34,413 nt of DNA from a virus: IMG/VR virus record IMGVR_UViG_3300013233_000110, positions 1 to 34,413 of that record; one strand, written 5' to 3'. The notes beneath the pieces are model-generated. The model did not search any database. It was given only the letters and a program-made list of their open reading frames with translations, and was not told where the DNA came from. The position numbers were made by a program, and so were the translations under genes. Shown here one piece after another: positions 1 through 34,413 of this stretch (positions are counted from its first letter, which is position 1; each line of letters starts with the position of its first letter).

Positions 1-26
1 CACTGCAATAGTGTGCTGGGGTTCGC

Positions 27-305
27 ATGAAGATAGGGCGGGAAATCCCAACCGGCCGGGAGCTTTATGAAGAAATTTTGCGACTAAATGTGATATTTAA
101 GCAGCGTAATATAGAAGCTAAATCAATCAAACTCACTCAATCACAATATGATTCAATCTATAACTTTGTATCCGGTATGGTGGTTTATCCTTCCGGCACG
201 AAGGGGGTGCGTGAAATAGACGGACTATCAGTAGAAATAGTTGATGATTACTACGATAGCAGAGAGAAAAAACAGGTTGGCTCTTATCCGGCATGGAGAA
301 TCTAA
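27..305 (+). CDS. Hypothetical early phage protein, 92 aa
   Basis: The ORF opens with ATG at 27 after a G-rich stretch (tggggttcgc) that is only a fair ribosome site. The product is soluble, mixed alpha/beta by composition, with no membrane segment, no cysteines and no motif I recognise. It is the first of a run of small plus-strand genes upstream of RusA and terminase, the place where lambdoid phages keep ninR-type genes. The 44 bases to the next start hold nothing obvious. Its promoter would lie upstream of the window. Function unknown; the gene call rests on length, orientation and packing with its neighbours. Confidence 0.65.
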   Translation: MKIGREIPTGRELYEEILRLNVIFKQRNIEAKSIKLTQSQYDSIYNFVSGMVVYPSGTKGVREIDGLSVEIVDDYYDSREKKQVGSYPAWRI

Positions 306-349
306 AATGATTGCAAGCAAGCTTAAAAACTGTATTATAACGTACACTT

Positions 350-553
350 ATGAAGATTGACGGCGAGTTTAGAGCGGCGGATTTCAGAGCGGAAGGCATG
401 CCAAGCGTGCGCTGTCCGAAATGGCAAGGCGAGTGGAAGTGTATCTCGCATTGTATGAGTTGCGACAGGCTGGAAGCAGGCCAGTGGAAGAAAGACGGAA
501 TGGTAAGCATTTGGTGTGAAATAAAGCAAAGGGGAAACGGTTCATGTGTGTAA
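350..553 (+). CDS. Small cysteine-rich protein, 67 aa
   Basis: The product has cysteines at positions 22, 32, 36, 39 and 56 plus a histidine at 35, including a C-x2-H-C-x2-C cluster (CISHCMSC). This suggests a small zinc-binding fold, but I cannot assign a family. The start ATG at 350 has no clear Shine-Dalgarno. The stop TAA at 551-553 overlaps the next ATG as TAATG, so it is probably translationally coupled to the RusA gene. Small zinc-ribbon proteins are common beside RusA/NinG-type genes in phages. The role is not established here. Confidence 0.6.
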   Translation: MKIDGEFRAADFRAEGMPSVRCPKWQGEWKCISHCMSCDRLEAGQWKKDGMVSIWCEIKQRGNGSCV

Positions 554-909
554 TGCAAATGAGGTATGAGATAACGCCAGTCCCTAAACCACGGCAGACG
601 CGATCAGATAAGTGGAAGAAACGGCCATGTGTGCTGCGGTACCGTGCGTTTGCAGATGAGGTGAGGCTAAGCGGCCTAAAGGTTGATGACGATTCTAAGA
701 TCACGTTTGTACTGCCAATGCCGAAAAGCTGGAGTAAAAAAAGAAAGTCTGAAATGGAAGGCCAGCCGCACAGGCAGAAGCCCGACATAGATAATCTGGC
801 AAAAAGCATTCTTGATGCATGCTTTGATGATGACGCGGTTATCTCAATGTTATTTTGCCGGAAAATATGGGGCGAGCGCGGCGCGATTGAGATAACCAAT
901 GTGCAGTAG
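553..909 (+). CDS. rusA: RusA-family Holliday junction resolvase
   Basis: RusA-family endonucleases cut four-way DNA junctions formed during recombination and replication, often before packaging. The family signature is visible as HRQKPDIDNLAKSILDACFDDDAV: a Lys-Pro-Asp-x-Asp-Asn-Leu block followed by Leu-Asp and an acidic cluster. The paired aspartates are the usual metal ligands. The N-terminal ITPVPKPRQTRSDKWKKRP stretch is also typical. At about 118 aa it has the normal length. I chose ATG 553, which overlaps the previous stop as TAATG; an in-frame ATG at 544 would add three residues. It pairs functionally with the exonuclease, annealing protein and SSB genes on the other strand. Confidence 0.9.
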   Translation: MQMRYEITPVPKPRQTRSDKWKKRPCVLRYRAFADEVRLSGLKVDDDSKITFVLPMPKSWSKKRKSEMEGQPHRQKPDIDNLAKSILDACFDDDAVISMLFCRKIWGERGAIEITNVQ

Positions 910-1063
910 GAAGAAGTATCTACCTGCGGTAGTCAGCCGGTTTCTAGTGGAGGTGGCGAATGCCAAAGTTAGCCAATGCGAACGGGACGAGATTACGGAA
1001 TTAGCGATTGAAATGGTGAAGAAAGAATTTCCTTCCTTTTTCGGAAGGGGAAAATATGAATAA
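899..1063 (+). CDS. Small hypothetical protein, 54 aa
   Basis: This ORF starts at ATG 899 inside the end of the RusA gene (11-base overlap) and stops with TAA at 1061-1063. The product is basic at the N-terminus (MCSRKKYLPAVV) and then amphipathic (EITELAIEMVKKEFPSFFG), which fits a small helical protein. It fills an otherwise unexplained gap between RusA and the next gene, and its ends abut both neighbours in the way of a packed phage operon. No family is recognised. An internal GTG at 953 after gtggag is an alternative start giving 36 residues. Confidence 0.5.
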   Translation: MCSRKKYLPAVVSRFLVEVANAKVSQCERDEITELAIEMVKKEFPSFFGRGKYE

Positions 1064-1075
1064 CGGAGAAATTAC

Positions 1076-1273
1076 ATGGCATTAGTTGTGGTTACGATAG
1101 CAGACGATGAAAACGGAGTGCAGATAGGAGTGCAAATGGAGCCGGCGATAAACTCAGCTGATCCGGATGCAGTATTAACCGGGGCGCAAGTCGTTGCGTT
1201 GGATATGCTAAGGGCTGCGCAGGACGAGCATCCCATTAAGCAGGACGGCGGCATCATCCAACTGCTGCAGTAA
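1076..1273 (+). CDS. Hypothetical protein, 65 aa
   Basis: ATG 1076 follows a good ribosome site (acggagaaattac). The product begins with a beta-strand-like, hydrophobic stretch (MALVVVTIADDENG) and is acidic overall, with no cysteine or membrane helix. It lies between a 54-aa protein and an HTH protein in the small-gene run before the terminase genes. No family recognised. Short spacing to its neighbours supports a real gene in the operon. Confidence 0.6.
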   Translation: MALVVVTIADDENGVQIGVQMEPAINSADPDAVLTGAQVVALDMLRAAQDEHPIKQDGGIIQLLQ

Positions 1274-1277
1274 AGTC

Positions 1278-1526
1278 ATGCGTAAGTACAGACTGGTCGC
1301 AGTGAATGAGATGGGAGCCCGTATTGGCGAGAGTCATCACGGCAGCTCCTGGTCTGACGGCGAGGTTTATATGGTCCAGCGTCTATATGACGAAGGGATG
1401 GGGTACACGCTCATCAGTAGGACTATTGGAATGCCAAGGCGAACGGTTCGCGATGTATGTAATGGACGGAGGCGTTGCCAGTACGCTGATCATTGGGTGC
1501 GCGTTCCTATTGAAAAGGATGGTTGA
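1278..1526 (+). CDS. Homeodomain-like HTH protein, 82 aa
   Basis: Residues about 27-65 read as a helix-turn-helix: an initial helix (GEVYMVQRLYDEGMGYTLIS), then a turn and recognition helix (RTIGMPRRTVRDVCNGRRRC) ending in a basic run. This resembles the Sigma70-r4/resolvase-type HTH of small phage DNA-binding proteins that screen sequence for a response regulator or terminase partner. It sits directly upstream of the small terminase gene, so a DNA-recognition or late-gene role is possible but not shown. The start ATG at 1278 lacks a strong ribosome site. The last codons contain a 10-bp copy of the repeated word GGGTGCGCGT. Confidence 0.7.
   Translation: MRKYRLVAVNEMGARIGESHHGSSWSDGEVYMVQRLYDEGMGYTLISRTIGMPRRTVRDVCNGRRRCQYADHWVRVPIEKDG
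1495..1504 (+). repeat. GGGTGCGCGT, partial copy of the dispersed word
   Basis: Ten of eleven bases match GGGTGCGCGTA found at four later gene boundaries. This copy lies inside the last codons of the HTH gene, about 30 bases before the small terminase start. It is preceded by ATT where most other copies have a TAR trinucleotide, so it is the weakest member. Confidence 0.5.
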
Positions 1527-1534
1527 ATTCGATT

Positions 1535-1951
1535 ATGTCTGACAAACGAAAGCTAACCTCGAGGCAGGAATTATTCTGCCGTGAGTACATTGTTGACCTG
1601 AATGCAACGCAGGCGGCTATAAGGGCGGGGTATAGCATTCGGACCGCGAGATTCATAGGAAGTGAAAACCTTACAAAGCCTAACATCGTGGCGCGGATAG
1701 TGGAATTACAGCAAGAACGCTTGCAAAGGACGGAAGTAACCGCTGATAACGTCCTGAAAACGATCAGCGATGTGATTGAAGACGCGACGAAAGATAATGG
1801 TAAGGGTGGAATGGCAGACAGGCCGGCGGCATTGAAAGGTTGTGAACTGCTTGGTAAGCATCTTGCCATGTGGACAGATAGAAAGGTTGTTGATTCAAAC
1901 GTCAAGGTTTCAGGGATAACGGTGGTGGGAATTGACAACGAGGCGGCTTGA
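1535..1951 (+). CDS. terS: Terminase small subunit
   Basis: The small terminase binds the packaging start site and recruits the large subunit. The N-terminal block SDKRKLTSRQELFCREYIVD followed by LNATQAAIRAGYS is the hallmark of the Terminase_2 small-subunit family: a helix-turn-helix with 'TxRQ..F..EYI.D.NATQAAIRAGYS'. The length of 138 aa is normal. I prefer ATG 1535 (MSDKRK) because the ribosome site aaggatgg lies 12 bases upstream; a TTG at 1523 would add four residues. The C-terminal 20 bases overlap the large-subunit gene, as is usual. Confidence 0.93.
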   Translation: MSDKRKLTSRQELFCREYIVDLNATQAAIRAGYSIRTARFIGSENLTKPNIVARIVELQQERLQRTEVTADNVLKTISDVIEDATKDNGKGGMADRPAALKGCELLGKHLAMWTDRKVVDSNVKVSGITVVGIDNEAA

Positions 1952-3383
1952 GATACCGAAGAAGCTAATCCCTATCTTCACAAAGAAGAAACGGTTTAAA
2001 GTTATCATCGGAGGGCGCGGGTCTGGTAAGTCGCAGACGGTGGCTGCACTGATTGCCGCAAAAGTACATCAAGAGAGAAATTTCAAAGTGGTGTGTTGTC
2101 GCGAAAATATGAACTCAATCTCTGACTCGGTGCATTCCAGCATCGTGTCAAGAATAGGCGCGATGGAGTTAGATGGCTTTACCGTGGTAAATAATGAGAT
2201 AAGGCATGATCGAGGCGGCTCGGTCGTTTATCGTGGCTTATCGCGCAATCCTGAAAGCTTAAAATCGATGGACAACATCAAGCTTGCGTTTGTGGAGGAA
2301 GCTCAAACGATCAGCAGTAAGTCACTGGAGTTGCTGACCCCTTCGATTCGTGCAGTTGATAGTGAGATTATCTTCGTTGGCAATCCGTTAAATTCAAACG
2401 ACCCATTCAGCCAGCGGTTCATTAAGCCGTTTGAGAAGGAACTGGCACTGAACGGTTATTATGAGGACGATCTGCATTTAATCATCAAAGTGAATTATGA
2501 TGATAACCCATTTTTTCCTGAGTCTCTTGAGCAGGAGAGGCAGTTTGATGTCACCAATAAGCCTCCAGCTTTATACCGGCATATTTGGGAAGGGGATTTT
2601 TACGACGATGTGGAAGCTGCGATCATTAGTGTGGAATGGTTCAATGCAGCCGTGGAAGCTTTCAAGGTTATTAAACCCGAGGGTGTGACGGCTATTGGAT
2701 TTGATCCAAGCGATGAAGGAGCAGACAGTAAGGGTCTGGTGTCTCGCCATGGTGTTTGCGTCATGGATGCACAGGAGATGACGACGGGAGACTTTGAAGC
2801 GGGTGTGGATTGGGCGATATCGTATGCGCTGCAGGAGAAGCCTGACGTGTTCATATATGACGAGGACGGCATGGGGTGTGGCGTGCGCGCCCCGGTAAAT
2901 CGAAGACTTGGCGGCATGAGGGTTAAAATCGATGGATATAGAGGGAGCAATAGCCCAGCCAATCCGTTGGCAGGCTATTCACGGCCAGACTCGCTCGAAA
3001 TAGCAGCGAAGCCAAACAAGGAGACATTCTTCAATCGCCGGGCGCAGGCGGCATGGTTGCTGCGAGATAGGTTTTACAATACGTACAGGCTTATGCATGG
3101 GGAGAAGGGCATATCTCACGATGACTGCATTGCTATCAATCCAGACATTGAAGGGCTTGATCTCCTGCGCTCGGAAGTGAGCCGTGTTCCATTGAAAAGT
3201 AATAGCGCCGGAAAGATACAATTAGCAACAAAACTTGAAATGAAGAAAATGGGCATATCCTCACCGAATATGTTTGATGCATTAGTGATGGCCATGGTTG
3301 CTGAACCCGCACCACTCTTTGATGAGTTTGCGATGCTATCCAAAAAGAAGAACAACATAAATTACGACCCATACAGCCTGTAA
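1932..3383 (+). CDS. terL: Terminase large subunit (packaging ATPase/nuclease)
   Basis: This is the motor that translocates DNA into the prohead and cuts concatemers. The Walker A motif GGRGSGKS is at residues 27-34 and the Walker B LAFVEE at 118-123, with the catalytic Glu next to the Asp-equivalent. The RNase H-like nuclease half shows three acidic candidates: D258 (GFDPSDEG), D310/D312 (YDEDG) and D449 (FDALVMAMV). At 483 aa it is typical of the P22/epsilon15-type large subunits. The start is TTG at 1932 after ggtggga, overlapping the small-subunit gene by 20 bases. The stop TAA is followed after one base by the repeated word GGGTGCGCGTA. Confidence 0.96.
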   Translation: MTTRRLEIPKKLIPIFTKKKRFKVIIGGRGSGKSQTVAALIAAKVHQERNFKVVCCRENMNSISDSVHSSIVSRIGAMELDGFTVVNNEIRHDRGGSVVYRGLSRNPESLKSMDNIKLAFVEEAQTISSKSLELLTPSIRAVDSEIIFVGNPLNSNDPFSQRFIKPFEKELALNGYYEDDLHLIIKVNYDDNPFFPESLEQERQFDVTNKPPALYRHIWEGDFYDDVEAAIISVEWFNAAVEAFKVIKPEGVTAIGFDPSDEGADSKGLVSRHGVCVMDAQEMTTGDFEAGVDWAISYALQEKPDVFIYDEDGMGCGVRAPVNRRLGGMRVKIDGYRGSNSPANPLAGYSRPDSLEIAAKPNKETFFNRRAQAAWLLRDRFYNTYRLMHGEKGISHDDCIAINPDIEGLDLLRSEVSRVPLKSNSAGKIQLATKLEMKKMGISSPNMFDALVMAMVAEPAPLFDEFAMLSKKKNNINYDPYSL

Positions 3384-3384
3384 C

Positions 3385-3395
3385 GGGTGCGCGTA
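3385..3395 (+). repeat. GGGTGCGCGTA, copy 1
   Basis: Exact 11-bp copy starting two bases after the terminase large-subunit stop codon (TAA-C-GGGTGCGCGTA). It lies in the 33-base gap before the GNAT gene, a module boundary. Confidence 0.7.
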
Positions 3396-3416
3396 AGCTG
3401 AAAATGCCCGCATACG

Positions 3417-3875
3417 ATGCGTGGCATGTATTCTATCCGCGAAGCAACAGCCACAGAAATGCTTGAACATGCGACCGAATTGTTCGCAGAGCATTACGAA
3501 GAGATTGCACTGAATAAGCAGGTTATGCAGCTCAAGCCAGACGCTGAAAAGTATCTTGAAATTGAGGCGAAAGGCTCCCTGTTTATCTTGGCAGCGTACG
3601 CTGATAATGAGCTTGTCGGCTATTCGGTAAACTTCACAACTAATCACATGCATTATTCTGATTTGATCGTCGCATCGAATGACCTCTTATTTATCAGCAA
3701 GCAGCACCGGAAAGGAAAGGTGGGACTGAAACTCATAAGGGCGACTGAATCAAAAGCGAAGAGCGTCGGCGCGAAGTTAATGCTATGGCATGCAAAGCCT
3801 GACACAGCGCTAGTTGGTTTACTCCCTCGTCTCGGATATGGCGTGCAAGACATAATTTTCAGCACGGAGGTATAA
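3417..3875 (+). CDS. GNAT-fold N-acetyltransferase-like protein
   Basis: The product of about 150 aa reads as a GNAT fold: N-terminal strand and helix (SIREATATEMLEHATELFAE), a central beta region (FILAAYADNELVGYSVNF), then the acyl-CoA loop region QHRKGKVGLKLIRATE and a closing strand (GAKLMLWHAKPD). T7 gp13 is a GNAT-like virion-assembly protein, and such genes are frequent beside terminase or portal genes of short-tailed phages. Whether it has enzymatic activity is not shown by the sequence. Start codons at 3417 or 3426 both lack a strong ribosome site. It stops one base before the next ATG. Confidence 0.8.
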   Translation: MRGMYSIREATATEMLEHATELFAEHYEEIALNKQVMQLKPDAEKYLEIEAKGSLFILAAYADNELVGYSVNFTTNHMHYSDLIVASNDLLFISKQHRKGKVGLKLIRATESKAKSVGAKLMLWHAKPDTALVGLLPRLGYGVQDIIFSTEV

Positions 3876-3876
3876 G

Positions 3877-4176
3877 ATGGGTGTGACGGCAGCAGTGACG
3901 GCACTAATAGGTACAGGGTATTCCATTTACTCCGGCGAAAAAGCAGGCCGCGCACAGAAGAGCGCACAGGTGCAGGCTTTACAGCAGTCGAAGAAGACGG
4001 CGCGAAAGGCTGATATTGCGAACAACATGGCTAATCGAAAGCAAGCCAACAGTAGCGCAGCACTTGATTCGGCTAAGCAAGCAGGGAAAGGCGGGCAATC
4101 TGGTACGCTGCTCACCGGCTCGAAGGGTGTTGACCCATCCTCGTTATCGCTCGGTAAGTCCACGTTGCTCGGCTAA
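3877..4176 (+). CDS. Small virion-associated protein with conserved tail, 99 aa
   Basis: ATG 3877 follows an excellent ribosome site (cggaggtataag). An alanine- and lysine-rich helical body (AGRAQKSAQVQALQQSKKTA) leads to a C-terminal segment of the pattern GTLLTGSKGVDPSSLSLGKS-TLLG. From memory, similar C-terminal patterns occur in small proteins encoded just upstream of the portal in siphoviral and podoviral clusters. The first 20 residues are weakly hydrophobic. I infer a minor head or internal component; the exact job is unknown. Confidence 0.7.
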   Translation: MGVTAAVTALIGTGYSIYSGEKAGRAQKSAQVQALQQSKKTARKADIANNMANRKQANSSAALDSAKQAGKGGQSGTLLTGSKGVDPSSLSLGKSTLLG

Positions 4177-4179
4177 CCC

Positions 4180-5853
4180 ATGGAAAGCGAAAAGAAGGTT
4201 CCACGCAGTAAGCTGCAAACCCGATGGAGCATGCTCAAGACTGAGCGTGCATCGTGGTGGGCTCATTGGAAAGAGATCAGCGACTATCTGCTACCACGAT
4301 CCGGCAGGTTCTACCGCCAAGACAGAAACCGTGGCACTCGCAGGTTCAATAATATCTATGATTCAACAGGAACGCGTGCGCTGCGCGTATTAGCTGCTGG
4401 TATGATGTCCGGGATGACAAGCCCTGCACGTCCTTGGTTCCGGTTGGGCACTGCTGATGCGGACTTGATGGAAAATGACGAAGTGAAGCTATGGCTGAGT
4501 GATGTCACCAGCATCATGCATTCCGTGTTTCAGCGCTCCAATGTGTACCGGGCACTGCATACCATATACGAAGAACTGGGCGCATTTGGTACCGCTGCGT
4601 GCATTCTGCTGCCTGATTTCAATAATGTCGTGCACGCCTACACGCTTACCGCTGGTGAATATGCGATTGCAACGAACTGGAAGGGTGAAGTCACTACCCT
4701 GTATCGTGAGTTTCAGAAAACAGTCAGCGAAGTCGTCGCTGAGTTTGGCATTGAGAACGTATCGCTAGCCACCAAAAGCCTGTACGACAGCGGTAGTCTT
4801 GATGCACGAGTTGACGTGATCCATGCGATTGAACCCCGAGCAGACCGCGACCCAACAAAGAAAGATGATTTAAACATGCCATTTCGTTCGGTGTATTTCG
4901 AGCAAGGTGCGCCAGCAGGTAAGTATCTGCGTGAGTCCGGTTACAAGAGATTCCCAGGTATGGCTCCACGCTGGGCTACTTCTGGCGGTGATGTGTACGG
5001 CAATGCTCCCGGTATGGAAGCGCTTGGCGATATCAAGCAACTCCAGCATGAGCAGCTGCGAAAGGCGCAGTGCATAGATTTCCAAACCAATCCGCCACTA
5101 CAAGTGCCAGCCAGCATGAAGGGGCGTGATGTGGATCGCCTACCGGGCGGCATAACGTATGTGGATCAGGTATCGCAAGGCTCTGCTGTCAGCACCGCAT
5201 TTGACGTGAATCTACGGTTGGACTTTCTGCTGAGTGATATTCAGGACGTTCGACAACGCATTGACGGTGCGTTTTATGCTGACCTATTCCTGATGTTGGC
5301 GAACCAGACCAACTCAAACATGACAGCAACAGAAGTGGCGGAGCGGCATGAAGAGAAGTTGCTGATGCTGGGACCCGTGCTTGAGCGATTGCAAAATGAA
5401 CTGCTTGACCCGCTCATTGAGATTGCCTTCGATCAGATCATGGAAGCCGGTCTAGCACCGCCAGCCCCCGAAGCATTACAGGGCCACGATATCCAAGTGG
5501 AGTTAGTGAGCATGCTCGCCCAGGCGCAGCGCGCTATTGGCACCAACAGTATTGACCGCTTCGTCGGCAATCTCGGCCAAATAGCGCAGTTCAAACCAGA
5601 AGCGTTGGATAAGTTTGATGCAGATCGCTGGGTCGATGTGTATTCAGAGTCACTCGGGCTCGACCCGGAAATCATCGTGTCTGATGAGAAGGTGGACGTT
5701 ATCCGGCAGCAGCGCGCACAGGCGCAGGCCGCACAGCAGAAATCCGAACAGATACAGCAGGCTGCAGATACGGCACAGAAGCTCGCAGGTGCAAAAACCG
5801 GTGAACAGAATGCATTGACCGACGTGACCAGCGCATTCAGTGGGTACACATGA
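4180..5853 (+). CDS. Portal (head-tail connector) protein
   Basis: The portal forms the ring at the unique capsid vertex through which DNA enters and leaves. The sequence matches the podovirus head-to-tail-connector family (T7 gp8/epsilon15 gp4 type): an N-terminal ERASWWAHWKEISDYLLPRSGRF block, then GTRALRVLAAGMMSGMTSPARPWF, ELGAFGTAACIL, a wing/stem region and NMTATEVAERHEEKLLMLGPV near the crown. It ends in a Gln/Ala-rich coiled tail (QQRAQAQAAQQKSEQIQQAA). The length of 557 aa equals that of epsilon15-type portals. It follows the small virion gene by three bases, and the order terminase, portal, staple, capsid is that of epsilon15 and BPP-1. Confidence 0.95.
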   Translation: MESEKKVPRSKLQTRWSMLKTERASWWAHWKEISDYLLPRSGRFYRQDRNRGTRRFNNIYDSTGTRALRVLAAGMMSGMTSPARPWFRLGTADADLMENDEVKLWLSDVTSIMHSVFQRSNVYRALHTIYEELGAFGTAACILLPDFNNVVHAYTLTAGEYAIATNWKGEVTTLYREFQKTVSEVVAEFGIENVSLATKSLYDSGSLDARVDVIHAIEPRADRDPTKKDDLNMPFRSVYFEQGAPAGKYLRESGYKRFPGMAPRWATSGGDVYGNAPGMEALGDIKQLQHEQLRKAQCIDFQTNPPLQVPASMKGRDVDRLPGGITYVDQVSQGSAVSTAFDVNLRLDFLLSDIQDVRQRIDGAFYADLFLMLANQTNSNMTATEVAERHEEKLLMLGPVLERLQNELLDPLIEIAFDQIMEAGLAPPAPEALQGHDIQVELVSMLAQAQRAIGTNSIDRFVGNLGQIAQFKPEALDKFDADRWVDVYSESLGLDPEIIVSDEKVDVIRQQRAQAQAAQQKSEQIQQAADTAQKLAGAKTGEQNALTDVTSAFSGYT

Positions 5854-5890
5854 GGATTGAAAGTAAAGCAGGCACAACAGGAGTCGTGAG

Positions 5891-6208
5891 ATGATGGCGA
5901 GTATGAAGGTGGCACACGATGCGCCGCAAGAGATCAAAGAAAATGAATATGGCTACGGCCTGCAAATCAATCTTAATGACGGCCAGACAGAAGCTCTCGG
6001 CATAAAAGAGCCAATCAAAGCTGGCGAGGTCGTGACGATCAAAGCGCTGGCGTTTGTGAAGCGTGCGGAACAGTCAGTTGAAGACGATGGTGATGACAAA
6101 GGTCCCGACGTGAGCCTGACGCTGCAAATCACTGATATGGAGTTGATCCACGATGATGGGCGCAGCCAAGCTCAGAAGATGTATTCCAAAAGCGGCATGG
6201 AGCCGTAA
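5891..6208 (+). CDS. Capsid staple-like protein, 105 aa
   Basis: The pattern YGYGLQINLNDGQTEALGI ... SLTLQITDMEL is one I associate with the short proteins encoded between portal and capsid in epsilon15-like phages. These are thought to act as a 'staple' clamping capsomers together. An acidic loop (QSVEDDGDDKGPD) lies between two beta-rich parts. The start may be ATG 5891 or 5894, with aggag about eight bases upstream. The assignment rests on pattern memory and position, so a plain 'structural protein' is the safer reading. Its stop codon is followed directly by a copy of GGGTGCGCGTA. Confidence 0.65.
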   Translation: MMASMKVAHDAPQEIKENEYGYGLQINLNDGQTEALGIKEPIKAGEVVTIKALAFVKRAEQSVEDDGDDKGPDVSLTLQITDMELIHDDGRSQAQKMYSKSGMEP

Positions 6209-6209
6209 C

Positions 6210-6220
6210 GGGTGCGCGTA
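6210..6220 (+). repeat. GGGTGCGCGTA, copy 2
   Basis: Exact 11-bp copy with the same offset as copy 1 (TAA-C-GGGTGCGCGTA) after the staple-like gene. It is followed by a 32-base gap before the Bbp19-like gene, where the capsid morphogenesis unit starts. Confidence 0.7.
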
Positions 6221-6252
6221 CCTAAAAAACCATCCCATAAGGTTGCTGTATC

Positions 6253-6579
6253 GTGAGCGGTGGAAGTTTCGACCCTCTCGATCTACGCGGTCAGGAGCGA
6301 GCCAAACTCGAAGAGGATGATAAGGCGGCACTGGCGCTACAGATTGAGATCGACGATCTGAAATGGCTCATGAGTAATAAGCGAGGACGTAGATTCGTTT
6401 TTCGCTTGTTGGAGCGTGCCGGAGTGTGGCGCATCTCCTTCAATACCAACGCGCTTACCATGGCATTTAATGAGGGTATGCGGAACGATGGATTGAGGCT
6501 GTTGGCGCAACTTAACGAACACTGTCAGACGCGTTACACCGATATGATCAAGGAGAGCAACGATCATGGATCAAAATGA
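6253..6579 (+). CDS. Bbp19-family protein
   Basis: The sequence FDPLDLRGQ followed by DDLKWLMSNKRGRRFVFRLL and the GMRNDGLRLLAQLNEHC segment match the small protein family named after BPP-1 Bbp19, found upstream of scaffold and capsid genes. Its role is not well defined; it is thought to belong to head assembly. The 108-aa ORF starts at GTG 6253, with no better ATG in frame and a weak ribosome site. Its end overlaps the scaffold gene by 14 bases, so the two are probably coupled. Confidence 0.85.
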   Translation: MSGGSFDPLDLRGQERAKLEEDDKAALALQIEIDDLKWLMSNKRGRRFVFRLLERAGVWRISFNTNALTMAFNEGMRNDGLRLLAQLNEHCQTRYTDMIKESNDHGSK

Positions 6580-7237
6580 TACGCTGATTACGGAAGGCCA
6601 AGAAACCAACACAGCCGACCAGCAGACCGCTGACGAATCAACCGCTGAAACACAGGCGAGTGAAACCGAAGCAACCCAGCAAACTGACCAAGGGCAAGAA
6701 ACAGACGACGGCAAGGAAGCCGAAGGCGACAAGGGTGACAAGGAAGATGATTCCGGCGATAAGCAGGAAGGAGAAGCCAAAGCACCTGATGAGTACGAGT
6801 TCAAAGCACCAGATGATGCGCAGTTGGATGACGCGGTTATCGATGCTTTCTCTGAAATCGCTAAAGATCTGGATATGCCCCAGGACGCTGCGCAAAAGAT
6901 GATCGACAAGGTTGCCCCTGTAATGCAGGCGCGCCAAGCCGAACAGATCGCAGCCGTGCGAGAAGAGTGGGCAGAATCTTCAAAGGCCGACAAGGAAATC
7001 GGGGGTGATAAGCTCAACGAGAACCTTGCTACTGCGAAGAAGGCCATGGACACCTTCGGCACGCCGGAGCTCAAGGAGCTGCTGAACAAGTCCGGTTTAG
7101 GAAATCACCCTGAGATCATTAGGGCGTTTTACCGAGCAGGCAAAACGGTAAGTGAGGATACATTTGTGGGCGGTAAGCAGGAGTCATCCGGCAGTGAAAG
7201 CACCGCGCAACGTATGTATCCCGGTATGAACCCATAA
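6566..7237 (+). CDS. Scaffolding-type protein, acidic N-terminus
   Basis: The first 85 residues are low-complexity and strongly acidic (runs of Glu, Asp, Gln, Thr, Ala). A helical middle follows (DAAQKMIDKVAPVMQARQAE, QIAAVREEWAESSKADKEIG). The C-terminal segment GLGNHPEIIRAFYRAGKTVS is typical of the scaffold proteins encoded just before gp7-type capsid proteins. It should act as the internal assembly template and leave or be degraded on maturation. ATG 6566 has a good ribosome site (aaggagagcaacg). At 223 aa its length is usual. Confidence 0.82.
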   Translation: MDQNDTLITEGQETNTADQQTADESTAETQASETEATQQTDQGQETDDGKEAEGDKGDKEDDSGDKQEGEAKAPDEYEFKAPDDAQLDDAVIDAFSEIAKDLDMPQDAAQKMIDKVAPVMQARQAEQIAAVREEWAESSKADKEIGGDKLNENLATAKKAMDTFGTPELKELLNKSGLGNHPEIIRAFYRAGKTVSEDTFVGGKQESSGSESTAQRMYPGMNP

Positions 7238-7255
7238 AATAAAAGGAGATAAATC

Positions 7256-8275
7256 ATGGCACTTCTATCAGCAGGTCAGCTAACACTGGCCGATTATTCA
7301 AAACGACTCAGCCCCGACGGTAAGATCGACCCTATCGCGGAACTGTTGAGTCAGCAAAACCACATTCTTGAAGACGTTGTCTGGAAAGAGGCCAACCAGG
7401 CCACTAGCCACGTCGTTACTGTACGCACCGGCTTACCCGCCGTTTACTGGCGCCAGTACAATCAGGGCGTTCCATCAAGCAAGTCAACCACAGCACAGGT
7501 CACTGAGCCGTGTGCAATGATGGAAGCGCGTTCACATATTGATGCTAAACTATTGCAGCTTAACGGTAATAGCGCGTCGTTCCGCTTATCGGAAGAGTCC
7601 CCATTCATTGAAGCGATGAATCAGGAAATGACCGGTAAAATATTTAACGGCAATGTTGGCACGGATATGAAAACCTTCTCCGGCCTAGCTACTCGTTACA
7701 GTTCAACCACGGCAGGCAATGGTCAAAACGTCATTCTTGGCGGTGGTGCTGGTGCAGATAACGCATCCATGTACCTGGTTGTATGGGGTGAGCAAACTGT
7801 ATTCTGCCCATTCCCTAAAGGCTCGAAAGCAGGCTTGTCCAACCGTGATCTGGGTGAAGAGTCAGTCCCTGATGCAAACGGCAACTACTATCAGGCTGCA
7901 CGTTCACTGTTCCAGTGGGATGGTGGCTTGGTTGTGAAGGATTGGCGCTATGTTGTTCGTATTGCCAATATCGATATCAGCGACTGGATTGGCGTGGTCA
8001 ATACTCAAGCCCCAACTGCCGGCACTAACCTGATCAAGTTGATGATGCGTGCTATTGCTCGTATCCCGAATATCAACATGGGTCGCGCTGCGTTCTATTG
8101 TAATCGCTCCCTGCAAGAAGGCTTGATGATTCAGGCTCTGGATAAGTCATCTAACGCATTGAGCGTTCAGAAGGCACTTAGTCAGTTCGGTACTGAAATC
8201 AATCAGCTCACTTTCATGGGCTTACCTGTACGCGGTGTCGATCAACTTGGCATGGCAGAAACGCTAGTAGCGTAA
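7256..8275 (+). CDS. Major capsid protein (epsilon15 gp7 family)
   Basis: This is the HK97-fold shell protein. Family features are the opening LSAGQLTLADYSKRLSPDGK, 'ILEDVVWKEANQATSHVVTVRTGLP', the conserved RLSEESPFIEAMNQE with NGNVGTDMKTFSGLATRYS, and the late strand region GGLVVKDWRYVVRIANIDIS. At 339 aa it matches epsilon15 gp7 and BPP-1 Bbp17 in length. It has the strongest ribosome site of the region (aaaaggagataaatc before ATG 7256), as expected for the most abundant virion protein. It is followed by the cement protein gene after 26 bases. Confidence 0.95.
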   Translation: MALLSAGQLTLADYSKRLSPDGKIDPIAELLSQQNHILEDVVWKEANQATSHVVTVRTGLPAVYWRQYNQGVPSSKSTTAQVTEPCAMMEARSHIDAKLLQLNGNSASFRLSEESPFIEAMNQEMTGKIFNGNVGTDMKTFSGLATRYSSTTAGNGQNVILGGGAGADNASMYLVVWGEQTVFCPFPKGSKAGLSNRDLGEESVPDANGNYYQAARSLFQWDGGLVVKDWRYVVRIANIDISDWIGVVNTQAPTAGTNLIKLMMRAIARIPNINMGRAAFYCNRSLQEGLMIQALDKSSNALSVQKALSQFGTEINQLTFMGLPVRGVDQLGMAETLVA

Positions 8276-8301
8276 TAAAACGGAAAATAGGAGATAGCAA
8301 A

Positions 8302-8754
8302 ATGATTACAGACGCACTCTTGCAGCTTTCCGCTGCACAGGCCGTTACCGCTACTGCGGTTTCAGCCAACACCATCGACCTCGGCGTAAATCGCGATATC
8401 GGAGCCGGTGAAGATATTTATGCCGTATTCGGTGTTGATGTCGCTGTTACTGCTGCCGGCCTCGCAACGGTTGCTTTCGAGGTCATCTCGTCTGCATCGG
8501 CAAATCTGGCGGCACCGACGGTGATTGCCTCATCTGGTGCAATCCCGAAAGCTGACCTGTTAGCAGGGCGAGCACCTATCACGGTATGCGTGAATCAGTC
8601 TGCATTGACATCATTGCCGATTGGTCAACGCTATCTGGGTGTCCGGTATGCTGTGACAACTGGCCCATTAACAGCAGGTTCATTCACTGCAAATATCACC
8701 GATTCAGAAGTGAGCGTGGGTAAAAATTATCCAAGCGGCTTCTCTGTCGCGTAA
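8302..8754 (+). CDS. Bbp16-family capsid cement protein
   Basis: This 150-aa protein matches the Bbp16-family cement proteins of BPP-1-like phages, which sit on the outer capsid surface and stabilise it. Recognisable parts are the N-terminal MITDALLQLSAAQAVT, the strand-rich middle (STNTIDLGVNRDIGAGEDIY-like region), PKADLLAGRAPITVCVN and QRYLGVRYAVTTGPLTAGSF. It is hydrophobic and small-residue-rich, fitting a jelly-roll. ATG 8302 has a good ribosome site (ataggagatagcaaa). It directly follows the major capsid gene, the standard position. Confidence 0.9.
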   Translation: MITDALLQLSAAQAVTATAVSANTIDLGVNRDIGAGEDIYAVFGVDVAVTAAGLATVAFEVISSASANLAAPTVIASSGAIPKADLLAGRAPITVCVNQSALTSLPIGQRYLGVRYAVTTGPLTAGSFTANITDSEVSVGKNYPSGFSVA

Positions 8755-8766
8755 CGGGGGTGATTT

Positions 8767-8940
8767 ATGCCTAAGTATCGCACAGACGTGGATCGCTGGC
8801 TCTCGCATGAGAACCGGGTTGTGAAAGCAGGCGAAGAGTTCGAGACGACGTTCCCTAAAGGAATGAAGCTCGGCGACACCCTGCACTTGGTTAAATCTTC
8901 CACCAAGAAGGAAGACGAAAAGAAAGTACCGGCAGAATAG
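8767..8940 (+). CDS. Small conserved phage protein, 57 aa
   Basis: The ORF runs from ATG 8767 (after gggggtgattt) to TAG at 8938. The product, MPKYRTDVDRWLSHENRVVK followed by AGEEFETTFPKGMKLGDTLH, ends in a charged tail (STKKEDEKKVPAE). It lies 12 bases after the cement gene and just before a terminator hairpin, so it closes the capsid transcription block. The 'RVVKAGEEF..TFP.G' pattern looks like a small barrel of the kind used for head decoration or completion, but I cannot name a family. Confidence 0.75.
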   Translation: MPKYRTDVDRWLSHENRVVKAGEEFETTFPKGMKLGDTLHLVKSSTKKEDEKKVPAE

Positions 8941-8959
8941 CCAGCAACGTAAAGCAATG

Positions 8960-8988
8960 ATATGGGGGCCACGGTGCCCCCATATTTT
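8960..8988 (+). terminator. Rho-independent terminator after capsid block
   Basis: A perfect 10-bp stem (ATATGGGGGC at 8960-8969, GCCCCCATAT at 8976-8985) with a six-base loop is followed by TTTTAT. It lies between the capsid genes and the tail-tube A gene, whose ribosome site aggaggg begins three bases later. It is likely to reduce transcription of tail genes relative to capsid genes, or to be overridden by antitermination. Confidence 0.8.
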
Positions 8989-9003
8989 ATAGGAGGGTTA
9001 GAT

Positions 9004-9672
9004 ATGGCTACCGAAGAAGATATTTGCAACCTGGCGCTGTCGCATCTTGGCGATACAGCTACGGTGGCAAGCCTTAACCCACCAGAAGGCTCAGCACAGG
9101 CCGAACACTGTGCGCGGTATTTCCCGATTGCGCGCGACACATTACTTGAGATGCATACGTGGCGATTCTCCATGCGCCGCATAGCTCTGGCAAAATTGAC
9201 CAGTAACTGGCCCGAATGGGACTTTGCCTATGCAAAACCATCAGCCGCGCTAAAGGTTTGGGCTGTGCTATCACCCAACGCAACCGATGATAACAGTGCG
9301 CCGGGGCGCTTACCGTCCGCTATTGCTCCGCAAGTCACATCAGGCTGGGGTATTTACACACCACAACCATTTTCAGTTGAAGTTGATACAGATGGCGCAG
9401 AGGTGATTTATACTGATCAAGACAACGCTGTACTGAGATATACCACGGTCGTTACCGATACCAGCCGCTTTTCACCATTGTTCGTGATGGCCTTGTCGTG
9501 GCATCTAGCTTCGATGCTGGCAGGTCCAGTAATTAAGGGAGATGCAGGAGCAGCAGAGGCCAAACGGTCCACCGGCATGATGCAGTCATATTTATCACAA
9601 GCCATGGAGTCCGATGCTAATCAGCAGCACCAGAGAGTGCAGCATAACGTAAACTGGATGACGGGCCGATAA
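9004..9672 (+). CDS. Tail tubular protein A-like (head-tail adaptor)
   Basis: The sequence ATEEDICNLALSHLGDTATV followed by EGSAQAEHCARYFPIARDTLLEMHTWRFSMRR is the signature of the T7 gp11-type tubular protein A/adaptor family. This protein forms the ring joining portal and nozzle. The length is 222 aa. I chose ATG 9004, behind aggagggttagat; the longer ORF from 8962 would begin inside the terminator stem. The gene ends one base before the tubular protein B gene. Confidence 0.88.
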   Translation: MATEEDICNLALSHLGDTATVASLNPPEGSAQAEHCARYFPIARDTLLEMHTWRFSMRRIALAKLTSNWPEWDFAYAKPSAALKVWAVLSPNATDDNSAPGRLPSAIAPQVTSGWGIYTPQPFSVEVDTDGAEVIYTDQDNAVLRYTTVVTDTSRFSPLFVMALSWHLASMLAGPVIKGDAGAAEAKRSTGMMQSYLSQAMESDANQQHQRVQHNVNWMTGR

Positions 9673-9673
9673 G

Positions 9674-11719
9674 ATGGCACGCATAAGGACATTAGAGCGC
9701 TCGTTCGGCGGGGGCGAGCTATCACCGGAAATGTTTGGCCGGATTGACGATAGCAAATATCAGAGCGGTCTTGCACTGTGCCGTAACTTTATCACCAAAC
9801 CACAGGGTCCAGCAGAAACCCGGCCAGGCCTTGCTTTTGTGCGCGAGGTCAAAGATTCAACCAAGGCCGTGCGACTAATACCGTTCACTTATTCAACCAC
9901 CCAGACCATGGTGATTGAGCTTGGAGTTGGTTATATCCGCTTTCACACGCAGGGATCAACGCTGCTCTCTGCCGGCGTTCCTTACGAGGTCGTGAGTCAA
10001 TATGCCGAGGCCGACCTGTTCGATATTCATTACGTGCAGTCGGCAGACGTGTTGACGCTAACGCATCCAAACTACCCACCAGCAGAGTTAAGGAGGCTTG
10101 GCGCGACAAACTGGACTCTTACCAATATTGACTTTGCGCCAACCATCCTGCCACCGGCCGGAGTTACAGCAACATCAAGTGGTGCGGGTGTTGAGTACGA
10201 CTATAGTTATGTTGTGACCGCCTTAATCCCTGATGGGATCACAGAATCAGCAGCTAGCGCAGCAGGAACATGTACCAACAACTTATTCGTCACCGGTGCA
10301 AAAAACACGCTCGCCTGGACGGCTGTTGCTGGTGTACTGAAATATAAAATCTATAAGAATCAGGGCGGTCTGTACGGCTATGTTGGGGAATCGCTGATAG
10401 CTTCATTCGTCGATGATAATATTGCTCCCGATCTCTCTGTGGTTCCTCCAATTTATGATACCGTGTTTGCTGCCCCCGGCGATTACCCGGGTGCTGTATC
10501 GTACTTTGAACAGCGTCGCAGTTTCGCGGGCACAACAAACAAACCGCAAAATATTTGGATGACTCGCAGCGGAACGGAATCGGTAATGAACTATTCGCTA
10601 CCTGTTCGCAGTGATGACCGCATTGCCTTTCGTGTGGCTGCGCGCGAAGCGAACACGATCCGGCATATTGTCCCGCTCACGCAACTATTATTGCTGACTA
10701 GCTCGGCAGAATGGCGCGTTACGTCAATCAATTCCGATGCAATCACACCGACCACAATTAGTGTGCGGCCACAATCGTATGTTGGGGCATCCAACGTGCA
10801 GCCGGTGATTATCAATAACTCACTGATATATGGTGCGGCACGAGGCGGACATGTGCGCGAGCTTGGCTACAACTGGCAGGCCAACGGTTTTGTGACGGGC
10901 GACCTGTCGCTTCGTGCAACACACTTGTTTGATAATCTGGACATTGTCGATATGGCGTACAGTAAAGCGCCCCAGCCGCTGGTCTGGTTTGTTTCCACGT
11001 CCGGCAAATTGCTTGGCCTAACCTACGTTCCCGAGCAGCAGATTGGTGCATGGCATCAGCATGATACGCTAGGCATGTTTGAAAGCTGCTGTGTGGTTGC
11101 TGAGGGGAACGAGGACGTGCTTTATGTGGTGGTGAAACGAACCATCAATGGCGCTCAGGTGCGCTATGTTGAACGCATGGCAACGAGACTATTCAACACA
11201 CAAGCTGATGCGTTCTTTGTTGACTCCGGCCTGACGTATCAGGGCGCAGCAACCACCACCATAAGCGGCCTGACCCACCTCGAAGGTGAAACGGTGAGCA
11301 TTCTTGCAGACGGGGCGGTGCATCCTCAGCGGGTGGTATTGAATGGCGCAATCGCACTGGATAACGCTGCGTCCATAGTGCATATCGGTCTGCCTATTAT
11401 TGCAGACTTGCACACGCTACCGGTAGCAGCACAGACCGATGGAAGCTTTGGGCAAGGGCGGTATAAGAACGTCAATAAGGCATGGCTCAGGGTGTATCGC
11501 TCCAGTGGAATCTTTGTTGGGCCTGATGTAAATAACCTGGTGGAAGCAAAACAACGCACAACCGAGCCGTTTGGTTCGCCTCCGGTGTTAAAGACGGAAG
11601 AGATTGATTTAATGCTTACCCCAAGCTGGGGGGATGGCGGCCAAGTCTATATCCGGCAAATTGATCCACTACCGCTTACCGTGGTCAACCTGACCCTTGA
11701 GATTGCACTCGGAGGGTAG
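9674..11719 (+). CDS. Tail tubular protein B-like (nozzle)
   Basis: The protein begins RIRTLERSFGGGELSPEMFG, then DDSKYQSGLALCRNFITKPQGPAETRPGLAFV. This opening is conserved in T7 gp12-like nozzle proteins of epsilon15- and BPP-1-like phages: a GGG-ELSP motif, then 'GxxxCRNFxxxPxGxxxxRPG'. The rest is beta-rich, as expected for propeller and platform domains. A fibronectin-like insertion is suggested near residues 155-235 (PAGVTATSSGAGVEYDYSYV). At 681 aa its length is usual. It would form the short tail tip through which DNA and internal proteins pass. A copy of GGGTGCGCGTA follows its TAG stop. Confidence 0.88.
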   Translation: MARIRTLERSFGGGELSPEMFGRIDDSKYQSGLALCRNFITKPQGPAETRPGLAFVREVKDSTKAVRLIPFTYSTTQTMVIELGVGYIRFHTQGSTLLSAGVPYEVVSQYAEADLFDIHYVQSADVLTLTHPNYPPAELRRLGATNWTLTNIDFAPTILPPAGVTATSSGAGVEYDYSYVVTALIPDGITESAASAAGTCTNNLFVTGAKNTLAWTAVAGVLKYKIYKNQGGLYGYVGESLIASFVDDNIAPDLSVVPPIYDTVFAAPGDYPGAVSYFEQRRSFAGTTNKPQNIWMTRSGTESVMNYSLPVRSDDRIAFRVAAREANTIRHIVPLTQLLLLTSSAEWRVTSINSDAITPTTISVRPQSYVGASNVQPVIINNSLIYGAARGGHVRELGYNWQANGFVTGDLSLRATHLFDNLDIVDMAYSKAPQPLVWFVSTSGKLLGLTYVPEQQIGAWHQHDTLGMFESCCVVAEGNEDVLYVVVKRTINGAQVRYVERMATRLFNTQADAFFVDSGLTYQGAATTTISGLTHLEGETVSILADGAVHPQRVVLNGAIALDNAASIVHIGLPIIADLHTLPVAAQTDGSFGQGRYKNVNKAWLRVYRSSGIFVGPDVNNLVEAKQRTTEPFGSPPVLKTEEIDLMLTPSWGDGGQVYIRQIDPLPLTVVNLTLEIALGG

Positions 11720-11720
11720 T

Positions 11721-11731
11721 GGGTGCGCGTA
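11721..11731 (+). repeat. GGGTGCGCGTA, copy 3
   Basis: Exact 11-bp copy after the nozzle gene stop (TAG-T-GGGTGCGCGTA). It lies in a 56-base gap before the internal virion genes. Confidence 0.7.
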
Positions 11732-11775
11732 AATAAAAGCAACAGGCTTACATTCGCAAGCATAGGAGTATTGTA

Positions 11776-12300
11776 ATGGGATTCGGTACAAGCATGGCAT
11801 TGCAAGCAGGCGGCGCGGCCACATCGGCAGTCGGTAGTTTTTATGGCGCAAAGAGTCAGAAATCAAGCCTTAACTTTCAGGCGCAGCTTGCAGATATTAA
11901 CGCTCGCATGGCTGAACAGACTGCACAATCGGAACAATTAAAGGGGCAAAAGCAGGTTGCTGCCCAGACATTGCAAGCTGGCCAACTCAAGAGCAAGCAG
12001 CGGGCAACGATGGCCGCTAACGGCATTGACTTGGGTGTAGGCAGTGCTGCAGAAGTACAGGCATCCACTGACATCCTGAAAGAAATCGATAAGAACACCA
12101 TCGAGGCCAACTCGGTACGCAGCGCATGGGGCTATCGCACGAAGGGCACGAGCTTCAAGAATGATGCCCTGATCAAGCGAGCCTCTGCATCATCCATTGA
12201 TCCGTTCGGCAGTGCTACGACTTCCTTGCTTGGGGGCGCGTCGAGCATTTCAAAATCATATTATGATTACTCCAAATCAAAAAAAGGTAAGAAAACGTAA
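11776..12300 (+). CDS. Internal virion protein, T7 gp14-like
   Basis: A glycine-rich, weakly hydrophobic N-terminus (GFGTSMALQAGGAATSAVGS) leads into a long alanine/glutamine-rich helix (QLADINARMAEQTAQSEQLK) and the conserved-looking MAANGIDLGVGSAAEVQAST. This is the layout of the small ejected core protein (T7 gp14 type) that enters the outer membrane during infection. ATG 11776 has a good ribosome site (ataggagtattgta). The 174-aa gene overlaps the next gene as TAATG, and the order small, medium, giant internal protein is that of T7 gp14-gp15-gp16. Confidence 0.8.
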   Translation: MGFGTSMALQAGGAATSAVGSFYGAKSQKSSLNFQAQLADINARMAEQTAQSEQLKGQKQVAAQTLQAGQLKSKQRATMAANGIDLGVGSAAEVQASTDILKEIDKNTIEANSVRSAWGYRTKGTSFKNDALIKRASASSIDPFGSATTSLLGGASSISKSYYDYSKSKKGKKT

Positions 12301-14036
12301 TGCCAACAGTACCCGTTTATAACGGCATTCAAGTCACGCCAAGCACTAAGCCACTAACTCAGGTGAGTGCGCCACAGTTCCAGGACTTCGCATCTGCTAA
12401 CGCACAGCGGCAGGGGCGGGCTATGCAGCAACTTGGTGGCGAACTGGGCAGGCAAGCCACTGAAATGCAACTGGACGCGAATCATTCCATCGTCACCGAG
12501 GCAATGAATGCATCAGTGCAACATGAACAGGAGCTTGAACTGGGCGACAACGGCTACTCCAAGCTTCGAGGCCGTGACGCGCTCGATAGACCTCAAGGGC
12601 AAGCCTTGTGGGATGAGTACGGGACCCAATTGGACAAGGCGAATGGAGACATCGCCAAGAGCATGCTGAAAAACGGGGCGCAGAAACAAGCTTTTGAAGA
12701 AGCCACGGCCCAGCGTCGCGTTACATTCACCTCACGCATCATGCGGCACGCCTCCACTGAACAGAAACAGTACAACCTGAGCGTGCAGCAGGGCACGATT
12801 GATGTGGCAAACAACCGACTTGCCTTGTCCGGTGGCGATCCGGAAGTGGTAGATGACAGTGTGAATGCAATCAGAGGCGCAGTCCTGGAACTCGGTCGGT
12901 TGCAAGGTAAAGCCCGCGAAGAGATTGCTGCTGATATGGTCGATGCGCTCTCTCCCGGTCATGCTGCAGTCATTAGCAGTGCGGTGGATTCAGGGCGAAC
13001 TAATTTTGCCGAGCAGTACCTGAGCACGCACAGCGAAGAGCTGACATCAGCGGCGCGCATTCAGATGGTAAAATTAGTCAAAACCGGCGAACTGATCGGT
13101 AAGGCACAAGATCATGCTGATTCAATCATGGCCAGCGGTGTCACTGATGCGGAAAAGATAGCAGCAGCCCGGAAGATTACCGACCCAAAGCTTCGTGATG
13201 CAGCGGTGACGCGGGTAAAGGCAAGGATTAACGAAACCCATGCGCTGGATAGTCAGTTAAAAGCAGATCGCTATGACCAAGCAGCACAGCTTGCAGATCA
13301 AGGGCATGAAGTGCCTGCATCATTGCGAATCGGTCTGTCTCCATCCCAGATGAACACGCTGGATAAGCTTTATGCTAAGAGGGTTGCCGGTGAGCCAATC
13401 CAGACGGACGAAGTGACTTACGGCGAGTTCTCCCTTATGCCCACTGATCAACTGGCGAAGATAACCCCGCAACAATACCATGAGAGGTACCGGGCGGCGT
13501 TCGACGATTCTCATTATGAGGGTGGCTTGAGCCTGATTCGTGCGGCACGCGCAACTGTAGCGAAAGAAGGTCAACGAGATACGCACCGGTCTATTCTCAG
13601 TTTCGATGCGGCGTTTAAGACGGTGGCGGCAGAGGCTGGTGTAATCGGGACGGGTGGCATTAAAAAAATGAGCGGCGATGACTTCAAGTCTTGGGGTCGT
13701 ATGCGCCAAGAGGCCTCCCGACGCGTGAACGAACTAGAAAGCAGCACGGGAAAGAAAGTCACCAGCGAAGAAATGCTTAAAATAAGCAGACAGGTGCTGG
13801 CTGACAAGGTCTATTTGGATCAGTTCGGGACTGACCCTCAGGTTCCAATATCCGGCGTTGCTGCCGATGAATTGAGCGATGCTTATGTGGTGGTTGACGG
13901 TAAGGAAGTGCGCTTATCCAGTGTTCCATTTAACGACCGCGCACAGATAACGGAAGCGTTCCGCAGGCAGCAAGGTCGCGAGCCAACTCAGTTGGAGATA
14001 GCGACCGCATGGCGACGACATAAAGGTGGTGAATAA
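12300..14036 (+). CDS. Internal virion protein, T7 gp15-like position
   Basis: This 578-aa, mostly helical and charged protein begins PTVPVYNGIQVTPSTKPLTQ and carries the repeated 'Q-G-R-AMQQLGGELGRQATEMQLD' type helices. Such N-termini are common in the middle-sized ejected core proteins of podoviruses. No transmembrane segment or enzymatic motif is evident. It is coupled at both ends (TAATG at each junction) to the small and giant internal virion genes. By position and composition it should line the channel of the ejection complex across the periplasm. Sequence similarity to T7 gp15 itself is not something I can claim. Confidence 0.75.
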   Translation: MPTVPVYNGIQVTPSTKPLTQVSAPQFQDFASANAQRQGRAMQQLGGELGRQATEMQLDANHSIVTEAMNASVQHEQELELGDNGYSKLRGRDALDRPQGQALWDEYGTQLDKANGDIAKSMLKNGAQKQAFEEATAQRRVTFTSRIMRHASTEQKQYNLSVQQGTIDVANNRLALSGGDPEVVDDSVNAIRGAVLELGRLQGKAREEIAADMVDALSPGHAAVISSAVDSGRTNFAEQYLSTHSEELTSAARIQMVKLVKTGELIGKAQDHADSIMASGVTDAEKIAAARKITDPKLRDAAVTRVKARINETHALDSQLKADRYDQAAQLADQGHEVPASLRIGLSPSQMNTLDKLYAKRVAGEPIQTDEVTYGEFSLMPTDQLAKITPQQYHERYRAAFDDSHYEGGLSLIRAARATVAKEGQRDTHRSILSFDAAFKTVAAEAGVIGTGGIKKMSGDDFKSWGRMRQEASRRVNELESSTGKKVTSEEMLKISRQVLADKVYLDQFGTDPQVPISGVAADELSDAYVVVDGKEVRLSSVPFNDRAQITEAFRRQQGREPTQLEIATAWRRHKGGE

Positions 14037-17000
14037 TGGACGGCAATCCATATCTGGAATTAGTTCCCAAGCAAGATACCAACGACACTCCAGTAAACCC
14101 GTATGATGAGATAGTTGCATCAGATATGGACCGGCAGGCTGCTGCAATCCGGCAGTCTGTGTCAGTGGGCATGGAAACTAAGCCGGAAGATCAGGCGCGA
14201 CGGATGAAATTGGCTAAAACCACCGGCCTACCGGTGGCGGCAGTTGCTGTGAGCCAGTCTGCAATCGAGAAGAAGACCAAGCTGGATTCCATTGATTATG
14301 TGAAAATGGTGAAAGACAATCCGAACTTGGCGCGGTGGCTAAAGAACCCGGACAATGCCGCACTTTCACACGCTGATCATAAAAATCTTTCTGTGCTGGA
14401 GAAGTCCTTAACATTTCTAAAGCCAGCAGTGCAAACGGCTCGCGCAATACCCGCAGGGTTACAGAAGTTCAGCACCAACGTCACTTATGGCGCAGGCAGG
14501 CTGGGATCAGCTCTTGCCAGTGATTTTATCGGCAAACCGCTTGCAAGAATCTTGCCCGGTCAACCGACCGACCCATTCGCCACCATGCGTGATGCGTTCA
14601 CCGAGCTACAAAAGCAAGGGCTTGATTTAGGTGATGCGATTGCGGGAGAACAAGCCGATAGTTTTACTGGCCGCGCGATTGTTGCCGGAGGCGAGTCTTT
14701 AGGCCAAATGCTGCCAGGGCTGCTTGCTACGGTGATCACGAAGAATCCGCAATACGCCTTGCTGGCAGGGGCAGCGGGGGCAGGACTACAGGCTTCATCC
14801 ACCGGTCTAGATAAAGGTTTAAGCGCGGCTCAGTCGTTGGCCTATGGTGCAGAAGATGCGACAGCAGAGTATGTCACTGAGCTCATACCGATGGGTAAAC
14901 TGGTGAAGGATTTAAAAGCAGGGGCCCCGTTTTGGTCGCTGCTCGGCAATCAGATTGTGCGGGAAGTGCCTGCCGAACTGGTGGCGACACCGTGGCAAAA
15001 TTTCAACCAATGGGCAAATCTAAATGCAGATAAACCGTTTAGCGACTACCTAAAACAACTTCCAGAGGATGAGGCTGCAACACTCATTTCGACCATTACC
15101 ACAACAGTCCTGACGGCAGGGTTCGCCCATGGTGTGCAGAAGGCTGTTCGGCACGTTGAGAAACAGGCTAAGCGCAAATTGATTGATACCATGGTTGAGA
15201 GCACTAAAGCGGTCGATGGTAAACAGCGCATGGACGCTGCAGCTAAAGCAGTATCTGATGCTGATTTAACGACAATCAGCCCCGAAGATATGCGCCGCTA
15301 CATCAAGCACGTTGCGCCAGACGAGGCGGTATCACTATCGGCTGATGATGCGGCTACATTCTTTCAGTCCAATCCTGATGCCGCCACCGCATTGCAGGAG
15401 AATGCGCCGGAAGTGTATGCGCAATTAGCGGTTTCAGAAGCGACCGGCTCCGATGTGAAGATTCCCATGGAGGACTATTTAACCTCGCTTGGCGATTGGA
15501 CGTCATTTCTTAATGATCACATCAAAGTGGGCGATGGCACCATGAGCTTTGCTGAATACGAATCATCAGCGGACAACTTGATTGCTGACATTAGCGCGGA
15601 AGCAGAGCGAGCCATCAACGATGCAGGGAGTGAGTTCAACGCTTCTTCTCAAAAGGTGCGTGCATCCTTCTCTCAATCGCTCACCGACACTAAACGATTC
15701 ACGCCTGACGTGGTGGAAAAATACAGCGAATTGATGAGTAGCATAACGGCAAGTCTTGCGTCACGCAGCGGCATGACTCCCGAAGAGTTTGCGGATAAGT
15801 ACCAGTTGCTTGCTCAAACTCCAGACCGACAGGTGCAGCAAGCCCAGCAGCGCGCCGATGAAATAGACCACGCCATTTATGCAATCCGGTCTGGCAATGC
15901 TCCCTCCGATAGCCAAGTTCGCGGGCAGTCACTGCTTGATTTCCTGAAAGAAGCCGGTGGTTTAAAAGACTCCGGCGGTGAACTGAAGGCGCGCGACGCA
16001 AACGCTGGCCGCAAGCCATTCAAGAAGAACCTAGTTCATGATAAGGGGAATAGCCTAGATAAGGCCGCAGAACTGGCACAGGAAGCCGGATTTATACCCG
16101 AGCGCGACATTAACAAGTTACTTGATGGCATAGACAGCGAACTGGCTGGCGAACCCGTATACGCCGATGCTAATTTCAATCAGGATATGGAAGATCAATC
16201 GCGCACTATTGGTGATGTTCAGCAGCGCTTGCATGATCTTGGTATTGATGACATCAGCGGAATGAGCAATGCAGACGTACGCGACGCGCTTGGTGCTGAT
16301 TATAATCAGAAAGGCAAACCAGTAGCCGTATTGACCGGTGACGAGGTTCTGTCATTAGATGGGGATGTTACAAAAGCCGTCACCAAGTACTTCAACGCCG
16401 AATTAAGAGGGCGTGATGATGTTTCATTTACAGATGCAGACGGTGAAATTCATAAGGTCATATTTAAGACAAAGGGCTTGAAAAAATATCGCCATGGTGT
16501 CCCGCATGATCAGGGAAAAGCTCAGCTTCTACCCTCTGTTCCTGACATTATTAAGAAGGGTAAATATCTTGGTCGAGATGCGGTTGAACAAGAGAGGAAG
16601 GATAAGACAGTTGCATTTCATTTCTTTGATGCTGATGTGGAGATTGCCGGTGAGCTAATGACAGTAACGGTTTCAGTTGGTGAGGATCAAACAGGGAAAT
16701 ACTTTTACAACTTACGGCATGATGATGATCCCGTACTGCAAAAGAAGAAAGGTCACCTGGTGAAACCGGATGTAAGTGATCCAGAAGCAGGTGACCTTAA
16801 CGCAAGTATAGTCCAGTCGTCGAAAAATGACAATAAAGGTGAGTTTTTCCAGTCAAGTGAAGAGAAAAACCTATATGTAGTCCATAATCTTTCTAGCGAA
16901 AATTTAGCACACGCTGAAAAGATGGGCGGAATCGCAGTCCCTTCTCTAGCAGTAAATAAAGTCGGCACGGGTGCGCTAACAGGATTTGGTGAAATTACCC

Positions 17001-20000
17001 TGATTGCCGGTAGCGATTTGATTGACTCCAAGTCTGCAAAAACATTCAACGCTGATGTTTATTCACCGCGCTATCCAAGCACCGAGAGGGTGGTTAGTCA
17101 CGCTGGATATCGTGATGTATTTGCAGGTGTTAATGCAATAGCAGATAAGTACGGATTAAGCCATGCAGATAAAGACTTGATTCAGCGTAATGAGATAGAC
17201 TCGTTCAAGAGGTCGGAATCTATCAAGGCTGCTTATCTTGACTCGCTAGGTAAATCACCACGGGTTAAAATGACGACAGATACTATCCCACCGCGCATGC
17301 GTAAATTCGCTGGTAAAGATAGCTATGAACTATATCGCTCCAATGCCTTCGCCGAGGCAGTAGAGGGAGAGAACAACGATAAAAGACAGAAGTTTGTCGA
17401 GCATGGCCGCATGACGCAGGAAGACGCAGACGCTGCCTTTGGTGAAAAGCCAAGCGATAACATGCTTTATTCCCGCTCACGGTCAGTCGCCAACATGAGA
17501 AAAGGAAAATATCCATCGTCGTCTGACAACAGGGTATCTATAGGCAAGCGATTCGACTCATTAAGCAAAAAGCAAAAAACTGAATATAACCAATGGGTAG
17601 ATGATAAGGTGGAGTCAGTCACCGATAAAGAGCAGATATTTGATGGTCATACGAATAGTGGTGCTCGCAAGCTTCTGCCACACAACCTTGATACCGTAGT
17701 TCGCATTATGAAGCGCAATTTGCGTGATGGTGAAGGATTTAATTACGGCTTAGGTTCAATTCGCTCAACCGTAGCAAATCAATTCAGAAGCATTGCAGCA
17801 ATTAAGAAAGCACGCAATGACATTATTAGCGCGGAAGATATGGATGCCGTAAAGACTGAAATTGAGACCGAATATGAGGATTTAAAGGCGAAGCTTGAGC
17901 CATACGACACCGTTTATTCTGGTGATATATTTGATGATTCACTTAAAGAACTGGCAACCAACGGCGCAAGCTCATTTAAAGATTATTATCCTAATCTGCC
18001 GGATGATGTGCGTCATAGTGTATCAAGCTTTCTTGGTAAGCTGCGAAACCTGCCGACGGAGTATTTTGAAACGAAAATGCAACGAGCAGTTGGGCTGAAT
18101 GAATTTACTGGCGCAGTTGTTCCGTCTGATGCAAGCAAGGAAACGATAGCAACCCTAAAGAGTAACGGGCTGAGCATTGTAAAATATAAACCGAATGACA
18201 AGGCTGCCCGCGAGAATGCACTTGAGCGATTGAGTAAGCGTCATGGCCTTCTGTTTCAGGGCTCTGGTGGGGTTCGAGGTTCTATCCAGTTCCCATCCAC
18301 CGACTTAACCGACGGCGCAAGCCTGCTGACCATCATGGAAACCGCTGATCTTTCCACTGTCCTGCATGAAATGGGTCACTTTTATTTTGAAACGCTAAAC
18401 CATATCGCGACACAGCCAGGTGCCCCCCAGCAGATTATTGACGATGTGAACACCCTTATCAATCATGCCGGCATCGAGTCCATGGAAGCATGGAACAGCA
18501 TGAGTATCGATGAGCGTAGAGCCGCCCATGAGCAGGTCGCGGAAGAGTTTGAACATTATATCCTTGAGGGTAGAGCCCCGGCAACTGGCCTGCGTAAACT
18601 ATTCCGCACGCTTAAATCTTGGATGGTGTCCGTTTACCGCAACAGTCTGCCGCGCCTATCCAATCTCAATGATGATGTTCGCAGCGTGTTTGATCGACTG
18701 GTGGCAAGTGAAGATGAGATTGCGGCAGCAAGGAATGAATTGTCTGCTGATGCGTTACTTACCACGGCAGAAGATGCCGGAATGAATGACGCTGACTACG
18801 CTCAGTATCTTAATGACATCAAGGAAACGGCCCAATTGGCGGATGAGCTCCTATCCAAGCGTAGTGTAGCCGATATGAAATGGCTCGATGGTGCATTGGG
18901 TAAAGAATTACGCGCCATCCAAGCTGACGCAGCAGAGAAACGAAAAATCATGAAGGCCGAAGTGACTGACGATATCTATTCGCGTCCGGTCTATGCCGCA
19001 TGGCGCTATCTGACGCACGGGATCGCACCCGAAGGCGCACTGATCGAAGGTAAAACACGATTAAGCACCGTTGCGCTGCGGGATATGTACGGCAAGGACG
19101 ATAACGCTTTATGGCGGTCGCTGCCTATCCGGAGCGGGAAATATTCAATGGTAAGCAAGGATGGTATTCATCCCGATGAGTTGGCGGCTGTGTTCGGCTT
19201 TGATTCGGGCGATGCTTTGGTGCGTGCGCTTACCGAAGCAGACAAGCCATCTGATGTTATCAAGTCAGAAACCAACCGGCGCATGCTTGAGCGTTACGGC
19301 GATCTTGTTGATGAATCTGCCCAGCGTGAAGCGGCCATGGAATCTCTGCATAATGCGAACAGTGAAAAGGTTATCCGGGTAGAATACGCGGCGCTGAATA
19401 AGATTGCCGGCCAGCGTGGCAACATAACTCGCAATGCGTTGCGTGATTATGCCGAAGCAGCCATCGGCGCTATGGAAGTGATGGCCGTCCGTCCCAATGA
19501 TCACCTACGAGCGGAGCGCAAGGCCGCGAGAGCAGCGCAAGCGGCATTCGGAAAAGCAGATATACAAGAGGCGGCCAAACAGAAGCGCATCCAGATGATC
19601 CAGCAAGCCTTGTATTCGCAAGCGGTAAAAGCCAATAACAATGCAGAAAAAGCACTGAATTACTTAAATAAATTTAATTCGCCCGGTGTGCGCAAGAATA
19701 TCGACCGAGATTATCTGGACCAGATTGATGCGATACTGGAAGTGTACGACCTGCGCAAGTCAGTCAGCAACAAAGCCATCCAGAAGCGGCAGGCGCTGGT
19801 AGCATGGATCGAGCAGCAGAAAGAGAATGGAATGGAGCCCACCTTTGATGCGGCCATCATTGCCAGAAAGCAGCATTACAAGACCCTGAGCGTGGATGAC
19901 TTCCTCGGTGTGCGTGATGCAGTCAAGCAGATTGACCATTTTGGCAGGATGAAGCACAAATTACTGACAGCCAAAGATAAGCGTGAGTTTGATGCTATTG

Positions 20001-21994
20001 TCGATGACGCTTCGAAGCTTATCACGGAGAACGGCAAAGAAAGGTCCGTCCAGCTCGAAGGTCGCGGCACGTTCAAGAAGTTCCAAGAAAATTTCAGAGC
20101 AGGGCACCGCAAGCTGAACAGTTTATTCCGTCAGTTCGATGGAGGTAAAGACGGCGGCCTTATCTGGGAATTACTGGGCAGGACCATGAACGCAGCCTCA
20201 GATAAAGAAACCGGCATGATCATGGATGCAACACAGCGACTCACTGAAATCTACAAGCCCATTATGGGCCTGAGGGGCGGCTTAAATGGGGATAAACAAT
20301 ATATCCCCGGCATCCAGTCGAGCTTAACCCGCGCCGGTCGCTTATCTGTCGCTCTAAATTGGGGCAATGAAACAAACCGAAAGCGCGTCATGGATGGCGA
20401 TAATTGGAATGCAGAGCAGGTGAATGTTATCTTGAAAACATTGTCTCCGGTTGAGGCTAAGTTTGTAAATGATGCATGGTCGTTGATTGATGAGTTTTGG
20501 CCGGAAGTGGCTGCGAAAGAAAAGCGGATCACCGGCATTGAACCTGAGAAAGTCATGGCGGAATCATTTGAAATGGAATTATCTGATGGCTCAATTGTCA
20601 CCATGCGCGGCGGCTACTACCCAATCAAGTACGATACAGACCGCGATCAGAAGTCAGCACAGCATGAAGAAGAGGGTAAAGCTAAGGATATGCTTCGAGG
20701 GGCGGCAACACGCGCCACCACACGCAGAGGACACACCAAACAACGTGCTGAGTTTGTTGGCCGTCCAGTTAAGAAATCACTCGATGTGATTACCCAGCAT
20801 ATTAGCGAGGTCGTGCATGACTTATCATGGCATGAGTGGTTGATTGATGCTAATCGCATTATAGGGTCACATCGCATTGATCAGGCCATCAGGAACTACT
20901 ATGGGCCCAGTATTGTAAGCACCATCAAGGCGGATATTTTGGCTATTGCTGGTGGAGATTTAGCGACACAGGACGCGGTTGATACAGCGCTGCTCTATCT
21001 CCGGTCAAACATTTCACGATCAACCATGGGGCTATCTGCAACTACCGGTCTACTGCAACCGTTTGGGCTGTTTCAGTCCATCGTTCGTATCGGTCCGAAG
21101 CATGTATTTCGTGGCATGGCACGATGGGCGGGTGATGCTAGTAAGTTTGAAAATAGCATGAAGTGGATTAGTGAAAAGTCAGTATTTATGAAGCATCGGC
21201 GTTTAACTTTTAATAAAGAGCTGCGTGAAATCAATGGGCGGGTAAGCAAAGGTCACTCGAAGGCTCGTCAAATTTATGACGCTAGCCTGTTTATGCTCAT
21301 GCAAAAGATGCAGCTAGTGGCAGATGTCCCGACATGGATCGGCGCATACGAGAAAGCAATCGATGAGGGCAATGATGATGCTCGCTCGGTAGCTCTTGCA
21401 GACCAATCCGTGTTGGATTCACAAGGCGGCGGCGAAACCAAAGACCTGTCGCAGTTCCAAACTAATCACCCTATGTTGATGATGTTCGCAAGCTATTTTA
21501 ACACAACATATAACTTGATGAGCGAATCCACCGCCAAGACCAACTTTAAAGATCCGCTGGCAGTGGCCGGTTGGATTTCAGACATGGCAATGCTCGCAGT
21601 CATTCCCGCCCTAGCTCCGGCGATTATTTTGGAACTGTTGAAAGGCGGTGGATCAGATGATCCGGAAGATTGGGCTAAAAAATTGGTGCAGTGGGAAGCT
21701 GGCTATCTGATGGGGCTGATGATTGGCATACGCGAGATGAGCGGCGCAGTTCAGGGGTTCTCTTACTCGGGACCGCCTGCTGGTCGGCTGGTGTCGGACG
21801 CGGCGCGACTAAGCACGCAAGTCACGCAAGGCGATGCGGATCGAGCAGCAATCGAAGCTACTGTGAAAATACTTGGTTCAGCGATGGGAATACCATCGGT
21901 GCAGGCGCTACGCAGTTACAAAGGGTGGGAGGCATGGGCTGATGGAGACGCGCCAGTGACTTCAATCCTTGTTGGCCCCCCGCCTAGAGATTAG
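14036..21994 (+). CDS. Giant polyvalent internal virion protein with metalloprotease motif
   Basis: At 2652 aa this is nearly a quarter of the window. I see hydrophobic/Gly-rich segments near residues 219-258 and about 340-360. An LPD3-like polyvalent-protein domain lies at about 770-905 (GELMTVTVSVGEDQTGKYFY), and a 'YVVHNLSSENL' domain at about 946-1040. A zinc-peptidase motif HEMGH at 1444-1448 is preceded by DLSTVL, with acidic EEFEHY at 1503-1508 as the likely third ligand. A hydrophobic stretch lies at about 2515-2537 (AMLAVIPALAPAIILELL). The layout fits large polyvalent proteins injected with phage DNA, in the T7 gp16 position. No lysozyme motif is visible. The start overlaps the previous stop (TAATG). 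Confidence 0.85.
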   Translation: MDGNPYLELVPKQDTNDTPVNPYDEIVASDMDRQAAAIRQSVSVGMETKPEDQARRMKLAKTTGLPVAAVAVSQSAIEKKTKLDSIDYVKMVKDNPNLARWLKNPDNAALSHADHKNLSVLEKSLTFLKPAVQTARAIPAGLQKFSTNVTYGAGRLGSALASDFIGKPLARILPGQPTDPFATMRDAFTELQKQGLDLGDAIAGEQADSFTGRAIVAGGESLGQMLPGLLATVITKNPQYALLAGAAGAGLQASSTGLDKGLSAAQSLAYGAEDATAEYVTELIPMGKLVKDLKAGAPFWSLLGNQIVREVPAELVATPWQNFNQWANLNADKPFSDYLKQLPEDEAATLISTITTTVLTAGFAHGVQKAVRHVEKQAKRKLIDTMVESTKAVDGKQRMDAAAKAVSDADLTTISPEDMRRYIKHVAPDEAVSLSADDAATFFQSNPDAATALQENAPEVYAQLAVSEATGSDVKIPMEDYLTSLGDWTSFLNDHIKVGDGTMSFAEYESSADNLIADISAEAERAINDAGSEFNASSQKVRASFSQSLTDTKRFTPDVVEKYSELMSSITASLASRSGMTPEEFADKYQLLAQTPDRQVQQAQQRADEIDHAIYAIRSGNAPSDSQVRGQSLLDFLKEAGGLKDSGGELKARDANAGRKPFKKNLVHDKGNSLDKAAELAQEAGFIPERDINKLLDGIDSELAGEPVYADANFNQDMEDQSRTIGDVQQRLHDLGIDDISGMSNADVRDALGADYNQKGKPVAVLTGDEVLSLDGDVTKAVTKYFNAELRGRDDVSFTDADGEIHKVIFKTKGLKKYRHGVPHDQGKAQLLPSVPDIIKKGKYLGRDAVEQERKDKTVAFHFFDADVEIAGELMTVTVSVGEDQTGKYFYNLRHDDDPVLQKKKGHLVKPDVSDPEAGDLNASIVQSSKNDNKGEFFQSSEEKNLYVVHNLSSENLAHAEKMGGIAVPSLAVNKVGTGALTGFGEITLIAGSDLIDSKSAKTFNADVYSPRYPSTERVVSHAGYRDVFAGVNAIADKYGLSHADKDLIQRNEIDSFKRSESIKAAYLDSLGKSPRVKMTTDTIPPRMRKFAGKDSYELYRSNAFAEAVEGENNDKRQKFVEHGRMTQEDADAAFGEKPSDNMLYSRSRSVANMRKGKYPSSSDNRVSIGKRFDSLSKKQKTEYNQWVDDKVESVTDKEQIFDGHTNSGARKLLPHNLDTVVRIMKRNLRDGEGFNYGLGSIRSTVANQFRSIAAIKKARNDIISAEDMDAVKTEIETEYEDLKAKLEPYDTVYSGDIFDDSLKELATNGASSFKDYYPNLPDDVRHSVSSFLGKLRNLPTEYFETKMQRAVGLNEFTGAVVPSDASKETIATLKSNGLSIVKYKPNDKAARENALERLSKRHGLLFQGSGGVRGSIQFPSTDLTDGASLLTIMETADLSTVLHEMGHFYFETLNHIATQPGAPQQIIDDVNTLINHAGIESMEAWNSMSIDERRAAHEQVAEEFEHYILEGRAPATGLRKLFRTLKSWMVSVYRNSLPRLSNLNDDVRSVFDRLVASEDEIAAARNELSADALLTTAEDAGMNDADYAQYLNDIKETAQLADELLSKRSVADMKWLDGALGKELRAIQADAAEKRKIMKAEVTDDIYSRPVYAAWRYLTHGIAPEGALIEGKTRLSTVALRDMYGKDDNALWRSLPIRSGKYSMVSKDGIHPDELAAVFGFDSGDALVRALTEADKPSDVIKSETNRRMLERYGDLVDESAQREAAMESLHNANSEKVIRVEYAALNKIAGQRGNITRNALRDYAEAAIGAMEVMAVRPNDHLRAERKAARAAQAAFGKADIQEAAKQKRIQMIQQALYSQAVKANNNAEKALNYLNKFNSPGVRKNIDRDYLDQIDAILEVYDLRKSVSNKAIQKRQALVAWIEQQKENGMEPTFDAAIIARKQHYKTLSVDDFLGVRDAVKQIDHFGRMKHKLLTAKDKREFDAIVDDASKLITENGKERSVQLEGRGTFKKFQENFRAGHRKLNSLFRQFDGGKDGGLIWELLGRTMNAASDKETGMIMDATQRLTEIYKPIMGLRGGLNGDKQYIPGIQSSLTRAGRLSVALNWGNETNRKRVMDGDNWNAEQVNVILKTLSPVEAKFVNDAWSLIDEFWPEVAAKEKRITGIEPEKVMAESFEMELSDGSIVTMRGGYYPIKYDTDRDQKSAQHEEEGKAKDMLRGAATRATTRRGHTKQRAEFVGRPVKKSLDVITQHISEVVHDLSWHEWLIDANRIIGSHRIDQAIRNYYGPSIVSTIKADILAIAGGDLATQDAVDTALLYLRSNISRSTMGLSATTGLLQPFGLFQSIVRIGPKHVFRGMARWAGDASKFENSMKWISEKSVFMKHRRLTFNKELREINGRVSKGHSKARQIYDASLFMLMQKMQLVADVPTWIGAYEKAIDEGNDDARSVALADQSVLDSQGGGETKDLSQFQTNHPMLMMFASYFNTTYNLMSESTAKTNFKDPLAVAGWISDMAMLAVIPALAPAIILELLKGGGSDDPEDWAKKLVQWEAGYLMGLMIGIREMSGAVQGFSYSGPPAGRLVSDAARLSTQVTQGDADRAAIEATVKILGSAMGIPSVQALRSYKGWEAWADGDAPVTSILVGPPPRD

Positions 21995-21995
21995 C

Positions 21996-22006
21996 GGGTG
22001 CGCGTA
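21996..22006 (+). repeat. GGGTGCGCGTA, copy 4
   Basis: Exact 11-bp copy after the giant gene stop (TAG-C-GGGTGCGCGTAAGC, nearly the same flanks as copy 1). It opens the 63-base gap before the tail fibre gene. Confidence 0.7.
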
Positions 22007-22057
22007 AGCGGGGTATTTACTGGCTGAATTAGCGCAAAATGCACAGGAGCGCTCACT

Positions 22058-25000
22058 ATGTCTGTAACCAGCAATATTCGCAAAGCAGGGCCGTATACCG
22101 GCAATGGCATAACAACGGCATATCCTTTCACATTCAAAGTATTCAATGCCAGTGAAGTGTTTGTTGTGCAGGCTGATACATCTGGAAACGAGACAGCGCT
22201 GGCATTAACTGCCGATTACACTGTAACACTGAATGCAAACCAGGACGCTAACCCGGGTGGCACGGTCAATATGCTGCTCGCGCCTGCTGTCGGCATAACG
22301 ATCACACTGACCAGTTCTGTCGATGCAACGCAATCACTGACTCTCACAAATCAGGGTGGTTTTTACCCGTCTGTGGTTAACGATGCGCTTGATCGACTGA
22401 CGATCATTGCGCAGCAAATCCGACGCGATGCTGATCGAGCGGTGAAGGTCCCACTGTCGTCATCACAGACGGGTGACGCGTTTTATCAGGCCTTGCTAAA
22501 TGCATCGGATAGCGCTGCTGCAAGCGATGCCTCAGCGCTAAACAGCCTCAATGAGTTTAAAGGGCGCAGCTACGGGCCGCTCCCAGCCGATCCCGTCCTT
22601 GACCCACTAGGAAATGCAATGGTATCGGGTGACGAATACTTCAACACAACATCTAACCGCAAGCGTGTGTACGATGGTCTAGCATGGAATAATTATGAAG
22701 ACGCTGCCGTTTCAGCCGCTGCCGCTGCCCTGGCTGACCGCTTGCTGGCTGATGCCGATGCCGTACAAACCGGACTTGATGTAGTTGCGACCGCAGCGGC
22801 AGCGGCAGACGCACAAGCGTCGGCAGGGGTTTTCGTTACTGCCGCAAGTTCCGGCGTTGTTGGATTCGCAACACTGGCGTTGTTGCAGGCCGATCTGGCG
22901 CCTGCTGATCGCACTATCGCATATGTGACAAACGACGGTGTGAATAACGGCATTTATCGCAAGGTTGGTGCAACTGGCGCTGGAAGCTGGACAGCTGGTT
23001 CATCAGCTGTCACCGAGGGCAACTGTCTTGGCATCGCCGCACCCGCTACAAATCCACCTGTTCAATCACCTACCCAGCGTGATTTTTATTTCACTTCATC
23101 TGAGGGTACGTACACTAACTTTTCGGGGCTTGTTGTTGGTAAAGAGATAGCAGCGCTGCGTTGGACTGGCACAGCCTGGGTGAAAGATACGCTCTACGAT
23201 TTATCAGTACCGGATGCCATTCGTATCGGCTCTGTTGTATCCGGTGCTATTTACCCAGTTACACCAACGGGGGCAAACAATCGTGCACTCACGGTCGCCC
23301 CTGGAACAGTTGTTTCCGCCGTAGATGGTGAGCTTGTTAATGTTACAGCAGGTCAAACCGTCGAATGGTCTTCCGTAAACGCCGCTTCCAAAGGTTATGT
23401 GTACGTCACATCTGCGGGTATGATATCAGTTGATGCAGTCACCCCTATGCTCTCTGGCGGTGTTCGCATCGCAACACATGGGACTCAATATGCCGCATCT
23501 GTCCCCCTCCTCCCCTCCAATCACTTCATCGGAGGCACTGCTGGTGCTTTTTCAGCCACACCAATACCTTTTGAAACGCTTAATATTAAATCGTTTGGCG
23601 TGGTAGGCGATGGCGTTGCAGATGATTCATGGGTGTTGCCAATCCTGGCTATTTTGTCCAGATTCTATTTTAGCAGCCAGTGGCAATCGTATAAATACTA
23701 TAAAAAATCTATCCCACCGTTCACAGTATATTTTCCGGCAGGCACATACCTGATCGATGGACTGGGAGGGAACCATGATTGGAAATTCATCGGTGATGGA
23801 AAAACAACAACACTGATCAAAAGCTTTTCACAGGCTGCATTTGCATGGGCAAAATCGGCGCCGGCCTTCCTCGAAGATATTGGCTTTGAAGATGTACCTG
23901 GTATCAGCAATACGACAACGGTTATTGATTGGAAAAATGTTAAGTTCACATGGACCGCCGCAGCAACAGGCGGTGCCACGTATTGTGCATATGGCGGAAT
24001 TGGCCGAGGTCGAATCATCGATGTTGATTTCGATTATCAGGGGGTGTGTTACGCTGGGTTATGGTTGTATAACTTTGATGAAATCGAGATAAAGGGCTGC
24101 ACATTCGCCACCAGCGGCACCGGCCACGCGCGGCATTGTTTACGTCTAGCTTCACCATTAACCACGCACTCAAAAGCGTCTGTCACCGATTGCACATTTA
24201 ACAACGGCACGACCGGTATCTTTCTTGGCTCTGATCGCGTGATGCCCTTTAGAAATATACGCGTTGAGAGAAATGTTTTAAACAATCAGGATGAGGAAAG
24301 CATTGCATTTGATGGTTTTGGTAACAGAACCACGCTTTGTCCGGTGATATGCAATGGCACGATTACAATACCTACAAATGATGTTACAGGCAAACTGGTC
24401 ATCAATGCAGCGATGATATACACGACAGACGGAATCAATGCCTCACCCAGCCCTGTATCACTACGCACCGACTGGAAAAACTTCTATTTTTCACTGGACG
24501 AGGGGTCGGGTCGAGAAGGGGTGGTGGTGCCGATTGTCGCTTTTGACGCTGTAGCGGACACTTTCACCTTAGACTGTTACACCCCCGCGGCATCTATCAC
24601 CGTGGGTGGGCGTTGTGGAGTGCAATCAGGATTTTTTAACTGCATTGTCCGCGATAATGTCATTACAGGTTCGGTCGGTGCATCGAACACTTACGCAGCA
24701 GCGATGTCGATTTATCTGAATGTGTTTAATTTTACAATTACCGGCAACACAGTTGTCGGGTGCGCAGTAGGATTGAATCTACACGGCGGTCTTATGCTGA
24801 ATCATTATAGAACCCATGCTTATAATAATATCGTTAGCGGCAACCGCTTTTTGAACTGCAATCAGGTTGCAGGTGCAACAACGAAGGCCGCTATTAGCTT
24901 TCGTAGCATGTACGACATCAGCGTAGAGCATTATGGCAATCACTTCGTGAACAATACCGTGCAAGGCGGCGAGCTGATGCGCATGCACATGCAAAAGAAT

Positions 25001-25204
25001 TTTGTTTTTGAAGGCAATGCCATAACCAACGTCAACCAATTTGAATGGAAAGGTTGTGGAAACGTATTGCCCCCAGCCAATGCAACAAACGTAGGACAGC
25101 GGTTTATGCTAATCACTGATGACCCGGTCAGCTTACTCCCCACAGATATTTCATATCATGTTTGCAAACTAACGGCAGGCGCATATGCCTGGTCTGTACT
25201 TTAA
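22058..25204 (+). CDS. Tail fibre/spike with pectate-lyase beta-helix
   Basis: The N-terminus (SNIRKAGPYTGNGITTAYPF and ALDRLTIIAQQIRRDADRAV) is the virion-anchoring domain found on many podoviral fibres (T7 fibre N-terminal type). An Ala-rich coiled stretch at about 210-260 and a 'YVTNDGVNNGIYRKVGATGAGSW' module follow. Then comes the Pectate_lyase_3 entry motif FGVVGDGVADD (513-523) and a long right-handed beta-helix with Asn-rich turns to the end. Such proteins bind, and often cleave, surface polysaccharide; whether this one is a depolymerase cannot be read directly. Length is 1048 aa. ATG 22058 has caggag upstream. Confidence 0.9.
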   Translation: MSVTSNIRKAGPYTGNGITTAYPFTFKVFNASEVFVVQADTSGNETALALTADYTVTLNANQDANPGGTVNMLLAPAVGITITLTSSVDATQSLTLTNQGGFYPSVVNDALDRLTIIAQQIRRDADRAVKVPLSSSQTGDAFYQALLNASDSAAASDASALNSLNEFKGRSYGPLPADPVLDPLGNAMVSGDEYFNTTSNRKRVYDGLAWNNYEDAAVSAAAAALADRLLADADAVQTGLDVVATAAAAADAQASAGVFVTAASSGVVGFATLALLQADLAPADRTIAYVTNDGVNNGIYRKVGATGAGSWTAGSSAVTEGNCLGIAAPATNPPVQSPTQRDFYFTSSEGTYTNFSGLVVGKEIAALRWTGTAWVKDTLYDLSVPDAIRIGSVVSGAIYPVTPTGANNRALTVAPGTVVSAVDGELVNVTAGQTVEWSSVNAASKGYVYVTSAGMISVDAVTPMLSGGVRIATHGTQYAASVPLLPSNHFIGGTAGAFSATPIPFETLNIKSFGVVGDGVADDSWVLPILAILSRFYFSSQWQSYKYYKKSIPPFTVYFPAGTYLIDGLGGNHDWKFIGDGKTTTLIKSFSQAAFAWAKSAPAFLEDIGFEDVPGISNTTTVIDWKNVKFTWTAAATGGATYCAYGGIGRGRIIDVDFDYQGVCYAGLWLYNFDEIEIKGCTFATSGTGHARHCLRLASPLTTHSKASVTDCTFNNGTTGIFLGSDRVMPFRNIRVERNVLNNQDEESIAFDGFGNRTTLCPVICNGTITIPTNDVTGKLVINAAMIYTTDGINASPSPVSLRTDWKNFYFSLDEGSGREGVVVPIVAFDAVADTFTLDCYTPAASITVGGRCGVQSGFFNCIVRDNVITGSVGASNTYAAAMSIYLNVFNFTITGNTVVGCAVGLNLHGGLMLNHYRTHAYNNIVSGNRFLNCNQVAGATTKAAISFRSMYDISVEHYGNHFVNNTVQGGELMRMHMQKNFVFEGNAITNVNQFEWKGCGNVLPPANATNVGQRFMLITDDPVSLLPTDISYHVCKLTAGAYAWSVL

Positions 25205-25216
25205 GGAGATAAAACA

Positions 25217-25498
25217 ATGGCACTACAGTTGAAAACAAAACACAGCACCATCGCAAAGTTGTTCGGCCTATTCAGGACACCTAAAACGAATATGCTGGAC
25301 GCGTATATCCGTGTTGAGCGCGTGGAAGGAACCAAACATCTTGTGCACGCGACGGTCAGCTTAGAGGATGTAAAGGCGGGCTATGAGAGTAGCACCTTCA
25401 TTGAATTCAGTCCTGACATGAACGGAGCCAACTTTATCACGCAGGCCTACGCCCATCTTAAAACGCTGCCGGAATATAAAGGGGCAGTGGACGTTTAA
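25217..25498 (+). CDS. Hypothetical protein downstream of tail fibre, 93 aa
   Basis: ATG 25217 has a strong ribosome site (taaggagataaaaca) that begins at the fibre stop codon. The product starts ALQLKTKHSTIAKLFGLFRT and has a strand-rich middle (HLVHATVSLEDVKAGYESST). No membrane segment or family is recognised. Its position and coupling suggest a tail-associated or fibre-assembly helper. Its stop overlaps the next start as TAATG. Confidence 0.7.
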   Translation: MALQLKTKHSTIAKLFGLFRTPKTNMLDAYIRVERVEGTKHLVHATVSLEDVKAGYESSTFIEFSPDMNGANFITQAYAHLKTLPEYKGAVDV

Positions 25499-25587
25499 TG
25501 AGCATTGTAATTGCCGCTCAGGCATGGCTAGGCACGCCGTATCACCACCAGGCGCGTTTCGCGCGGGGTAAGGGCAGCGCGACCTAA
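25498..25587 (+). pseudogene. Remnant of NlpC/P60 phage peptidase (29 codons)
   Basis: The short ORF encodes MSIVIAAQAWLGTPYHHQAR and nine more residues before a stop. The AQAWLGTPYHHQ-R block is the N-terminal signature of phage/GTA NlpC/P60 cell-wall peptidases. In intact proteins it is followed within about ten residues by the catalytic Cys of a V-D-C motif. Here the frame ends before any Cys, so no peptidase can be made. Both ends keep TAATG overlaps with the neighbours, so the remnant may still be translated and serve to couple the next gene. Confidence 0.7.
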
Positions 25588-25745
25588 TGGCTGAAATAGT
25601 GTCACAAGTCATGCTCGGAGCGCTGGCATTTTTGGGCGGTGCTTTTGTGATTCTACTCGGCCATGGCCGCGAGCTGATGCTGTATCTAATTATTTTTATC
25701 GCGCTGGCTTATAAAGCCTGGCGCGGCGGAGGAGATCAATCATGA
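25587..25745 (+). CDS. Small two-helix membrane protein, 52 aa
   Basis: ATG 25587 overlaps the preceding stop (TAATG) and the TGA at 25743 overlaps the next start (ATGA). The product has two hydrophobic helices, about residues 6-25 (SQVMLGALAFLGGAFVILLG) and 30-46 (LMLYLIIFIALAYKAW), joined by a short GHGREL turn and ending in WRGGGDQS. Its size, topology and place before the endolysin suggest a holin or antiholin partner. A different small membrane role is equally possible. Confidence 0.7.
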   Translation: MAEIVSQVMLGALAFLGGAFVILLGHGRELMLYLIIFIALAYKAWRGGGDQS

Positions 25746-26095
25746 CAGACGCGACGGATCGCAAGCTGGAAGCATTCATGATTCAAATGAAAGAAATAGC
25801 CGACTCAAAATCGGCACCCGTATCGTTTCAAAAGCGCCCCGATTGGCAGTTATGGATTAGTGTCATCGTCGTTATTTTTTACAGCGGAGCCATCTGGATG
25901 AATATCCAATCGAGCAATGCGACCATCGAAAAAATCATGCAACAGCACAAGGACGACATGGCCAAGGCAATGAGCAACATCAACAGTGTTGAAGATGGCC
26001 TGATTGCACACATCCAAGATGAAAATACTCGTTTACTTGAGCACGAAAAAGAAAAAAGACAGAACTTGGAAAAGCAATTAAGGAGTAAGACATGA
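25742..26095 (+). CDS. Single-span membrane protein with coiled coil (spanin- or antiholin-like)
   Basis: After about 33 charged residues there is one membrane helix (WQLWISVIVVIFYSGAIWMN, about 35-54), then a long Gln/Glu/Lys-rich helix to residue 117 (NLEKQLRSKT). This is the shape of an inner-membrane spanin or a membrane-tethered coiled coil. No o-spanin lipobox gene is visible next to it, so the spanin reading is tentative. The gene is bracketed by ATGA overlaps with the 52-aa membrane protein and the endolysin, so it belongs to the lysis cassette. Confidence 0.7.
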   Translation: MTDATDRKLEAFMIQMKEIADSKSAPVSFQKRPDWQLWISVIVVIFYSGAIWMNIQSSNATIEKIMQQHKDDMAKAMSNINSVEDGLIAHIQDENTRLLEHEKEKRQNLEKQLRSKT

Positions 26096-26475
26096 AAGGA
26101 TATGACCATTTTCCAGCTACCGAATTACGCTGTCCTTGTGGACAGTGTGACGGTGGTAGAATGAACGAGGAATTTATGCAGAAGCTTGTATTCATTCGTG
26201 AACTTACGGGCATTCCTATGGCGCTTAACAGTGGTTATCGCTGCCCTGCACACAACGCAGCTATGAGTCACACTGGCACTACCGGCCCGCACACTACTGG
26301 ACGTGCAGTTGATGTGCGTATAAGTCGTAAAGATGCCTACAAGGTGTTGAAGATTGCTATGCAGGCAGGTATGACCGGCGTTGGCATTCAGCAGAAAGGT
26401 GAAGGGCGCTTCATTCACTTTGATGATCTACTTGGCGAAGATTGGCCAACGCGCCCTTGGGTCTGGAGTTACTGA
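26092..26475 (+). CDS. Endolysin, peptidase M15 family
   Basis: This is a zinc peptidase that cuts peptide cross-links of peptidoglycan. M15_3-type features are the SGYRCPAHN motif (47-55), PHTTGRAVDV with zinc ligands H67 and D74, and the third ligand H109 in RFIHFDD. Cysteines at 14, 16 and 19 sit in the usual N-terminal 'ELRCPCGQC' segment. At 127 aa it is a single-domain lysin with no signal peptide, so release depends on a holin. The start overlaps the upstream stop (ATGA). Confidence 0.92.
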   Translation: MKGYDHFPATELRCPCGQCDGGRMNEEFMQKLVFIRELTGIPMALNSGYRCPAHNAAMSHTGTTGPHTTGRAVDVRISRKDAYKVLKIAMQAGMTGVGIQQKGEGRFIHFDDLLGEDWPTRPWVWSY

Positions 26476-26476
26476 T

Positions 26477-26557
26477 ATGGAACTTATAGGACTGATAATA
26501 GGTTTCATTGTAGTTGTTATAGTTGCTAAATATTTCGGTGGAGATAATAGGAGTTAA
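26477..26557 (+). CDS. Tiny single-span membrane peptide, 26 aa
   Basis: ATG 26477 lies two bases after the endolysin stop and has tctggag upstream. The peptide MELIGLIIGFIVVVIVAKYF ends GGDNRS, so nearly all of it is one membrane helix. Its last codons overlap the ribosome site (aggag) of the holin gene, which suggests coupled translation. A small lysis regulator is plausible, but chance cannot be excluded at this length. Confidence 0.5.
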   Translation: MELIGLIIGFIVVVIVAKYFGGDNRS

Positions 26558-26559
26558 GC

Positions 26560-26988
26560 ATGGCATTCGACCCATTAACAGGCATCCTAAATATAGGCGG
26601 TAAGCTAATTGATAAGCTTATCCCTGACCCAGAGGCTAAAGCCAAGGCTAAGCTAGACCTCGCTGTATTAGCGCAGGACGGTGAACTCAAGGAATTAGAA
26701 ACCCGCATGAGCGCAATCCTTGCAGAGGCTAATTCATCTGACCCTTGGACTAGCAGAGCAAGACCTAGCTTCTTGTATGTTATTTACCTAATGATACTCG
26801 CAGCTATCCCTATGGGCTTCTTAGCTGCCTATAGCCCTGATACAGCATTAACTGTCACAAAAGGCATGAAAGCTTGGCTAGCGGCTATCCCTGAGTCTAT
26901 GTGGGGATTGTTTGGGGCTGGTTATCTTGGATACACAGGAGCGAGAGAGTTTGGCAAGCACAGTAAGAATAAGCACGGGGGTAATTGA
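26560..26988 (+). CDS. Holin, 3TM GTA-type family
   Basis: The product of 142 aa begins FDPLTGILNIGGKLIDKLIP, has a charged amphipathic middle with DPWTSRARPSFLY, and then membrane spans at about 71-90 and 104-125, ending in a basic tail. This is the pattern of the 'holin of 3TMs, for gene-transfer release' family. It would permeabilise the inner membrane to release the M15 endolysin. ATG 26560 has aggag six bases upstream. Its TGA overlaps the next start (TTGATG). Confidence 0.85.
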   Translation: MAFDPLTGILNIGGKLIDKLIPDPEAKAKAKLDLAVLAQDGELKELETRMSAILAEANSSDPWTSRARPSFLYVIYLMILAAIPMGFLAAYSPDTALTVTKGMKAWLAAIPESMWGLFGAGYLGYTGAREFGKHSKNKHGGN

Positions 26989-27200
26989 TGTCATTACTCG
27001 CGCTACTCTCAGCCAACAAAGGTCACACGGCAGCTTACGCAATCATTATAGCTATGGGTGTTGCTGGTTATACGAATCTGCTTCTGGAACTTGGTCAGCT
27101 TCGCGCTACAGATCAATACCAGACTAACATCATCACTCAGCTTACAGACCAGTTGGGAGATTGTTCTGTGAAGACTAGCTTTCCTTCTGTAATTCATTAG
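26988..27200 (+). CDS. Small membrane protein after holin, 70 aa
   Basis: ATG 26988 overlaps the holin stop. One membrane helix lies at about 14-34 (TAAYAIIIAMGVAGYTNLLL), followed by a Gln-rich helix (RATDQYQTNIITQLTDQLGD). N-terminal anchor plus soluble helix resembles a short inner-membrane spanin, but it is shorter than usual and no outer-membrane partner is seen. It is the last plus-strand gene. Its final 26 bases overlap the end of the convergent minus-strand gene, with no clear terminator between them. Confidence 0.65.
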   Translation: MSLLALLSANKGHTAAYAIIIAMGVAGYTNLLLELGQLRATDQYQTNIITQLTDQLGDCSVKTSFPSVIH

Positions 27201-27498
27201 CTATAGCGTCAATGCAGTCTTGCCCAGATTGCCTCATATATTCTATCTGATATTCATCCACTATATTCTCACAAAGAAACTGTGCTGACATGAGTCCCGA
27301 AGCCATACCGGATTCATAAGCACAGACAGTCATCATATTCACATGCTCTTTACTGTCAGTAGCTTCGGCGAGTATGGCTCGGGCAAAGTGAATCATTATA
27401 TCATCGCTAAACGAATACTTGTCATCCTCTGTATGCCGGTATGTTCGGCAAATACGATGAGCTTTCTCTAATATCTTTTCGTCGCTAACTTGTCTCAT
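27175..27498 (-). CDS. Hypothetical accessory protein, 107 aa
   Basis: I chose the ATG at 27498 (MRQVSDEKILEKAHRICRTY) because it overlaps the upstream 47-aa gene's stop as ATGA and has aaggagt upstream. A longer start at 27561 would overlap that gene fully. The product is acidic and helical, with a small-residue pattern MMTVCAYESGMASGLMSAQF. No family recognised. It is the last gene of a five-gene minus-strand cluster lying between lysis genes and attP, a usual place for phage accessory genes. Confidence 0.65.
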   Translation of the reverse strand: MRQVSDEKILEKAHRICRTYRHTEDDKYSFSDDIMIHFARAILAEATDSKEHVNMMTVCAYESGMASGLMSAQFLCENIVDEYQIEYMRQSGQDCIDAIANELQKES

Positions 27499-27638
27499 TT
27501 CCAGTGAATACTCCTTGCTATCTTTGCAGCGTTTTTCCAAGCACACAGAGTTTTCCAACACCCAAATACCACACGGCTTCTCAGGCGACTTCGGACACGG
27601 TGCATGTGTGATGTCTTAAAGCGCTTAACTTGTCTCAT
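27495..27638 (-). CDS. Small basic protein, 47 aa
   Basis: The ORF starts at ATG 27638 and ends in an ATGA overlap with the next gene. The product is very rich in Arg and Lys (HMHRVRSRLRSRVVFGCWKT), suggesting nucleic-acid binding, but no family is recognised. Its first bases, ATGAGACAAGTTA, are repeated exactly at the start of the next gene (27486-27498), so both proteins begin MRQV. That suggests a local duplication of the start region. Confidence 0.5.
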   Translation of the reverse strand: MRQVKRFKTSHMHRVRSRLRSRVVFGCWKTLCAWKNAAKIARSIHWK

Positions 27639-27658
27639 AGCCCTTCATCCTAAATGCT

Positions 27659-28096
27659 TCATCCAGTCATACCAACGTAGGTTTTAGGCTTATCCTCCTT
27701 GCGGCGATACTTTTTCACCGCTATCCAATTAGGTCTGACTTCACAGTCGCACCATGCACCACGAGAATCTCGGTGCTCCCATAATTTCCAAGGCTCGTCT
27801 GTAGTCTTAGCATCTTCTGCATACTGCTTCTTGAGTTCTTCGTGAGGCCTCCAAAGTTTCCAGTAACTGGGGTTTGTATGCTCACGATAAAACGACGATT
27901 CCACACCAACATTCACCGACTCATCGGTTGGCACTACCACTGTGCCAGTTCGTAGCCTCGTAAACTTCACTACCAGACCAATGTCTAGCAGTGACTCCAT
28001 ATAAATAGGATACTCAAACTCTTTCACATACCCTTCACGCTCAGCAATCTCATTGAATTGTTCTGCTGTTATTTCAATGTCGTTTAGTTTAATCAT
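27659..28096 (-). CDS. Hypothetical accessory protein, 145 aa
   Basis: The start ATG at 28096 (MIKLNDIEITAEQFNEIAER) has a good ribosome site (gtgggagagtaaag); a TTG at 28150 would lengthen it by 18 residues. The product has an early helical part, a strand region (GLVVKFTRLRTGTVVVPTDE) and a Trp-rich acidic C-terminus with several W residues. I recognise no family. The gene overlaps the upstream Cys-rich gene by eight bases. Confidence 0.7.
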   Translation of the reverse strand: MIKLNDIEITAEQFNEIAEREGYVKEFEYPIYMESLLDIGLVVKFTRLRTGTVVVPTDESVNVGVESSFYREHTNPSYWKLWRPHEELKKQYAEDAKTTDEPWKLWEHRDSRGAWCDCEVRPNWIAVKKYRRKEDKPKTYVGMTG

Positions 28097-28298
28097 CTTT
28101 ACTCTCCCACCATCGACCTTGCTTGCCGCAAGTGTTTTTAAGCACTGCAATCAACGGATGGTCTAATCTTAGTTTAGAAGCGTTACGCTTAGTCGATATT
28201 ATCTCCACCTTGTTTATCGATGATACGCACCTAATTAAGTTCCCCTCTGCTAGGCAGGCTCCGCCCTCATAATGATTACATTCACGACATATCTTCAT
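28089..28298 (-). CDS. Small cysteine-containing protein, 69 aa
   Basis: ATG 28298 follows a clear ribosome site (tggagaataaag). The N-terminus MKICRECNHYEGGACLAEGN has cysteines at 4, 7, 15 and 24, with H9 nearby, which fits a small zinc knuckle. It overlaps both neighbours by a few bases, so it belongs to the accessory operon. Function unknown. Confidence 0.65.
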   Translation of the reverse strand: MKICRECNHYEGGACLAEGNLIRCVSSINKVEIISTKRNASKLRLDHPLIAVLKNTCGKQGRWWESKDD

Positions 28299-28452
28299 CT
28301 TTATTCTCCAGTTCTTTTATATCATCAAGGGCATGCCTACGATTGTACTTAGCTATAAACCTTTTACTTTTCTGCTTAGAAAGGAGGGGACGACAGCACG
28401 GACAGTCAAGCCCACCGTGCCCTTTGTGTTTATTAGATTTTGACTCAATCAT
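28282..28452 (-). CDS. Small basic protein with CPCC motif, 56 aa
   Basis: ATG 28452 has a strong ribosome site (aaaaggagaactgct), better than a GTG at 28473. The product is basic and carries a GLDCPCCRPLLSKQKSKRFI segment; CPCC could bind one metal ion or act in redox. It is the first gene of the minus-strand accessory cluster. I see no convincing sigma70 promoter in the non-coding stretch upstream. Confidence 0.6.
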   Translation of the reverse strand: MIESKSNKHKGHGGLDCPCCRPLLSKQKSKRFIAKYNRRHALDDIKELENKDEDMS

Positions 28453-28480
28453 AGCAGTTCTCCTTTTAAACACTTAAGGC

Positions 28481-28576
28481 TGGCAACCACCGTGTATCAC
28501 CTATGCTACCAACCCTTATCTGCGCCGTAGCTTTAAGGTTGGACGGTCAACTATGAGCAGACTAGCTTGGTTGCCA
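28481..28576. repeat. Nested inverted repeats, possible structured RNA
   Basis: The outer arms TGGCAACCA (28481-28489) and TGGTTGCCA (28568-28576) are perfectly complementary. Inside, CCAACCcTTA (28509-28518) pairs with TAAGGTTGG (28534-28542) with one bulged C, and CTGC/GTAG can extend the hairpin around a GCC loop. The stems alone exceed what I would expect by chance in 96 bases. Function unknown; it could be an untranslated leader structure or a cruciform. Confidence 0.5.
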
Positions 28577-28697
28577 TGCGTAAATGTACTGGTTCATACA
28601 CAGAGCCAGCGTGTGTCTTATGTATGTTAACGACATCAATGTCGTCGACATGATATAAACCCGCTAGTTCATCTAGGCGCTACCTAGCAACCTGTTG

Positions 28698-28762
28698 TGT
28701 CTAACTTTTTTCCGTAACTTATTGATAAGATTGACGCAGAAACCCCTTGTCGGTTAGACAAT
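28698..28762. repeat. Candidate integrase arm sites, left of core
   Basis: TGTCTAACT at 28698-28706 and its reverse complement form GTTAGACAAT at 28753-28762 match the pair right of the attachment core. Arm-type integrase sites of tyrosine recombinases are short repeats of this kind flanking the core. Confidence 0.55.
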
Positions 28763-28802
28763 AAGGGCGTTAAGTGATTGTTAATAAAGGATAGTGGATC
28801 AC

Positions 28803-28848
28803 ACTGGGGGTGTAGTGGTCGGAGGTTCAAATCCTCTCGTCCCGACCA
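28803..28848 (+). other. attP: attP core: 3' part of tRNA-Pro(GGG)
   Basis: From CTGGGGG (anticodon loop with GGG) through the T-arm GGAGG-TTCAAAT-CCTCT and the acceptor strand CGTCCCG-A-CCA, this segment has the 3' part of a proline tRNA. The sequence before it cannot form the 5' half, so no complete tRNA is present. Integration here would restore the host tRNA 3' end. The integrase gene lies 101 bases away, the usual arrangement. Phage genes continue on both sides, so this is attP and not attL or attR. Confidence 0.82.
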
Positions 28849-28904
28849 TTTTCTCTTTATATAACAACATATTACAGGATAGTTAGATTGCACACTAAAT
28901 AGGC

Positions 28905-28934
28905 ATTGTCTAACTATTTCGATATTGTCTAACT
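28905..28934. repeat. Candidate integrase arm sites, right of core
   Basis: ATTGTCTAACT occurs exactly at 28905-28915 and again at 28924-28934, a 19-base period, between the attachment core and the integrase gene. With the two copies left of the core they make a four-site array. Confidence 0.6.
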
Positions 28935-28949
28935 TTCTTATCATGTTTC

Positions 28950-29888
28950 TCATTTTGTAGGCTCAACCTCCCACGGTTTGATCTCGTAAAAACGCTTCGT
29001 TACCTTGTCGCTGGAATGACCTAAAAGCTTGGTGGCATTTCCCTTGGTGTCGCATGCTGCCTTTGTGCGTAAATCACGGAACTGAAAGCGGTCAATGCCT
29101 GCGTCTGCAGCCTTTCTGCATAAGCGCTGCCAGGCTGACTTGAAGCCGCTGGCCGTGTATCGCTGGCCGTGCCGGTTGGCGATGATGTGCCTGCTGTTGT
29201 TGCCTGCTTTCCTTGCCAATGCCACCGCGTCGATCAAGGCATTGCTCCACTTAAATATCATTTTTCTTCCTGTTTTGCTTGTTTGGTGGTGGATTCCATC
29301 TTCTTTAATGTTTTCGTCTGTCAGGCTTAGTATATCACCAAGGCGCAAGCCTGTTAAGAAGGCAATGTCCATTGCTGCCTGCACAATCGGGGTCGCTAAT
29401 GTTCTAACCTGTTTGTATTCCTCATCGGTGACGTATCTATCGCGTGCGTTTGAGCCGTTCTTTTTAACACCGATACATGGGTTCTTATCAACCACGCCAT
29501 TCATCATCAGGTAGTTCATGATGCTGGAGATAAGTGCTTTTTCTCGATCTGCTCCAGCCTTCGTTTTTTTGCTTCTAGCTTGATGATATTGGTATATGTG
29601 ACTTGGCCTAATTTCATGCGGCATCATTTTTCCAAACGATTTAATCAAATTCTGCACAATTAGAAGTTCCAGCTTTTGCGTTGTCGCCGCTTTGGTTGGT
29701 GTAATTTCCTTAATGTACTTTTCAATATGCGCGTGCATGTTCGCGCCACCAATGGTTTTTATCTCCGCAAGGGCGCGATACATATCACTTTCAGTCTTGC
29801 CTAACCTGATCCACTTGCGTTCAAGATTAACGTAATAATATGCGTTATGCTTAAAGTACACGCGGGGCGGCAATTTACGCTTTGTCAT
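28950..29888 (-). CDS. int: Tyrosine recombinase integrase
   Basis: The integrase catalyses site-specific recombination between attP and the host tRNA-Pro gene. The catalytic set is visible: R182 (LTGLRLGD), K205 (TSKTG), R271 and R274 (FRDLRTKA), H291 (LLGHSS) and the nucleophile Y301 (RFYEIKP). The first box position is Arg where many family members have His, a known variant in phage integrases. The N-terminal 60 residues (PPRVYFKHNAYYYVNLERKW) form the arm-binding domain. At 312 aa it is slightly short but complete. Its start overlaps the xis-like gene by 14 bases, so it is the last gene of the leftward operon. Confidence 0.95.
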   Translation of the reverse strand: MTKRKLPPRVYFKHNAYYYVNLERKWIRLGKTESDMYRALAEIKTIGGANMHAHIEKYIKEITPTKAATTQKLELLIVQNLIKSFGKMMPHEIRPSHIYQYHQARSKKTKAGADREKALISSIMNYLMMNGVVDKNPCIGVKKNGSNARDRYVTDEEYKQVRTLATPIVQAAMDIAFLTGLRLGDILSLTDENIKEDGIHHQTSKTGRKMIFKWSNALIDAVALARKAGNNSRHIIANRHGQRYTASGFKSAWQRLCRKAADAGIDRFQFRDLRTKAACDTKGNATKLLGHSSDKVTKRFYEIKPWEVEPTK

Positions 29889-30090
29889 TCATCCAATCCG
29901 TAGAGAAATTATCATCGTTCACTTCCTTTCCTTTCAGTCCAAGGGCTGCATTCAGAGCCTCGGACGTAGTGAAAGGCCAGCCGTCACGATCCACAAAGAA
30001 GCGCACACGTTCCATCGTAAGCTTTGTTTTCAGCTTATCACGATAGCGAATCTTGAAATGATCTTTTAGTTGTTCGGCTGATACAAGCAT
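29875..30090 (-). CDS. DUF4224-like/excisionase-position protein, 71 aa
   Basis: ATG 30090 comes one base after the SSB stop (TGATATG), so translation is coupled; the longer ORF from 30168 would lie inside ssb. The product has a helical start (LVSAEQLKDHFKIRYRDKLK) and the ERVRFFVDRDGWPFTTSEAL segment, which recalls the short DUF4224-type proteins encoded next to phage integrases. It overlaps the integrase start by 14 bases. A recombination directionality or repressor-like DNA-binding role is inferred from position only. Confidence 0.6.
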   Translation of the reverse strand: MLVSAEQLKDHFKIRYRDKLKTKLTMERVRFFVDRDGWPFTTSEALNAALGLKGKEVNDDNFSTDWMNDKA

Positions 30091-30091
30091 A

Positions 30092-30565
30092 TCAAAAGGG
30101 AAAATCGTCATCGACTGGGACATTACCCTGCGCTGGCTGCCCGGCAAAAGGATCGTTCTGCTGCCCACCCTGCGCTGGAAAGCTTTGGCTCTGCTGCGCT
30201 GGCTGCTGTTGGCGCTGGTTGTTCTGGCCTTGGTTGTCCTGCTTGCCGCCGAGCATCTTCATTTCACGGGCGCGGATTTCAGTCGTGTATTGATCCTGGC
30301 CATCTTTGTTCTGCCATTTCCGCGTTTCGATCTGGCCTTCGATGTAGCACTTTGCGCCTTTGGTTAAATACTGATTCGCTATTTCACCCAAGCGGCCCCA
30401 TAACACCACACGATGCCATTCGGTTTTTTCTACTTGCTCACCGGCTTTGTTCTTAAATTTCTCGGTAGTGGCAAGGCGCAGATTGCAGACGCACGTTCCA
30501 TCTTGCGTGAAACGCGTCTCTGGATCAGCACCTAAATTTCCGATCAACATGACTTTATTTAGCAT
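30092..30565 (-). CDS. ssb: Single-stranded DNA-binding protein
   Basis: This is a clear bacterial-type SSB: OB-fold start [19 protein letters not shown], then [20 protein letters not shown] and [17 protein letters not shown] Gln/Gly-rich linker follows, and the conserved acidic tip DDDFPF binds partner proteins. At 157 aa it is a normal length. ATG 30565 has an excellent ribosome site (aaaaggagaataaat). In this operon it coats single strands made by the exonuclease for use by the annealing protein. Confidence 0.96.
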
Positions 30566-30568
30566 TAT

Positions 30569-30853
30569 TTATTCTCCTTTTTTGTTTTTGTTATGTGCTT
30601 CCGGCATAGGCATCCAGTGAGTTATCATGATGCCATGATTTTCACCTAAATCACTCCCATCATCATCCTCTACGAAATCGAAATCACTCCACCGCCATCC
30701 TTTTCCTTTTGTATATGAAACTGCTCCAACGGCTCCACAGTAATGCAGCCCAAGACCTGCCCAATAATCCTTGCCTGTACAGCGGAGGTGCAGCGTTGGC
30801 GGCTCATCCCTGACACTGTGCCAACGCAGGTCATCTATGTTTGCTGGTTTCAT
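30569..30853 (-). CDS. DUF551-like protein, 94 aa
   Basis: The C-terminal GIMITHWMPMPEAHNKN matches the 'V-T-H-W-M-P-L-P-E' ending of DUF551 proteins common in phage early operons. The N-terminus is MKPANIDDLRWHSVRDEPPT, also usual for that group. Function is unknown. ATG 30853 follows aaagagg and overlaps as ATGA the end of the 40-codon in-frame extension of the exonuclease gene. Confidence 0.75.
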   Translation of the reverse strand: MKPANIDDLRWHSVRDEPPTLHLRCTGKDYWAGLGLHYCGAVGAVSYTKGKGWRWSDFDFVEDDDGSDLGENHGIMITHWMPMPEAHNKNKKGE

Positions 30854-30975
30854 GGTTTGTCCTCTTTAAATTTTTTATTCCACTCAAAATTATTGCCGCA
30901 CTTTTTGGGCAGGTAGCGGCGCACCTGTTCCGGCCAGAGGGGTAGGGATTGGCCGGAAAGCTGGTATGGCGACTA
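30850..30975 (-). other. 40-codon in-frame extension after an amber stop
   Basis: Directly after the exonuclease TAG (30973-30975) the same frame stays open for 40 codons and ends with TGA at 30850-30852, overlapping the DUF551 start as ATGA. It encodes SPYQLSGQSLPLWPEQVRRY, then LPKKCGNNFEWNKKFKEDKP, which reads like real protein. It has no ATG of its own. It contains a 9-bp inverted repeat, TTCCGGCCA/TGGCCGGAA (30928-30936, 30950-30958). It may be the old C-terminus cut off by a nonsense change, or a readthrough tail. Confidence 0.5.
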
Positions 30976-32691
30976 CCCGGCTCGTGGTGATCCGTAGTCG
31001 ATATTGCGACTCGCACAGTATTGGCCATTACTCCATGCAAGACGTGCAATGCGATGTGCGAAAGTTTCCATATCTTCATTGTCGTATGGAGTAAATCCGC
31101 TGCCTTCAATATCCCACCATTTATCAAAATCGCTTTTAGGCTTCATGTCGGCGACATTGGTGTCGTTAACATGACTTGAAGCCGTGGATATTTTCTTAGG
31201 CTCCGTTTTTTTAGTTTCTACTGATATTTGTTCAGCATCATGCTCAACGTCTGCCGTGCGCTCTCTTAACTCACGCTCTGCCCGTTCATTTCTGGCAATG
31301 ACTGCTGCTTTGGCTTCGGCTTGTTCGCGTGCTTTGGCTTCGGCCTTGGCCTGTTCTTCCTTGCGGATCTTCTCGCGTTCGGCTTCCATGCGTTTTGCTT
31401 CGGCTTCTTGGTGTTCAGCAATGCGAATTTTCACCACTGCAACGAAATCATCATGCGGCTTGGTGATGATGTGCTGAATATCAGCGAACAGGAAAGCATA
31501 ACTATCGTCGGTCAGTTCAAGCCATGCTTTCACGTTCGCATCAATAGCATCAGCCACTTCATTGGCTTCAATCTTCACCCGTGCAAGTTCGGTGTTCAGT
31601 GCATTGCGCAGTGATTCGATGGTGCGCTTGTTTTTGATAACGCCAGTGAAATCTTCCTTAATATTCGGCATACACACAGCGCCATGCAAGCGCTCATCAA
31701 GGCTGTCTAAGTGCCTTCTGAACACATTACGCGCACCCATTATCATGCCTCCTTTGATACTCTGCTTGCGCGATTTCACCAGTTTATCCAAGGCAAGACG
31801 CTTGGTTCGCATTTCAGCTTTCAGGTCGTCGATGGTGGTGAATAGAGCATCAATATCTGCTGTTTGAGATAGTGCCGCTTTCTTGACTGCATCAAGTTCC
31901 TTTTCTGTTTTGGAGCAGAATTTCACCAGAGCATCAGCATTGGCAAAGTCCTCATCGGTTTCAAGTTCGGTATTGATCGAGCGGATAAACTGCAATGCTG
32001 TTGCTTTGTAACTGTCCAGATTCGACTTGGTGACACCGCCTTCAATCTGCACATTCAATGCGGGTAGGCTTTCGACTTGTTCGGCGATTGGCTCGATGGT
32101 TACTTCCGGCGCTTCGTATGATTCAAGATCGGCTGCAAACTGTCGCCAGTGCTTTACAATATCAGAAGCAAGAGAATCATCGTATTTATACCAAAGCTGA
32201 ACCATGTTTTCTTTTGTTCCATCGCTTGCAACAAACAAGCATTTCTTTAATCCACCAACCAGCATTTGCTGGGTCATCTGTACCTTGTATTGCATATCAA
32301 GATCATCAATGGATGTGATTGCTGCAAGTTTGGTATTGATAAGCTTATGCTCAAAGCAGAATGTCTCGAACATATCGACACCATCGAATGATGCCGAAAG
32401 AGGCAGCCCATCAAAATCAAGCGTAGCAGTTACAGGAAATAGCTCCTCACCTTCATGTCCTTCGATAATCTTTCTGGCGAGAGCTTCCGTCTTGTGGCCA
32501 TCATCGAAGCGCGCCTGTGTTGCGCTATCAACTTCCTCGGCGACTCCGGTTTTGCGCTCTCGAAGCAGATCATCGCGTGTTTTATAGCTTGATAGCCCCA
32601 TCATCACGGGCGCATCTGATGCCCCGAAATGCTTGGCGCGGAAGTCTAGCCATTCTTTACTACCTTGAATTAGTCCTTTGACGATGTTCAT
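30973..32691 (-). CDS. YqaJ-type recombination exonuclease with coiled-coil C-terminus
   Basis: Residues 1-200 match the lambda-exonuclease/YqaJ viral recombinase family: IQGSKEWLDFRAKHFGASDA, the acidic SASFDGVD and FEHKLINTK, which supply the Asp and Glu-x-Lys metal/catalytic residues. The remaining 370 residues are helical, with an Ala/Glu/Arg-rich coiled coil at about 420-475 (EEQAKAEAKAREQAEAKAAV) and a C-terminal part like a Lar/DUF-type module. At 572 aa this is long for the family, so it is a fusion. ATG 32691 overlaps the annealing-protein stop (ATGA). It would resect DNA ends for the Bet-like partner. Confidence 0.85.
   Translation of the reverse strand: MNIVKGLIQGSKEWLDFRAKHFGASDAPVMMGLSSYKTRDDLLRERKTGVAEEVDSATQARFDDGHKTEALARKIIEGHEGEELFPVTATLDFDGLPLSASFDGVDMFETFCFEHKLINTKLAAITSIDDLDMQYKVQMTQQMLVGGLKKCLFVASDGTKENMVQLWYKYDDSLASDIVKHWRQFAADLESYEAPEVTIEPIAEQVESLPALNVQIEGGVTKSNLDSYKATALQFIRSINTELETDEDFANADALVKFCSKTEKELDAVKKAALSQTADIDALFTTIDDLKAEMRTKRLALDKLVKSRKQSIKGGMIMGARNVFRRHLDSLDERLHGAVCMPNIKEDFTGVIKNKRTIESLRNALNTELARVKIEANEVADAIDANVKAWLELTDDSYAFLFADIQHIITKPHDDFVAVVKIRIAEHQEAEAKRMEAEREKIRKEEQAKAEAKAREQAEAKAAVIARNERAERELRERTADVEHDAEQISVETKKTEPKKISTASSHVNDTNVADMKPKSDFDKWWDIEGSGFTPYDNEDMETFAHRIARLAWSNGQYCASRNIDYGSPRAG
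31728..31738 (-). repeat. GGGTGCGCGTA, copy 5 (minus strand)
   Basis: Exact 11-bp copy on the minus strand (plus-strand text TACGCGCACCC). It is preceded by TAAT as in the stop-codon copies, although here TAA is out of frame. It lies at an internal ATG of the exonuclease gene. Confidence 0.65.
31738..31755 (-). promoter_or_regulatory. Strong internal ribosome site and ATG in exonuclease gene
   Basis: On the minus strand AAAGGAGG (31748-31755) is followed after seven bases by ATG at 31740, codon 318 of the exonuclease ORF. Few real starts in this window have a better match. Initiation here would give a separate 255-aa product holding the coiled-coil half without the nuclease. Confidence 0.55.
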
Positions 32692-33443
32692 GCTACCACC
32701 TCTGCTTCTGTAATGCTTTCAGCCTTGATGCTGTTTAATGTTTCGCATTGATCCGGTGTTAGTTCTGCTTTCGTTGAGAGGAACGCTATCAATTCACTGG
32801 CTGTTTTCTGGCCGCTTTGAATCATCTTTGTGTATGTTGGCAGATTCTTGTTGAAGATTGCGTCATCCATGTATTCAGGCTCTTGTGGGGTGGCGACCGT
32901 CTGCACTGCACCAACCGATGCCATGCGATCCGCTTCGTCTGGGTCAGCAATGCCAGAGAAGCCAAATGCATAACGTGCTGCCTGGATGGTTGCCTTGTGT
33001 CGCAACATGCGTGCCGGCCACTTCTTCCATGGTTCTGATGTACCCTTACATTCGCTCATATATTCAGTAACTTCGGTGGGGTGAGTGCGATCTTTTCGGA
33101 AGATCCGACAAGTTACAGATTCAAGTGATCCGTTTCCGTTATTGTCGGAAAACTCCATACCATCGAATTGAGGATGTGAGTTAATGATATTCAGCCAGCC
33201 GTCGATTGAGACAATCGGTTGAATACCTCCCCGAGCAGGGAACGCATAAATTTCCTTGGTGATGGGGTTAAGTTTATATTCGTTTGCCACCAACAAGAAT
33301 GCCGCAAACTGCTCATTTGTTACATTCGCTGGCATGACTGTCTTTTTAACAGTTGATTCAAATGCCGCTGGTTCCATGTTGAACCGACTTGCCATTGCCA
33401 CCAATACTGATTTACGTTCCATTGTTGCTACTTGATTACTCAT
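32688..33443 (-). CDS. bet: Bet/RecT-family single-strand annealing protein
   Basis: This protein pairs complementary single strands during phage recombination. Family features are the FAAFLLVANEYKLNPITKEI block, then AFPARGGIQPIVSIDGWLNI and the central CRIFRKDRTHPTEVTEYMSE, ending near KGTSEPWKKWPARMLRHKA. This is the core of the phage Bet family. Length is 251 aa, with an acidic C-terminal tail. The stop overlaps the exonuclease start and its own start overlaps a small membrane protein (ATGA at both ends), forming an exonuclease-annealing pair. Confidence 0.93.
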   Translation of the reverse strand: MSNQVATMERKSVLVAMASRFNMEPAAFESTVKKTVMPANVTNEQFAAFLLVANEYKLNPITKEIYAFPARGGIQPIVSIDGWLNIINSHPQFDGMEFSDNNGNGSLESVTCRIFRKDRTHPTEVTEYMSECKGTSEPWKKWPARMLRHKATIQAARYAFGFSGIADPDEADRMASVGAVQTVATPQEPEYMDDAIFNKNLPTYTKMIQSGQKTASELIAFLSTKAELTPDQCETLNSIKAESITEAEVVA

Positions 33444-33571
33444 CCCACACCTCCAATATCATCATCCCACGGGTCAAAATCCGCGTCGTTTTTTCTGTCC
33501 AGATAGCCGATCACCAGCAGGGAACCAACAACGAACACCACCAAAACAAATACCCAAAACACCAGTTCCAT
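33440..33571 (-). CDS. Small single-span membrane protein, 43 aa
   Basis: The ORF starts at ATG 33571, overlapping the upstream stop (TAATG), and ends in an ATGA overlap with the annealing-protein gene. Residues 2-23 are a membrane helix (ELVFWVFVLVVFVVGSLLVI), followed by an acidic tail (DRKNDADFDPWDDDIGGVG). Overlaps at both ends make it a credible gene despite its size. A membrane protein inside the early recombination operon could act in exclusion or host inhibition; that is inference. Confidence 0.7.
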   Translation of the reverse strand: MELVFWVFVLVVFVVGSLLVIGYLDRKNDADFDPWDDDIGGVG

Positions 33572-33783
33572 TATGCTACTTCCTTTAATTCATATTCAGC
33601 GATAGTTGAAACACCACCGCGCTTTGTTGGCACTTGACGCTTGATAGTTTCGACAATGAAACCACGCTCGCGTAAATCCCATATTCTCGCACCGCAACGC
33701 TGGATGCCGTATTTCCGCCACATTGATTCAGCCGTAATGTTTCCGCGCTTCAATTCTTTCAGTATCAGTTCACAATCACTCAT
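33571..33783 (-). CDS. HTH_39-like winged-helix protein, 70 aa
   Basis: The sequence begins SDCELILKELKRGNITAESM and continues WRKYGIQRCGARIWDLRERG-FIVET, with a C-terminal strand GVSTIAEYELKE. This is the compact helix-turn-helix found in many phage early genes (HTH_39 type). It probably binds DNA, perhaps as an accessory regulator. It is bracketed by ATGA and TAATG overlaps. Confidence 0.75.
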   Translation of the reverse strand: MSDCELILKELKRGNITAESMWRKYGIQRCGARIWDLRERGFIVETIKRQVPTKRGGVSTIAEYELKEVA

Positions 33784-33887
33784 TTCACCCGCTCCACTGC
33801 GACCATCTGTCCGCTTTTCAGTGTCATATATCCATAGGTGGTGTGGCGGTGATTAAAGCGGCGCAGAAAGGCTCTGATGTGGTTCAT
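33780..33887 (-). CDS. Tiny basic protein, 35 aa
   Basis: ATG 33887 overlaps the upstream stop as ATGA, and the stop overlaps the HTH gene start as ATGA. The product is Arg/His-rich at its N-terminus (MNHIRAFLRRFNHRHTTYGY) and ends MTLKSGQMVAVERVK. A longer frame to 34007 exists but would lie inside the upstream gene. The paired overlaps support translation. Function unknown. Confidence 0.55.
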   Translation of the reverse strand: MNHIRAFLRRFNHRHTTYGYMTLKSGQMVAVERVK

Positions 33888-34231
33888 GCCGCTTTCCTCT
33901 GCTCTGACATTGCCTTGGAGATTCCGGCGGCGACTGGATGCATGTGGCGCTTGCCTGATCCGCCGCAGATTGAGCAATACATGCCATTGTCGTTGCATGT
34001 TGGGCATTCGTTGTTTTCCGCTACCTGTTCATTATACAGGTCTTGTGCCCCTTCAAGCATAAGCTCAAACTCATTCCAAAAGTGCAAAGGCCGTTGTTCA
34101 GCCGGTATGTCATCATTTTTTTTAAGACTCAAGTAAGCTGCGATCAGTTCAGAAATCGTGCCTTCTGACTCATCCATGCATTCGATGACTTCATTGTGTT
34201 CTGTATTTGCTGCCCATTGTTCTGCATTCAT
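33884..34231 (-). CDS. Early protein with zinc-ribbon-like motif, 115 aa
   Basis: ATG 34231 has an ideal ribosome site (ggaggtggggat); the ORF could open at 34267 but without one. The body is acidic and helical (MDESEGTISELIAAYLSLKK). It carries CPTCNDNGMYCSICGGSGKR, two C-x2-C pairs spaced like a zinc ribbon or DnaJ-type finger. It is the first gene after the leftward promoter and its stop overlaps the next start (ATGA). Function unknown. Confidence 0.75.
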   Translation of the reverse strand: MNAEQWAANTEHNEVIECMDESEGTISELIAAYLSLKKNDDIPAEQRPLHFWNEFELMLEGAQDLYNEQVAENNECPTCNDNGMYCSICGGSGKRHMHPVAAGISKAMSEQRKAA

Positions 34232-34312
34232 ATCCCCACCTCCAATTCCCATCAGCTGCTTATCCAATCCATGCTATCGCTTAGGATTCCTCTGCGTTGT
34301 GCTGATGTGCGA

Positions 34313-34341
34313 AGTATAAACAAGCTGTTTGCATAAGTCAA
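34313..34341 (-). promoter_or_regulatory. Leftward early promoter (PL-like)
   Basis: On the minus strand TTGACT (34336-34341) is separated by exactly 17 bases from TATACT (34313-34318), one base off consensus in each box. It reads into the ten-gene operon ending with int, about 82 bases upstream of the first start codon. No other promoter in the window is this good. Confidence 0.85.
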
Positions 34342-34354
34342 ACAGAAAGTTTGT
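34318..34354. promoter_or_regulatory. Operator-like dyads over the leftward promoter
   Basis: Three overlapping short dyads cover the promoter: AAACA-AGC-TGTTT (34318-34330), GTTTG-N7-CAAAC (34327-34343) and ACAGAAAGTTTGT (34342-34354). The last resembles ACA...TGT half-sites of 434-type repressors. They would suit binding by a CI/Cro pair whose genes should lie just beyond the window end. Confidence 0.55.
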
Positions 34355-34413
34355 ATTTATTTTAAAGAGGGAGATTCCTCACGGTGGCTAGCTGGTCGTG
34401 ATGTGTGATAGGG

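Follow-up and report, generated by a model that had tools for sequence, protein, structure and literature searches.

A predicted lambda-type attP with a tRNA-Pro(GGG) core in a podophage most likely infecting Zetaproteobacteria

Results

Organization of the predicted attachment site

The window analyzed here, 34,413 nt of the linear virus record IMGVR_UViG_3300013233_000110, very probably contains the attP of a temperate podophage, a lambda-type substrate of the adjacent integrase built on a tRNA-Pro(GGG) core. In line with an attP on a tRNA-Pro(GGG) core, as proposed in the initial annotation, a gene for a lambda-family integrase adjoins the site, the core is an exact match to bacterial genes, and arm-type sites flank it and are kept in relatives. 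The features are listed below, with offsets counted from the last base of CCA; L097 and L099 are the loci of the two closest integrase relatives, L159 that of a more distant one, and L149 and L151 are intact tRNA-Pro loci.

28698–28705, plus strand: arm-type site P1, TGTCTAAC, offset -150; in L099, TGTCTCAC occupies this offset and strand
28715–28727, minus strand: predicted IHF site TATCAATAAGTTA, exact consensus, offset -133; shared with L097, L099 and L159
28753–28760, minus strand: arm-type site P2, inverted TGTCTAAC, offset -95; in L099, TGTCTCAT occupies this offset and strand
28771–28783, minus strand: predicted IHF site TAACAATCACTTA, one mismatch, offset -77; position occupied in 11 of the 42 att regions of the family
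28801–28848, plus strand: attP core, 3' part of tRNA-Pro(GGG) with encoded CCA, 48 nt, exact match to bacterial genes
28804–28810, plus strand: putative overlap for strand exchange, the anticodon loop CTGGGGG enclosed by the two stem halves, placed from where host identity starts
28862–28874, plus strand: predicted IHF site TAACAACATATTA on the CCA side, one mismatch, offset +14
28907–28914, plus strand: arm-type site P'1, offset +59; TGTCTCAC at +59 in L097 and L151
28926–28933, plus strand: arm-type site P'2, offset +78; TGTCTCAC at +78 in L149 and L151
28950–29888, minus strand: tyrosine integrase gene (int), lambda Int family, 312 aa, reading toward attP
29875–30168, minus strand: candidate excisionase of 97 aa whose reading frame overlaps the start of int; match to a PHROG excisionase family at E 6.8e-5
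30092–30565, minus strand: ssb gene, DNA closest to Zetaproteobacteria

The structural genes of the window are of podophage type and include a terminase, a Head-tail_con portal and a tail protein that is 75% identical to the BPP-1 tail protein over its full length. The attP lies between the structural and lysis side and an early region encoding the integrase, the candidate excisionase, ssb, a YqaJ-type recombinase and RecT, and ARAGORN detected no whole tRNA in the window. Both observations bear out the initial annotation, according to which phage genes occur on the two sides of the core and the 5' half of the tRNA is absent. Its further proposal of unintegrated DNA fits an internal attP flanked by phage genes, the record itself being linear; a search of the window ends for a terminal repeat of 10–199 nt found none. 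An ORF of 89 aa on the minus strand (28684–28953) that spans the attP is probably spurious, because its frame crosses the tRNA segment. Elsewhere in the window, positions 14036–21994 encode a 2652-aa protein with the polyvalent-protein domains LPD22 and LPD3 and a PBECR5 nuclease-like domain.

Integrase and candidate excisionase

The integrase carries the catalytic domain PF00589 (E 1.3e-10). Of the positions taken here as catalytic, R182, K205, R274 and H291 were invariant in an alignment of seven members and Y301 in one of three members, and the window integrase has R in place of the first H of HxxR. A profile of the seven members matched full-length lambda Int (1z1b, E 2.1e-27), covering residues 1–346 of lambda Int, as well as the solved arm-binding N-terminal domain of lambda Int (1kjk, E 0.004), and it is by this profile that an N-terminal arm-binding domain is recognized; the window integrase as a single sequence aligned to lambda Int only from residue 78. 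Further, the predicted structure (mean pLDDT 84.9, pTM 0.56, from an alignment of seven) had lambda Int as its best PDB matches, with a large whole-chain rmsd of 14.6–16.6 for the six best.

In the phages collection, the top matches, which include the integrase of Salmonella phage ST64B, were 34% identical, and a scan of viral_contigs with the window integrase alone gave no relative. A tail-protein scan yielded 80 loci of at most about 22 kb each, a length at which int may fall outside, and among them integrase matches were limited to L001, which represents the window, and L002, where the match was weak. Integrase relatives were obtained from genomes and alignments. The class to which a Mariprofundus MAG belongs, here called Zetaproteobacteria following the papers cited below (NCBI taxonomy puts Mariprofundus under 'Mariprofundia'), was covered by 78 genomes. 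Some match was present in nine of them and a strong match in two, namely in genome G002 (61% identity; L097/L106) and, partially, in G038 (58%; L099).

The candidate excisionase had no match in Pfam at E 0.001; on the L106 contig, a stretch of 67 aa matched it at 36%. This contig (G002:C88), on which the 61% integrase is encoded, also harbors a serine recombinase, a C5 methylase and a second tyrosine recombinase, and may be another type of mobile element.

The core corresponds to the 3' end of tRNA-Pro(GGG)

The segment initially described as 46 bases of tRNA-Pro(GGG) with encoded CCA is correctly assigned, but it measures 48 nt (28801–28848). The exact 48-nt core was found in eight stretches of genome_contigs, which holds one genome per species for 84,980 species, and all eight lie within an intact tRNA-Pro(GGG). 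Seven of these genomes belong to the Zetaproteobacteria set and the eighth is a Halieaceae MAG. The core thus equals the tRNA 3' end including CCA, and the gene would be restored by integration. Identity with the host starts 3 nt to the left of the anticodon loop, the phage bases just 5' of the core being TC as compared to CT in the host stem; strand exchange would therefore be placed most simply in the anticodon loop, at 28804–28810.

Both L097 and L099 also abut a tRNA-Pro(GGG) 3' segment, which, together with the exact core in eight intact genes, supports the host site predicted at first. Integration of relatives at other sites had been named as a possible refutation; the two close ones (61% and 58%) are at tRNA-Pro(GGG), while distant ones (28–42%) use other tRNAs. 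Beyond CCA, L099 runs into a bacterial coproporphyrinogen-oxidase gene, which marks a phage–host junction. The tRNA-Pro of the bin containing L097 differs from the L097 core, so that the binning may be wrong.

A tRNA-Pro core is also common to the viral contigs L003 (6462–6540) and L004 (6094–6172), with 88.6% identity over 79 nt that extend beyond CCA. Their integrase has no similarity to that of the window, and both contigs were excluded from the arm-site test; L003 had no exact TGTCTNAC and a single site with one mismatch, and by eye its core is flanked by different repeats, of the CACTACACTAG type.

Zetaproteobacteria as the most likely host

Iron-oxidizing Zetaproteobacteria are the most likely host, as judged from the core, the integrase and the ssb gene. 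When 398 genomes sampled evenly from the phylum were searched, the integrase matches that scored next best were 33–40% identical. Over 320 nt, the window ssb was 67–79% identical to genes of Zetaproteobacteria, and its 32 best-scoring matches (31 genomes) in the 398-genome sample, which is rich in Zetaproteobacteria, were all from this class; the first match outside it had 70% identity over 246 nt, with shorter outside ones reaching 82% over 68 nt. This suggests that the phage acquired ssb from its host class. On the lysis side, the product of the ORF at 26560–26988 shared 70% identity over 131 aa with a gene of a zetaproteobacterial genome (L272, G070:C66), where it perhaps sits in a prophage.

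A gammaproteobacterial host, from the Halieaceae or similar, would leave the attP itself real and would account for the one Halieaceae MAG among the eight exact-core genomes. We consider it unlikely, given that 18 of the 140 genomes of the family of this MAG had an integrase match, with the best-scoring at 32% as compared to 61% in Zetaproteobacteria, and that ssb is nearest to Zetaproteobacteria.

Other results speak against a zetaproteobacterial host. No prophage of the window phage was seen, and searches of the zetaproteobacterial genomes returned no match to the window portal in the 78 genomes, in a search run without a positive control, no DNA match below E 0.00128 to window positions 1–20000 and, by DNA similarity, no CRISPR spacer to the window. 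One spacer candidate (L269, G013:C258; 32 nt, 94%, window 25525–25556) was rejected because it lies outside any direct-repeat array and is surrounded by phage-like genes.

Also against this host, the tail protein is, among named phages, nearest to that of Bordetella phage BPP-1 (75%). The parts available of two studies on zetaproteobacterial phages describe a 32-gene phage cluster of M. ferrooxydans PV-1, with MP29 and D3112 as the phages it resembles most (PMC3179512), and iron mats with Mu-like phages, Inoviridae and a spacer-linked Mu-like phage (PMC8114936). Among the matches listed in the partly available literature on phages and prophages of Zetaproteobacteria there was no BPP-1-like phage, which does not prove absence.

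Arm-type repeats and predicted IHF sites are kept at the same offsets in close relatives

TGTCTAAC occurs four times in the 34,413 nt, both strands included, and all copies lie within 28698–28933. In dinucleotide shuffles of the window, the mean was 0.69 copies, with at least four in 2 of 100; as the motif was picked after the cluster had been seen, comparative evidence outweighs this count. The starts initially given for the first two repeats, 28698 and 28753 (inverted), were right, while those of the last two (28905 and 28924) were 2 nt too low, the actual ones being 28907 and 28926; P'2 begins 19 nt after P'1. Putative IHF sites were scored against a consensus that we take to be that of IHF. 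Its exact form, TATCAATAAGTTA, occurs once in the window, with 0.22 expected and at least one in 17 of 100 shuffles. The repeats occupy both sides of the core at conserved offsets, as expected of arm sites in a lambda-type attP, and IHF-consensus matches, here predicted sites, lie at conserved offsets between the arms and the core.

L099 has arm sites at -150 (plus strand) and at -95 (minus strand, one mismatch) and IHF matches at -133 (one mismatch) and -77. L097 has IHF matches at -133, at -77 (one mismatch) and at +14 (one mismatch), and TGTCTCAC at +59, its contig ending at +77. On the P side of L097, a scan for TGTCTNAC found none and TTGCCACA is present at about -150 and -95. The conservation of arm repeats with the integrase, named as a check in the initial annotation, hence holds for TGTCTCAC and TGTCTCAT, found at the same offsets and strands, and breaks down on the P side of L097.

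In gapless comparisons of the P arm, identity between the window and L099 was 32/46 in the sites and 14/59 in the spacers, and between the window and L097 it was 30/46 and 13/59, respectively; register 0 was the best of 81 in both cases. The sites are thus kept while these P-arm spacers are at random identity. Spacers were above random elsewhere, namely in the P' arm between the window and L097 (25/54) and in the P arm between L097 and L099 (26/59). For L159, with an integrase of 42% identity, the comparison with the window gave 25/46 for sites and 19/59 for spacers, and register 0 was again the best.

P'-like sequence next to intact tRNA-Pro genes

We also inspected 38 intact tRNA-Pro loci (30 plus the eight exact-core ones; four genomes occur twice, and one is Halieaceae). 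In L151 (zetaproteobacterial genome G037), an exact IHF match lies beyond the intact tRNA-Pro at +14, with TGTCTCAC at +59 and +78, a layout equal to the P' arm map of the window. L149 has the +14 and +78 elements, L148 the same with a mismatch in the arm element, and L143 the +14 element only; the predicted IHF site at +14 was detected in L097, L114, L143, L148, L149 and L151. In L148 and L149 (G034 and G035), about 95 nt of P'-arm-like DNA separate the intact tRNA-Pro from a histidine-kinase gene, and with this gene so close behind the tRNA these stretches look like remnants of earlier insertions and are probably scars of them. In L149, an HU/IHF-family gene (786–1064) lies about 0.4 kb upstream of the tRNA-Pro, the predicted attB. 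Two further loci, L133 and L138, with TGTCTAAC at +58 and +57 and TGTCTCAC at +27 and +26, respectively, were discounted by eye, the first element looking like the start of a reading frame.

Conserved offsets in the wider integrase family

The wider family comprised 96 loci with integrases 28–42% identical to that of the window. A tRNA 3' end with CCA was present within 700 nt of the int stop in 47 of them, representing several tRNAs, while many contigs among the remaining 49 end at the int stop. Together with the window, L097 and L099, this made 50 regions, reduced to 42 by removing similar rows.

A minus-strand IHF-consensus match with at most one mismatch occurred exactly at -77 in 11 of the 42 regions and at -133 in four; on the plus strand, matches were found at +4 in four, at +5 in three and at +14 in three. 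The highest peak in 300 circular-shift controls was 3, and the reversed consensus also gave 3. Apart from the 11, L192 had a match at -78, and L193 and L212 had one at -77 on the other strand. The 31 regions that lack the minus-strand match at -77 do so in part because some are attL.

Direct 8-mer repeats in the CCA-side arm were counted in 41 regions, leaving out L099, whose CCA side is host DNA. They recurred at spacings of 19 (seven regions), 21 (nine), 22 (eight) and 24 (nine), as compared to a maximum of 6 over all spacings in 60 shuffle trials; a spacing of 10 also reached 7 of 41, and spacings of 20 and 23 were not above the shuffles. We then asked where each phage places its own repeat, using the 13 of 24 regions picked as attP-type that had an exact P' repeat at a spacing of 17–25. 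Counted without a shuffle control, a copy was present near -150 (direct) in five of the 13, including L159 with one mismatch at -146, and near -95 (inverted) in five of the 13, including L159 with one mismatch. At these two places, L190 and L254 had no copy and L207 none that fitted; L205, L253 and L261, whose cores derive from tRNAs with a long variable arm, had copies elsewhere, and L203 was uninformative, its arm being off the contig. Arm motifs differ among these phages, as exemplified by TGTCTAAC, TTTGTAAG and GTCCCAAA.

On balance, we favor the view that the family attP is a rigid, ruler-like module, with arms at about -150 and -95 and IHF sites at -133 and -77 held at nearly fixed offsets, past which int has repeatedly moved from side to side. 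Within such a ruler, the arm sequence and the tRNA target would, somewhat more probably than not, change while the offsets from the tRNA 3' end hold.

The int gene lies beyond the CCA side in the window and beyond the anticodon side in L097 and L099, as it does in 8 of the 47 family loci. On a tree of 42 of the 49 integrases (near-copies were dropped and L099 was left out as partial; three rows are on long branches), the side label needs five changes, and well-supported branches force five. L196 and L204, with integrases 73% identical, have int on opposite sides, with a common tRNA core and -77 match. It is reasonably probable that int, as a separate unit, switched sides several times, even between integrases 60–73% identical.

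Two other readings of the site can be set against these data. The TGTCTAAC repeats might be repressor operators or excisionase sites rather than integrase arm sites, as small repeats near phage promoters often are operators and the assignment to arm sites is sequence-based; we hold this to be very improbable, since the repeats flank the core at offsets and on strands kept in relatives, and other phages of the family fill comparable places with a different motif. That the tRNA piece is one end of an integrated prophage (attL or attR), as exemplified by the attR of L099 and as a linear record with no end repeats found might suggest, is less probable still, because the core lies inside the record between phage genes, the window holds no whole tRNA, and arm sites lie on either side where L099 has a host gene on the CCA side.

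Discussion

Our preferred reading, an intact lambda-type attP, implies a mechanism in which arm and core binding, a role for IHF and integration by this phage are all inferred from DNA and protein comparisons. The catalytic part of the integrase would bind the tRNA-derived core and its N-terminal domain the TGTCTAAC arm sites, while host IHF would bend the DNA between arm sites and core. The core would then recombine with the same 48 nt of the bacterial tRNA-Pro(GGG), restoring the tRNA including CCA.

This arrangement resembles phage lambda, whose Int is hetero-bivalent and whose attP has the order arm, IHF, arm, IHF, core, IHF and arms, according to the available part of PMC4880445 (see also PDB 5j0n and 1z1b). 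Unlike in lambda, the core of the window is tRNA-derived, and two P' arm sites were found as compared to three. The spacing of lambda attP also differs, and its arm sequence is unrelated to that of the window.

Arm- and core-type sites beside a tRNA are likewise described for IntS of the KplE1 prophage at argW in the accessible part of PMC2951348, where IHF was used in the excision assay. However, the argW-intS pair is of the STI class, with the intS promoter overlapping attL, whereas the window int converges on the tRNA and would fall into the OC class of int–tRNA orientations of that study, in which, as far as the same part reports, int was not self-regulated in either of the two OC cases tested. 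Bordetella phage BPP-1 (Rauchvirus), with the 75% identical tail protein, also has a tRNA-derived attP at the int end of its genome, although annotated as tRNA-His, and no reverse-transcriptase cassette of the BPP-1 type was noticed among the listed ORFs of the window.

From these results, both a host and an attB can be predicted concretely for a podophage of Zetaproteobacteria, marine iron oxidizers, and genetic tools for this class might be integrated at the predicted attB. Broader in scope and newer than the attP itself are the proposed ruler and the shifts of int from side to side. With them comes a collection of related attP sites that hold their geometry while their arm motifs vary, so that sequence data would allow tests of arm-site specificity and of the rules by which lambda-type recombination complexes are spaced.
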